DNA from: Turritopsis dohrnii
Taxonomy: Eukaryota > Cnidaria > Hydrozoa > Anthoathecata > Oceaniidae
NCBI GenBank assembly: GCA_027922465.2
Contig: BQMF02000642.1
Coordinates: forward strand, 1-64,000
Length of the DNA stretch: 64,000 bases
Direction of reading: 5' to 3'
A program made the position numbers and the translations under genes. Under the pieces are notes generated by a model. That model did no database searches and was not told the origin of the DNA. It saw only the letters and a list, made by a program, of their open reading frames with translations. Numbering within the stretch: the first letter of the stretch is position 1; each line of letters begins with the position of its first letter. This document shows, one piece after another, positions 1 through 64,000 of the stretch.

Positions 1-3000
1 ACAATGAATATAGTGTGAGTTTAGACTGTTAAATCATAAAAAGAATGTAAGTTGGGAACATTAATGATTTGAGTGGCTATTTCCCATCGACAAAAATTGG
101 TCTAGGTTTGGACAGTGAAAAAAAAAAAAAAAAAAAAAAAAAAACACGAACGGTTTCAAAGTATTCCTTGCTTACGCAGGAATACAAAAAACACGAACGG
201 TTTCAAAGTATTCCTTGCTTACGCAGGAATACAAACAAGATGCCCTACCGGGCAGAAGTATTCCTGCGGATGACTGTAAGACTTTCTGGAGCCTTTTCAG
301 AAAGAAATGAGTGTTAGTTCACGCTTTAAAACCATATGCATAATGCGGAATGATGTTTGCAGTATTTTACATTTTACCTTTTAGCTACGATAACTATTAA
401 ACTCTGTTGTTTCATATAAAATTTCAGTCTTGCATCAATTTCGAGATTTTTTTAGAAAGATTTCCATTCGAAGTTGTACTCCCTAAAGCATCTTCAAGAA
501 GCAATTAACTAATTAAAAGATTATCGTGTTAAGAATAATCTGTGCTTTAAAAGGTGAATGTGAAAGAAGTAATATTTGTTATTTCTAGAAACTGCACTGT
601 TTTCATCATTTAGAGATTTTTTCAAAAACTTTTTTATTCATAGTTATATTCCCGAAAGCATCTTCAAAAAGTAATTAAGTAATGAAAACTTTGTCACATT
701 AAGTTTTGAAGGGAAAATCTGTGGCGTAAATAGTAATAACTTCTAATTCATTTAATTACATTCCCGAGAGCATCATAAACGTTAAGAGACTTTGAAAAAT
801 TTTGCCGGAGATCAAGCTTAAAAAGGAACACCGTCAGTTTAAAAATCCATTAGAGAACACTCTTCCGTGGACGTTTCAAAATACTACTTTTAAAACTATA
901 CAGTATGAAAATCTTTATGTTGTTTGTATCTGAACTTCATAATAAAAACTTTTACTTGGCCTTGCGAAATAATAAAAATATCTGTGTTTCCTTTTTATCG
1001 TCAGCTTGATAGTATACAAATTTTAAAATCATACAATATTTTAAATTCGACTAGTCAATTAAAAAAGTGGTCATCTATTGATTAATAAAATGGGTATAAG
1101 CTGATGAGGAAGATAAGCTGTGCTTCAAGATTCCAGAGCTTTATAAAAACAGGGTAGCTTATCTAGGAACATGAATTAAAAAATTGTATTACATTTAGAA
1201 AGACTAATAGAAACCTTACGCATTAAATCGATATAAACATACCCTATTGGTAGTCGTTCATATCTGTTTTGAAGCATCAAGAACTGCTTATTTGTCAAGA
1301 ATGACTACTAAGAATATTAGTTTCACGTAGATTATCAGCTTGGATCATAAATGTTCTTGATTCTTTTAAGTTTTACAGCTGTACTACAACCTCTTCTATA
1401 TCCATATATTCAATAAAGAAACTTTCACAGATCTACGCATGCTTCTTCGCTTCCATTTTTAAAACAACTACGGAAAACTTAAGAACGTTGCATAAGACTC
1501 ACATGAAACAACATTTCTACCTGGCATCTGCGATTTAGCCATATGTTAGTTATTCCTTTCACTAGAGCTTATATTTTACACTTTTAGAGTCTTTTCAAGC
1601 AAAGTACTTGTATACAATGAATATAGTGTGAGTTTAGACTGTTAAATCATAAAAAGAATGTAAGTTGGTAACATTAATGATTTGAGTGGCTATTTCCCAT
1701 CGACAAAAATTGGTCTAGGTTTGGACAGTGAAAAAAAAAAAAAAAACAAGATGCCCTACCGGGCAGAAGTATTCCTGCAGATGACTGTAAGACTTTCTGG
1801 ATCCTTTTCAGAAAGAAATGAGTGTTAGTTCACGCTTTAAAACCATATGCATAATGCGGAATGATGTTTGCAGTATTTTACATTTTACCTTTTAGCTACG
1901 ATAATTACTAAACTTTGTTGTTTCATATAAAACTTCAGTCTTGCATCAATTTAGAGATTTTTTTAAAAAGATTTCCATTCGAAGTTGTACTCCCTAAAGC
2001 ATCTTCAAGAAGCAATTAACTAATTAAAAGATTATCGTGTTAAGAATAATCCGTGCTTTAAAAGGTGAATGTGAAAGAAGTAATATTTGTTATTTCATAT
2101 AAACTGCACTGTTTTGCATCATTTAGAGATTTTTTCAAAAAGTTTTTTATTCATAGTTATATTCCCTAAAGCATCTTCAAAAAATAATAAAGTAATGAAA
2201 ACTTTGTCACATTAAGTTTTGAATGGAAAATCTGTGGCGTAAATAGTAATAACTTCGAATTCATTTAATTACATTCCCGAGAGCATCATAAACGTTAAGA
2301 GACTTTGAAAAATTTTGCCGGAGATCAAGCTTAAAAAGGAACACCGTCAGTTTAAAAATCCATTAGAGAACACTCTTCCGTGGACGTTTCAAAATACTCC
2401 TTTTAAAACTATACAGTATGAAAATCTTTATGTTGTTTGTACCTGAACTTCATAATAAAAACTTTTACTTGGCCTTGCGAAATAATAAAAATATCTGTGT
2501 TTCCTTTTTATCGTCAGCTTGATAGTATACAAATTTTAGAATCATACAATATTTTAAATTCGACTAGTCAATTAAAAAATTGGTCATCTATTGATTAATA
2601 AAATGGGTATAAGCTGATGAGGAAGATGAGCTGTGCTTCAAGATTCCAGAGCTTTATAAAAACAGGGTAGCTTATCTAGGAACATGAATTAAAAAATTGT
2701 ATTACATTTAGAAAGACTAATAGAAACCTTACGCATTAAATCGATAGTCATTGGTAGTCGTTCATATCTGTTTTGAAGCATCTAGAACTGCTTATTTATC
2801 AAGAATGACTACTAAGAATATTAGTTTCACGTAGATTATCAGTTTGGATCATAAATGTTCTTGATTCTTTTAAGTTTTACAGCCGTACTACAACCTCTTC
2901 TATATCCATATATTCAACAAATAAACTTTCACAGATCTACGCATGCTTCTTCGCTTCCATTTTTAAAACAACTACGGAAAACGTCATAACGTTGCATAAG

Positions 3001-3430
3001 ACTCACATGAAACAACATTTCTATCTGGCATCTGCGATTTAGCCATATGTTAATTATTCCTTTCACTAAAGCTTATATTTTACACTTTTAGAGTCTTTTC
3101 AAGCAAAGTACTTGTATACAATGAATATAGTGTGAGTTTAGACTGCTAAATCATAAAAAGAATGTAAGTTGGGAACATTAATGATTTGAGTGGCTATTTC
3201 CCATCGACAAAAATTGGTCTAGGTTTGGACAGTGAAAAAAAAAAAAAAAAAACAAAAAAAACACGAACGGTTTCAAAGTATTCCTTGCTTACGCAGGAAT
3301 ACAAAAAAAAAACACGAACGGTTTCAAAGTATTCCTTGCTTACGCAGGAATACAAAAATGCGCGTAGAGAAAAAGCCCGCGATAGAGAAAAGGGGCGTGT
3401 AGAACACTACTCCAAACACTAATAATACAA
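1..3430. repeat. Tandem array of a ~1.5-kb unit (two full units and a third start)
   Basis: The phrase ACAATGAATATAGTGTG recurs at 1, 1614 and 3118, and the sequence between recurrences is nearly identical for its whole length, so two full units and the start of a third lie head to tail. Unit 1 is about 110 bp longer because it holds a longer A tract and two copies of a ~47-bp hairpin sequence; unit 2 has none and unit 3 has two. Each of the two full units also has a short hairpin, TGCCCTACCGGGCA, after the A tract. There are no long reading frames. The same hairpin pair recurs at about 32.95 kb and 56.99 kb, so the array belongs to an interspersed family. Confidence 0.9.
158..236. repeat. 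Tandem ~47-bp hairpin subrepeat
   Basis: Two copies of a subrepeat contain GTATTCC..TGC-TTAC-GCA-GGAATAC, a strong hairpin. The same pair returns at about 3270-3352 in the third unit of the array but is absent from the second, so the hairpin block expands and contracts independently of its 1.5-kb host unit. Confidence 0.8.
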
Positions 3431-3454
3431 AAGACACAGAAAGAGATTTATGTC

Positions 3455-4222
3455 TTACTCAACATTTTTCTCATGGAAATCAAATTCGGGAAAAAGAGTG
3501 ATGAGTTCCGTCATGTGCTTGATCTTTATCCAATTTGAATTTTCTCCAAACTTTAAACAGACATTTCCATTCGATGTTTGATATCGGTTTATCAACTTTT
3601 TTGAGTGGAGCTTTCGCGTATTATACAGGAAGTTCTTATATTGACGGCAAAGATTCTCATTTACGTAGATTTGTCGATGATCAAAACCGAGAGAATTATG
3701 TGCAATGCCTTTAAGCTTTTTGGCGTTTCCTCTAAAAAGATTGGCATTCTTACCATTTACGAACCGCACAATAGTTTTTTTCGGACGTTTTGATTTTCCT
3801 TTAGGTAGTCGGTGGCAGGCTTCTATATCATGCTTTTCAATTTTAGTACCTACATTACTGGAAATTTTGAGTACAGCCTCTTCTAAATCGTCATCCTGAA
3901 CAGAATCTTCAATCCCAGAGATTTCCACATTATTTCGTCTATAATATTGCTGACATTCGGTCAGTTCAATTTCAAGGCTAGTGATGATTTCTTTTTGCTG
4001 AGAAACTTCGTTCTTTAGTTCTTGGTTTTCGCAACAAACTGCTTCCAGCTTGGATTCAAGATCTTTCATAAAGTTACTCATCTGATTTTTAAGCTCATTT
4101 CTAAAATAGGATTTAGCGGCCTCCATTTCTTGCATAAAAAAGGTTTTTATAAAAGATATTTCTGTTCCATTATATGAAAGGTAGCCATTTTCATTTGTAT
4201 TTTCTTCGACTTCCCTTGTCAA
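3455..4222 (-). CDS. LINE ORF1-like protein: coiled coil plus RRM-like domain
   Basis: An open 255-codon frame. Residues about 25-95 form a coiled coil (ELKNQMSNFMKDLESKLEAV, then a run ending at TECQQYYRRNNVEISGI). This is followed by an RRM-like and C-terminal region with EACHRLPKG, KTIVRFVNGKNA and a stretch ending NWIKIKHMTELITLFPEF. That order is the layout of ORF1 proteins of L1/CR1/L2-like LINEs, which bind element RNA in a particle; this role is family knowledge. The expected endonuclease/RT ORF2 would lie to the left on this strand, but the sequence passes directly into the 1.5-kb tandem array, so the LINE is cut off after ORF1. The frame has no breaks, unlike most elements nearby. 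Confidence 0.8.
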   Translation of the reverse strand: MTREVEENTNENGYLSYNGTEISFIKTFFMQEMEAAKSYFRNELKNQMSNFMKDLESKLEAVCCENQELKNEVSQQKEIITSLEIELTECQQYYRRNNVEISGIEDSVQDDDLEEAVLKISSNVGTKIEKHDIEACHRLPKGKSKRPKKTIVRFVNGKNANLFRGNAKKLKGIAHNSLGFDHRQIYVNENLCRQYKNFLYNTRKLHSKKLINRYQTSNGNVCLKFGENSNWIKIKHMTELITLFPEFDFHEKNVE

Positions 4223-4299
4223 CGTAGTTGAGTTAGATGCAGAAGCTTGGACTGCTGTGTTGTAAGTTTAGCTTAACAACTTTTTCGCAAAAAAAAGGG

Positions 4300-4740
4300 C
4301 GGGTCTTTGAACGTCCGTCCTCCTCGGTGGTGGTCAGAATGAAAACGATGTATCAAATCCCGCGTTCCCATGTGCAAACCCCGTGACGAAAATTTTAATT
4401 ACGGAATTGCGACTCAAAAGTGTACCCATGTTGTAGAGCTTGCAAAACTGATCAAAGAAATGTAAGGGATCGTTTCGCTACGACCAACCGTTGCAGAGAT
4501 ATCGTCGATCAAAGATTTTGATGACGTCATAGCCGCAGTACCAAAGAAATTTAGACCCAAATGTTGCGTCACCCCAACACCCGTGTTGCGGACCCTAAAA
4601 AAAGTCAGTTATCCCTATTGGTTCTCAAGATATTTCTCCAAAAACTTTGCGTTCGATTGGAAGAAAAGCCAGGGTAAAAACTTCTGGTTATCCCAAGCCA
4701 AACGGGATTGACTAAGTCTATTCTTCCAGAAGAAACCGCA
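4300..4740. mobile_element. Non-autonomous Helitron-like repeat, degraded
   Basis: The stretch around 4430-4530, with GAGATATCGTCGATCAAAG then ATTTTGATGACGTCA, is shared with the well-defined 493-bp Helitron at 33535-34027. The flanking phrases about ATCCCTATTGGTT and GCGTTCGATT also match. Its own ends are not clear, so it is listed as a diverged family member. Confidence 0.55.
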
Positions 4741-4887
4741 TAGATAGGTATAATAAGCAGTGTTCATAGAGACTTTAAAAATTTAAACTGTTAGGTGGGT
4801 GATGTCATGGGTGATAAACTTTTGAACATGCAACCATAAATTTCTGACTGTCTTATATCTCAATAAACATTAGTCGGCAGAGGCGTA

Positions 4888-5102
4888 TAGACCTTTCCCG
4901 AGTTTATTTTTTATCACAATCCGCCTCGTTTTCAATTGAGTTACTATGACAGTCGAATCTCTTGTGCTCAATCATTAACACTATCACAATTATTACACTT
5001 ATTGCACATTACTGAAATGAGTCCCGTGACATTTCGTTACCATATTAACCATTGCGAAAACGAGGCGGAGCTTGATAAAAAATAAACTCGGGAAATGTCT
5101 AT
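4888..5102. mobile_element. MITE with CCTTTCCCGAG termini
   Basis: Long imperfect terminal inverted repeats: left TAGACCTTTCCCGAG followed by a segment ending CCGCCTCGTTTTC, right GAAAACGAGGCGGAG ending CTCGGGAAATGTCTA. A second member with a clean TA duplication lies at 14815-15047 and a fragment at about 60255. No reading frame, so it must be moved in trans. Confidence 0.8.
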
Positions 5103-5504
5103 TGAAGGTCAGTCAAAAAAGTGGAGGAGTCCAACATAACGATATTTGTTTTCAGTCTTAAGTGACAATTAGGTTACTGGTACTCTTTCCTTTTTTATTC
5201 TGAATGACTCTGAATAACTCTCCTCCACAAATTTTGACTTATCTCTAGCTACGCCTCTGGTCAGAACTTTCAAGTGCAACGAAATGTCATTGTTCTTCAC
5301 ATTAGCTGATATGTATGTATGTTCTACTCTACGACACTATGCAAATTCTAAATATATGAAAATATGTTGTGGTCATAACATGAACTCATGAAAAAGAGAA
5401 TCTACTTTCAGTTTGTTAGCAAAGGTGCAAGCGAGGAGGAAAATTTCTTACCCATGTTTAATTATCGGGATTCGGAAAAATCATGTTTCGTTTACACGAA
5501 ACTA

Positions 5505-5705
5505 TTTTTCTATAGATTTGTAATGTAATGATGCTTCTTTTGATTCAAGAAAAGGCTTTAAATCTCTAAAGTAACTCTTTACTATTTTAATTCTCATAAG
5601 TAATTGATTTTTTTCGTGTAACAGGCTCGTCGGTTTTACGAATCTCCTGATGAAGAAATCATTTAGGTGAGTATATAGTGTCTCAGTGCCACAACGCAAA
5701 ATCAA
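5505..5705. repeat. Fragment of the repeat seen inverted at 35560-35720
   Basis: The reverse complement reads through GGAGATTCGTAAA, GACGAGCCTGTTACACG and TTTAGAGATTTAAAGCC as at 35565-35680. A translated phrase EIRK(T/L)DEPVTRKKSIT is shared by the two copies. The origin is not recognised. Confidence 0.6.
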
Positions 5706-5958
5706 TAACGTGGGGAGGTTTAAGCTGTGACTCATTATCTATAAAAGAAAAGAAGGTGTTAGTGAACTGTAAGTATGCAATGGACTATCAGGTTAAAAAA
5801 GGAAAATAATTATAAGCTAAACATTCATACCAATTTTTAAAAGAAACCATGCAGACCATGTGTGATCATATATTATTGTACAACAATGATAAAACTGTCT
5901 TTGGAATGACATCAGAATCTCGAAAAAAGAGAAAAAAATAGAATATGTCACACATGCA

Positions 5959-6097
5959 ACGGCTCTTTGCCGCTGGCCTACCCTCCTCCATCCGGCTCAA
6001 TGCCGCTTTCCCGCCCTCCTCCACCCGGTTTTTTGCGGCTTTCATACCCTCTTTCCTCCCGGATATTGGTCACTTTCATACCCTCCTTCCTCCCGGA
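5959..6097. repeat. Degenerate ~34-bp minisatellite, four units
   Basis: Four successive units each end in a pyrimidine run such as ACCCTCCTCCATC, GCCCTCCTCCACC, ACCCTCTTTCCTCC and ACCCTCCTTCCTCC, and begin with CGG or GGN plus a TTTGCxGCT-like segment. No coding potential. Confidence 0.7.
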
Positions 6098-6146
6098 TTT
6101 TAATCTAATCTCTTCAATCTACTCTAATTTCAAGGTACTCTAATCT

Positions 6147-6383
6147 ACCTTAAAGGGATTTTTTGTGTGGACTAGTTTCTGCGAGCCAAGGTTTGAGAGT
6201 GTTTTGTGTGGATTAATTTTTGCTAATGTGCACAAAGTGCAATGCTTGTTTTTTTCGAATCGTTCATGTCTTGACGTTTTGCGTGGATTTATTTTTGCGA
6301 ATTTGGCCAAAATACGCAAAAGTCGCAAAATTTAATCCATGCAAAAAAAAAAAAAAAAAAAAAAAAAATACCCTTAAGGTGAT
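6147..6383. mobile_element. MITE-like inverted repeat with CCTTAAAGGG termini and a poly(A) run
   Basis: Left end ACCTTAAAGGGATTTTTTGTG is mirrored by a right end with AATCCATGC, about 25 A and CCCTTAAGGT. Internal repeats of GTGTGGATTAATTTTTGCGA fit a small TIR element. The related MITE at 57051-57193 has the same CCTTAAGGG ends. Exact target duplication not resolved. Confidence 0.6.
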
Positions 6384-6716
6384 GCTATATACTAATCATC
6401 ATTTGGCATTTCAATCTAATCTGATTTAATTTCTACGTCACCTAATCTAATGCTACATTCATCATCATTTCAATATCAATTCAATTTCACTTTCAATGTA
6501 AACTACTTTGATTTCAATATATTCAATGCAATGTTTACCAAATCCAGGTACTTTTATCTAATGCCTCCTCATTAGCCTTGCGTAAAGTTTCAATTCAAAA
6601 TATTTAATATCAATTGCACGCATATCTTTGTAGGGTAAAAATAATATTCATAATACCTGTTGGTATACTATATTTCTAGTGTAGCATCTCTCTCTAACAT
6701 AGTCTTGCTGTAAAGT

Positions 6717-7157
6717 TCAGCAAACCCTTACTTTCACTGCTTCAAATCTCCGTGTTCGTGAAAAAGCAACATGCAGTTGACCGTGACTGAAGCAAGGCCT
6801 TTGCATGTAAATACCAACCCGTTCAAAAGTATGGCCTTGACTTTTGTTTATGGTAATAGCGTAGAATAAACGGAGAGGAAATTGTGTACGCTTCAGTTGA
6901 AACGGAAGGTTGGTATCATTCGGACATAACGTTGCTCTAGGAATGAGCACCCGATTGCCAGCGGAGAAACCAGTCAGCACTTCATAAGCGAGGATATTCT
7001 CTCGGAGATTACGGATGACCAATCGTGTGCCGTTGCATAAACCGTCCTTCAATGACAAATTTCGAAGCAGCATCACTATATTGTTGACTTTCAAGTTCAA
7101 CCGGTGTGGAGGCATTCCAGAAAGAGTAAGCGAATTGATGTACTCCATTGGATACAT
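6717..7157 (-). pseudogene. Helitron helicase, C-terminal part (motifs V-VI)
   Basis: A 146-codon open segment. It contains LKDGLCNGTRLVIRNL, FPLRLFYAITINKSQGHTFE and HGQLHVAFSRTRR, the late motifs of PIF1/RecD-type SF1 helicases in Helitrons. This is the end of the Rep-helicase polyprotein and its stop is near 6717. The upstream part of the helicase is in other frames (7424-7984), so no working helicase is encoded. In a live element the helicase would unwind donor DNA at the Rep nick. Confidence 0.85.
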
Positions 7158-7423
7158 ATCAATCTCTTCTTGCTCATCGAAAACAACAGAATTGACACTA
7201 AAATACGTGACCTTTCACCAGGCATTCCCTAAAGAATCCGTTCGTGAATCACTAGAGCCTTGTCATTGGTCATTGGTCGTTTTCACATCTGGAAGAGTTT
7301 GTCTAAAATCATCACCTAAAAGAACAACCTTTCCAGCAAAAGGCACATTACTGTTACAGATATCTCTGAACATTTAAATAGCCTTAAGTGCATGCTTAGG
7401 AATCATACTTGCCTCGTCAAATA

Positions 7424-7699
7424 TCAAATATGCTGGCTACGTAAGAAATCGGCGTGCCTACTATTAGGCTTGACATTGCATGTTGAATTGTCCAATACAG
7501 GAACAGGTAATTTCAAAAGAGTATGGACTGCCTTACCATTTTGTAACAGTGTTGCTGCAATTCCAGTCCACGCACACGTACTTACTAATAGGTTTCTTCC
7601 AATAACCTCACGAATGATGTAATTGTAGGTGAAGGTTTTACCTAATCTAAGTCTTAACAACCCTACCAAATTGCTGAAGGACTTCCTGAATTTTACCAA
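7424..7699 (-). pseudogene. Helitron helicase, Walker A region, frameshifted
   Basis: The 91-codon frame contains RLGKTFTYNYIIREV followed by STCAWTGIAATLLQNGKAVH and LPVPVLDNSTCNVKPN, the motif I to Ia region of Helitron PIF1 helicases. The canonical GxxGxGKT loop is disturbed: only LGKT remains in frame, so a frameshift or substitution lies directly at the P-loop. The next domain towards the stop continues in a different frame at 6717-7157. Confidence 0.8.
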
Positions 7700-7735
7700 G
7701 AGCTGACTGCTCTGCTTGTACTTCTGGCTGGTGTC

Positions 7736-7984
7736 TCAAAAAATCTTCAAGCATGTAAGCACAGAATCTTTCCACAACTCAGCCGGATTGTTTGGATCTC
7801 CATGGATCAGAATGAAGGAGAACCCTTTGCAAATTTTAGAGGGATTTTCTGATTCGGCAGGTTCTTCCACGGTTCGTATCCACAAAGTATCATCTTCCAA
7901 TAGTCCAAGTGCCATCATGGAGGTATAAAACAGAAGGAGAACGAACTCAAAATCTGCTATTGTACTATCCGTGATGCGCTGCAT
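7736..7984 (-). pseudogene. Helitron polyprotein segment upstream of the helicase
   Basis: Open 82-codon segment with a phrase about VLLLFYTSMMALGLLEDDTLW, followed by a GDPNNPAELW phrase. Its place just before the helicase P-loop region and the same strand fit the Rep-helicase linker (the part with LLxDDxxW found in Helitron proteins). Its right end lies in an inverted duplication with 8520-8640, so part of this reading may be a rearrangement product. Confidence 0.6.
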
Positions 7985-7985
7985 T

Positions 7986-8450
7986 GTTTAAGTCCTCAGT
8001 GTGTAATAACATATAATTGCTATCATCTTGCATAATTTTTATAATTTTGGCGTTCTTGCGTGAAAATTTCGTTCATATCAATTCTCCAATGTGATTAAAG
8101 ATCGTTAGGGTAAAGTTCTTAGCATGCATAATCTGTAGGAATTGGGAGAATTATGCAAAAACGTCACAAATATGCAACGAAAACATTGCAACTTTAGGTC
8201 TATATATCTCGTGATCCCCTCAAGCAGTTTCGCCGAGCTTCAGTTTTTGAAGAGAGAATAATCCTAAGTTTTTGCACGTACCGCGGCACTATCGAGGCGC
8301 ATTTAATTCAGAAGATATGTAGATTGGAACTTATACATGAATTACGCGATATCTTCAACTCTGTATGAAAACATAGATTTTCATTTGTTTCTCAAGGAAG
8401 CTTTAGGTTTAATAATCTGCTTGTCACTATGCAGCAAGTTGATCCGTTGT
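7986..8450. other. Non-coding block between Rep and helicase of the Helitron
   Basis: About 460 bp with no domain signal in any frame, separating otherwise adjacent Helitron domains. It lies between inverted copies of one ~35-bp Helitron segment (7918-7952 and 8600-8636), so it marks a rearrangement breakpoint or an insertion. Confidence 0.5.
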
Positions 8451-9170
8451 TATAATGGATGATATTTGGTTTTTAAATTGTCGTTAATTTTTAAAAAAGT
8501 ATTTGTTTCACCGACAACCAGCCGAAAGCGCATCACGGATGACATCAAAGTGATACCGCAATGAATAGAATAGTCATTATCTGAATAATAGAAAAATAAG
8601 AGTTCGTTCTCCTTCTGTTTTATACCTCCATGGTGCCATACATGCATCCCTAAAAGATCTAGAATTCCATTAACAGTTTTAAGGTATTGAAACGAAGTCG
8701 TACCAGGAACATGTAAGAACAGCACACGTAAGAAATACCTTTCACCTTGCCGAATGCTAACATTGTACATTCTACTTACAATTTTTTCTGCTCCGCGCTG
8801 TCGTGTCACCCACTTATGTTGTCGTGTTTGAAACACGTAATTGTGGGGATACCTGGATATAAATATTGATGTGCCTGTTTGCCAACACGATTCAATTCGA
8901 ATCAAGCAGTTAACTTGGTGTGCTCTTGTCCTCTTTCCAGTGCTACTTGTTCTTGTCCTTCTCTGAAAAAGTCTGCTGCTCATTTGGAAGGTGAACAGGA
9001 AGAAAATAGCATGACTTTGAGTGTGCATTGGAAAAGAGCATAAACGCCACACAGCTTCTGGAGTAGATACATACCTCGCCATCTAAAAAGGTTTTGATTT
9101 CGTCATGATCGATACGCTCATTGATTTCAATATGAGCAGTATCATGTCCTTTGTAAATGTATTTGTACAA
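8450..9170 (-). pseudogene. Helitron Rep, C-terminal part, two overlapping frames
   Basis: One frame (8943-9170) starts KYIYKGHDTAHIEI, the second tyrosine motif region of Rep. The reading continues in the other frame (8450-9082) with RYVSTPEAVWRL, NYVFQTRQHKWVTRQRGAEK, SRMYNVSIRQGERYFLRVL and FQYLKTVNG, all standard in animal Helitron proteins. The shift near 9070 disables the protein. Rep normally nicks and rejoins one DNA strand during rolling-circle transposition. Confidence 0.85.
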
Positions 9171-9685
9171 ATACTTGACGCATTTAATGGAACACAGGCC
9201 TCAGGGTTTATATGTGCATTGTATTTTTTGCTGAGAAATGGGTTGTACGGGATAATCCATCTATTGTCAAGATCCATATTCCGAATTTGAACAGTTCTTC
9301 CGTCATCTGGTCGGTGATACAAAGGATAGCCGTCCACTTTTAAAACAGTTCCATTGTTGAACTGCTTCGGAAACATTTTGCTGCACTTACCATCTTGCAT
9401 ACACTGTGAAAAGACACTAAAATAACCACACGGACCATGGACCAGGCAGGATTTGAAGATTTCGTAAAGTTCTAGATCTTGGTCCGGATTTAGAATTCGT
9501 GCTGATATCAATGAATCAATGTCATCAGCATTGCGCAACTTAAATTCATTGCCAAGATGCAACAGCATGTGGACATGAGGTAAACCCCTTTTCTGAATAT
9601 ATATAACATCCACCTGTGCTATAGATACACCTAGAACAGAATCTTTGATAATAACGTTTTTAAGAGCTTCCAACTTCAATTTCAA
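9083..9685 (-). pseudogene. Helitron Rep HUH domain
   Basis: A 200-codon segment with the HUH signature in QKRGLPHVHMLLHLG (HVH holds the two metal-binding histidines), then SCLVHGPCG, GKCSKMFPKQF and HRPDDGRTVQIRN. This is the Helitron_like_N domain, a single-strand endonuclease. The catalytic tyrosine region follows in another frame at 9160. The N-terminal flank (9690-9860) is also out of frame, so the domain is stranded between frameshifts. Confidence 0.88.
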
Positions 9686-9858
9686 TACTCGTGCAACCAG
9701 ATCCAGACTATTTGATGCGGTTTGACCAGGCGAAAGATTTTGAACAATTTCAGGCCATTGGAGGGGTTTTGCATACGCATGTCAAGCGAATTAGCAGCTT
9801 CGATAATATACAGTTGGCTAAACATAGGCACTTGGTTTTCATTAGCATGCAGTGCTCC

Positions 9859-10500
9859 TTACCTATGTAGCAGTTGTCCACATATTCTAAAACATGGAGC
9901 CCCATTTCCTGGGGGTGGACGCAGGTTAGCTGACAAAGAAGCAAAACTGAATGCATTATTATAAACTCTAATAGATTTACGGAAATACACTAAAGAATGA
10001 ATGTCAGGCAAGTGAAGGTTTTCAATATCAATCTGTGCAGCATTTAAGAAGCGAGCCCTGCGTACTCTTCTGTTTCGGACATATGTTCTTTGGTGTTGTT
10101 GAGCATCAGCTGCACGTCGAACAGCAGCTTGTTCCGGCAGCTCATTTTCTCTCAGCAACTGTTGACGTTGAGCTTATGCTTCAAGTCGAACAGCAGCTTG
10201 CTCAGGATGCTCATTGTTTCTTAGAAGTTGGTGCTGCTGAGCATCAGCTGCACGTCGAGCAGCAGCTTGTTCAGGTCGCTCATTAGCACGTCGCTGTCTT
10301 TGATTTTGTACATCCTTCAACTGAGCACGAATTGTACTTAGATTTGCGTGGTATCTCCTTTGTCGTTCAGCATTTCTAATTCGACGACGTTGTTGCAGGG
10401 AGTTGTTGTTGTCTCTCGTGTTGATGTTGCCGTGCATCAACTGTTTCTTTATCAAATTATGATCGAGGCAAAACAAACCTTTGAGGGATTTCGTAATCAT
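9859..10500 (-). pseudogene. Helitron Rep N-terminus with RPEQAAVRRAADAQQHQ repeats
   Basis: The frame beginning at 10500 (MITKSLKGLF) has a basic region QQRRRIRNAERQRRYH and three degenerate copies of (R/H/L)PEQAA.RRAADAQQHQ, then a stop; the second frame (9859-10158) carries on with more of the repeat and YNNAFSFASLSANL, PCFRICGQLLHR. The latter is the conserved block just before the HUH domain in Helitrons. The repeats are matched in the DNA as ~75-bp tandem units at 10080-10300. One in-frame break lies near 10165. Confidence 0.8.
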
Positions 10501-11411
10501 GATCAGAATTTATAACTCGTTGTACGTTGAGAAAATCTCCAAAAGAACAACGTATATAACAGGAATATATATATCTAATTTTTATCACCACAAAAATAAA
10601 AACACAGGCTTTGTGTTTTTTGTCAGTTTACCTAGCTGAATAGACAACATAAACAAAAAAGCACACTTTCCGTTGTTGGCAAAGGCAAACAAAATGATTG
10701 TTTTTCTCAACTTTCTTTCTTTCTTTTCGCGCGAATAAGAACCAAAATGGTTGAAAACGAATTTGATCAATTTCTTTTGGTTGCCATGACATTGAACAAG
10801 AGTTACAAATACTTAAAAGTGTATTCGTTCAAGGTCAGTCTGAGGTAGGTATTGTGGAAATATGAATTCAAAATTAACTAATACTTTCATATATGTATAT
10901 TTGCAGTTAAAAGTATTACAAATTCTTGCAGACATCGGCATTTCTTTGGTGGGAGCTACACATTTATACCCCCTAAATGCTTAAGTTCTCCGCGCGCTCT
11001 CCGTTGCAGATCCCCGATTTCTATCTACCATTTTGCACGACAGACAGACAGACAGACAGACAAACAAACAGAGAATCGGGTGTTAATATATAGATGTGAA
11101 CATTGCGATTTAATTGGTTGAGCGTTTGGAAACCTCGATATCAAAGCAAGATACTCTCATGAAAGAGTGTGTTAAAGCGAAGGAAATGTCTTTTTACGAT
11201 ACCTTCGCAAGTGGCAAATCATTCAGATCACTAGAGTATCAGTTTCGAATACGTTAGATTACATAATACAAGAGGTAGCCTAAGCTATCTATTGAATTTT
11301 AGGAAAAGAACATGTTAAAACCCCAACTGCATCCGAGAACTTTCTGGAACTGGAACTTTCCAAACGGAATAGGCGCTATTGACGGATAGCATATTATTCC
11401 ACAACAGCCTC

Positions 11412-11442
11412 AGAGCCTGATTATATGAGGCGGGTTGACCCG
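11412..11442. repeat. Left TIR of the PIF/Harbinger element
   Basis: These 31 bases, beginning AGAGCCTGATTATATGAGG, are a perfect inverted match to 46012-46042. Further GGCGGGTTGACTCG copies at 11535-11605 look like subterminal binding repeats. Flanks TCA on the left and TAA on the right would be an imperfect 3-bp duplication if the terminus is GAGCCTG. Confidence 0.85.
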
Positions 11443-11705
11443 TTTGTAACCCGGCTGCAGCTCGTTAGAAGAAAATGAGCTAGCTCGGCATTTTGGTAAA
11501 TTCATGCAGAAATTATATCCCATATTATATCAGGCGAGTCAACCCGGCAAGGCGGGTTGACTCGTTTTTCCAACCTGGGTTGGGTTGATTTGGCGGGTTG
11601 ACTCGCCTCATGCAATATCTCCAACCCGGTCTACCGTATTGGAAAACATATTTTGTTTGTAGCTGTGCATGCGCAGTACCACCAAAATATTATCGAATGA
11701 TAAAC

Positions 11706-12474
11706 ATGGCGAATGAAAAATGCAAATGCACTCCTGAGTTGATGGAACAACTTGTTATGTCGCTGAAAGAGTACAAAGTGCTCATGTCATTAAAACATAA
11801 AGATTTTAATGCCGACAAACCTAAACAATATGAAGAAATCCGTGAAATGTTGGCCAAAAAAACCCATGATAATGTGGATTTGTTCGGGCCAGAGTCGCTG
11901 ACAACATTTCCAAATGAACCTTCTAGTATAAGTGAAGAGGATAAGAAAGAACTGTTGCCGATTATCAAGGATACAATCGTGTTATGGAGAAACTTAAAAA
12001 CATTATGCAAGCATTTTCAAGTGCTGTGCTTAATGGTTCTGGAAAACATGGTATGGAATATTATGATCAACTTGTTGAAATTTATGGTGGCACAGCATCC
12101 ACTCAAGCATTAAGATTTGGCTGTGAGTCTTCACAACAATCATTGTCTACTGATGATAGAGACACTCTTTCTTTATCAGCAGGTCAGGAGCAAAGTTCCA
12201 GAACTTTTATTAACTTTTCTTCCACTCCTGCCTCAACAGATGAGCCCAGTTCTGAGGACTTTGAGAGACAAGAGGGAAACGTATTTCAAACTCCTGTCAG
12301 TAAAGGCAAGAAAAAGATCCGGCTCAGCTTATTGATGATAAAAAGTGCCATCTCGAAAAAAGTTTGTCAGCCAGACAGAGGGAACAGTTATTGCTGAAGG
12401 AAAGTGAAGAAGATTCATTGTTTCGACAAGAGCTTTGTGAATCCATTAAACAATCAAATGAAACCTTTGCATAA
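11706..12474 (+). pseudogene. Harbinger second ORF (DNA-binding/coiled-coil accessory), frameshifted
   Basis: Starts MANEKCKCTPELMEQLVMSL and continues KHKDFNADKPKQYEEIREML, a helical block typical of the accessory ORF in invertebrate Harbinger elements. The frame is lost near 11985 and resumes with MEKLKNIMQAFSSAVLNGSG and HGMEYYDQLVEIYGGTAS. A further shift near 12320 restores a charged tail with HLEKSLSARQREQLLLKE and a stop at 12472. In active Harbingers this protein helps transposase bind the TIRs and enter the nucleus (family knowledge). It is divergent from the transposase gene, as expected. Confidence 0.7.
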
Positions 12475-12921
12475 CTATACAAGCAATGAGCTCTTCTTTC
12501 ATCCAAGTTGCAGAAAGTATGTTAAAATCGGTTGAGGCATTAACTAACAATACTAGTTTGACTTCAACACATCCTATGCCCTATCATTCCACAGAGACAG
12601 AACATAACTTAGGATGATGATTTCAATGCAATTAGACAAAACAGTACTGAACAACCAACAACAAACTTTTCCTTTCGAGACTTTATTAACCAATAAACAC
12701 AAACTAATCTAGCAACAGAAAGTATGTACAAAATTTACACTTTTATTTTCGGACTATCTGTTTTTTACTTTATGTAATGTTTTGGCTAATATACTTTGTT
12801 AACTGCCACCTAACTGCTTGTCCTTCTGTTGTATTTCCAAAATATATTGGATCGGGAATATTCTTGTTAGATTCATCATCGATTTTATCTTTTTCCATGT
12901 TTGCTTTAACAATATCTTCCT
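12475..12921. other. Gap between the two convergent Harbinger ORFs
   Basis: AT-rich sequence between the 3' ends of the accessory ORF and the transposase. No domains or repeats noticed. Confidence 0.5.
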
Positions 12922-14054
12922 CTATTGCCACATTGTTAATCTCACAAAAATATGTAAAGTAAAACAGGTCATAATAACAACTGGAACAATATTTAGGTCT
13001 AAGTCTATTTTTTGGGTCAAAATTCCCCACCGACCTTTAAGTCTTCCAAAAGCACTTCCTATACGGTTTCTAGCAGACCGCAGCATTGAATTAAATATTA
13101 CTTGACTGTTATTCTTGCATGAGTCATATTCTTTCATATAGGGAGGTAGCAAAGGATAAGCAGGGTCAGCTATCAAGTAGTTGGGGATTCTTTCGTAGCC
13201 AGGTAACAATGAATTATTAGTTATGGGCAAAGTACTACCATTTATTCTTTTACTTATCAGTGAGTTACTGAAGACCTTTGCACCATGGCAGGAGCCCGGT
13301 CACCTACAATGCACGTCCATAATCCTTTGAAGTCGCATACTGATTGAACATTTAGGGAATGAAAATGTTTGTAACAAAAAAGTACTGACTGTTTTCACTA
13401 GGTGTCTTAATAGGAATATGTGCACCATCGATGCAACCTAAAACTTGGATCATTCCAAATTTTATTTCAAATTCTGATGTTTTTTATACATTTCTTCCGC
13501 AATTGATGGCAATTTAACAAATTTTGGTGTTAGGTGTAAAGTTATGGTATTTTACACTTCTTTTATAACTTTCGACACTGTACACTGATGAACACCAAAG
13601 GAGTTAGCTGTCCAGATTGAACCAGTGTCTTTGAGAAAATATAAAGCAAGAGCAACTTTTTTATGCAATGTCAAAGTTCTGTGATTTGGTGAATTTGCAT
13701 CTGGAGAAGTAAAAGGTCTCAGCTCCTCACACAATTTATTGAAATTATCTTTTCTCATGCAAAAATTTTCTTCCAGTCGAAATCATCATTATAAATGTAG
13801 TACATGTTAATCCACAATTGTTCAGTTCTTCCTTCTTTATACCAAGAAAATCGTTTTTTTCGGATGTTTCTTCTGCTATGTTTTAACTTAGTGATCACAT
13901 AAGCCACATAAGTCGAAGCATTTTGAATCAATTGCTTCCTATGAAGCACGTACAAGGACAGGATACCATGCATTTGAAATAACATTCCAGTAAATATCAT
14001 AACATTTGAAAATATCAATTCCAAAAGCATTTTTTTACGCTTTGCATCCGCCAT
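12922..14054 (-). pseudogene. PIF/Harbinger transposase (DDE_Tnp_4), inactivated
   Basis: Starts MADAKRKKMLLELI at 14054. Order along the strand: a helix-turn-helix-like block with LRPFTSPDANSPNHRTL and SFGVHQCTVSKVI; GCIDGAHIPIK with the first catalytic D (near 13425); a PGSCHGAKVFSNS block; YLIADPAYPLLPPYMKEYD; and SAFGRLKGRWGIL near the end. Frames change at about 13755, 13555 and 13240. Family members usually have HD in place of the HG in CHGAKVF and VE in place of IG before SAFGRLK, so the second D and the E both seem lost, in addition to the frameshifts. Confidence 0.85.
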
Positions 14055-14083
14055 TGTTTTTAAATTTCGCGCTTTCGTTTTTT

Positions 14084-14215
14084 CAACCCGGTGTTGACCC
14101 GGTGTAGGACTCCAAAGTCCTGATTTCCCGGGATATTATGACTTCAAGAGTCGTAATTTCCCGGGAAATTTAGATCAAAGCGGGAAATTAAGACTCGAAA
14201 TTAAAATCATTTCGA
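14084..14215. repeat. Left inverted-repeat border of the ~31.8-kb insert
   Basis: After CCCGGTGT (14096-14103) come AGGACTCCAAAGTCC, GTCGTAATTTCCCGGGAAAT and GCGGGAAATTAAGACTCG. Read in reverse complement, 45853-45931 gives CCCGGTGT, GGTCTTAAATTCCCGGTAAA and GAGGGAAATTAGGACTCG in the same order. So the two borders are imperfect inverted repeats about 31.7 kb apart. The outermost base cannot be fixed, since CAACCCGG/GAACCCGG outside CCCGGTGT is also mirrored. Confidence 0.65.
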
Positions 14216-14329
14216 AAGGCAGATAACTCCTAAATTCCCGGTTAAAAATGACTTCACTAATTAAAGAAGAAGTCCTTCCATTGCAAAAAAAACTTAGTCC
14301 TCACAACTCACTCCACCAGCTTTGTGACT

Positions 14330-15123
14330 TTCGAAGGTGATGTGTCGACATTGTTATTATATAACGTATACATTTATTTTGTTCCTTTTGTGTTTCTATT
14401 TCTCATAGGTAATGAAGTAGAAAGTTTAAATGATTGCACGCGTTCCGTTTTGAAAAGTTCCATTTTATTAATAAGGAACGATTTCGCAGGCCCTCTTGAG
14501 ACCTTTTCAGTTATTTATTTCTTAATGGCATTTTTTAAGACAAAGGGGTCTTTGTAGAACCGATATCTTATGTCTTAAACGGTCTTCACCGTTCCGTATT
14601 CTATTAAAACCAACTGAATATGGAAAGACCTCATTGTTCCGCTGCGCACTGCTTATTTTGTAACATTTTCATACAATCTTTATTAAACTAAATCATTTGT
14701 ATAAAACACCGAATGCCTTTGAAAGTCATTAAAGTTATTTTGCAGACCTGTTTATTTCAGTCCATTAGAGACTGCACGCTTATCATTAAAAATGCCAAAT
14801 CGGATTGGCCAATACACCTTTCCCGTAATTGATTGCACAATACTTTTTACCATACTCCGCCTCGTTTTCGCAAAGGTTGATATGGTAACAGAATGGCACG
14901 GGACTCATTTCAGTAATGAGCAATTAGTGTAATGATTGTGATAGTGTTAATGATTGAGCACGGGAGATTCGGTTGTCATGGTATAGCATATTGAAAACGA
15001 GGTAGAGCATGATAAAAATATTGTGCAATCAATTAAGGGAAAGGTGTATAGCCACGTGACTTAATTTCGTAACCTAGCGTATAAAAGGATCGCTTTGATC
15101 CATTTCATTACTTATCGACAGAG
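14330..15123 (+). promoter_or_regulatory. Promoter region of YR-Myb copy A
   Basis: Shares with copies B and C the run: ATAACGTATAC..TTTGTTCC, a GTTCC-GGAAC palindrome (14457-14479), ACGGTCTTC.CCGTTC, GCACGCTTATCATT, a CCAAT box in reverse (GATTGGC at 14803) and a TATA box (TATAAAAG, 15080-15087) only 37 bp before the ATG. A TA-type MITE (14815-15047) sits between the CCAAT and TATA boxes in copy A alone, which moves the two apart by ~235 bp. Confidence 0.7.
14815..15047. mobile_element. TA-flanked MITE in the YR-Myb A promoter
   Basis: Ends CACCTTTCCCGTAATTGATT and AATCAATTAAGGGAAAGGTG are inverted, flanked by TA at 14813 and 15048. Copies B and C show the uninterrupted site (GATTGGCT.. to CACGTGAC in C). 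TA duplication suggests a Tc1/mariner-type mover. Same family as 4888-5102. Confidence 0.88.
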
Positions 15124-16860
15124 ATGTCGGCAAAACGAGTACTATCGACGAAGAGGTGGCAGAAGGCTGTTGGTAGTGACAAAAGACCTAGACGATTGGT
15201 TTTAAAACCTAACAACGAAGGATCATACGCTTGTCCAGTTATTTCATGCGAAAGTGAGCACTTTAAAACCCAAAGAGGCTGTAGAAAGCATGTATTTACG
15301 AAGCATGGTTGGTATTACTTTTTCGACGAGAAGCCTGACGTCACGACTGTGTTTCCTGAATTGGCTACTCGTTTATCCAATCGTGAAAAAGGAAAACGTA
15401 ACTCTACTACTTCCATGCCTACGTTTGCAAAGACGTGCACTATTGGAAAATCCTTTTCAAAATGGCTTCAAAGTCCAGGTGAAGGGGGAAAAAGTTTGAG
15501 TCAGGCCGAGCAAATTGCAGCTAAATTATTGAAGTATGCCAAGTTTTGTTGTGCAGACGTATCTGTTCTATGGGATGTACCGGAATGCATTGTAGACTAC
15601 TGCATTGGTTCACTAACAATGCTGTCCGATTTTGTGGATCACTTGAAGGACATTTGGAAATTGGGAAATTCGGGAATTATTGGTTATATGAACGCAATAA
15701 CTCATACGCTTGATTTCAGGAGAAGTAATGCCATAAAAGCCGAGAACATACCAATATTTATCGCGGCTGAAATATATCTGGATAGGGTGAAGAAATGTTT
15801 AGCAAAACAAATGCGGATTGAATGGAATACAGTGTTGAGTATGGAATATCTTACGAGCATCAACTGTTGGGCGACTATCGAGGACATGCAAAAGGTAATT
15901 CCATTTCATGCCGACAAGTTTTCCCAAATACTCCTCAATGCAAGCAGTGCAGCAACGATTATTCCAGCACACGATTTGTCGTTTTGTACTTCTTTCGTCG
16001 TAGCCGTACTATTTTTGTTGGTTAAGGCAAGTCGGCCTATGACATATCAGTATCTGACAGTGACCATGGTTAGCCAACTAGGACATGAAGGTGGCATTAT
16101 CGATCAGACCAAATTCAAAACGAATTATAAGTACGGATTTGACACTCTCATAATTACAAAAAGAGTTGTTGACATTCTAAATAGATACATCGCTTGTATA
16201 AAGACCAGATTAAATCCACATTGTGACTACTTGTTTATATCGAAGAACGGATCGCAGTTGAAACAAATAACCGATGTATTTGGCAGAATCGTTTATCAAG
16301 CGATCAGAAAATACATAAATCCAACACGATACAGACAGATTATAGAAACGGAGAGTTTATCTAACCTGAACGAGCAAGAGCAGGCGATTTTATCTCGTGA
16401 TCAAAAGCATACTTCTCACGTAGCTCGAATACACTACCAAAAACTTCAATCAGGCGAATTTGCACGTCAAGGGCAACGATGTATGGAAAAGCTGATAGCG
16501 GCCGGTAAGCCAAGCGTTTCTTCGTCAAGCGAAAGTTTCAACGATCATTTTACGATAACCACTGGCAATGAATCTCGCGAAAGTGCAACCAATCAAACTG
16601 ATGCAAATCGCATCGTTCATTTGTCTGTCAATACTAAATCCGCACAACTTACATCGTCCGAAGAACGTATGGACATCACGACGAAGAGGCAAAGCAAGGT
16701 TTCGTTTTCGTCTACAGAAGATTCATTTCTTTCAAATGGTATCAGGAAATACGGTCCCGGTAAATGGACAGCGATTTTGCGTGATCCAGAATATAGCTTT
16801 CACCTTTCTCGAAAACCAAGTACGTTGATGATCAGAGCAAAAACGATAAAGTTGATTTGA
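15124..16860 (+). CDS. YR-Myb protein, copy A: C2H2 finger, tyrosine-recombinase-like core, telobox-like Myb (open)
   Basis: 578 codons, no breaks; the ATG follows a TATA box by 37 bp and aligns with the starts of B and C. Residues 37-61 are a C2H2 finger (C37-x4-C42-x13-H56-x4-H61). Residues ~100-455 look like a tyrosine recombinase: R304 in KASRPMTYQYLTV (first arginine), R402/R404 in NPTRYRQIIETE (second), H429 in RDQKHTSHVARIHYQ and Y438 as nucleophile nine residues later. Residues 524-578 are Myb-like with the plan of telomere-binding Mybs (TEDSFLSNGIRKYGPGKWTA, ILRDPEYSF). A Ser/Thr-rich linker joins core and Myb. Such a core would cut and rejoin DNA through Tyr438; the function is inferred from residues only. 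The family resembles Crypton/DIRS-like recombinases but the finger-YR-Myb order is not one I know. It could also be a domesticated DNA-binding protein. Confidence 0.8.
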   Translation: MSAKRVLSTKRWQKAVGSDKRPRRLVLKPNNEGSYACPVISCESEHFKTQRGCRKHVFTKHGWYYFFDEKPDVTTVFPELATRLSNREKGKRNSTTSMPTFAKTCTIGKSFSKWLQSPGEGGKSLSQAEQIAAKLLKYAKFCCADVSVLWDVPECIVDYCIGSLTMLSDFVDHLKDIWKLGNSGIIGYMNAITHTLDFRRSNAIKAENIPIFIAAEIYLDRVKKCLAKQMRIEWNTVLSMEYLTSINCWATIEDMQKVIPFHADKFSQILLNASSAATIIPAHDLSFCTSFVVAVLFLLVKASRPMTYQYLTVTMVSQLGHEGGIIDQTKFKTNYKYGFDTLIITKRVVDILNRYIACIKTRLNPHCDYLFISKNGSQLKQITDVFGRIVYQAIRKYINPTRYRQIIETESLSNLNEQEQAILSRDQKHTSHVARIHYQKLQSGEFARQGQRCMEKLIAAGKPSVSSSSESFNDHFTITTGNESRESATNQTDANRIVHLSVNTKSAQLTSSEERMDITTKRQSKVSFSSTEDSFLSNGIRKYGPGKWTAILRDPEYSFHLSRKPSTLMIRAKTIKLI

Positions 16861-16958
16861 TTTCTATCTCTCCATACAAGATGTTACATCTATCTACTAT
16901 ATCTGAACCATACACGAGCTAGAGATTTCTTTTGAACGTTTACCTTGCAACAGTGAAG

Positions 16959-17264
16959 ATGTTCTTCAAGTTTAAAAAGTGCGTCTGGAATGAATGTGAC
17001 GATATCGTGTCGAAGCACAAGCTTACAGAATATGAAAAGGACAGTCTAAAGTGTATCATGAACAGTCATAATCTCAAACCAGGTATCTCATTCAAATTTT
17101 CGGAGATATCTAGTGATGTTGGAATAATGGCGAAGTTTGTAATGTTAAGACGAACAAAAAATCGGAAACTTCTATTACACGCTGACACCAGATATGTAAT
17201 ATCCGTGAAGCTACAAAAAGCAAACTGTACGAATAATATGAAAAGAAATACACGTCTGCAGTGA
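16959..17264 (+). CDS. Small conserved MFFKF protein, copy A (unknown)
   Basis: 101 codons from MFFKFKKCVWNE. No known domain is recognised. Across the three copies the pattern is MFFKF..C, a charged helix with L..(E/K) repeats, KP...F.(F/Y).E, then MAK followed by a basic hydrophobic stretch and LH.D. It lies about 100 bp after the YR-Myb stop on the same strand, so the two may share a transcript. The start was set at MFFKF because that is where all copies begin to agree; nine codons upstream (MNVYLATVK) are not shared. It is basic, so a nucleic-acid partner is possible. Confidence 0.7.
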   Translation: MFFKFKKCVWNECDDIVSKHKLTEYEKDSLKCIMNSHNLKPGISFKFSEISSDVGIMAKFVMLRRTKNRKLLLHADTRYVISVKLQKANCTNNMKRNTRLQ

Positions 17265-17409
17265 ATCTTTCTTTGTATTCCTGACCCGACTTGAAAACTT
17301 CTTCTGACGACTGACGTTCTATGCTTCAACACTTGTTACAAAATGTCACACATTGTTACATTACGTCACACCTAGTTACATGTTGTTGAAAGCATCGGCA
17401 AAGGAGGGT

Positions 17410-18245
17410 GTTGAGAATACAATAGCTATACCTTCTAGTTCCCTTAAACTGCTTCCTTATCCCCCCTATCCCCCTTGTCCCTCCTTGTCTCCCCTTGTTC
17501 CCTATTTCCATGGGAAAAAGTTTGCCTCCAAGTCGACTTAAGTCCGACTTAAAGCACTGCGAGCGCTTAGGTTTAAGTGTAAGTCGAGCACCTGACCACT
17601 TTTTCTCTCACGGAAATAGGGAACAAGGGGAGACAAGAAGGGACAAAGGGGGATAAGAGGGGATAACTCACACACGCCCTGTCCCTTTGTGCGCCATGTT
17701 GCACCCTCAATTGTTCACGCCCTTACGGTCTCAGCTTCCTTATCCACCCTTATCCCCCCTTGTCCCTCCTTGTCCCTCCTTGTCTCCCCTTGTTCCCTAT
17801 TTCCATGGGAAAGAAAGTTGCCTCCAAGTCGACTTAAGTCCGACTTAAAGCACTGCGAGCGCTTAGCTTTAAGTGTAAGTCAAGCACCTGACCACTTTTT
17901 CTCTCACGGAAATAGGGAACAAGGGGAGACAAGAAGGGACAAGGGGAATAAGGGGGGATAACTCACACACTCCCTATCCCGTTGTGCGCCATGTTGCGCC
18001 CTCAATAGTTTACGCCCTTACGGTCTCAACTTTCTTATCCCCCCTTGTCCCTCCTTGTCTCCCCTTTTTCCATATTTCCATGGGAAAGAAAGTTGCCTCC
18101 AAGTCGACTTAAGTCTGGCTTAAAGCACTGTGAGCACTTAGGTTAAATTCTAAGTCAAGCACGAGACCACTTTTTCTCTCATGGAAATAGGGAACAAGGG
18201 GAGACAAGGTGGGACAAGGTGGGATAAGGCGGGATAAAGAGACAT
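17410..18245. repeat. Cassette A satellite: ~285-bp units with inverted C-rich/G-rich arms
   Basis: Units start near 17448, 17728 and 18015. Each has a C-rich arm (CCTTGTCTCCCCTTGTTCCC, TATTTCC), a middle with AAGTCGACTTAAGTC, and a G-rich arm (GGAAATAGGGAACAAGGGG, AGACAAG) which is the reverse complement of the first, so every unit can fold as a hairpin. It lies between the convergent MFFKF and YDAW genes. Confidence 0.88.
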
Positions 18246-18317
18246 TTCAAGGGAACAAGGACACTTAATTCGAGAATAAAGGAATTTGGCGAGATGAACG
18301 AGGCAGATTTTTGTGCG

Positions 18318-19089
18318 TTATGCTTCGTCTTCGCTAATAACGATCGTTTCTTCTATGGCTTTACTTTGAAACTTTTTGATAGGTTTCACGTCTTCTTCCT
18401 CATCTTCGTCGTCACTGATGACTATTGTGTATGTTGGTAACATCCGAACAACAAATGGTTTTCTTTCCAGTATGCAGTCATCCGGATTTTCTATTGGCAC
18501 AAATAGGTCAGTGTCGTTGGAAGAATTTCCCGTAAAATCTATCTCGGTTTCTTCTTGGTGGCTTGCTCTGATCCTTTCTTCCCCTGGAAAACGGTGTTTA
18601 AAAACACATTTCCTAAAAATCTTTCTTTCATTACCATTTATACAAAGCCATGCATCATACAGAGAATCGGATCCGGACCAGCCAACGGTTTTGCGCATTT
18701 CAAATACCTTCAGCACCTTATCATCCAGGTTGGGCGCCAATGTACGCCATTGCAGCATCAGTTGCAGCACGTTTTCCATGTAATGTACGTCATGCGTTTG
18801 ATGCACAAAATCCACATGATCGTTTTCACTTGCCAACACTTCGTATAAATTTTCGTTGCATGGCCGTGAAGCACGAAATGAATGCTACCACGTTTTCTTG
18901 TTCGCTTAAAAATGAGTTGATTTGTTGTCTCTGTGCCCATATGCTTTTAAGAGAATACCCAGCTGGCCAAAGCACTCGAACAGCACACACGTTGTACTTG
19001 GCGGCGACGGGTGTAGCAAGATAAGCTTTTAAAGCGTTCTTCAACGTCTTGTTTTTTAAACATTTTCTGATTTTGTAGTTTGAAGGCAT
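18318..19089 (-). pseudogene. YDAW/SIM protein, copy A (one frameshift)
   Basis: Starts MPSNYKIRKCLKNKTLKNAL at 19089. The first frame ends near 18826 but the conserved reading goes on in the next frame (NLYEVLASENDHVDFVH), so one frameshift near 18850 splits it. The core is KTVGWSGSDSLYDAWLCING, shared by copies B and D. DLFVPIENPDDCILE then precedes an acidic tail with TIVISDDEDEEED and, at the very end, TIVISEDEA. Those two are good matches to SUMO-interaction motifs (hydrophobic core plus acidic flank). Function unknown; it converges on YR-Myb A across the satellite. An alternative to a frameshift is a tiny intron, but no clear splice sites were seen. Confidence 0.65.
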
Positions 19090-19147
19090 GCTCTCATTCC
19101 TCAATCTTTACACAATTACTTCGAGAAAAGGAACATATTTGTTCTTA

Positions 19148-19596
19148 AGCGGGGTTTACACTATCAGATTCTGTCTGACAGATTCTGTCGAACGATTTTT
19201 CTCATTAATTATTCATGACAGATTTTTGCGTTTACATTTGCATTTTTATGTCGAAAATATTTATTTGTGGAATGGCGCCTTTCAAGAAAAAACGTGTTGC
19301 TGCAGCTATTGCTATTGTTATAAAACTCAACACGTCTTTTATAAAACGTGCGTGCTTGTAAATTCCTAGAAACTTCACATCATTAATATTTAATGAGCCG
19401 AAACTGTAACTTCATTGGCTGATTTACTTTCGACAGAATCTGAAAAGTTGAAAAAATTCAACTTTTCAGATTCTGTCGAAAGGTGAATCTTTCGACAAAA
19501 AAAAACTTTCGATTTTCTGTTTACACTATAAGATTCTGTCGAATCGACAGAATCGACAGAATCTGTCAGACAGAATCTGATAGTGTAAACTCCGCT
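19148..19596. mobile_element. TTA-flanked MITE between cassettes A and B
   Basis: TIRs begin AGCGGGGTTTACACTATCAG and end CTGATAGTGTAAACTCCGCT, with further inverted CAGATTCTGTCTGACAGATT. Flanked by TTA at 19145 and 19597. The empty site is preserved in cassette C (TTTTTTCTTATACGGTTATG at 25677), so the insertion point is exact. A 3-bp TTA duplication fits the PIF/Harbinger type. Confidence 0.92.
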
Positions 19597-19599
19597 TTA

Positions 19600-20136
19600 T
19601 ACGGTTATCTATCGTATACATTTTTTTGTTCCTTTGTGTATCTAATTTTTAGAATCATTCAAGTATAAAATAATACTAAAAGTGCGTGTTCCTGTTTGTA
19701 AAAGTTCCTTTTTATTTAAAAGGAACATTTCATGAGGCTCACTTGAGACTCTTTACATTATTGATGTGTTAATAATTCCCTTAATGACAAAGCGGTCGTT
19801 GGAAGACCGACAATTTATATGGTAAAAGGTCTTTCTTGTTCTGTAACTATTAAGATCTCGTTTAAAGAAAAGGACGACTCTGTTCCTTCACAGATTGGCC
19901 AATATGTTCCCTTTAAATAGTTCTTTATCAAGTAAAAGAGATTGTTCAAAATACAGAACCTTAATGAAGAGGTAAAAACTTTGTTTTGCAGACCTGCCTA
20001 AGGCAGTCCGTTACGGCCCGCACGATTGTCATTAGGAATCTTAGATGTGATTGGCTGGTATATTTTAATGTAGTGTCACTGAATTATCACATAAAAAGAG
20101 GATCGTGTTAGTCACAAATATCAGTAATCGACTGAC
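19600..20136. promoter_or_regulatory. Bidirectional promoter region of cassette B
   Basis: Lies between the start of YDAW/SIM copy A (minus) and YR-Myb B (plus). Contains the palindrome GTTCC..GGAAC (19704-19726) with a perfect GTTCCTTTT/AAAAGGAAC core, GATTGGCTGG (CCAAT reversed, 20049) and CATAAAAAG (TATA-like, 20089) 40 bp before the ATG. The motif order matches promoters A and C. Confidence 0.65.
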
Positions 20137-21858
20137 ATGTCGCAGAGACGAATTTTATCGAAGAAAAAGTGGCAAAAGGCTGTGGGAAGTAATAAAAAGC
20201 CGAGAAGATTGGTTTTAAGACCGAACGCTGATAGTGTTTATGTTTGTCCTGTGAAAGTGTGTGAAAGTGAACATTTTAAGACACAGAGAGGTTGCAGAAA
20301 GCACGTTTTCACAAAACATGGTTGGTTTTACTTTTTCGACGAAAAACCAGATGTTAATACGATATTTCCTGAATTAGCAACTCGCTTGTCAACAGAAGGG
20401 AAGAAAAAGAGGTGTTGCACTGCTTCGATGCCGATGTTTCTAAAGACCTGTACTGTTGGACGGTTATTTAGCAGATGGCTGCAAAGCCCAGGTGGAGGAG
20501 CCAAATGTCATTCTCAAGCAGAACAATTAACAGCAAAAGTCTTAAAGTATGCGAAATATTGTTGTGACGATGTCTCGACCGCCTGGGACGTACCGAAATG
20601 TGTGATAGACTATTGCGTTGGATGCGTTACTTTGCTCTCGGATTTCGATGACTACTTGCAGAACACATGGAACGTTGGCCGTCCCGGAATTATCGGCTAC
20701 ATGCACGCAATATCTCACATGCTGGATTACAGAAGAAGCAATGGCATTAATGCTGAAAATATACCCGTATTCATTGCCGCAGAGATCTACTTGGATAGGG
20801 TAAAGAAATGCTTAGCAAAGAAAATGAGAATAGAATGGAATACAGTGTTGAGTATGGAATATGTTACGAGTATCAACTGTTGGGCGACCCTAGAAGATAT
20901 GCAAAAACGTCATTCCATTTCATGCCGAAAAGTTTTCGCAGATCATTCTTAATGCTAGTCACGGAACAGCAATTATTCCTGCACACGATTTATCGTTTTG
21001 TACTTCCTTTGTAGTTGCCGTGCTTTTCTTAATGGTAAAGGCGAGTCGTCCTATGACCTATCAGTACTTAACAGTGGCAATGGTACGTGAACTGGGATGC
21101 GGAGGTGGCATTATCGACCAGACCAGATTTAAGACAAATTACAAGTACGGATTTGACACTCTCATAATAACAAAACGGGTCGTTGGCATTCTAAATGGAT
21201 ACACAGCTTGTATAAGGACTGGATTAAATCCAGTTCGCGACTATTTGCTAATAACAAAGAATGGTACGCAATTGAAGCAATTAACTGACGTATTTGGCAG
21301 AATTCTATACCAGGCCATAGGAAAGCACATTAATCCAACCCGATACAGGCAGATTATCGAAACAGAAGGTTTATCCAAACTTACCGAAAGTGAACAAGCG
21401 GCTCTATCTCGCGATCAAAAACATACGTCGCACGTAGCTCGAATACACTATCAAAAGCTTCAATCAGCCGAAGTTGCACGTCAATGCAACAGTGTATGGA
21501 AAAATTGCTGGGGTTACCAAACGACGGTTTGAACGAACATTTGACAGTATCGACAATCAACGAATCGCACAATAGAGTTGACGATCAAAGCATTGAATTT
21601 CAAAGTTTGGCCGTACATTCTCGTGGTGATGTTACAACGAGAAAGCAGAAACCAACAGAAGGACGCATTGAAACCGTTTCAAAACGACAGAGCAAGGTTT
21701 CTTTTTCGTCTAAAGAAGATTCGTTTCTATCGTACGGCATCAAGAAACACGGAATTGGTAAATGGACGGCAATATTGCGAGATCCAGAGTACAGCTTTCA
21801 TTCTTCACGGAAGCCGAGTACATTGATGATTAGAGCCAAGACGATAAGGTTGATTTGA
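20137..21858 (+). pseudogene. YR-Myb protein, copy B (two compensating frameshifts)
   Basis: Starts MSQRRILSKKKWQKAVGSNK and follows copy A throughout. A 1-nt insertion after EDMQK (near 20908) shifts the frame; a 1-nt loss after EVARQ (near 21486) restores it. Between them the +1 frame keeps the whole catalytic stretch: KASRPMTYQYLTV, PTRYRQIIETEG and KHTSHVARIHYQ. The finger (CPVKVCESEHF..H..H) and the Myb (EDSFLSYGIKKHGIGKWTAI) are in the original frame. So all conserved parts survive but not in one frame. Such a +1/-1 pair could be real decay, assembly error or, less likely, programmed shifting. Confidence 0.8.
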
Positions 21859-21947
21859 TTTTCATTGTTGGCATTTATTGATTTATTAACCATGTAAGAA
21901 ATTGAAGCAAGAGGTTTTTGGTCCTTTTCGTTTCTGCTAGAGGTAAC

Positions 21948-22256
21948 ATGTTCTTCAAATTCAAGAGGTGTACGTACACCAAAGACCTGCAAATAACATC
22001 AAAACACAGCTTAAACGAGCACGAGAAGGATGTTTTAAAAGACATGATAAAGACACACGAACTAAAGCCTGGCATCACGTTTAGATTTACCGAATTGGAA
22101 AATTGTACGGGTATAATGGCGAAACTGTCAATGCTAAGAAAGCAAGACTGTCTTAAGCTGTTTTTACATAGAGACACAACATTTATGATTGTCATTAGAT
22201 CAAGGCAAAACAGTTGTAGAAAATTATTTGGAAACAAATACAAAGATAGTACGTAA
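21948..22256 (+). CDS. Small conserved MFFKF protein, copy B (unknown)
   Basis: 102 codons from MFFKFKRCTYTKDLQ, open to the stop. It shares with copy A the opening MFFKFK.C, a KH.L.E.EKD.LK block, LKPGI.F.F.E and GIMAK..MLR, with LFLHRDT near the end. Roughly half of the residues match copy A. The frame stays open although the recombinase gene upstream in the same cassette is broken, which hints at selection on the small protein. The distance after the YR-Myb stop (~90 bp) is the same as in A and C. Confidence 0.7.
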   Translation: MFFKFKRCTYTKDLQITSKHSLNEHEKDVLKDMIKTHELKPGITFRFTELENCTGIMAKLSMLRKQDCLKLFLHRDTTFMIVIRSRQNSCRKLFGNKYKDST

Positions 22257-22379
22257 ACAAGGACTAATTAAAATCCCCATTGCCCCACCTTCCATCTCCA
22301 ATAATATTGTCTTCTACTCTCAAGCTTGTCATTCTTCCTTTGTGAGAAAGACTCTATTGGCTTTCAAATCATTTGATTT

Positions 22380-24720
22380 TACTTACATGTAGTTACACCT
22401 TCTTACATCTAGTTACATGTTGTTACAGTTCCAGAGAAAGGAAAAGTTCAATCTAGGTCACTTCTTTTACTGACGTCATTTGACTCCCGAATCAGCTGAT
22501 ATTAGTTACAGGCAGTTACACCTTGTTACATCTAGTTACATGTTGTTACAGTTCCACACAAAGGAAAAGTTCAATCTACGTCACTTCTTCTACTGACGTC
22601 ATTTGACTCCCGAATCAGCTGATATTAGTTACACGTAGTTACACCTTGTTACATCTAGTTACATGTTGTTACAGTTCCACACAAAGGAAAAGTTCAATCT
22701 ACGTCACTTCTTCTACTGACGTCATTTGACTCCCGAATCAGCTGATATTAGTTACACGTAGTTACACCTTGTTACATCTAGTTACATGTTGTTACAGTTC
22801 CACACAAAGGAAAAGTTCAATCTACGTCACTTCTTCTACTGACGTCATTTGACTCCCGAATCAGCTGATATTAGTTACACGTAGTTACACCTTGTTACAT
22901 CTAGTTACATGTTGTTACAGTTCCACACAAAGGAAAAGTTCAATCTACGTCACTTCTTCTACTGACGTCATTTGACTCCCGAATCAGCTGATATTAGTTA
23001 CATGTAGTTACACCTTGTTACATCTAGTTACATGTTGTTACAGTTCCAGAGAAAGGAAAAGTTCAATCTACGTCACTTCTTTTACTGACGTCATTTGACT
23101 CCAGAATCAGCTGATATTAGTTACAGGCAGTTACACCTTGTTACATCTAGTTACATGTTGTTACAGTTCCACACAAAGGAAAAGTTCAATCTACGTCACT
23201 TCTTCTACTGACGTCATTTGACTCCCGAATCAGCTGATATTAGTTACACGTAGTTACACCTTGTTACATCTAGTTACATGTTGTTACAGTTCTAAAGAAT
23301 GGAAAAGTTCAATCTACGTCACTTCTTTTACTGACGTCATTTGACTCCAGAATCAGCTGATATTAGTTACAGGCAGTTACACCTTGTTACATCTAGTTAC
23401 ATGTTGTTACAGTTCCACACAAAGGAAAAGTTCAATCTACATCACTTCTTCTACTGACGTCATTTGACTCCCGAATCAGCTGATATTAGTTACACGTAGT
23501 TACACCTTGTTACATCTAGTTACATCTTGTTACAGTTCTACAGAATGGAAAAGTTCAATCTACGTCACTTCTTCTACTGACGTCATTTGACTCCCGAATC
23601 AGCTGATATTAGTTACACGTAGTTACACCTTGTTACATTTAGTTACATCTTGTTACATGCTTTTGACCAATAAAGCATAGAATTGCGTCATTCCCGGCTA
23701 TGTCGTCATTTGCGAGATCTCAGCTGACCTTTGCATCAGCTAACAATCCAGTGTTGCAATGACGTCAAAGTGAAAGGGCGCAGGGCGTCACTTTCTCCCT
23801 CAGCACTTGTAACAAGGTGTAACAAGGTGTAACAATATGTAACAACGTGTAACTAGAAACAGCTGACAATCCGATGTTGCAATGACGTCACAGAAAGTGA
23901 CGTAATGCGTCACTTTACTCTCTCAGAACTTGTAACAAGGTGTAACAACATGTAACAACGTGTAACAACGTGTAACTAGAAACAGCTGACAATCCGATGT
24001 TGCAATGACGTCACAGAAAGTGACGTAATGCGTCACTTTTCTTCCTCAGAACTTGTAACAAGGTGTAACAAGGTGTAACAACATGTAACAACGTGTAACT
24101 AGAAACAGCTGACAATCCGATGTTGCAATGACGTCACAGAAAGTGACGTAATGCGTCACTTTACTCTCTCAGAACTTGTAACAAGGTGCAACAACATGTA
24201 ACAACGTGTAACAACGTGTAACTAGAAACAGCTGATAATCCGATGTTGCAATGACGTCACAGAAAGTGACGTAATGCGTCACTTTACTCTCTCAGAACTT
24301 GTAACAAGGTGTAACAACATGTAACAGCGTGTAACAACGTGTAACTAGAAACAGCTGACAATCCGATGTTGCAATGACGTCACAGAAAGTGACGTAATGC
24401 GTCACTTTTCTCTCTCAGAACTTGTAACAAGGTGTAACAAGGTGTAACAACATGTAACAACGTGTAACTAGAAACAGCTGACAATCCGATGTTGCAATGA
24501 CGTCACAGAAAGTGACGTAATGCGTCACTTTTCTCTCTCAGAACTTGTAACAAGGTGTAACAACATGTAACAACGTGTAACAACGTGTAACTAGAAACAG
24601 CTGACAATCCGATGTTGCAATGACGTCACAGAAAGTGACGTAATGCGTCACTTTACTCTCTCAGAACTTGTAACAAGGTGTAACAACATGTAACAACGTG
24701 TAACAACGTGTAACTATTTG
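22380..24720. repeat. Cassette B satellite: 123-bp units inverted around ~23.7 kb
   Basis: From 22380 to about 23660 a 123-bp unit repeats some ten times: CAGTTCCACACAAAGGAAAA, TTCTACTGACGTCATTTGAC, GAATCAGCTGATATTAG and four or five GTTACA words. From about 23740 to 24720 a ~122-bp unit with TGTAAC words, CAATGACGTCACAGAAAGTG and AACAGCTGAC runs the other way. Both halves share TGACGTCA (CRE-type palindrome), CAGCTG (E-box) and the GTTACAYNTNGTTACA pattern, in opposite orientation. Confidence 0.92.
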
Positions 24721-24864
24721 CGACATGTAAGTGAAATCAGCTGATATTTCAAGTGATGTCTATAGCAACGGGAATTTTTCCAAATGTAAGGGCGTGTAGA
24801 CATAACTGTCGAATAGATGGGGCTGTTTTTAATGAAATTGAAACATAACACTAAACGTTTTTGT

Positions 24865-25630
24865 TTACTCTTCATCACTACTCATTACAGTAGTGTCTGT
24901 TACATTATTCACAGATGCGAAGCGCTGTAGAGTTTCGGTGCTCGGCTTGACGTCTTCACGCATCTCGTTTTGTTTCGATCGCTTCGGTGACAAATCGTTA
25001 CCGTCACCACACAACTTACGTTTGGTTGCCTCTACGACTTCAATCGCTCCTTCGTCCGACGACAAAACTTCTGTAGTCCCGAAACATGCCTGGTATGCGC
25101 GCAACAATTCAGGTTGTATTTCGCACTCCTCGTCACTGCTGATGACAATAGCTTCAGCTGGTTTGCTACGAGCGACGAAACGTTCAAAAACGGGTTTCGT
25201 CTCCATCTCTTCTCCGCTATCGTTTTCCCTTTCACCGACATCGTAATCGTTTTCGCCACAGTTGTCGCCATCAGACGTACTTGCGTCAACCGTATCGATA
25301 AAAAACTCTCTAAACTGGGCCATTGGGAACCAGCTTCGTTCCATGGCATTCAGGCACAACCATGCGTCGTAAACTGAATCAGCGCCCACCCATCCCGAGC
25401 GATGTCGCATGAGAAATGCTTTTCTCGTGGTTGCGCTGATCGGTACGTCGCAAAGGTTTCCCTTCACCAGATCGTATACTTTTTGTTGGTATTGCTCATC
25501 TGGAACGACCGATTCGCAGTCGAAATCCGGCGTATTTTAAAGCGAATGGAGACACAATAAAACTACGTAACGCCCTTTTTAAAGGCTCTTCTCGCAAAGA
25601 AAGATTACCTTTAAAACTAGCAGTATCCAT
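24865..25630 (-). pseudogene. YDAW/SIM protein, copy B
   Basis: Begins MDTASFKGNLSLREEPLKRA at 25630, then ALRSFIVSPFALKYAGFRL, parallel to the start of copies A and D. The rest is one frame over (DEQYQQKVYDLVKGNLCDV) and lacks ~80 residues found in copy A. The core is RSGWVGADSVYDAWLCLN, followed by an acidic Ser-rich region with three SIM-like motifs: AIVISSDEECE, TEVLSSDEGA and TTVMSSDEE as the last residues. A basic patch KRKLCGDGNDLSPKRSKQ could be a nuclear signal. The part from 25467 down to 24865 is a clean 200-codon frame, so a shorter product starting at MKGNLCDV is possible. Confidence 0.65.
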
Positions 25631-25639
25631 TTTTGTTCC

Positions 25640-26222
25640 TTCTTTTAGATGTTTTATGTACAGTGAGAGGAACACATTTTTTCTTATACGGTTATGTAAC
25701 GTATAACTTTTTTTGTTCCTTTGTGCGAGTAAATTTGAGAAGCAATGGAGTATGTAATCTTTATCTTTTGCACGTGTTCCTATTTCATAAGTTCCTTTTA
25801 TAATCAAAGGAACATTTTCTGAGGCACTCTTGGGACCTCTAAAGTTTTTATCAGTTTCACGATGTTTTATAGAAGAGAAAAGTCCTTGCAAGACCGATGT
25901 GTAATATCATAAACGGTCTACGTTGTTCTGTTTTCTAATGCATTTCAGCATAATTGAAAAGACAACTTTGTTCTGTAACGTACTAGCTGACGCGTTCCCT
26001 ATTGTCCACTCATTATTAAGATCAAGTATTTGGTTAAAATACAGAATGTCGGTGGAACTCCCTGTAAAGACCAAATCACAGACTGGCTTAACGAGGTCCA
26101 TGCATGACCGCACGCTTTTTATTGATATTCAAACACATGATTGGCTAAGATTCACGTGACTAACTATCAAAATTTAGCATAAATAGGACTGCGTTGGTGT
26201 TACAAATCACTTGTCGGCAGAG
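25640..26222. promoter_or_regulatory. Bidirectional promoter region of cassette C
   Basis: Between YDAW/SIM copy B and YR-Myb C. Has CTTATACGGTTATGTAACG, GCACGTGTTCC, the palindrome GTTCCTTTTATAATCAAAGG (25791-25813), ACGGTCTACGTTGTTC, GATTGGCTAAG and a TATA-like GCATAAATAG at 26178. No MITE interrupts it, so it serves as the empty-site reference for both promoter insertions upstream. Confidence 0.65.
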
Positions 26223-27950
26223 ATGCCGCACAGACGTATCTTATCAAAAGTTATATGGCAGAAGGCTGTTGGAAACCACAAGAAACCTAAACGATTAAAC
26301 CTTAGACCAAACAGCGATGGTTTGTTCGTATGCCCAGTTAAGTCATGTGAGACTGAAAGCTTCAAGACAATGAGGGGATGTAGAAAGCACGTTTTCAATA
26401 AACATGGTTGGTTTTATTTTTTTGAAGAAAAGCCTGATATTGACACGGTATTTCCTGAATTATGTACTCGCTTATCCTTGCAACAGACTAAGAAGAGAAG
26501 TTGCACCACTTCGATGCCCATGTTCGTCAAAACTTGCAGTATTGCAACCATATTCACAAGATGGCTACAAAGTCCAGGTGGAGGAGGTAAAAGTTTATGT
26601 CAAGCCGAACAAATAACAACGAAAGTAATGAAGTATGCGAAATTTTGTTGTACTGACATTCCTGCAGTGTGGAATTTACCAGAATGTGTTTTAGACTATT
26701 GTATTGGGTCGGTAGCCCTTCTATCGGACTTTGTGGACTACTTAAAAGACACTTGGAAAATTGGTCGATCTGGGATAATCGGTTATATGAACGCTATATC
26801 TCACACACTGGATTTTTGAAGAAGTACTGCCATTAAGTCAGAAAACATACCTGTTTTTATTGCAGCCGAGATTTATTTGGATAGAGTAAAAAAATGTTTA
26901 GCTAAGCAAATGAGGATAGAATGGAGTACGGTATTAAGTATGGAATATTTTACGAGCATAAATTGCTGGGCAACACTTGAAGACATGCAAAATGTGATTC
27001 CATTTCATGCTGAAAAGTTTTCACAGATTTTGCTTAATGCTAGTAACGGGACTGCAATCATCCCCGCTCACGATTTATCGGTCTGTACATCTTTTGTCGT
27101 GACCGTCTTATTCTTGATGGTCAAAGGCAGTCGCCCTATGACTTATCAATATCTAACTGTTACGATGATACGAGAGGTTGGGCCCGAAGGTGGAATTGTC
27201 GATCAGAATAAATTCAAGACAAATTACAAGTATGGATTTGACACACTTATAATTTCTAAAAGAGTTATCGACATCTTAAATGGATACATAACTTGTGTCA
27301 GGACTCGTTTGAATCCAATTTGCGATTATCTATTAATATCGAAAAATGGAACACAACTTAAGCAGTTGACCGACGTGTTTGGCAGAATTGTTTTCCAAGC
27401 TATCGGAAAGTACGTTAATCCTACACGGTATCGGCAAATTATCGAGACAGAAGGTTTGTCAAAACTCAGCGAACGCGAACAAGCGGCTTTATCTCGTGAT
27501 CAAAAGCATACCTCGCATGTAGCTAGAATACACTATCAAAAACTTCAATCAGCCGATGTAGCACGTCAAGGACGACAGTGCATTGAAAAAATGCTAACCA
27601 CGGACAAGGAATGTACAGAAGGCAGTCATTGTAACGATCATTTTGTCGTATCAAGTTCCAAGGAATTCCCGAAAAATGTCGTCCACGAAAAGACTGAACG
27701 TGAAACAGAAATGTTAAATTCTCGTCTCCGCATCTCATTAAACAACGAAGGAAAAACGGTCGATACAAATACCAAACGACACACCAAGGTTTCGTTTTCG
27801 TCTGCAGAGGATTCGTTTTTGTCGTATGGTATCAAAAAGTACGGTGCCGGAAAGTGGACAGCAATTTTGCGGGATCCAGAATATTGTTTTCATCCGTCAA
27901 GAAAAGCTAGCACGCTAATGGTTAGAGCAAAAACAATCAACTTGATATAA
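26223..27950 (+). pseudogene. YR-Myb protein, copy C (one in-frame stop)
   Basis: Start placed at MPHRRILSKVIWQKAVGNHK, which aligns with the starts of A and B; four extra codons upstream (MSAE) are not shared. The finger is CPVKSCETESFKTMRGCRKH. A single TGA at 26817-26819 replaces an arginine codon after HTLDF (copy A has AGG there). Everything beyond it is open: KGSRPMTYQYLTV, NPTRYRQIIETEG, KHTSHVARIHYQ, and a Myb with EDSFLSYGIKKYGAGKWTAI. One nonsense change therefore separates this copy from a full product. Initiation downstream could still give a protein with the core and Myb only. Confidence 0.8.
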
Positions 27951-28050
27951 GGACATGACATCATTCTGAAGAGAGGCCCAACTGAAATTCATAAATGCAT
28001 CGCAATAGGTTAAGAGTTCTCTTTTGGGTGTCGAATAAAGTTGAAGCAAC

Positions 28051-28356
28051 ATGTTCTTCAAGTTTTATACGTGCAAACTTACGACAGACGGGGAAATACA
28101 CTCCAGAAAGGTATTGGACTCAAAGAAAATGGAGTGTCTTAAGCAAATGCTGGAATCACGGAATGTAAAAGGACCTACAAGATTTAAATATGCTGAACTG
28201 ACGAATTGTGAAAAGGGTTTAATGGCAAAAATTACAATAATCCGCAACAGTCAAAAAGCAAGAGTGATTTTACATAGAGACTTAAAGTACCTAACTGTCA
28301 TTAGTAAAAAACCTACATGTAGGTCAAGTTATACAAGAAATTCCATAATAACCTAA
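28051..28356 (+). CDS. Small conserved MFFKF protein, copy C (unknown)
   Basis: 101 codons, starting MFFKFYTCKLTTDGE. Shares with A and B the start, LKQML, (G/S)...F(K)Y.EL, MAKITII and ILHRD. It is the most diverged of the three, yet it is open and the same length. It starts about 100 bp after the YR-Myb C stop. Role unknown; the three-way conservation of length and motif order is the only functional evidence. Confidence 0.68.
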   Translation: MFFKFYTCKLTTDGEIHSRKVLDSKKMECLKQMLESRNVKGPTRFKYAELTNCEKGLMAKITIIRNSQKARVILHRDLKYLTVISKKPTCRSSYTRNSIIT

Positions 28357-28374
28357 TATACACTTGTATTGGAT

Positions 28375-29880
28375 TTCCCTCAACTCCTGTCTCATCTCCC
28401 CTTACCTCCCCTTGCCCCCTCTTACCTCCCCTTGTTCCCTCTTACCTCCCCTTGTTCCCTCTTTCAGAATAGAAAACATATGTGTCAGGTGGAACTCTTG
28501 TGCAAAGTGGTTGGAGGTTAAAGTTTCGGTTACGATTGGGGTCATGGTTATGGTTAACTTGACCACAATTCTTATCCCCTCTTATCCCCCCTTACCTCCC
28601 CTTGTCTCCTCTTACCTCCCCTTGTTCCCTATTTCAGAATAGAAAACATATGTGTCAGGTGAGACTCATAGACCCCCTATCGGTAGAGGGCGTGACCCTT
28701 TTCTATACTGAAACAGTGAACAAGGGGAAACAAGAAGGGGAAAGGGGATGCAAGAGGGCATAGGAGGGGATAAGAATGATGGTCATGTAAACCTTAATCC
28801 TGATCACACCCATAACCGAAACCTTAACCTCAAACCTGTTGGTGCTGGACCAACATTCTTATCCACCCTTACCTCCCCTTGCCCCCTCTTGTCTTCCCTT
28901 GTTCCCTCTTTCAGTAGAGAAAACATTAGTGTCAGGTGAGACTCATAGACCCCCTATCGGTATAGGGCGTGACCCTTTTCTATACTGAAACAGGGAACAA
29001 GGGGAGACAAGAAGGGGCAAGGGGAGGCAAGAGGGTATAAGGGGGATAAGAATGATGGTGCAGTAAACCTTAACCCTGACCACACCCATAACCGAAACCT
29101 TAACCTCAAACCTATTGGTGCTGGACCAACATTCTTATCCACCCTTACCTCCCCTTGCCCCCTCTTGTCTCCCCTTGTTCCCTCTTTCAGTAGAGAAAAC
29201 ATTAGTGTCAGGTGAGACTCATAGACCCCCTATCGGTATAGGGCGTGACCCTTTTCTATACTGAAACAGGGAACAAGGGGAGACAAGAAGGGGCAAGGGG
29301 AGGCAAGAGGGTATAAGGGGGGATTGCATTGTATTCAATTTATTTAACGTTGACATAGTAAGATAGTACAAAATATACTAATTAAAGTCAACTGAATAAG
29401 AATGATGGTCATGTAAACCTTAACCCTGACCACACCCATAACCGAAACCTTAACCTCAAACCTATTGGTGCTGGACCAACATTTTTATCCACCCTTACCT
29501 CCCCTTGCCCCCTCTTGTCTCCCCTTGTTCCCTCTTTCAGTAGAGAAAACATTAGTGTCAGGTGCGACTCATGGACCCCCTATCGGTAGAGGGCGTGGCC
29601 CTTTTCTATTCTGAAAGAAGGAACAAGGGGAGACAAGAAGGGGCAAGGGGAGGTAAGGGGGGTTAAGAGGGGATAAGTATGTTGGTCAAGTTAACCATAA
29701 CCGTGACCCTAATCGTAACCGAAACTTTAACCTGCAACCACTTTTTTACTTGAGTTCCACCTGACACATATGTTTTTTATTCTGAAAGAGGGAACAAGGG
29801 GAGGTAAGAGGGGGCAAGGGGAGGCAAGAGTGGATAAGAGGGGATAAGAATGTTGGTGCAGTAAACCGCAACCACTTTGG
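28375..29880. repeat. Cassette C satellite: ~275-bp units with inverted arms and telomere-like CCTTAACCC words
   Basis: Units recur near 28560, 28850, 29130 and 29485. Each has a C-rich arm (CCTTACCTCCCCTTGCCCCC, TCTTGTCTCCCCTTGTTCCC), GTCAGGTGAGACTCATAGAC, and the G-rich inverted arm, then a spacer AACCTTAACCCTGACCACAC, CCATAACCGAAACCTTAACC. The arm words match the cassette A satellite. A ~75-bp insertion with a LINE-tail-like AATAAATTGAATAC (reverse strand) interrupts one unit at 29325-29396. Confidence 0.9.
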
Positions 29881-29989
29881 ATATGCTTATTGTGAAGGTT
29901 TTTTTTAACGCAAATGTTTATTTGAAGGAAAGTTAGACTGGCTTTATATTTCGTCATAAATTCTTACAAGTTTTATTTATCTGAATAGG

Positions 29990-30477
29990 ATATGTTTTTA
30001 ATACACTATTGACGAATGTATTGCTTTCCAATATCGAATCATCAGGTTCTTTCTTTGGGACAAATAAATCGAAATCACCCAATCATCCAAAAAATCGATT
30101 TCGCTTTCTACACAATTAGATGCTATAGCATTTGTTTCCCAGTCCTCAAATCAGAGTGTCGAGACCTCTCATAACCTTTGATACAGAGCCAGGCATCGTA
30201 TAAATAGTTCGATCCACTCCAAGCAACGCTTTTTCGAATTTCATAAATTGTGGCACGTTATCATCGAGGTTATCCGCCAAGAAGCTTTATTCCAACAAAA
30301 AAACTGCGTTTATTTGCTGCCTCCGACATCAATAGCTTTTAATTCTTATTACACGTTTCTCATAGCAGCACACACACACGTTACTTTAGTGACAATCGCT
30401 GTAACAATATATGCTTTTAAACCTTTTTTAAAAGTCTTGTTTTTCATACTCTTTTGAACTTTGTATTCTGATGACAT
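29990..30477 (-). pseudogene. YDAW/SIM protein, copy D (degraded)
   Basis: The start MSSEYKVQKSMKNKTFKKGL at 30477 matches copy A. Lower down, VAWSGSNYLYDAWLCIKGYE and FDLFVPKKEPDDSILE match the core and pre-tail regions of copy A, but frames change and stops intervene, and the SIM tail is not found. This gene closes cassette C on the right exactly as copies A and B close theirs. Its promoter is cut by a LINE at about 30538, so no fourth YR-Myb follows. Confidence 0.75.
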
Positions 30478-30537
30478 TCTGCTATTTTATCAAACTTACT
30501 TTGAGAAACAGGAACATTTTTTTTCTTATACGATTAT

Positions 30538-32749
30538 ATGTTATTATTATTATTATTGTTATTATTATTATTTGGTAAAGGTCAGTAAAAAGCAGTTACA
30601 AACTGATGTGGACCTACTATATATAAACTAAAACTGAAAAACTAGAAATTATATATATAAACAATTAAAAACTGTATAAAATAAATAAAATGATAAAATA
30701 TCTTTTCAATTAATTTAAATTAAAATACAAATACATGATTTGTCAAAGAAATAGCATTTGAACCATTTGTTTGAAAGACCATGTACTATGGGGGGAATTA
30801 CACCAGATGAAAGGATTTAGAGAATGATATCGCAAAGCATTTGAATTACAGAAATAGCAGAAAATACGAGGGTGGAAAAACCACGATTTACGTCACAATC
30901 GGATTTTGGATTGAGATTAGAGGAAAGGACAAGGCGAGGAAACAAAAATAAATAAAAGGTGTAGTTGTTACTTTATATACATATAAGTAGATATAAAAAG
31001 TTTTAAATAATATAGATATAATATAGATAAAACCATCCTGGACATAACTATTGATGTCAGAAGCTTAGTTAGACAAAGTTAGACATGAAAAAGGTGTTGC
31101 AAACAAGATAACTGGCTGACTATTGTAAGGATTGAAGTCACAGTGAACTAAGAGGAAGGTAAGGGGAAGTCTAAGTTGGAAAGTTCCGCTGTTATATAAA
31201 TTTATAAATTTTTGTAGGTACTAATAGATAAGATCATCTAGAATAGTTTGATTTTTTGATACATGATTTTTGAAGGCTTCGTAATCCAACTGCTTGATGT
31301 GTTCAGGAAGTTTATTCCAAATTGACGAGCTACGGTATGTGAATGATGTTTTATATTTCATGAAATTGAAACGTCTTTTTTCAATTTGTAGGTTGTTTCT
31401 TAGATTTCGGGAAGTTGTTCTTTTCGTAATCAGCACTTTGTTTGGATCGTTTCTATGATATAGATTGTGCGTAATGCAGGCTGTTCGTCTTTTGCAGTAC
31501 CATGAAATTGAACGCCAGTTCGCTTTTTCTAAAACTTCATTATCAGCTGTGGTCTTTTTTATTCGCTGTACAAATCTAGCTGCCTTGATGTGGATAGAAT
31601 TGATTTTATGCATCTCATTACCAGGACAGCCACCCCATAAGATTCCTTTGAAGTAAATTTCTTTCAGGTGACTTTGATCCATGAATCTCATTTTGTATAG
31701 GTTTTGTAGCTTGAGTTTAAAGTTTTTCAGAATTTTCAAAGTATGTAGTTTCCATGATATCTTATCATCTATTGTAACACCAAGGTACTTGACACTCTTT
31801 GTTACATTTATTGCGTTGGTGCCAAGCTTGAATTCTGGAATAGGACCGATAAAGGGACTTTTAGAAATGAACATAATTTCAGTCTTTTCTACATCTGTGT
31901 GGATGGCAAATCCATTTTTGTCAGCCCATTTTTGTAATTGGTTTAAGATTTTCTGTACTTTTTGAAAAGCATCAGTACAATCATCGCATACTTCATGACA
32001 AGTGGAATCGTCAGCGAACATATCAGTCTCACCATCTTCAGCATTTTCAGGAAGATCGTTATGTCAATACTGAAAAGTTGCGGTCCTAACAAAGAACCTT
32101 GTGGCACACCATTTTCGACTTTTAATTTATCAGATTTGCAGTTATTCACAACTGTATATTGATGTCTTTCTGACAAGTAGGAGTCAAGAATTTCGTATAG
32201 ACTCCCTGATATTCCACATGCTTGAATCTTTTTTAATAGTGGTTGGTGTGGGACTACATCGAACGCTTTTTTGAAATCAATAAAGATACAAGCTACGACT
32301 TTTCTCTCGTCAATGGCCTTATGCCACTTTTCGGTCATGTTCAATAATATCGATTCAGTTGAACGACCTGATCGAAAACCCCATTGTCTTTCGCTGATTA
32401 GACAAAGGGAATCAAGGTGGGATTTCATTTGGTCAAGTATAACTTTTTCAAGTACTTTACTAGCTATACTCAGTAGCGTTATTGGTCTGTAGTTGTTGCA
32501 GTCAGACTTTAAACCTTTTTTGTGCAGGCAAGACACTCTTCCAACTTTCCAATCATTTGGGTAAACGGCTGGGGGTGTTGAGGGGGAGGGGGGTTCAGTT
32601 TTCGAGGGATCTGGGGAGCACTGACACTTCAATTTGAAATGGGATTTATCCAACCTTTTAACGTTTGTTGTTGTGGAGTTTTTAACAAATGGGGGAATAG
32701 TCTTGCAGTGGCATGACGACTTCAACAAAAATAAAAGTAAAGAATACAA
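30538..32749 (-). mobile_element. 5'-truncated L2/CR1-type LINE with (TAA)n 3' tail
   Basis: On the minus strand an RT-containing ORF is followed by ~650 bp of AT-rich 3' UTR and a (TAA)n-type microsatellite at 30538-30575, the usual end of L2/CR1 LINEs. The tail abuts CTTATACGATTATA, the cassette promoter motif beside YDAW copy D. So the LINE landed in what would have been promoter D. Confidence 0.75.
31221..32749 (-). pseudogene. LINE reverse transcriptase (partial, one frameshift)
   Basis: The first frame (31943-32749) has PNDWKVGRVSCLHKKGLKSD, NNYRPITLLSIASKVLEKVI, FRSGRSTESILLN, ACIFIDFKKAFDVVPH and VENGVPQGSLLGPQLFSI, RT motifs 1 to 4 including the first catalytic Asp (FIDFKKAFD). A shift near 32020 leads to the frame 31221-32021, which opens with MFADDST, the catalytic ADD box, and continues through VKYLGVTIDDKISW to a full C-terminus ending SSSIWNKLPEHIKQLDYEAF. 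The endonuclease part is missing. All catalytic residues are present, so decay is slight. Confidence 0.88.
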
Positions 32750-33478
32750 TTTATTTTATATTTTTCTTAAACTCTTTACTTTTTGTGAACAGCTTTGATT
32801 TTGTGAATGTGAAAGGGAGACAGAAAAGAGAAGGAAAAACAAAACACTTCATGATCAATATTTCTCGTTCTTATATGCATAAGTTCTTAAAAAATAGGCT
32901 CTTCAGAAGCAGAAAGAAGCACTAGGAAGTCAAACCAACAATAACAAGATGCCCCTACGGGCAGAAAGATTTCTGCAAAATCAGCTTAAGTGCGGAAAAC
33001 ACCAACTATGACATTCTTGAAATTTAAAGAAGATTGAACCATTTCCACAATATATGTTTATCAAATTTCTGACCATGTACTCCCCAAAAATCCGGAAAAA
33101 CATAATTGTCACCATGAAACACTTCATACAAATGAACACCAATAAACTTGAATACATTTGAATGACATAATTTTCTTTATTTTGTTGGTACGCAATGATA
33201 GTAAAGATAATACAATGAGTATGCATGTAATCCAATCTAAATGTTATGAATTTATGAATTCAATATATATATGTCTAGTCAATCTAACAGAATTCCTAAA
33301 TCACAAGCAAAAAGAGGACAACATAGATTTTGATCATGCAAAATGTATCCAGAAATACATACAAAATCAACATACATAACTGAAAACAGAAATTTGTGCT
33401 TCAATTTCTTTAACAATATGTCATTGCCACCTTTTTAATTTACAAACATGCGTTACCTGAACTAAATTTAATGAAAAG

Positions 33479-34625
33479 ATTTATAGTGTGTTTCGTAATG
33501 TTGGAAATGGAAATTTTAAAGTTGTTTTTTTAAACTACCCGCCAAGGCGGCGTCGCTCGCCGCCCAGGTTCAGCCTGCGTTGTGTCACCTCCCAAAGAGT
33601 TCACGAAATATGGAATTAAGGAATTGACAATAGAAAGTGTCACCATCTTGTAGAGCTCGAAATTCGGAGCAAGAAAGTGTATGGGATCATATGTCTATGA
33701 CGCACCGTTACGGAGATATCGTCGATCAAAGATTTTGATGACGTCACACACCCGTCGCAAAAAACATTTGGCCTAAATTTTTTCGTCACCCCATAACCTG
33801 TATCGCGGACCCCAAAAAACGTCAGTTATCCCTATTGGTTATCGAGATAATTTTCCCTAAACGTCGCATTCGATTAGGGTCTCAATACAATGGTTTCACA
33901 CTGACGTCGCGCACAAGAAGAGAAATAATTTATGTGTGATCTTACATTGCTGACTCTCTTTCGCAGTTCACATCTACCATTTTGCGTAACAGACAAACGG
34001 ACAGAGAATTGGCTATTAATATATAGATGAATATACCGAATTTCAAAATGATTTTTACATCAATGGAAAACCATTTTCAAGCTCTTTCGGCTAGTATATT
34101 TTTGTGAAAAATGAAAAAGTGGTTTTTGAAAAAATAAGGAAAATGTCATCGAAAAATGTGATTAAATTTTTAATGGTCGATTAACACGTATTTAATTACA
34201 TCGTGCTTATTGTTTCAAAACACTGAATCCATTCACATTTTTTATTAATTTTATGTTTGCGCTGAGACCCCCAAATTGATATTTTAAAACATAAAAGTTT
34301 AACGTTTTTCGTGAACACACAGCTTAAATTTTGTTTATTGTTTTCCAAATTGCTGTCATTGTTTCAAAAAATCTTTTCTTTTCATTCACATCTTAATCGA
34401 CCATTAAAATTTTAATTACATTTTTCCAAGACATTTTCCTTATTTTTTCAAAAACCACTTTTTCATTTTTCACAAAAGCATACTATCCGAAAGTACTTCC
34501 AAATAGCTTTTCAACGGTGTAAAAATTATTTTGAAATTCGGTATATTCATTTAAAAAAACAGCTTTAAAATTTCCATTTCCAACATTACGAAACACACTG
34601 TACAGAAACTTAAAAAACATTAAAT
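33479..34625. repeat. Large imperfect palindrome carrying a Helitron in one arm
   Basis: GTGTGTTTCGTAATGTTGGA and what follows (33487 on) returns in reverse complement at 34480-34610, including TGAATATACCGAATTTCAAA and the ATGAAAAAGTGGTTTTTG stretch. The left arm is broken only by the 493-bp Helitron. The arms meet near 34290. It may be a foldback-type element. Confidence 0.85.
33535..34027 (-). mobile_element. Non-autonomous Helitron, 493 bp, both ends and empty site defined
   Basis: On the minus strand it starts TCTATATATTAATAGCC and ends with the hairpin GGCGGCGAGCGACGCCGCC, TTGGCGGGTAG. The flanks are A and T. The other arm of the surrounding palindrome (about 34547-34560) has the uninterrupted sequence TTTTTTTAAATGAATATACC, so insertion was exactly between A and T without duplication. 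The last four bases GTAG vary from the usual CTAG. Confidence 0.92.
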
Positions 34626-35759
34626 TTTTAATTACGCATACACCCAAGGGCATTATAGGAAAGCATAACTGACACAAAATCTTACATCAACTGCCAATAA
34701 ACTTCATGAACAAAATAACATTGAATTTATGTAGATGCTTACAGATATCACAGTGATTACGTAGGTCTTTCAATATATACGGTCAATCTTCCTAATTACG
34801 AAAAGACTTCCCAATGGTAAACATAGATTTGGATTATGAAAATATGTGATTCAAACTTACTAAAATTAGCAAACATAACTGAAAGCAGAAAAAACTTACA
34901 GACCGTCAAGATAAGTTTCCTATTTGCTATCGTAAATAGAAGTCCTCATTCCTAATTACAGACATTGATAATACAGATAAAAACTATACAAATAAATATG
35001 CTAAAATAGCTAGAGAAACATACATCAAACATCAAAACTGATATGATGCAGGCAGAGAGTAGACAGACATCCTTGGCTGTTGGAACTGAAGAGGAAACTG
35101 AGCTGAGCTGTGCGTATGCAGAGCTTAAAAAGCATTACAGCACACACTTGAAACAAACGATCTTTTGTATTAAGAAAGGCTTAAAGAATCCCAGACATTT
35201 TCCAAAAAACAAAAGAATTTGTTCCTTTTTTCACAAACTCGTTTTGATAAAACATTGAGAACTTGTTTTCAAAAAAGAGGGAACACAGGAGAATAATTGT
35301 GAAATAATTATAAATTTCTACCATTTACTTTCGGTTTTGGAGGAGTGAATCTTCTTTGAAATCTACTCCACATTGATCAACTTTTGGAAATCTAAGTTTT
35401 CTTCGGTCACGCTGATAGTCTACCATTATACGAACGGCGTGCAAATGTTGTAAAGCTTGTAAGAGTCTTGTGACAGGCAAAAACTTGTTAAAAATGTGCT
35501 GTGTAACAAGATCACAAATGAAATTGAATGAAGTGATGAGAGCCACAAAAGCAGTAACCTTAATTAGGGAGATTCGTAAACTCGACGAGCCTGTTACACG
35601 AAAAAAATCAATTACTTGTGAGAATTCTTTTAAAACTGTTCTACTAAAACGGTACTTCAGAGATTTAAAGCCTTTTGTGGTATCAAAAGAAACATCATTA
35701 CTTTACACGCTTATTTCAAGTATTGATGTGAAGTTTCTAATGACTTTGTAGGGAAAAAT

Positions 35760-37800
35760 TCACGAACAACTCTACTAAGCTGTATAGACGAGTTTCCAAT
35801 GTTAATTACACTTTTATACCTTGTACATACTAAAAATCAAATGCAATGTATGAAAATAGATAGGAAGTGCTAATGTGTATTGAAACTTTCTAATGTCGAT
35901 TGTCTTTAAGGGGACTCCAGAGAACCAAATAAAGTGACAACATTTTGAAGTGTATAAAGAGACTTTTATTTCCTGCGAGGCTGCGTGCGCATACTCACAG
36001 GAAAATGACTTGATTAATGATATTCTATGTTGCAATATACCGTAATTATCGAGCAAAGAACACTGGTGTTTATAAACATTACGTCACTAAGAAACTCATC
36101 TATACAATTCCCTACAAATCTATAGAAAAATAATTTCGTGAGGAACATAGTGATTATGGCTAAATGTTCGGTTTGCAGAAGTACCCTCATGGCAAAACAA
36201 AATATGTATGTATACGTCTGAAACTGGAGAACGACACGTAATTTCACTATGAAAAACCAATTTTAGTTTTAGGTCCAGTGCAGGGGTAGTAACATCTTTA
36301 CGTTTCGATTTATATACAACACATTGCATTAAGCCCAAAATACAAAGAAAGCCACTCCAAATGATATCACAGCAAATATGTACGGCTTCTTCTTTAACAA
36401 GGTCAGCTCCTGTGAGTGAGACCAGTGTCAAGAGAAGAGTGTGACACATTCCCAATACACGTAAAAAAAAGGTTAAGAAGACAGCAGTTTTAAAAAAAGA
36501 GGGTGTTCAGCAGAATGAGGCATGTACCAATAATTCAACGGTTGTTAAAACTCTTAATTAAGTAACTAAAGAATTATCACCTACCAATCCAATGGATACA
36601 GAACTAAACAATTTCCATCAGCTGCAGACACCTATAGAATTGAAAAAGAGAAAGGCAACATAACTGGGGCTGCATTCACTGATTCAATGTCATACAAATA
36701 CACCATTTTTAATGTTTACTTTCTCAAAATAAAGGCAAGGAAGTCATGTAAGTTTCGATACAAAAACATTCGAGATATAATTAAAAATCAATAAAAGCTA
36801 ACCACAGGCAATGCATGCGATGCTTGACCTTTGTCTTCCTTCAAATTACTGGGAAAATAAAGATTCTGCCAAAAGGTTTCTTTTTATTTGACCAGAAACA
36901 AATTTCTGATACAAACGTGCCGAAGAAAGGATGTCCTTCTCACTAATCTCCTTAGACAAATACCTTTGCCAACAGTGTAAGGATTCCAAATCACTTTTTT
37001 GCAAAAATTTCCAATAAATCCAAACAACTCCATGACTGAATAAAGAAAGAATGGGGAAGCATGCTCGTTCATACACGAGCTCGAATTCGTGGATTCTCAT
37101 AGGGGGTAAATTTAAGTTTTTATTATTATTATTTTCCAGTCAAAGCACTAGTTTTAAAGCTTACGACTGGGTTGGCTTTACCCCCTAACATTTCTTACTA
37201 AAGTTCAGTAAGGAGGCAAGCTCGTTATGTTTCGAGATGAAATCGAGATGAGATCGAAGAATAAAAATACTTTTTATAAACATTTTATCAATATTACAAC
37301 CAACTGATGCAAACCAAGTTAACTTCTACTAAAAAGTCATGGATTAAGGTATTCGTATCGTTAGTGTTTCTTTTTCTGAAAAAGTCAATACCCCTATGTT
37401 TTTTCAGACATAGTTGGACCCACTTAATGACTTATTTTACGGTCGCCAAAAAAACTGCACCTATTCTGGTCGCCCAGAAAATAAAATCTTGACATACGCT
37501 CGGTATACGTTAACTTTTCCCGTGGGGGTAAATAACTGCGTTCTTTGTTGGTTTTAACTGGAATATTTTTTTCTTACCCCCGTGAGATCTAAATCGAAAG
37601 TAGGTCTCAAGAACAATACTGATGTGCAAACTATTGTTAGGGGGCTTGACGGCGCTAGAGCGTGGTTTAATGTACCGTATCGAATTAAATATTGACTCCC
37701 GTATGAAATTAGATATTGAAGTGAGCACAAAACAAGACAGCCGAGGAGAAGAGGCAAACTCTCTGTTTGCTTGCTTGAATAAAAAAAACATACTTACTAC
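35760..37800. other. About 2 kb without recognised genes
   Basis: Several short frames on both strands, none with a recognisable domain or codon pattern. Small A/T-rich tracts and (ATT)n at 37120. Nothing I can name. Confidence 0.5.
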
Positions 37801-37829
37801 GTTGTATCCGCCACTGACATATGAAAATA

Positions 37830-38147
37830 TCTCTGCAAGATTTTTTTGGTATCTCAGCTGATGTCGCGGATTGCATACGAACATGTGAACAATGCCAAAA
37901 ATAAGGTGATTTAAAATCTCCCAAAGCTGAGCTGAAACCGATACCAGTTCCATCTAAAGTGATGAAGCAAGTAGGCGTTGATATTTGCAAACTACTAGAC
38001 GTCGATGGGTACTACCACGTTATTGTTTTAATTGACTATTTTTCGAAGTGGTCGGAGATTAAGGGCACCAAGGATCGAAAAGCACCAACTGTTGCTCGAT
38101 TCTTATATGAAGTAATGTGTCGCCATGGTTGCTTTCAGGTTCAGATT
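37830..38147 (+). pseudogene. Gypsy integrase, zinc-binding end and first catalytic Asp
   Basis: DVADCIRTCEQCQK is the CxxC half of the HHCC zinc site; one stop follows it. Then VMKQVGVDICKLLDVDGYYH and VIVLIDYFSKWSEI give the start of the core with the first catalytic Asp (GVDI) and the DYFSKW block, then TVARFLYEVMCRHGCFQVQI. The reading stops at a MITE that entered just before the second Asp motif. Integrases of this type insert the cDNA of the element into chromosomes. Confidence 0.82.
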
Positions 38148-38556
38148 AGTGAGCTTAAGCAATTGCGACGGCAACGTGGACGACGACGGGAGCAAAAAAT
38201 AGCAAAATAATTATTACTTGTGAATAGTATTTGAAGGACTTATGTTTATTGGAGAAATTATTCAATTGGTAAACTTATTGCAACTGGAATGTTATCAAGT
38301 TCCTATAAAATCTACATAAGAGAAAAAGGCTTATCTCTATCATCAGGTCTCCGTTATCAGTACAACTTCAAAACACGACTTTTCACGTTGTGCATAGAAC
38401 GTGCAAATATGTTAATGATGCAATTATCTTATAAAAGTTTCTCAATGGCCCCATAAGTAGTACACTCCCTTTCAAAATAAATTCCACATAGAAAACAAAG
38501 CTTTTGTTTTAAACACGTCGCCGTCTTCGTTGCCGTTGCGATTGCTTAAGCTCCCT
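38148..38556. mobile_element. MITE with ATT duplication inside the integrase
   Basis: TIRs AGTGAGCTTAAGCAATTGCG and CGCAATTGCTTAAGCTCCCT (last part with two mismatches), flanked by ATT at 38145 and 38557. Without the MITE and one ATT the integrase reads from VQ directly into INDQGREF, so the insertion is confirmed by frame. Confidence 0.88.
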
Positions 38557-38902
38557 ATTAACGATCAAGGAAGAGAATTCGTCAATGAAAATTCTACGGA
38601 GCTTCACAGGTTGACTGGTGTCGAGCAAAGAGTGACATCAGCATACCACCCTCAAGCCAACGGATTAGTTGAGAGGAAAAATCGAACAATTAAAAACTCT
38701 CTAGTCGAAGTTCTCGAAGACAATATTGAAATGTGGTCAAGCATAATAGAGGATGTTCTTTTCGCTCATCGTGTAAGTCGTCACAAATCCACAAAGCATT
38801 TGGCTTTCATGTTACTTTACAACCGTGAACCAACTCTGCTGATTGATGTAAAACACAACCTTGTGAAAGAGAATGAAAACCGACTTGACGAACCGTTTGA
38901 TA
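38557..38902 (+). pseudogene. Gypsy integrase, second Asp to catalytic Glu
   Basis: NDQGREFVNENSTELHRLTG holds the second catalytic Asp. RVTSAYHPQANGLVERKNRT holds the Glu (in VERKNRT), the hallmark of Gypsy integrases. VLFAHRVSRHKSTKHLAFML and YNREPTLLIDVK complete the core. The frame is open from the first MITE to the second. Confidence 0.88.
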
Positions 38903-39759
38903 CCTTATCGGCCCTTTTTACGCCGGCCCTAATTTAACGCCGGCCCTTTTTACGCCGGCCCTTATTACGCCACAGGCCAATTTTGGCCTTACGCCAATTA
39001 GGGCCGCATATTACGCCAAAGAGAAGGGATGGAAAAAATCTTTTTTTACAAGCATGCTTTTTTGATTATCTTTGCACTAAACAGTTAAACAGAAGAAAAA
39101 AGTATGACAATGTGATCATTTCTTGTTATAATCAAAAGTTTAATGTCTCAATCAAGTACAATAACATCATTGTTAGTGTTTCTGTCAGATTGGTGACTCT
39201 CCTCTTGTTCTCCAGCCTCTTTGTTTTCGATATTATTTTCATCGTCCGACTTAACTACAATTTCTTGTTCATAATTCTCTTCATCTGACACATCTCCCGT
39301 ATTATCATCTTCAAAGAGTGCTTTTTCATCTAGCTTCTCTAGAATCCTTTTCAAGAAATAGAGATTGCTGTGGAATGAAATGAATTAAACTCAGCAAATT
39401 AGCCTCCAAAAGGACTCTTTGACTGTACAAAAAACGTTCATGGAAAGAACTCTGTAAACGACTACATTTCTTTTGTTTTTTTAAAGCTATTGTTCACATT
39501 ACTAAAGCAAAACTGTTCAATCTATATGTTATTTTGTCAATTCACTGCTTCCAAAGCCCCCCTCCTTTAATCGCTACACTTCTAGAGCCAATTTTAACCT
39601 CAAATTTTCGAAAAACCTGGAAAAAAATTAACGCCCCTTTTTAGTCAAAATTTCATATTTTTGGCCCTTTTTGCGCCGGCCCTTTTTACGCCGGCCCTTA
39701 TAACGCCAGAGGCCAAAAAATAACGCCAATTAGGGCCGGCGTAAAAAGGGCCGATAAGG
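38903..39759. mobile_element. TA-flanked MITE with CCTTATCGGCCC termini
   Basis: Ends CCTTATCGGCCCTTTTTACG and CGTAAAAAGGGCCGATAAGG, with several internal ACGCCGGCCCTTTTTACGCC units in both orientations. TA duplicated at 38901 and 39760. Removing it restores integrase reading from PFDT into EVFDAVL. It has an acidic 68-codon minus frame (39148-39354) that may be chance. Confidence 0.9.
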
Positions 39760-39761
39760 TA

Positions 39762-40320
39762 CTGAAGTTTTTGATGCCGTTCTAAGGTCTGCAACAGCAA
39801 TACGAGACTCGATAGCTGATGAAGTTTCGAAAAACATTATAAATACACAAAAGAAGCAAAAACGTGACTACGATAAGAGACATTCATCAAAAACAGAAAT
39901 CATGACAGGAGACTTAGTTCTTTTAAGAAACAATAAGCGAAACGGTAGAAAGGGTGGAAAATTCACCCAGAAATGGATTGGTCCATACACTGTAATTAAC
40001 ATATCTGAAAAGGAGCAGTAGCTTCAAAAAATTCTTCTGGTTATCTTCTCAAAACCAAATACAACGTGAGCCAGTTAAAACCATATTATGAATCAGAAAG
40101 CGATTCAGCTAATAAAGATGTCGATCCTGACGACATTGTCGAAATGATTCTAGTCATGGCCATAAATCAATCCTCGTATTCCTTCCCAGGTCATAAATGC
40201 GAAACAATCAACAGTTTGAGACAGAGCTGACAAAGATGGGCTCGTATTCTCGAAACAAAAGAAGCCCCAAAAGCTCTCCCTAGAGTATACATTAGTACAT
40301 GGGAACCTGTAGGTGATATG
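39762..40320 (+). pseudogene. Gypsy integrase C-terminal region
   Basis: Continues EVFDAVLRSATAIRDSIADE, then KQKRDYDKRHSSKTEIMTGD, LVLLRNNKRNGRKGGKFTQK and WIGPYTVINIS. This is the GPY/F module of Gypsy integrases (KWIGPYxV). A stop at 40019 and another near 40065 follow, after which LKPYYESESD and an acidic stretch suggest the polyprotein end. Confidence 0.8.
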
Positions 40321-40339
40321 ATACAATAGCAAAATATGT

Positions 40340-40752
40340 GTGAGCACCCGAAAATTGATCAAAATGTTACTGCAGCGATTACGTAAACTTCTAAAGACCT
40401 TCCAATCGTTCTCTAAGTTCGTTTTCCTGGCTTTTCTTAGCATTCGGTCACGATAATCCATTAGGTCCTTTGTAGCTTCGTCTATCCAAAGGCACGGTCT
40501 ACCTTTAATTCTCTTGTTGATGAATGGTGCATGTCGGTTAAAGATGCGTGACAAAACCGTATGAAGAATTTCAACAGCGCGGTTGACATTTGTTATTTCG
40601 TAAAACGATATCCAGTCTAGTTCATTGATCTCATTTGATACGTTGATAGGATCGTAATTTCGATAATTACGACAGCGAATATGTTTCGGTTGATATTTTA
40701 TAAAATTTTTCTTTCTAATGCAACCAACCATGTCATGATCTGAATATGACAT
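40340..40752 (-). pseudogene. LINE endonuclease C-terminal region
   Basis: MSYSDHDMVGCIRKKNFIKY contains the SDH motif that ends APE-type LINE endonucleases (catalytic Asp and His). It is followed by ILHTVLSRIFNRHAPFINKR, KGRPCLWIDEATKDLM and RDRMLRKARKTNLENDWKVF, the usual bridge to the RT. Beyond NRCSNILINFR the similarity stops, which places the LINE break near 40340. Confidence 0.8.
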
Positions 40753-40806
40753 TGGAATAACAAAAGACTTTTTAATGTTTATTGAGTTTGAAGCAATTAT
40801 ATCTAA

Positions 40807-41235
40807 GGACAGCTTTATACAGCCGCATAATCGCCGTGTCGAATTAAATTACTTTAATTCGGGTAAAATTCGACAAAAATGCGACAGTCACTTTATACAG
40901 GTTTTGTTGCCGCATATAAAATTCGACATGACTTTAGACAGCCGCATAAATGTCGAATAAATTTATCATTGTGTGTTTCTTACACGCTGTCCACTACTTT
41001 CATGCACTTTTTTCACAAAGTTCAATCAAGCTGTTATTAAATTCGACGATTATGCGGCTGTATAAAGTGATGCCGAATTTATGTCGAAGATTGCCGTTTT
41101 ATTCGACAAACTCTGCTGAACTTAATTCATTATGTCGCACTTAATTAAATTTTCACTTTATACAGTCGAATTTACGTCGCATTTAATAAAGAGTTTAATT
41201 CGACGCGGCGATTATGCGGCTGTATAAAGCTGTCC
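40807..41235. mobile_element. TAA-flanked MITE in the LINE
   Basis: TIRs GGACAGCTTTATACAGCCGC and GCGGCTGTATAAAGCTGTCC, extended inside by ATAATCGCCG/CGGCGATTAT. TAA at 40804 and 41236. Internal repeats of ATTCGAC and CTTTATACAG occur in both orientations. PIF/Harbinger-type duplication. Confidence 0.92.
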
Positions 41236-41535
41236 TAATCAAACTGGTCGATTCCGAAGTGATACGTATCGGTTCTTTTATTAACTGTTTCAAACCATTT
41301 GCCAATAGAATATCATTAAATTCTTTACTGTTTCGAAGATTGCTATTGTTTTTACGAAAGTTAACATTGTAGTCCCCCAGGAAAATTACTTCATGAAATA
41401 ATGCAATTGATAAACGAATCTGCAATTGTTCATTGAAATATTTTGTGAGATATTTAGAATCGTTTGGTGGCCTGTAAAAAGCAATTATGAGAAAAGATTT
41501 GCTTTTTCGTTGTGAAATTTCGATAGTAATACAGA
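41195..41535 (-). pseudogene. LINE endonuclease, central region
   Basis: ITIEISQRKSKSFLIIAFYR, then PPNDSKYLTKYF and EVIFLGDYNVNFRKNNSN hold the Y.PP and GDxN motifs of APE endonucleases; GLKQLIKEPIRITSESTSLI is the target-side loop region. True LINE sequence ends at 41236 where the MITE begins. Its upstream junction at 41536-41560 is a 24-bp patch copied from 40531 (see findings). Confidence 0.82.
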
Positions 41536-41570
41536 TGTCGGTTAAAGATGCGTGACAATACTTTCAATAT

Positions 41571-42394
41571 GGTGACAGGACAATCCCCCCCTGGACAATT
41601 CCCCCCCGGATGATTGCCCCTAGTAAATTGCCCCCCGGACCATTACCCCCCGGACAATTGCCCCCCGGACAATCGCCCCCCATATAGGTTGGAAAATCCC
41701 CCCCCGGAATATTGCCCCCCAAACCAACAAAGTTTCATATATTCTCATTGTCTACTAAAATGATACTTGAAGTGTTTATTCACGACACAGTCCACTGGAG
41801 TGTCCGACAAAGATCACTAGAATTCGGTTTATAAATAAGGAATATTGACAGCGCGTTAGTCAATACACTTTGGAGAATTACTTTTAGCCCTAACGTTTCT
41901 TCTTGCCACCCGACGTTCTGGAAATTTTTTTGAAATATTACGTAAGGAGGAAAGTGTTGTGCGTGTCCGAATGCTTCAAAATCTAGCAGGACATCCACCA
42001 CCTCCTCAAAGACGATTGTAACGCTCGAATTTTACGCATAGTTGATGATTACCCAAACCGCCAACGACTCTTTTTAAAACAAATATTTACATGATATCCA
42101 TTGTGTTACCATTTTATAACAAACATCTGTATATTTGAAATATATTAACTTTCTTTGATTTGTAAATCTTGTTTCCCTTTCTGCTTTCGAGCAAAAATAC
42201 CTTAGAAGCAATATTATCGTAAAAAATACTTTACACGTTTTTTAGGGGGCAATATTCCGGGGGGGGAATTTTCCTACCTATATGGGGGGCGATTGTCCGG
42301 GGGGCAATTGTCCGGGGGGTAATGCTCCGGGGGGCAATTTACTAGGGGGTAATCATCCGGGGGGGAATTGTCCAGGGGGGAGTTGTCCTAGAAC
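41571..42394. mobile_element. MITE with 10-bp duplication and GGGGGCAATTGTCC repeats
   Basis: Left GGTGACAGGACAATCCCCCC and right GGGGGGAGTTGTCCTAGAAC are imperfect TIRs, followed by inverted runs of CCCCCCGGACAATTG-like words (about 140 bp each side). CTTTCAATAT is repeated exactly at 41561-41570 and 42395-42404. A duplication of 9-10 bp is typical of Mutator-like elements (inference). Confidence 0.85.
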
Positions 42395-43116
42395 CTTTCA
42401 ATATCTGTGTGTTCTAAATCAGGCCTTCTGTTCCAAACAACTGATTGTCGAATATAGCAACATATACCACCACCCTTACCAGTTAGTCGTGCCTTACTGA
42501 TAAAAATATAAACATCTACATCAAACAGCATTTCATTTTCATCAGTCAATAAATGCGTTTCAGACAAAGTTAGTATATCGATCTCATTTCGGTTTAGCAT
42601 GTCATGTATTCCTTCAAAGTTGTTTAAAAGACCATGTATATTCAGATGTAATATCTTGAACCCACTTTCCTTCAGTACGTTCAGATCAGTAGGGCCAGGA
42701 CAAGGCTCAGTATCTCCACTTAACAATAACAATATAAGCAACAAAATATTTCTCCTTGAGATAAAATCATAACGAAGGATCTTTTTCTTGATGTTATTGT
42801 AGAAAAGCATCGTCATATTGTCAGCAGTATCTTCATTTGTTGAATAATTATTCACGGTATTCAGATTATTGCTCCAAGTAGTATAAATAAAGCCAATGAA
42901 TAAAACCAAAGCAAGAGTGAAAACTGTGCACAAGAACAGGTCCGTTCGGCTTACCGCCATTAAAAAAAAATAAAAAAATACATTTACATATACAGGCACA
43001 CTGTTGTGTTGTGAAAAAGATATAAATACAAAACGATTTAGTATTTGTTCTACCCTCCTCATTTCACGTCCTGTTAGCCTAAATTTTTGACAGACAAAAG
43101 GCATAAAAAAATTCAT
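42395..43116 (-). pseudogene. LINE ORF2 N-terminus: membrane segment, 2A-like motif, endonuclease start
   Basis: The frame has a hydrophobic stretch (LFLCTVFTLALVLFIGFIYT), then ILLLILLLLSGDTEPCPGPT around 42690-42730. The last part follows the 2A consensus D-x-E-x-N-P-G-P with C instead of N. Next come FKILHLNIHGLLNNFEGI, ILTLSETHL with the catalytic Glu, and GKGGGICCYIRQSVVW, the first half of an APE endonuclease. The frame runs open to the MITE. 2A peptides at this place are known in some L2 LINEs, where they separate a short leader from ORF2p; the Asn-to-Cys change would likely weaken skipping. Classed as pseudogene because the LINE downstream is broken. Confidence 0.8.
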
Positions 43117-45260
43117 TATTCTTTGCTAGTCATGAAGTTTGAAGCATTTCAATCGATAAAGTGCTTCTTCAATTCGCCCGGTATTATTACCTGTATTACC
43201 TTGAAGAAACTTATTTGTGCATGGCTCTACCCGAATTTACCAAATTTAAGCCCCCGCTATATGCTTCTAATAAGAAGAAGAATGCTTAGCAAGTTATAAA
43301 ACAAATGTAGCTAAAAAACATTTCTAATTTGAGATTGGTAAACCACAAGGCTAAATACACGGGTTTCAAAATAAAACGTTCCGTAAATTATATATATAGA
43401 ATTTACCGAATGAATTTTTTTCGAGTAAAAATCAAAAGTGAAATCGGTGGCAGAAACAACCACGAGTATAAGCGAACCTTGGCTCTTGAAACTGAGCGTT
43501 CCATCGAGTATTTTAAGTTATTCAGCAAACAAGCATTAAATCAATACCTCATCTTGAGAAAGAAATCAACTAGTGGGTCGTTCGAAACAGGATTATCAAA
43601 CAAGATTCGCAAAAATACCACTGTATATATTTCCCCAAAGTTGCAAAATTTTATTAATTATTATGTGTACATTGATAGAAAGTGATATAAAATTGATATA
43701 AAGTGACTCGAAGTTACTATGGACATTCAAAAATAAAAAGTTAAGAATTAAAAGACCTAAATGCAACCAATATTTCCCCTTACACAACTGAATATCAATA
43801 ACCGCATCAATGTGCAAAGCAATAGGATAGGCCTTTAAACCATAAAATTACAGGAAACAATGTAATTCAAGAGAACACTTGCTTTTTGTAACTTGGATAA
43901 AATAATTATACATTATACAATCAAATTTATATATATACAGGTTTACAAAAGAAAATTGTCAAACCTAATTTTAATACTAATATATCAGTATCAAAAATAC
44001 TTTGGAGTAGACAACAATCAAAGGAATCAAAATATCTACTAACAAGTGATATATACAACATTTCAAATTAGGACAGAAAACTTATTTTCAAAAAAGAGAT
44101 GTCCTTAAAGTAATAATTTTTAAAATTAAATTCAAATATTCAGAACAAGACGTCTCTATTCAAAAAACTATGTTCATACTCAATATTTATTAAAAAGAGA
44201 ATAAGTTTCATATTTGATTTTCAACTCAATATTTTGTACTGCATCTGCAGAGCATTTTCAAAAACTTTAGGCCCTGAAGAATATCTTCAATACTTATTAT
44301 GTGATAAAAATAACCTTCGTGGAAAAAAACAACAGAATTTGGTAGTGAAAATACACATCTTTATCTAAATCACTACAAAACTGAAAGTAAAAGTTTGTGT
44401 TCTGGCCTTGGATTGTGTTTTGATTTATGTTCCATGTTTGTATAAGAAAAATTGACAGCATATATGTTAATTTTTACAAAATATATAGGTATATCATTAT
44501 ACAGTATATATATCAAAGCAGTATACACGATCTTGGAATTAATCCATAGTATATTATGTTTCTGTTGTAAATGACTATATATCCAGGGAGGCACACTCGA
44601 TCAGATTCTTTCAAGTTATGTATCACAATCCTGCCCCTGTGTTAAAATATTATACGTAATTGGTACTCTGAACATCTTATATATTGCATATAATACGACA
44701 TCACGTTTTTATTTCTAGTTTTTGTAATGTACTCTTTGAATTTACAAAACTGGTTGAACTGGTTGTTCTCCACACCACATAAAAAGGTTTCCTTTATGGT
44801 TGTACTACATCATCATGTTCAGTGCTATATCAATAAAAATAAATCTTCAGCTTGGCTATTTATAATAAATTTTCGCCTTTGCATTGAAAAATCACAGCTT
44901 CAATGTTTTGCTGCATTTAATCACTAATCATCATAAGATCATAACAACCAGTAACAACATTGTTATCAACAAAAACAAAACATCATTGATATCAATTTTC
45001 TTCTGTATTTTTCACGTTCATTCAAAAGTTTTTACAAAACTTTTTAAGACAACACCGAACTAAGGATTTATTTCCATCATTTAATGTTTTTCGTATTGAA
45101 TCATTTATGTTCCAAGTCTGTAAGAACCATTACTACATCCTTTCACCACACAGTCATTTTGATTTTACATTGAAAGTTTACTCGAAATTTTTGTGCTAAA
45201 TTTACATGGAGTTGTTTCTATGGAGACGCGCTTATTTTGAAACACGTGTATTTAATTTCC
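43117..45260. other. About 2.1 kb without recognised genes
   Basis: AT-rich. One open 118-codon plus frame (43329-43685, MRLVNHKAKYTGFKIKRSVN at its start) has no recognised domain. The part next to 43116 may be LINE 5' UTR. Nothing else I can name. Confidence 0.5.
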
Positions 45261-45263
45261 TAA

Positions 45264-45677
45264 AGCTCGGTTCCCATTAAGATTTAAAATGTTGAGCAAC
45301 ATTCGTACAACAAGTGTTGTACTACAATTGTACAACTGTTGTTGTGCAATCACATGTTTCCATTAAATCTTTGATAAATTCTACACTCATTCAAAAAAAC
45401 GTATAAGATTATGTACTTTACAGAACAGCAAAATCGTGCGCTGACTGCTCTCTGCTGTGTTTCCATTGAACTTTTACTTCAATAATGTCGTACAACTATC
45501 GCCGACTGTTGCAGAGATAGAAAAATTTCTATCTCTACAACATGTGTTGTGCAACATGTCTTCTGTTGTACAACAATCGCTCTGTTGCACGACATTTGTT
45601 TCCATTAATATCGTAAGTGGCGTGCTACTGTTGTACGACTGTTGCTCAACATTTTCGATTCTAATGGGAACCGAGCT
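45264..45677. mobile_element. TAA-flanked MITE with GTTGTACAAC-rich interior
   Basis: TIRs AGCTCGGTTCCCATTAAGAT and AATGGGAACCGAGCT, flanked by TAA at 45261 and 45678. The interior is full of TTGTACAAC and TGTTGCACAAC words in both orientations. PIF/Harbinger-type duplication. Confidence 0.92.
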
Positions 45678-45852
45678 TAAAGTATCCCGAGTGACAGAAT
45701 TTTTGCATCTTATTCATCTGGATTTGATAAAAATGACCGAGCTGCTGATTGCACTCTTATTCATTGTAAGGTCCAAAAAAAGTCTTCAAAACCTTTATTT
45801 TAGCCTGGTTTGAGAAATGGTTCTTATAAAAAAAATGGAATTTAAGCATTTT

Positions 45853-45946
45853 TATCGAGTCCTAATTTCCCTCTCCGATCCTAATTTACCGGGAATTTAA
45901 GACCTGAAATGTCTATATTTACCGCGACACCGGGACCGTCCCGGGT
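45853..45946. repeat. Right inverted-repeat border of the ~31.8-kb insert
   Basis: CGAGTCCTAATTTCCCTCTC, then CCTAATTTACCGGGAATTTA and ACACCGGG. Its reverse complement follows the left border (14084-14215) motif by motif, with two short gaps; the left has ~22 bp extra next to CCCGGTGT. Outside lies Harbinger sequence on both sides. Confidence 0.65.
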
Positions 45947-46011
45947 TCAAATTTTGTCATATAATACAAAAAAAAAGTTATCAGTCCCAAACCGAAATGG
46001 CGGGACAGAAC

Positions 46012-46042
46012 CGGGTCAACCCGCCTCATATAATCAGGCTCT
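46012..46042. repeat. Right TIR of the PIF/Harbinger element
   Basis: Perfect 31-bp reverse complement of 11412-11442, ending CATATAATCAGGCTCT. With the insert removed, the Harbinger would be about 2.8 kb, a normal size for the family. Confidence 0.85.
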
Positions 46043-46274
46043 AAGAATTCAGGCTCACATTACAGGAATTATAAGGGAACAGATAGCATAGTGTTGATGG
46101 GGTTGATTGGCCCAGAGAACAAACGGCAGAAATTCTGATGGCGGGATTTGAATACAATGTGTGCTGAAAGATGCATTTGAATTCACTTAATCTACCTCAA
46201 CCTGATAGTTTCCACTTTCTTGTTATATGATATAGCCTTACCCTCAGAAGAACTTAACTGTTCAAAAACGAATT

Positions 46275-46598
46275 TTCAATTATAGGCTTTCTAGAACGCG
46301 ACGTATATCTGAAGTTTGCTTTGGTATTCTGACCAATCGGTGGCCGGTATTTAGACATCCTTTTACTCTTGAACCTGAGAAAGTTAAAGAGATCACACTT
46401 GCTGCCATTGCTCTACCCAACTGGTTAAGAAGGGATGCTACTTACATTCCGGATACGCTATATGATAGATTTGACCCGATAGATTTCGAAACACGGCAAA
46501 CGATTTCTGTCTCAAAAAATAACAATCCTACAGTGGAGGGAAAGGCAAGAAGAGATGAGTACAATAAATACTTTTTCAGTGAAGGTTGTATTCGTTGA
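46275..46598 (+). pseudogene. Second PIF/Harbinger transposase, C-terminal fragment
   Basis: Reads FNYRLSRTRRISEVCFGILT, NRWPVFRHPFTLEPEKVKEI, LAAIALPNWLRRDATYIPDT and LYDRFDPIDFE to a stop. RRISEVCFGIL is the block with the catalytic Glu, here kept, unlike the element at 12.9 kb. Upstream parts of the transposase are missing (46050-46270 has no clear domain), so this is another broken Harbinger that lies just outside the first one's right TIR. Confidence 0.8.
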
Positions 46599-46680
46599 CA
46601 GTGGCGATGTGTAAAGGACCGTACTTGTTTGCGTGTTGTGTATGTCTATAATGTTTAGCTAACAGTCTACTGGCATAATT

Positions 46681-47335
46681 TCACAACAGAAAAAAAAAAT
46701 GAAATGAACTTAACAGCGTGGCCTTTCTTTTTCCCAGTCCCGGTAAACGAGGGCATTCTTCATTGCAACGAGTCATTAGAGCAGGTGGAAAGTGAAAAGG
46801 GACTGAATTGATTGCTTGCACTTGTATTTGAACCATCAGTAGAAATTGAACGGAACTTATTAGCGGCATTCTGAACCATGTTTAAAAAATGTATCTGCTG
46901 AGGAAAAGCATTTTCTTGAACATGAGGTGTGGGATACGGGATAATGCTTCTTGAGTACAGACATGATTTTCCTTTTGTCGATCATACTCGTAAAAGACAT
47001 CCAAAACGTTTTTTTTCAGATAACTCCATTCTCTCATGTCGTATTGGAGTAAGGAGTCAGCAACCAAGTTTCCAAATAGGTTTACTCGATGGCTTAAAGT
47101 ATCGTTTATGGTTGCACTACTTCCTTGAGACCCTTACATTGAGTTGATCACTTTTTCTTTGGACTTTCGTCTTTATACTTTTTCATTACTCTGCAGAAAG
47201 CTGTATGAAGAATGTGGAAAGATTTGTCCATTAAAAAGCTTCCCAAGATCTTCTTTTGCCGCAACTTTTCTTCTGTATTTCCAAAGCTTATTTCAGAAGA
47301 TCATAGAGCTTCGTTTTCTTTGTAAAAGGAAATAA
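46681..47335 (-). pseudogene. Possible accessory ORF remnant of the second Harbinger
   Basis: Broken frames on the minus strand include KYRRKVAAKEDLGKLFNGQI and ADSLLQYDMREWSYLKKNVL, then DVFYEYDRQKENH. The order and the opposite strand to the transposase fragment fit a MADF-like accessory ORF as in several Harbingers. Similarity is weak; this call rests mostly on position. Confidence 0.3.
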
Positions 47336-47339
47336 GAAA

Positions 47340-49190
47340 AAACTTTTTAATCATTTGAAAGTTGCTGAGAAACAGACTGCGTGCTCTTGTCCGGTAACCA
47401 TGTTGTTATGATTATCAAAGCGAACATGTTTTGATATGTCAGCAAAAATAAATGAATATCATTGGATTAAAATAGCAGTTTTTTTATAAAGCATATTGCA
47501 AATGCGGAGACACCAGCACAGTTCACAAAACTCATTTGCATCATGAAAAATGTGTTGCTGCAACATTTTTATGGGTGAAATTTGTTGCAGCAACAAAAAC
47601 AATATACTGTGGAGACACGGGTAAAAAATGTCTTGCGATGGCAATAAAACAGATCTTTGTTGCAATTACCGCAAGGAATCCTACAGACAATAATAAGAAT
47701 TGTTATCGGATGATGTTGGATGTTTGTTTCAAGCTCCAAATGTGTTTGGCATTCACCATGCGCGAGTGATTTTATCACAGCACCGGATCGACCCTTGGTC
47801 ATATCAGAGAAATTGGTTAAATGATACATCGGGTGCTGCAGGAGGTTATCCAGGAGAGCACAAGTTCGTGTCACTCTTGAGAGCATCAAATGCTTCGGAG
47901 CCTCCATCCTAAGGTATGTCCCCTCCTGGAAAGCAGCTGCAATAGAAACTGATTGTGGCTGTCCGTATATCAAAACCTATTAAAATAATAATAACAAAAT
48001 GGTAGCTTTTAAACCTAAACGTCAACAAGCAAATGGAGACAACAGTAGCGGATGTCAACCATTATATCAGTTCCAACCCAACCATGTCAACAAGGTAATA
48101 TTTATCAGCCAGTATCAAACGTGACGCACTAACTAAATTGAGAAAGCTTAATACATAGAAGGGTGAGGGCGGAGAGCAGGGAGAATAAATAGCAGAACGT
48201 CGTGAGCACGTAAATATGGCGGAGGTTTTGTAAATTAACTTATCTTGTTTAATTCTGTACAAGTGAGTTATTTTTGTGATGACAATGTTTCGATTTCCCC
48301 CAATATGCGTCCTTAAAATAATCGTCAAGAAAAACCATCCTCTCTATCAGTACAAAGGAGTGAACAGATCCTGAACACGTAAAAAAATCTTGGCAACTAC
48401 GAATACTATTAATCTGCCAATTAAGACACCAAACAAACCAGATTTGGTGGTATGGAAGAGCAGAGTAAAAATATGCTCGTAACTACAGTTTAATTTCGCA
48501 GTAGATTTTTATATCTGTAACAAGATAAACGATAAGTAAAGCAGCTGTGGCCCATTAATACGCAACATACAAATAATGTACCTCAACATATTTTGAACCT
48601 GATTCCAATAATGTTGGGAGGACTCGGCGACGTTCCAAAATGTTTAAAAGAGTACATAAAAAAGGAAACGAAAATACATATAAACAAAATACAAGGAATT
48701 GTTACTGGTAGGAAAGCTACAACAAACTTCCAAAACTTACAATAAGTAGATTCTATCAGGCATCTGTAAGGTTTAACTTTCTTTGTCAAACTTTAGTGTG
48801 TGTTCTCCAGCCGAGTGTCCAATACGGTGTTCGAGTGAGGAAGGTACCACAACCCGATAGTGGAGTTAAAAAGGTACAAAAACACGTTGGGAGGGTGCAA
48901 ATAACTGTTTATGCAACCAAACAAACAACATATGTGCTGTTTATTTAATTTTCTTAATCCCTGCTAGTGGTAAGGAGAAAAGGTAGGTAACAATATTTCC
49001 TACAGCAGGTTTCTGATGATTTTGGTCATGTTAATTAAACCTGTTTATTCTTCCCAATATCTTTTCTTCATGGATGCAGTTCTGTTGGTCGTCTGTGTGT
49101 ATATATAAAGTTTACTTACTTACTTAGTTGACTCCATTCACAAACCATACTCGTTTTATCATAAAGATAATCACAAAGGAGAGGATTGAA
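47340..49190. other. About 1.85 kb without recognised genes
   Basis: Contains palindromic TGTTGCTGCAACA and TTGTTGCAGCAACA near 47555-47600 and a 134-codon minus frame (47569-47973) with no recognised domain. Possibly small MITE remnants. Confidence 0.45.
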
Positions 49191-49196
49191 CACCAT

Positions 49197-49269
49197 GAAC
49201 CGGTAGCTCAGTTGGTAGAGCGATAGGACTAGAATTCCTAGGTCGTGGGTTCAAAACCCGCTTGGTTCA
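49197..49269 (+). tRNA. tRNA-like sequence, anticodon read as AGA; may be a SINE head
   Basis: GAACCGG pairs with TTGGTTC (acceptor, two G-U). GCTC/GAGC form the D stem with a TAGCTCAGTTGG A box; TAGGA/TCCTA form an anticodon stem around CTAGAAT; GTGGG/CCCGC form the T stem around TTCAAAA. The loop gives AGA (Ser), but a serine tRNA should have a long variable arm and this one has about four bases, and position 26 has an extra base. A degenerate tRNA or the head of a tRNA-derived SINE is more likely than a working gene. Confidence 0.55.
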
Positions 49270-50198
49270 AAGTTTTCCTTCGAACTGGGTCTGTGTAACT
49301 GATAAAATGAGCTGTTACCTTCCTTTCACACAAAGGAGATCTTTTGCTATTTCAGGATTTTGTTCTCTCTCACAATTGTTATTCTAACTTTTCTGACTAA
49401 AGTAGCTAGATTAATGGACCTAGTGCTAACACCTATGACTTTTTCAAAAACTTTCTGTTACCATAATACTCTGTTACCATAATACTTGTAGTTTTCTGTA
49501 CAGACAAATCGACATCTACATTATCTATTGGACAGCTTTCTGATTCCACATAAATTTCCACGTAAAGTTTTCACAAAGGTTATTAGATTCTAGAAGATTT
49601 AAAGAGTAAAGCAAAAATTACCGGACCTTTATATATGTGTGATTTCCATAAGCGTTCCCCGTTGCTTCATTGAGAGTATCAGTTTTTCATATCAATTAAC
49701 ATTGGTCATAGTAGTTGAAATTAACTACGCTCAAACAAAAACGTTTCTGAGTGAAATTATCCAAACAATTATTTTTCAATAATTGTTGCATATGTTTCAC
49801 AATAATAAAATCTTTATGTGGACGAGACAAACAGATGTAGTATTTTTAGCAGAATCAGAAAACCTCAGTTACTTACTGTTGTCAGCAAAAACGTCACATG
49901 ATGTACTAAAAGCTCGTTTAGACACTAATAGAGTAGACTACTTTTTACGGGAAATAATTTTCATTTTCTACATGTACGACGCCGATTGAGCGTTTCTTCT
50001 ACTTTAAAAATAGAACCACTGCAAGATGTTAATGATGTTACTTTAGTTGATAGTTAAACGAGGATAACCTTTTGTAAAGTTTTTACGAATGATCTATTTG
50101 CTTCAATTCCTTTTTAAACAAACTTTTGATGATTGGAACGGTAGCCATCATCTAAAATAAGTTCTTTCAGCCTTACGCTTTTTTCTTCCGCCATGCTA

Positions 50199-52817
50199 CC
50201 CAGTCAACACAAGACGTCTTGAAGACGTCTTTGAGACGTCTTTTCAGGACCAGTTAAGACGTCTCTAAGACGTCCTCAACTAGTCTCCAGGTGTAACACC
50301 GAAAGACGTCTTTTAAGGACGAGAAAAAGACGTCTTTCGAAAACGTCTTTGAGACGTCTTACTCTCGTATCTTAAAGACGTCTTTCGTTGTTACACCTGG
50401 AGACTAGTTGAGGACGTCTTAAAGACGTTTTAACTGGTCCTGAAAAGACGTCTTAATCTCGTATCTAAAAGACGTCTTTTGTTGTTACACCTGGAGACTA
50501 GTTGATGACATCTTAGAGACGTCTTAACTGGTCCTGAAAAGACGTTTCAAAGACGTCTCCAAAAGACCTCTTTAAAAAAATTTACATTTCAGGGAGCACA
50601 GTAAAAACACTTTCTTAGTGGTCGTACCAGGGCAAAAAAGTAGAAAACGAATATTGAAAAGAAATGGGTATTCTTTCAGAGTAAATAAATTAAAATCAAT
50701 CATATGAATTCTTTACAATATAACAGAAACAGTTAAATAAATTACAGCTAAATAAATTAAATAAATTATTAATCAAATAAGTCATCCGAACTGATAATTG
50801 TTTAAACACAACCCCCATCACTCTTGTATGTGAGAAGCTGTTGAAGTAGCATAGTTCTTCAAAACGGCATCTAGAAAGAAATTTGTTTTGAATTCTGAAA
50901 CACATGACTGGTTTTTATTAGCATCTACAATGGCATTTGTTTGCCGTCTCCATTTACCTTAAAACCCAGAAGTTATAACTTCTAATATTTCAACCTCAAA
51001 ATTAGAAAGTTTGGTGATGGTGTGTCAAGGCAAAATTAAACTTATTATATTCACGAGCTGGGGGAACCCACTACCAATAAGTAGAAACCATCCACAATCA
51101 CATTGCAAAAATTTTAGAACAAATTTTCGAACGCATGAAATTGATGTTGCAGTGATAAAAAACTCTTTCAAAGCAAAGTATTTACAATGTTTTGATACAA
51201 AAATGTCGAGAAATAATCGGAGTGCTTCACCCAAACCGAAAGAGCATGCCCTGATTTTTTTGATGCGGATATTCCACCACTTATGCGTTGAAGTGTTCCA
51301 TTCTAAAAACCCACTTTGCGTTCTTAAAAAGGTATTGGATTAAATCTATTTATCAGAAATTATAACTTGTTATGATTTTCCCTAAAACCGTCACATATAT
51401 AAAACTAAAATGTTGGTGTTGTCCCCCACCACCACCATAAACTGTGTTAGTATGGATCATTAGCTAGCAAAATTAGCAAACAAATAAAATCAAATGCATA
51501 AATCAATACGAACTTAACATCTTCCAAACTCTAATTTTTATGTTAAAGTGCAAAACGAAGCAATCGCCATCTGTTTTTCATAGTCTTTACACACTCAAAC
51601 CCCAAAACAAATATACAACTTGAAATTCAAGAATTTTGCTTAAGCCGATGTTCAAAAATAAGCTCAGTCAATTTAATATTTCATATCGTGGACCACACTT
51701 GTGGAATGCTCTCGTTTCATCATCGAATATTCTTTCAGATATTGAATATGTTCCTCAATTTAAGAAATTAATAAAAACAATCAAATTTGAAAATATCCTT
51801 CAATATTTTTGATCAATTTTCAAGTCAAGTCTAGTTACATACTTATTTCTTTTTAACAGTTTGATAAAATTGTAAGATTGTAACATTTACGCTGTGTAAT
51901 CACTCGGTTCTCGGCGATAAGATCATTCATGATCTTCTACGAGTTTCCCGTGTTACTTGAAACAATATGTACAAGGACGATCTATATTTCAGATAGTTTA
52001 TGTAAACATTCTTATATCTACTATATATATGATAAAGACTTTTAATTGAAAATTTTTTAACAGTTACGGACTTGTAATGTTTCTTAACTAAAAATATATC
52101 AATCAATCAATCAATCAATCAATAACACTATAGCAAATTATCGGGGAAAACTTTAAAAGTAAAAGGTACTTAGCTGAACAGTCTTTATCTTCAAACAAGC
52201 AAGAATTAATCACAAGGAAAACCTTTGGAATAAAACACTTCGTTCGAAAAATTCTAAATTCCCGCGAATTTTTAGAACAAGGGTACGTTAAACATTTTAA
52301 AAAGTTGTTTTTTTATAAAATAGAGAATAATGACAAAACCGAACTTTCTATAAAGGGTTTCCCTTTAATTAATTTAATTTTTATTAAGCTTAAAGTCACT
52401 AATCTCAAAGAAATCTAAACTTTGCATCACGCTAATGAAAGACAGTACCCCCGTCTTTTAACTCGTCTTTGAAGAACGAGAAAAAGACGTCTTTGAAACA
52501 TCTTGTATAGAGACCAGTGGAAATCCACTTTTTTAAGAACGACAAAAAGGCGTATTTCAAACATTGAATTTCGACTAGTGAAAACTCGCTTATAAGGACA
52601 AGAAAAAGACGTCTTTAAAACGTCTCGTTGCGACCAGTGAAAACTCGTCTTAAGGACAACAAAAAGACGTCTCTCAGACGTCCTCTTAGGACGAAAATTA
52701 ACTGGTTATTCAAAACCCAAGAAAAGACGTCTCAAAGACGTCTTATCTGGTCGAAAGACGTCCGCACCAGTATGAGACCAGAAAAGACGTCTTAAAGACG
52801 TCTTTGTGTTTACTGGG
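50199..52817. mobile_element. 2.6-kb inverted-repeat element with AGACGTC arrays in both ends
   Basis: Ends CCCAGTCAACACAAGACGTC and GACGTCTTTGTGTTTACTGGG, flanked by TA at 50197 and 52818. About 370 bp at each end is packed with AAGACGTCTT words and recurrent CCTGGAGACTAGTTGA or GGTCCTGAAAAGACGTC segments. The interior has an LINE 3' fragment and no transposase. Confidence 0.85.
51640..52128 (+). mobile_element. LINE 3' end with (ATCA)n tail
   Basis: The plus frame ISYRGPHLWNALVSSSNILS, then VPQFKKLIKTIKFE, is the C-terminus of an RT-bearing ORF2 (the YRGPxxWN block). A 3' UTR and an (ATCA)n tail at 52097-52124 follow. Severely 5'-truncated insertion, nested in the AGACGTC element. Confidence 0.75.
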
Positions 52818-52819
52818 TA

Positions 52820-54840
52820 TAATAAAACAACCATATTTTATTGTGAAGCATAAACCAAATATTATTGATAAAAGTTATATTTAATAATATTTGACGAATT
52901 TGACTACAGATTTAAAACCCTCTTTTTAGAGAAAGAACTTCACATCACCCAATAGAGAATCAAGATTCCTTCCGCCTTTCCAATCATAATTTCCAGATGA
53001 TAATTTCAAGCGACACTTCTAATCGAAAATAACTGAAATCATCACATGTAATCTTCTCAAGTCATCACGAAAGATAGATGTTGAATATCTTTTTATTTTG
53101 TTTCTGTTCTACTTCAATTAACAAGTTCAAAATGAGAAGAAACAAGATGTCATTACAAGCATATGGATTTCTGCAAAATCAGCTGAAGCATGAAAAATGG
53201 AAGATGGCGTCCTTGAAATTTGAAAAAATGAGTTTGAATGAATTTTAAATTACATTTAATACCAATACGCACTGTGCATTGTAAAAACATAACTGACACA
53301 ATAAGAAACTGTTTTATAATACCACCAAGAAACTTAATAACATCTGTTTTGTTAGTTTTAACCCTAGTTAAAAATACATCGTTAAGACAGAAGGTCATAG
53401 TGTGGAAGTTCAGCTAGCATCATTCCTCTACATGTTCTGCGTTTCACCAATTTCTCAGACGTACCACTGGCACTAATCAACTGGTTACTGAAACTACGTG
53501 CTATGTTCTTGAACACTTAAAATGTCTTCGAGAGTTGTATTTGCTTCAGCAATTTCTTCTTCTGTGTCTTTAAACTTAGATTTGAAACAGGTTTGCAGAT
53601 TAATCACACCTTGTGAATATTCATTAAGCAGAAGATTTCAATTGTTTCAGCAAAATTATTCCATAACGTCAGCTTCATTAATCCACTGTCATCGTTTACG
53701 GCCACATCCTTTCTATTTGCAAGCCCTCTTTTAAAATATCAATTGGTCTCCCAATGGCATTCAGGTAGGCTTTCACTGATACAAGCTTCTTCTCAGGCAG
53801 TCGCATTTCCTGTTTTCGTTTAACGGGGCAACATCTGTGACTGGAATATCTGTTTTTTATTCAAACGGCGTTTGTGTGTTTATCAACTCTTTTTTTGTTA
53901 ATTATATCAGTGGCATTCTTGTCAAATATATTTTGTTCTCTTGGAATATTGATTCCCTTGATTGGAGATCTGTACGAAACACTGTATTTGTAGTTTAAAA
54001 TCGAGGTACTTGATGTTTAATCCTTGAGCTGTTTTGACAGGAGACACATGATGAACATACCCAATAAATATACTAGCTAGTAGCTTTCGCTATGAATGCC
54101 CCCGCAATAGACAATCCATTGTGCAGGCCTTACAACAGACAGGCTTCAGACTATTATTGAAATCAAGAAAGATTTAATGGCTACAAAAAACTGTGCACAA
54201 TAACCATTATAATTTGAAAGATTACTGAAATGACACTTGAATACATTACTGAAAAGACACTCTCCTACTAGTTCTAAAGTGTTTAAAGTGATCAAACAAT
54301 TAAGACAAAACCTCCAAAGTCAACTGGATCTGTGCAGTAAAAAAACACTTAAAATGACCTCTATTGAGCTTGTACCACACCAACTTAATAGGGGTCATTT
54401 AAGTGTTTTGAAAATGAAAAACACAACAAGAAACTATACGAATATGCAATACTGCAACCTAATGGTAACCCTTACCTTAATTCACTAATTCGCTTAATTC
54501 CTAATCCTAACCCAAACTTATAGCTTCCCCTTAAACTTAACTCTAATAATGTCTTTATGTACCCATATTGAGCTTGTACCATTGTTAAGACACATACTCC
54601 AGTCTGTCAAAACAAGTTGCATATAAATAAAATTAGTATAATATATAATTATGCTATATATTTCCTCGAAAAAAAGCTGATCTTAGCCAATTCTTAGTTA
54701 AAAATATGCCGAAAATCGACACCTGCCTTTCCTTATCTTGTGAAAAAATATACCTCTTCGTTCACTTACGCTCGCTTCGGGGGCAATAAAATCGCCATAT
54801 TTTTATACTTTATCGTGCTCTCTCTGAGAGGAAGGGCATT
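52820..54840. other. About 2 kb without recognised genes; a diverged hairpin-repeat copy near 53140
   Basis: 53138-53230 (AACAAGATGTCATTACAAGC, GGATTTCTGCAAAATCAGCT) is a diverged copy of the hairpin-ended repeat at 32946 and 56983. No other gene or repeat recognised. Confidence 0.5.
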
Positions 54841-54841
54841 G

Positions 54842-55749
54842 CCCAGCAGGCACAAAGACGTCGTAAAGACGTCGTAAAGACGTCTTTTCAAGACGTCCCT
54901 AAGACGTCGCAAAATGGTCGCGAAGTGGGAATCTCAAAAGACGTCCCAATTACATCTTCATTGAGACGTCTCGATGACATCCCAACGACATCGTAACGAC
55001 GTCGCAGGATTATGAAATTTACTCTTTTAAAAACTGTAATAGGCCACAGGCGGACTCGAACCTGGAACCTCTGGTGTGCCAGCCAAACTCGTAACCGTTA
55101 TGCCACCGCTGCTTGTTGTCAAAACGTTTAAAAACATTTACAATAAATCATTCTATACAGACTGATTGCTTTTGAAAGTTTATAATTGTTTCGAAGATCG
55201 TTATTGAATCTGCACAGAGACGTCCCAAAAACGTCGTAAAATCATCCTTCAAACGACCGATAAACAGAATTCGATACGAATGTAAATTCTGTATAAGCAT
55301 GTTAGTGTTACTCGATTTATACCGTTTAATGACTGCAGAATGAAATTTGAAAATTTTTGTCAGGTCACTATCTGATCGTAACAGGATCTCAATTGCGACA
55401 GCCCGTTTCAGACGTCCCAACGACGTCGCAAAATGATCTTAAGTTTATAATTGTTTCGAAGGTCGTTATTCAATCCGTATAAAGACGTCCCAAAAACGTC
55501 GTAAAAGGATCCCAAATGCAACGTCCCGTTTCAGACGTTCCTACGACGTCCCAAAATGATCTTAAGTTTATAATTGTTTCGAAGGTCGTTATTCAATCCG
55601 TATAAAGACGTCCTAAAAACGTCGTAAAAGGATCCCAACTGCGACGTCCCGTTTCAGACGTCCCTACGACGTCGCAAAATGATCTGGAAAACAAACGACC
55701 ATTTTACGATTAAAATGAGACGTCTCAAAGACGTCTTGTGCCCGCTGGG
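54842..55749. mobile_element. AGACGTC-type inverted-repeat element, second member
   Basis: Ends CCCAGCAGGCACAAAGACGT and GACGTCTTGTGCCCGCTGGG. Interior has repeated ~105-bp units with GTTTATAATTGTTTCGAAG, CGTTATTCAATCCGTATAAA and GACGTCCCAAAAACGTCG (55440-55680). Flanked by TG on both sides. Related to 50199-52817 by termini and by the ACGTC-dense interior. Confidence 0.85.
55030..55112 (-). tRNA. tRNA-like sequence inside the AGACGTC element (pseudo-tRNA)
   Basis: On the minus strand, AGCGGTGGCATAACGG (A-box-like) and GGTTCGAGTCC (B box) are about 35 bp apart with a stem around CTGGCACA between. The fit to a full cloverleaf is poor. An internal Pol III promoter or captured tRNA is plausible. 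Confidence 0.45.
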
Positions 55750-56870
55750 TGAACACCAAAATGAATTCCATTGTAATACCAAACGTAAAAATAAACCTTG
55801 GAGAAGATTGTTTTTACTTCAAGGAGGTAAATTATCCTGTTTGCAAATATTCGGTAAATAAATAAAGTTATTTTCTGCACACACACCTGTTCACTGAAAG
55901 TCATTTGTTGTGTTCGTGACATTTGTAACAATGAATTCTCTTTAATAAACAAAACAGATTATTCTTTATATAGCAACTGGTTAGGCTCCAGACCTTTAGC
56001 CCTACCTTATATAAACCTGTATCTGCTTTTAAGAAATCAAATCAATCAAAAAGTTACGACTCAATATACATTTTTATTGGACTTTTGTTTCTCGGTAAGT
56101 TACGTTTTGCGACTTGCTTGTTTTTGTTTGTTTGTTTATTTTGCTGAGGAAATAAAAAGTAAATTTGAAGCAAAAACGAAACGCCTGGAACTCAAAAAAA
56201 ATTCTTGGAAATTTTTGGAAAGTTTGTAAAGGAAATAATTTGAAAATAGTCTGGAAGTCTAGAAGTGTTTAATCACTTATCACAGATTTTTTCAATTTGA
56301 AATTTTTTGCTCGCACAAGACATCAGATCGATTCAAATTTTTATCACGTGATCAAATAGTGATTTAAAACAAAGTTTAACTATTGAACAGATTTCATACT
56401 TTCACGTTCTGTTCCGCAAAAGTTTCTACGCTTATAGGTAAAACTAATTAGAGAAGAAACAATATGAGAATATTGAACATAGAATGATCCTGTTTTTGAA
56501 TCGTTAAACACTTAAAAGGTCAGCAGCAAATCTAATCGATTCTCACTAGCAAAATTTCCTGATTCAGAATGTTAGGATAAACCGCTCTACTACGTATTTC
56601 AAAATCTCTGATGTAAATCACCAGTGAGACACTCCCATTCGAATTATTGCTGGCGACGTACTTTATATGTATGTTTTCAAACTATTCGTCGCCTAACTTT
56701 CAAAAGAAAAACCACCTGTATTTCTTTTTTCGACCATATCACGCTTTTTGCATCATGTTTTTTTATAGAATGGATAAAAAAGGAGCGGATAGATAAAAAA
56801 TAAATAAATAAATGTTACTTAAATGGCTTGCAAAATTGTTGTTTAAAAAGTTGTTTATTTATCCTTAATA
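55750..56870. other. About 1.1 kb upstream of the RPA-like gene, no recognised gene
   Basis: AT-rich, no domain in any frame. May hold the promoter of the RPA-like gene; no clear TATA or CCAAT arrangement picked out. Confidence 0.4.
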
Positions 56871-56982
56871 TAGATGGAATCGTCTCAAGACTTGGTCAGT
56901 GATGAAGAAATAACTGATAAACCTTCACCAGGCAAACGACAAAAACTGGCTGAAAATGGTTTGTGATGATTTTAAATTAAAA

Positions 56983-57895
56983 CAAGATGCCCTTACGGGC
57001 AGAAAGATTTCTGCAAAATCAGCTTAAGTGTGGAAAAACACCAACTACCTTAAGGGAAGAAATTTTCGCGGGAAGAGAATTTCGCGAATTTCGCGAGTCC
57101 TATTGTTTTATAACAAAAGACTATTGTTCTAGAACAATGGAAATCCGAAAATTCGCGAAAATTAATTCCCGCGAAAATTTCTTCCCTTAAGGTATGACAT
57201 TCTTGAAATTTAAAGAAGATTGAACCATTTCCACAATATATGTTTATCAAATTTCTGACCATGTACTCCCCATAAATCCGGAAAAACATAATTGTCACCA
57301 CGAAAAACTTCAAACATAACTGAAAGCAGAAAAAACTTACAGACCGTCAAGATAAGTTTCCTATTTGTTATCGTAAATAGAAGTCCTCATTCCTAATTAC
57401 AGACATTGATAATACAGATAAAAATTGTACAAATAAATATGCTAAAATAGCTAGAGAAACATACATCAAACATCAAAAATGATATATTGCAGGCAGAGAG
57501 TAGACAGACATCCTTGGCTGTTGGAGCTGAAGAGGAAACTGAGCTGAGCTGTGCGTATCCAGAGCTTAAAAAGCATTACAGCCCACACTTGAAACAAACG
57601 ATCTTTTGTATTAAGAAAGGCTTAAAGAATCCCAGACATTTTCCAAAAAACAAAAGAATTCGTTCCTTTTTTCACAAACTCGTTTTGATAAAACATTGAG
57701 AACTTGTTTTCAAAAAAGAAGGAACACAGGAGAATAATTGTGAAATAATTATAAATTTCTGCCATTTACTTTCGGTTTTGGAGGAGTGAATCTTCTTTGA
57801 AATCTACTCCACATTGATCAACTTTTGGAAATCTAAGTTTTCTTCGGTCACGCTGATAGTCTACCATTATACGAACGGCGTGCAAATGTTGACTC
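56983..57895. repeat. Hairpin-ended interspersed repeat, short copy, in the intron of the RPA-like gene
   Basis: Starts AACAAGATGCCCTTACGGGC and GCAGAAAGATTTCTGC as at 32946. Lacks the 1.75 kb found in the long copy but has a small MITE. It ends at GCGTGCAAATGTTG where identity to 35450 stops. Confidence 0.88.
57049..57193. mobile_element. TA-flanked small MITE with CCTTAAGGG termini
   Basis: CCTTAAGGGAAGAAATTTTC and GAAAATTTCTTCCCTTAAGG are perfect TIRs, with inner GCGGGAA/TTCCCGC. The sister repeat at 33003 has the empty site CACCAACTATGACATTC, so TA was duplicated. Confidence 0.93.
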
Positions 57896-58049
57896 GAAAA
57901 ATACCCGGATGATCACATGGCGGAAATTTAAACCAATAAACTAGCGCTATTGAAGTTAGTTAGCACCCTTTCGTAATAGTGGCGCTTTATGCACCAATGA
58001 ACATTGACACGGCGGTTGTATCAACCAATGAATTTCGAGATAAAAAAAC

Positions 58050-58140
58050 CCGCTAGGTTTGGACAGTAAGAAAAAAACGAAGAAAAAAACGAAAGCCGGT
58101 TGTAATAGCTTTCTTGCTTTCGCAGAAATCTAATTACGTG
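58050..58140. repeat. Hairpin sequence related to the 1.5-kb tandem array
   Basis: CTAGGTTTGGACAGT, an A-rich run, and TTTCTTGCTTTCGCAGAAA parallel the array's CTAGGTTTGGACAGTG, A run and TTCCTTGCTTACGCAGGAA at 100-185. Confidence 0.7.
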
Positions 58141-59469
58141 TAGCTTCATTTTTGTGGTGAATTAATCACATAAAATACTGTAAAATCAATTGGCTGGAAA
58201 ATGTTATTTGTATTTAACGTTTCTTTGAAGGAAGAAACTTTCACTGGGATTTTTCGCACTCCGCCGAATTTAAAATACTTGAGAAACTTTCGCAAGAGAA
58301 ACTTCCGTGAATTTGACTCTTCTTTGTGAACGTTTATATAACGTTATATCGATTTACCAAAAAAAGGTTTCCGCAAAAGTTTCTTCTAAAATACTTTTAG
58401 TGCTAAAAATTTTCTATCAAAAGTTTCTCCCAAGAAATTTAATTGCTTGATTTTCTTTTTTTAGACTTACTTGGATATGTGTTAACTGTTTCAGACCAAC
58501 ATACATCTTCGAATAATAATGAATATTTTGATATGGAATTCAAAACAAGCGCATCAACACAATCCAAAATACGTGTCATGGTTGATCCTACTTACAATCA
58601 TACAAAAGAAAAATGAACAAACACCCATGCAATTGTACAATTTGTCACCAATCAAGTACGGAAAAATATTTTTCAATAAATCCGTCGGAAGTGGAGCCAA
58701 GTGTTCTCCCAAAAAGTCAAACTTCGATTTTAATGACAACTGTGACTTAACAATAGAGGAAATCCTGCATGAAACACCCAAAGGTACTTTTTCTTTAGTT
58801 GGGCAAATTAACTGGGTGAATTCGTCACGCATTGTTAATGTTGGGAAGAATCAAAAGGCGGTAAGGGAAGGTAAATTTCTTGATTCCAGCAACAGTTCAA
58901 TGGATATTTCAGTATGGAGTGAATCCCTTATATCCATGTTGAAGTGTAACCAAGCATACCGTCTTTCAAATCTTACTACTAACATCTGGAAAGACCGACT
59001 ACAACTTGTAACGACAATGAACACTATTGCTATCCCTTTAGAAAATAAAAATATTTTCAAATGGGATAGTGTTGATTTGTCAGATAACACTATTATTTGT
59101 TGCCCAGAGATCATTTCTGTACGTCATGACACATACATGACGTGCAGAAATAAGTCATGTCGAAAGGAGCTGAGGCTTGGAGCCTTTCTAAAACCACACA
59201 AATAATTCAGTGCAACAATTGTAATCGGAAAATGTTGGCGGAAAAATGTGAAAAAGCACTCAACTGCGACATTGTAGTTGAAAAGAACAATAAACAGTTA
59301 GCTTTAACAATTTTTCCTGATGTTTTGTCATCATTCGGTATTCAAGGGAAAAATATTGAAGAAGAGTTATTAGTTGTTCAAAATATCGACTTCACATACA
59401 ACCGAAAAAGAATTGTCATTAAGATGGAGGAGCACCATCAAGAGGAAGATTGCACAGGGTGAAATTCCA

Positions 59470-61470
59470 TCGGAACCATGTTAGAGTTTTTATAGTATAT
59501 ACATTTTAAACACTGGTTGTATTTATATATACTTTTGTTAGAGTTTTTATAAACTGCAAACTTGCGTTTATAATTATTTTGTTTCCGAAGTTTTTAAACT
59601 AAAGTCATTCAAGTTGCGTTTGGGATTCATACGATAGTTTTGTTCATTTAAAAAAAGTTGGACAGCGGATCATAAAATCATATTTTGCTTTATGCACACC
59701 TTTTTGTTCTTCAGATTGTACATTTAAAACCGTTGGAGGAGAGTGTTGTTAGGGTTTATTGAAAAGTTTATTATGAAAGTTTATAGTCTATATAGTTGTT
59801 TTTATTGTAAAGCTTGGGTTTTCAAAAGTGCCTTGTCTTTTATGTTGTTCAACCCAAATTCGTGTTGTTTTAAGTGAAAACACTGTGCTTTATAATAGAA
59901 TGAAAGCCAAAATCCCATTCTAAATAGCTACATAACAATTATTTCCTCTCTTTGATATAATAAATTTCTTGCAAATAAAAAACTTCACTTTGCATCATAT
60001 TTACAGCTCAAGGTTCATCGAGTCTAACAGTTTACGATCAAAACTTTGTTATTTTCATCTAGGGTCAATGAGCAAAAATGTTGTGGTGGCTTCAAACTCA
60101 AATGCCGTATTTAGCTTATTTTGTATTTAGAAACTTAAAACTAACAATCCTTTTCCATAAAGAATAGGTCATTTCTTTATAGAAGAAACAAATTAACCTC
60201 TTCTAAGCAGTAGTTGTTTCGAACCTTTTATTTGCAGTACTGTGCTTTCTCGAATACACCTTTCCCGAGTTCGTTTTATATGTCATATTTTGGCTATATT
60301 GTCAGTACGGGCCTCGTCTCTGTGCTTATAATTACCGAAAATTTTTCCACTGCGATTTACAAACGGGTGTATTAAAATCAATAAGGAAACGAAAAGGAGC
60401 ATGGCGGAGGTGACGAAAACAGATGCGCCATCCATCAAGCGCTCCAGGCCCGCTTCACATTGTTTGACTATAATCAGACTTTGAATTTTGGACTTTTTCC
60501 CGAAGGACGCTTCCGGAAACTTTTGAATTAATAAACATTCACAGAATCTGCATCTTTATATCTTCATTATATTTCAATTCTCACAAGGAGCTTATTAAAA
60601 AAATAACAATATGTAGGAGTCTTGGCTTCAAACATTCTCTGACGTTAAACTAATCGGCACCATTTCGGAAAAATAAGATGTACCCGAAACACGAATGGGT
60701 ACACATGAATATTTAAAGTATATAAGTACCACTACTATTTCATTCTATTTGTAGTTGTTTGTCTATCGTCGTTGGAAAAGCAGGAAGCAGAAATATTAAC
60801 TCGTACGATTGAACTGGTAAAGTGACATGAAGTGATGACTACAGCATCTTGAAAATGATTTTATTCTTGAGATGCTGATTAGATTTCCGTATGCTTTCAT
60901 GGCTTGTTGTGATATCGTATATTCATCTAAAGAGATGATTGAAGTTCAATTTTTTAAAAAAATCAACATAGGTCATGACTGAGAGTAGAATAAAAGACAC
61001 TAATTACGCAAGGCTTGAACAGTTTTGATAGCTTTCGAGTACAATTATCTTACATTCCTCAGGATTAAATAATATAATTGCGAGACAAAGAATCTATCGA
61101 TTCTCTAGCTTACTTACAAAGTGAAGTCCATCAGTGTAACAGATGATGCGATGGCTGATTTTTAGGCGGTTCTTTCCAATATATTCAACAACTCGAAATC
61201 AAAATCGCCATTATATTTGTAGTTATATTTGTATACTTGTACTGTCCAGTGATGGTTTTTTCCGTCATCCATTCAGCCAGAGTTCATTGTTCATTGATAA
61301 AATCTTCAAATTAAAAAAATACAGACTATTAAGAAAACAAAAATACTACTTAAAAAAATACAAAATTTATAACATTACAAGTCACTATACAGTTTAATTT
61401 ACTCATTCAACTTTCTGAGATAATCTAAGCCATAGCGAAACTGGAATAACCAAAAGTATTTAAGCAAAAG
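59470..61470. other. About 2 kb between the convergent RPA-like and helicase genes
   Basis: AT-rich without a recognised gene. 60255-60290 (ACACCTTTCCCGAGTTCG) is a fragment of the 4888-type MITE. A short frame at 60401 (MAEVTKTDAPSIKRSRPASH) is not recognised and may be chance. Confidence 0.5.
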
Positions 61471-63975
61471 CTATGAAATTGTTTTGAAAGCTAACTGTTC
61501 CAATCTTTCTTCTTCAGCAATTCGATACTGATAATTTTTCTTCTTCTTTATATCCTGCAACCTCTCCAATGTCATTGGTTCAATAATCAAATCTTCCAGT
61601 TTCCTTACTCTAGAGATGGCCACATACGCCAAACCAATAAATTTTTCTGTATTACCTAAATCAATCCAAGCTTTATCTAAAGTAAGTCCTTGAGATTTAT
61701 GGATTGTAATAGCCCATGATAGTCTAAGTGGCAGTTGTTGTCTCTCACAAGTTGAACCATGTAAATCAGATATGCTCGTAACAGGGATAATAGGAACACA
61801 ACAGAGCTCATCTTCAAGTATACTTGGTCCAGAATAACAATCAAATTTCACTATCACTGCAATAGGTAAATTAGGAGGTGCATCACCCTCTTGAAATACA
61901 ATGTCTTTCACTACACCCATAGAACCATTACATAGCCCTCTGCTGGTCCATAAATTTCTTGTCAACATTACACGGCATCCTTTAGCTAAAAATACCTTAT
62001 TTTCAAGTCCACCCATATCATCAGAAGGCAATTTTGCTGCTGTTTTATTATTGTGCCTTGCATTTATCTGTGCCACAGGTATACCAAGACTCATTAACGC
62101 TTCATGGTTGTCTTTAGCTACTTTCGCATTTGCAAAAGACAGTTTTACATAAGATTTCACATCAACATTATTTGGTAACCGACCAGGTGTTCTAGAAAGA
62201 AACATTTGCCAGTCATTCTCTGATGAATCTCCATTTCTTAATCTATTAAGTGCAGAACGAAAAGTTTTCTGCTCAGCACTGTTTCCTTTCGACCGCTCAT
62301 TAACACTAAGTTTTATTACAGTAGTGAACATTCTGTAAATGCAGAACCCCATGGTATCTAATTCACTAGTAGGTTTCTTATGATACAACACTTTATCACC
62401 CACTGGTGGTAATTGTGCAATGTCTCCTACTAGAATTATTGATGTTCCTCCAAATGGTTTATCCATATTACCAGTACCTTGTTTGCGCCGCTTATCTATC
62501 CATCCCAACAAATTCTGACCAACTACAGAGTATTCATCAATAATAATATATGTGATAGAACGTAACTGTTCTTGAAGCTGCAACAGAGCACGCCCTTTTA
62601 AATCATGCATGTTTTTGCCTCTAATTGGAAGCCTTAAAAGAGAGTGCAATGTCATTCCCTTAATATTAAAAGCAGCTATTCCAAAGTAAGCTGTTACTGC
62701 ACATTTTTCCTTCAATAATGTCCTAATGCAGTTGATAAGAAAGCTTTTACCACTGCCTGCTAAACCTACAATCATCATAAGCAACTGTTTATCAAGACAG
62801 TTACCATGATCAGATATGATATCATAGGCTGTCCTTTGTGCTTCATTTAAAGAGCTTACATTTATTTCAAATAATTCTTCAACATCAAGGGAATTTGCTT
62901 TTTTCTGGTCTAACCATGATGGCATATTACCAATTTGTTCTTCAGTATATTTTGTCCTACAAGAATGCCAATACTCAGCATTACTTTGTATGGGCTCATC
63001 AGCATCAGTAATATTGTTAGCATATAAACCAGCTAAGTGCATCCATTCTTCACTAGGCCCATGTTCACATTCTTCAAACTGTACAAAATTGGATTGAAGT
63101 ACATTATTATCACAACCCTTTAAATTTTCTCTGTTTGCATAATGATCTAACAATGAAGCTTCAGTTTCAACTTGATCATCAGCTATAACTATTTTTCTTG
63201 ACCCTTCAACAGACACATTTAATATTTGAAAAGAACAACTATGCATTTTCAAGGAAAGTATATTATGCATTACTTCCTGAACACTGAAGTCACGCTCTCC
63301 AACAGCCCTAATCATTAACTCTGAATTTTCATCATATACTTTTTCATCCTCGTCATTTTCTGGTCCAAAATCTGGAATTTCTGCCTCATTCTCATCATCA
63401 AAATCATTGTTCTTATCAGGAAAATCAACATTCATTGGTAAATCAAGGAAATCATTTTCTGGTAAACAATCAAATCTATTCATATCAATAATCACATCTT
63501 TATATAAAAAGTTATTAGGTTCACCATTCTCATTTTTACCAGTGAGCCACAATAAAGCATCAAGTACTTTTTGTCTCCGTACCTTTAGCTCTTTAGAATT
63601 ATTATCTTTACGTTCAAATTTAAACACAATTATAGGAATATCACTTGGATATCTTGGCAAAATATTAGCTACATGCTGTACATCTTGAGGAAGAGTAATA
63701 ACATGTCCTTTATATGCTTTCTTTCCACCATTAGGCTTTGTATATACTTGAATGACAGGAAACGCTCGAGCAATAAGCATTTCTTCAACCTGAGTCAGAC
63801 CTTTAAGCTGAAGTGGGACTGGGCTAGGAACCATATTATTTTCTCGACTAAATTTCTTTGGTAAAGTTTTTTCTTTCTTACACCGTATACATTCATACTT
63901 AATGTCAATTAACTTTTTGGATGAACTTGGCAAAGGCCAAGCTTCTGCGCAAGTATTGCATTGAATTATAGTCAT
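61471..63975 (-). CDS. DUF6570 plus PIF1-type helicase without HUH Rep domain
   Basis: 834 open codons from MTIIQCNTCAEAWPL; the true start may lie beyond the window edge. Residues 6-32 are a C4 ribbon (C6, C9, C29, C32). Residues ~41-175 match DUF6570 of Helitron proteins (FSRENNMVPSPVPLQLKGLT, YKGHVITLPQDV, LPRYPSDIPIIVFKF, VRRQKVLDALLWL). An acidic linker leads directly to RDFSVQEVMHNILSL (228-242), which in Helitrons comes after the HUH nuclease, so the nuclease is missing. The SF1 helicase follows: Walker A GLAGSGKS (404-411), DEYS (480-483), GDIAQLPPV (517-525), then SRGLCNGSMGVV, RLSWAITIHKSQGLTLDKAW and AYVAISRVRKLEDL. All motifs look intact. It should unwind DNA with ATP. Either a deleted Helitron or a domesticated helicase. 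Confidence 0.85.
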   Translation of the reverse strand: MTIIQCNTCAEAWPLPSSSKKLIDIKYECIRCKKEKTLPKKFSRENNMVPSPVPLQLKGLTQVEEMLIARAFPVIQVYTKPNGGKKAYKGHVITLPQDVQHVANILPRYPSDIPIIVFKFERKDNNSKELKVRRQKVLDALLWLTGKNENGEPNNFLYKDVIIDMNRFDCLPENDFLDLPMNVDFPDKNNDFDDENEAEIPDFGPENDEDEKVYDENSELMIRAVGERDFSVQEVMHNILSLKMHSCSFQILNVSVEGSRKIVIADDQVETEASLLDHYANRENLKGCDNNVLQSNFVQFEECEHGPSEEWMHLAGLYANNITDADEPIQSNAEYWHSCRTKYTEEQIGNMPSWLDQKKANSLDVEELFEINVSSLNEAQRTAYDIISDHGNCLDKQLLMMIVGLAGSGKSFLINCIRTLLKEKCAVTAYFGIAAFNIKGMTLHSLLRLPIRGKNMHDLKGRALLQLQEQLRSITYIIIDEYSVVGQNLLGWIDKRRKQGTGNMDKPFGGTSIILVGDIAQLPPVGDKVLYHKKPTSELDTMGFCIYRMFTTVIKLSVNERSKGNSAEQKTFRSALNRLRNGDSSENDWQMFLSRTPGRLPNNVDVKSYVKLSFANAKVAKDNHEALMSLGIPVAQINARHNNKTAAKLPSDDMGGLENKVFLAKGCRVMLTRNLWTSRGLCNGSMGVVKDIVFQEGDAPPNLPIAVIVKFDCYSGPSILEDELCCVPIIPVTSISDLHGSTCERQQLPLRLSWAITIHKSQGLTLDKAWIDLGNTEKFIGLAYVAISRVRKLEDLIIEPMTLERLQDIKKKKNYQYRIAEEERLEQLAFKTIS

Positions 63976-64000
63976 TTCTAGGCTCTTATGGAATTTTTTG

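Follow-up and report, generated by a model that had tools for sequence, protein, structure and literature searches.

Putative tyrosine-recombinase mobile elements with inverted ends and several genes in a head-to-tail array of Turritopsis dohrnii

In integrative elements of the lambda/Tn916 type, a short overlap lies between core arms, an end contains additional boxes, and insertion at att sites occurs in tandem. The yeast 2-micron plasmid (FLP/FRT, REP1, REP2, STB) has a repeat array as its STB locus. As passages of PMC6594588 describe them, the FRT site of this plasmid consists of two head-to-head 13-bp elements flanking an 8-bp exchange region, and Flp is controlled by SUMO modification. 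In animals, the DNA elements that have been described with a tyrosine recombinase are the Cryptons, which according to sections of PMC3212892 are without terminal repeats, hard to delimit and devoid of a C-terminal domain; Cryptons were first found in fungi, with 4- or 6-bp direct repeats. DIRS, PAT and Ngaro, also tyrosine-recombinase elements in animal DNA, are RNA-type elements with a reverse transcriptase (sections of PMC4157794).

We analysed a window of 64,000 nt of T. dohrnii contig BQMF02000642.1, in which the block 14363–30532 consists of three units arranged head to tail in the same orientation (Table 1). Each unit is likely to be one copy of a mobile DNA element moved by a tyrosine recombinase, presumably by way of a circle and insertion at a short core. 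In our assessment the elements make up a new variant, at superfamily level, among tyrosine-recombinase DNA transposons; they differ from Cryptons as these have been published. A previous sequence-only reading had suggested a new class of tyrosine-recombinase mobile element, and this is supported by the features reported below: the fold and catalytic residues of a recombinase, ends in inverted orientation, junctions resembling crossover sites and a 7-bp flanking repeat. Its remark that the set matches no described element also holds across our searches, which were of the literature alone and covered few subscription papers; such an element is likewise not described in the sections consulted of PMC12477816 and PMC3537659.

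All three cassettes had the four-part order first claimed for them: a TATA-like box and the YR-Myb gene, the MFFKF gene, a satellite and the minus-strand YDAW gene. With foreign insertions subtracted, the elements measure ~4.5 to 6 kb. Their coding parts had been described as diverged, and cassette DNA was indeed 70–73% identical, counting long aligned stretches only. Spacing was conserved in part: gene lengths (YR, 1722–1737 nt; MFFKF, 306–309 nt), the start of the MFFKF gene 89–100 nt past the YR-Myb gene, and the distance from the minus-strand right-end ATG to the right terminus (55–60 nt) were constant, but the satellite interval varied (1053, 2608 and ~1598 nt in cassettes 1, 2 and 3, the last resting on an estimated YDAW stop in a decayed gene). 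The array did comprise three units, with its right limit at 30532 rather than 30477 as first given. The TATA-like box lay 46–49 nt upstream of the YR-Myb ATG in every cassette. Its scores were 11.4, 6.6 and 7.8 bits in cassettes 1, 2 and 3 (best score in shuffled sequence: mean 6.8, 95% point 9.6 bits) and in cassette 2 it was not the top-scoring site, so the evidence for it is its shared position more than its score.

Table 1. Coordinates of the three candidate elements and their parts (positions in the window).
Feature	Element	Position	Strand	Basis or remark
Element, two foreign insertions included	1	14363..19603	+	termini
Element	2	19611..25690	+	termini and junctions
Element	3	25698..30532	+	termini
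Left flanking 7-mer ATTATAT		14356..14362		
Left terminus, CGTATA-N10-GTTCC	1	14365..14385	+	
Left terminus	2	19613..19632	+	
Left terminus	3	25700..25719	+	
Right terminus	1	19129..19603	-	split by insertion 19147-19597
Right terminus	2	25669..25690	-	
Right terminus	3	30511..30532	-	
Right flanking 7-mer ATTATAT		30533..30539		continues into TTA repeat
Junction, TATACG-N9-CGTATA	1/2	19598..19618		
Junction, TATACG-N9-CGTATA	2/3	25685..25705		
Foreign insertion	1	14813-15048		inverted ends
Foreign insertion	1	19147-19597		inverted ends
YR-Myb gene	1	15124..16860	+	intact, 578 aa
YR-Myb gene	2	20137..21858	+	frameshifted
YR-Myb gene	3	26223..27950	+	in-frame stop 26817-26819
MFFKF gene	1	16959..17264	+	
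MFFKF gene	2	21948..22256	+	
MFFKF gene	3	28051..28356	+	
Short GTTACA cluster ahead of satellite	1	17335-17380		
Satellite	1	17453..18237		275-bp monomers
Satellite	2	22367..24716		123-bp monomers; forward array 22367-23657, inverted array 23737-24716
Satellite	3	28396..29860		276-bp monomers, internal inversions
YDAW/SIM reading frame	1	18318..18884	-	
YDAW/SIM reading frame	2	24865..25536	-	
YDAW remnant	3	29955..30254	-	decayed, approximate limits
Right-end ORF MPSNYK...	1	18829..19089	-	
Right-end ORF MDTASF...	2	25499..25630	-	weakly similar
Right-end ORF MSSEYK...	3	30352..30477	-	

The ends of the elements are short inverted termini made up of CGTATA, ~10 bp and GTTCC, intact at five of the six positions and split by an insertion at the sixth (right, element 1). 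At both internal junctions, CGTATA arms face each other over 9 bp, which is how crossover sites of tyrosine recombinases are laid out. Allowing at most one mismatch, we found this pattern solely at the two unit junctions. The arms are perfect across only 6–7 bp; those of such recombinase sites are usually 11–13 bp. The 7-mer ATTATAT flanks the array on either side, a match made less striking by the TTA repeat that forms the right flank. The inner 7-mers (GTTATCT and GTTATGT) differ from the outer ones at two of seven positions, more than the tolerance expected of a strict recombinase core; age may be the explanation.

The large gene encodes a tyrosine recombinase, judged by the modelled Xer/Cre fold of its product together with the catalytic residues. 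Among 122 aligned proteins, K332, R402 and Y438 were present in all and R304 and H429 in 121, and the HxxR slot held Asn (77), His (41), Ser (2) or Thr (2). All ten best Foldseek matches to the predicted fold were Xer and Cre, both of which also led VIA-align, where families missing from the match list are not thereby excluded. The Xer match had an r.m.s.d. of 11.3 Å over 245 residues, and pLDDT fell below 50 at 332–336 and 430–438, the stretches that hold the Lys and the Tyr. The protein carries a C2H2-like finger N-terminally and, C-terminal to the recombinase, a Myb domain of TRF1 type in sequence and in predicted fold. At E ≤ 1, 25 family members gave no match to Pfam recombinase models, DUF3504 and phage-integrase included, a search that distant members can escape; for the open frames of the array, the top Pfam matches were of Myb/SANT type, all under their cut-offs. 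The finger–recombinase–Myb gene attributed to each cassette was found in all three and is whole in cassette 1 only. Between cassettes it showed strong purifying selection with synonymous sites near saturation, and its relatives fall in large database clusters. In a tree of 123 sequences the three copies formed one clade (support 1.0), which is also compatible with local duplication; these were the only copies from the host genome in the tree, so a single clade is weak evidence.

MFFKF proteins shared 31–48% identity between cassettes, under purifying selection weaker than that on the recombinase. A protein search with the element-1 copy found no homologue and no candidate sharing three words, and the structure predicted from a three-sequence input had a mean pLDDT of 51.6. 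The convergent YDAW gene was present in every cassette as reported, though badly decayed in cassette 3, and all four YDAW proteins examined contained the SUMO-interaction-like (SIM) motifs ascribed to them. Two database homologues of YDAW were found; the lengths of their contigs (65,428 and 5,035) had no counterpart among the 120 YR contigs listed, which says little given 615 further YR matches outside that list. The satellites are inverted arrays whose motifs are mostly phased at 10 bp. In agreement with the inverted layout proposed earlier, cassette 2 contained 53 GTTACA motifs on the plus strand (22392–23652), then 39 on the minus strand (23813–24714), unmixed, and cassettes 1 and 3 contained clusters of alternating orientation. 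Element 2 has a satellite of another kind than elements 1 and 3. We infer that the MFFKF and YDAW/SIM proteins are helper proteins of the element and that the phased inverted satellite would be an array on which proteins dock for replication, retention or expression. Order and spacing are fixed across the three units, and every unit has ends of its own; the parts may act together.

In the mechanism that we propose, the YR-Myb protein would bind the CGTATA arms at both ends, and perhaps also the inner GTTCC boxes, and the ends would be joined into a circle with the junction TATACG–9 bp–CGTATA. The circle junction would then recombine with an AT-rich target in which a similar 7-bp core is present, so that the core ends up on either side of the insertion. 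Where resident elements adjoin, their joined ends would themselves be crossover sites; more circles could therefore insert beside them, producing head-to-tail arrays. The circle, the exact cut points and the accretion of elements are the putative parts of this scheme. Arms around a short overlap, inner boxes at the ends and tandem insertion recall lambda/Tn916-type integrases; unlike the prokaryotic enzymes, the recombinase here has a eukaryote-type Myb domain, and no phage or prokaryote-contig match was confirmed (45 pattern matches of the YR alignment to prokaryote contigs, none confirmed; 50,697 phage records searched, none matching).

Possibly, but less likely, the array arose when a single inserted element was duplicated in tandem, for instance by unequal crossing-over; the unit would still be a tyrosine-recombinase transposon. 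The single clade and the common orientation of the copies fit such an origin. However, near-saturated synonymous sites point to long separate evolution under recombinase selection, which would be odd for neighbours left in place, the repeat unit ends precisely at recombinase-type termini, and the satellite of copy 2 is unlike the other two.

More tentatively still, the units may represent a nuclear plasmid-like animal element: a circle that integrates and that brings along its recombinase, small maintenance proteins and a phased inverted docking array. Such an element would follow the 2-micron plan by independent origin, hold on to chromosomes through its telomere-type Myb domain and SUMO contacts, and be parked in head-to-tail arrays. 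Both systems combine a tyrosine recombinase with small partner proteins and with a locus of repeats, and SUMO control of Flp has a parallel in the SUMO-interaction-like motifs of YDAW. In contrast, the 2-micron circle exists as a free plasmid and carries two FRT sites in each molecule, whereas the units here are chromosomal with one site each; no sequence relation was noted.

An improbable reading is that of an animal-group Crypton that acquired terminal repeats, a Myb domain and two genes. Cryptons too are DNA elements that encode a tyrosine recombinase; they are proposed to move as circles and occur in a cnidarian (sections of PMC3212892). Unlike them, the elements here have inverted ends, crossover-site-like junctions and a 7-bp flanking repeat; their recombinase has an N-terminal finger and a C-terminal TRF-type Myb domain; and they carry two more genes and an inverted satellite, and form a head-to-tail array. 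The lack of a DUF3504 or phage-integrase match in the 25 members also argues against a Crypton, although a distant relation would be compatible with it.

The sequence-only reading had alternatively offered a domesticated locus, that is, a tandem gene family retained for host function, and this now appears very unlikely. Purifying selection on both plus-strand genes and the fixed order and spacing would suit it. Against it, the recombinase gene is broken in two of three copies, as expected of ageing mobile elements, and the third YDAW gene has decayed. Foreign insertions have struck the upstream region and one terminus of copy 1, and neither the inverted ends with their flanking repeat nor the large database clusters suit a host gene.

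Eight stop-to-stop frames of at least 150 aa lie inside 14363–30532, all of them YR-Myb or YDAW; among them is no reverse transcriptase, unlike in DIRS and Ngaro, and no DDE transposase, unlike in DDE (TIR) transposons. An endogenous small circular DNA virus, which the size and the convergence of two transcription units on repeats bring to mind, is hardly credible, since the lack of any further frame of this length leaves no space for an obvious capsid gene, and no relative was confirmed in IMG/VR from 17 pattern matches of the YR alignment or 130 of the YDAW alignment.

If confirmed elsewhere, YR-Myb elements would have ends that can be defined and a crossover site that can be read, together with several genes and an array in cis, so that integration would be directly testable in cells. 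They would also offer a TRF-type Myb domain in mobile form, a route by which element-borne arrays seed satellite DNA, and an independent comparison with the 2-micron plasmid on the persistence of selfish DNA in nuclei. Since ~60% of repeats in two Hydractinia genomes are unclassified, according to sections of PMC11067881, such families could be common and nameless.

Several minor features were also considered. Rfam returned 64 miRNA-family matches in 14000–31500, which we regard as hairpin artefacts: every listed bit score was below the family gathering score, and the matches coincide with the inverted satellites or with the insertion near 19420–19490. The satellites were not enriched in telomere-type sites (AACCCT, 0, 0 and 3 observed versus 2.3, 1.7 and 3.9 expected). 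A TATA box on the minus strand of the left ends, which could drive the minus-strand genes across joined ends, scored well only in element 3, and a slippery site or common splice donor sought by eye in the YDAW region was inconsistent across copies. The right-end ORFs of elements 3 and 1 were 51% identical over 37 aa, and MPSNYK... and MSSEYK... differ from the N terminus of both database YDAW homologues; the right-end ORF may be a further exon, possibly the first, or a separate gene.

Between 14.36 and 30.53 kb of the window, three units follow one another head to tail, 70–73% identical in DNA along their long aligned stretches. On the plus strand each carries a recombinase-Myb gene (YR-Myb) of about 1.73 kb and, starting 89–100 nt after it, a small gene (MFFKF) whose protein of 101–102 aa begins MFFKF; these are followed by a satellite and a minus-strand gene (YDAW) with YDAWLC and acidic-hydrophobic motifs. 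A short minus-strand frame, the right-end ORF, starts 55–60 nt inside the right terminus in all three units. The same order recurs in every unit. The sequence-only reading had described the order and content of this cassette correctly; it overlooked that units 2 and 3 carry damaged recombinase genes and that the units have definite ends.

By eye, units start with CGTATA...GTTCC and finish with its inverse. All five matches to CGTATA-N8-12-GTTCC in the 64 kb (0.05 expected) are correctly oriented unit ends; the sixth end, on the right of unit 1, is interrupted by a foreign insertion. A fuzzy search of the window for both termini (≤4 edits) recovered the six unit ends and nothing more. The unit–unit junctions read TATACGGTTATCTATCGTATA and TATACGGTTATGTAACGTATA, a pattern with no further match in the window at ≤1 mismatch (0.08 expected). 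Like tyrosine-recombinase sites, they have two arms placed head to head with a short stretch for exchange between them; however, the matching arms here are 6–7 bp, whereas such sites generally have arms of 11–13 bp with 6–8 bp between (PMC3212892, available text) and FRT has 13-bp elements flanking 8 bp (PMC6594588, available text). Which bonds are cleaved at the unit ends we infer. GTTCC boxes, repeated in register within the left ends of all three units, are reminiscent of arm-type sites. ATTATAT borders the array on both sides and lines up with the 7-mers at the inner junctions, GTTATCT and GTTATGT, differing from each at two of seven positions. Because its frequency is about 1.8e-4 per position, the pair is unlikely by chance, although the match counts for less on the right, where the flanking DNA is a TTA repeat.

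In the probable mechanism, the recombinase binds the unit ends and forms a circle, which integrates into an AT-rich site bearing a similar core; the joined ends of resident copies then draw in more circles. As the minus-strand gene starts 55–60 nt from the terminus, its promoter would have to come from the left end of the neighbouring unit, in a circle or an array, and its expression could depend on their formation; in a TATA scan of the left ends, a minus-strand box scored well in unit 3 only. In function the closest analogue is the 2-micron plasmid, as a parallel rather than as kin.

Against repeated insertion speaks the tree of 123 rows, in which the units form one clade as mutual nearest relatives (support 1.0); those rows do not include the host's other copies. 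The database relatives P0018 and P0041 both have a longest contig of 20,938 bases, taken as one contig. They share 66% identity, while P0041 has its closer match in P0020 (82%), and P0018 falls outside a group of P0041, P0020, P0111, P0043 and P0034 (support 0.80). Dissimilar copies may therefore adjoin at another place too. Between units, the recombinase gene has pS of 0.60–0.78, near saturation, and pN of 0.08–0.17; the ratios for MFFKF (0.34–0.50) and YDAW (0.54) are rough, since pS is 0.65–0.91. A working recombinase was long selected for in the lineages ending in the three units, and the frameshifts, stop and unit 1 insertions arose after that phase. Long selection followed by damage is more in keeping with ageing mobile elements than with a locus retained by the host.

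The satellite lies between the converging 3' ends in each unit. Lag 10 gives the top self-match in units 1 (0.38) and 2 (0.47, both arrays), against means of 0.26–0.28; in unit 3 the values are 0.36 for lag 20 and 0.35 for lag 10 (mean 0.29), which, scaled to its own spread, is not above two coding controls. Unit 2 has GTTACA 53 times forward, then 39 times inverted, and units 1 and 3 have clusters of alternating orientation within 275–276 bp monomers; an additional short GTTACA cluster after MFFKF in unit 1 ties both types together. TGACGTCA, which we take to be a CRE-type site, has 36 copies in unit 2 on both strands (0.5 expected), and telomere-type AACCCT is not enriched in the satellites. 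Arrays phased and inverted in this way suggest that proteins bind them cooperatively, with replication, retention or transcription as candidate purposes.

The MFFKF proteins are 31–48% identical between units, with 23 invariant residues; a protein search with the unit 1 sequence gave no candidate, and Pfam matched none of the three. For YDAW, an alignment search that gave 930 candidates yielded two homologues: P0121 (E 2.9e-21) and P0122 (E 4.4e-15). In P0121 the homology sets in from residue 86 onwards. The N-terminal parts are therefore unlike, and the right-end ORF may belong to a separate gene or be a further exon. All four YDAW proteins examined carry motifs such as TIVISDDED and IVISSDEEC, of the SUMO-interaction type; 0 to 0.55% of 2000 shuffles per protein reached as much, under a motif definition written post hoc, with the sequences already known.

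The tyrosine-recombinase classes described in the available text of PMC3212892 and PMC4157794 are Cryptons and Tec among DNA elements, and DIRS, PAT and Ngaro among RNA-type elements. The present family departs from Cryptons in two features, its inverted ends and its C-terminal TRF-type Myb, and from DIRS in one, as none of its frames of 150 aa or more is a reverse transcriptase. The literature covered, which took in few subscription papers, held no account of such a family; an entry in a catalogue such as Repbase or Dfam possibly exists already.

Features in and around the array
Feature	Position	Strand	Description
Left border	14356-14362		ATTATAT
Right border	30533-30539		ATTATAT
Insertion upstream of unit 1 recombinase gene	14813-15048		236 bp; ~40-bp inverted ends TACACCTTTCCC...; absent from units 2 and 3
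Insertion splitting unit 1 right terminus	~19147-19597		~450 bp; long inverted ends GGGGTTTACACTATCAGATTCTGTC
Short tandem repeat	139-235; 3254-3358		near-identical 47-51 bp unit (AACGGTTTCAAAGTATTCCTTGCTTACGCAGGAATAC), two tandem copies at each
Helitron-like frames	6717-9781	minus	resemble broken helicase/Rep protein (by eye)
LINE-like fragments	31221-32755; 40150-43125	minus	reverse transcriptase and endonuclease, adjoining/past array (by eye)
15-bp arrays	41576-41681; 42284-42388		GGACAATTGCCCCCC and reverse complement, ~600 bp apart
GACGTC-core arrays	50211-55735		multiple tandem arrays, many as AAGACGTCTT; periods 47, 58-62, 94, 123

By eye, the window has the look of animal DNA, and transposon remnants were noticed around the array. 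The AACGGTTTCAAAGTATTCCTTGCTTACGCAGGAATAC copies are perhaps the ends of a longer repeat, and the GACGTC-core arrays seem to recall the unit 2 satellite in their 123-bp period and ACGTC core.
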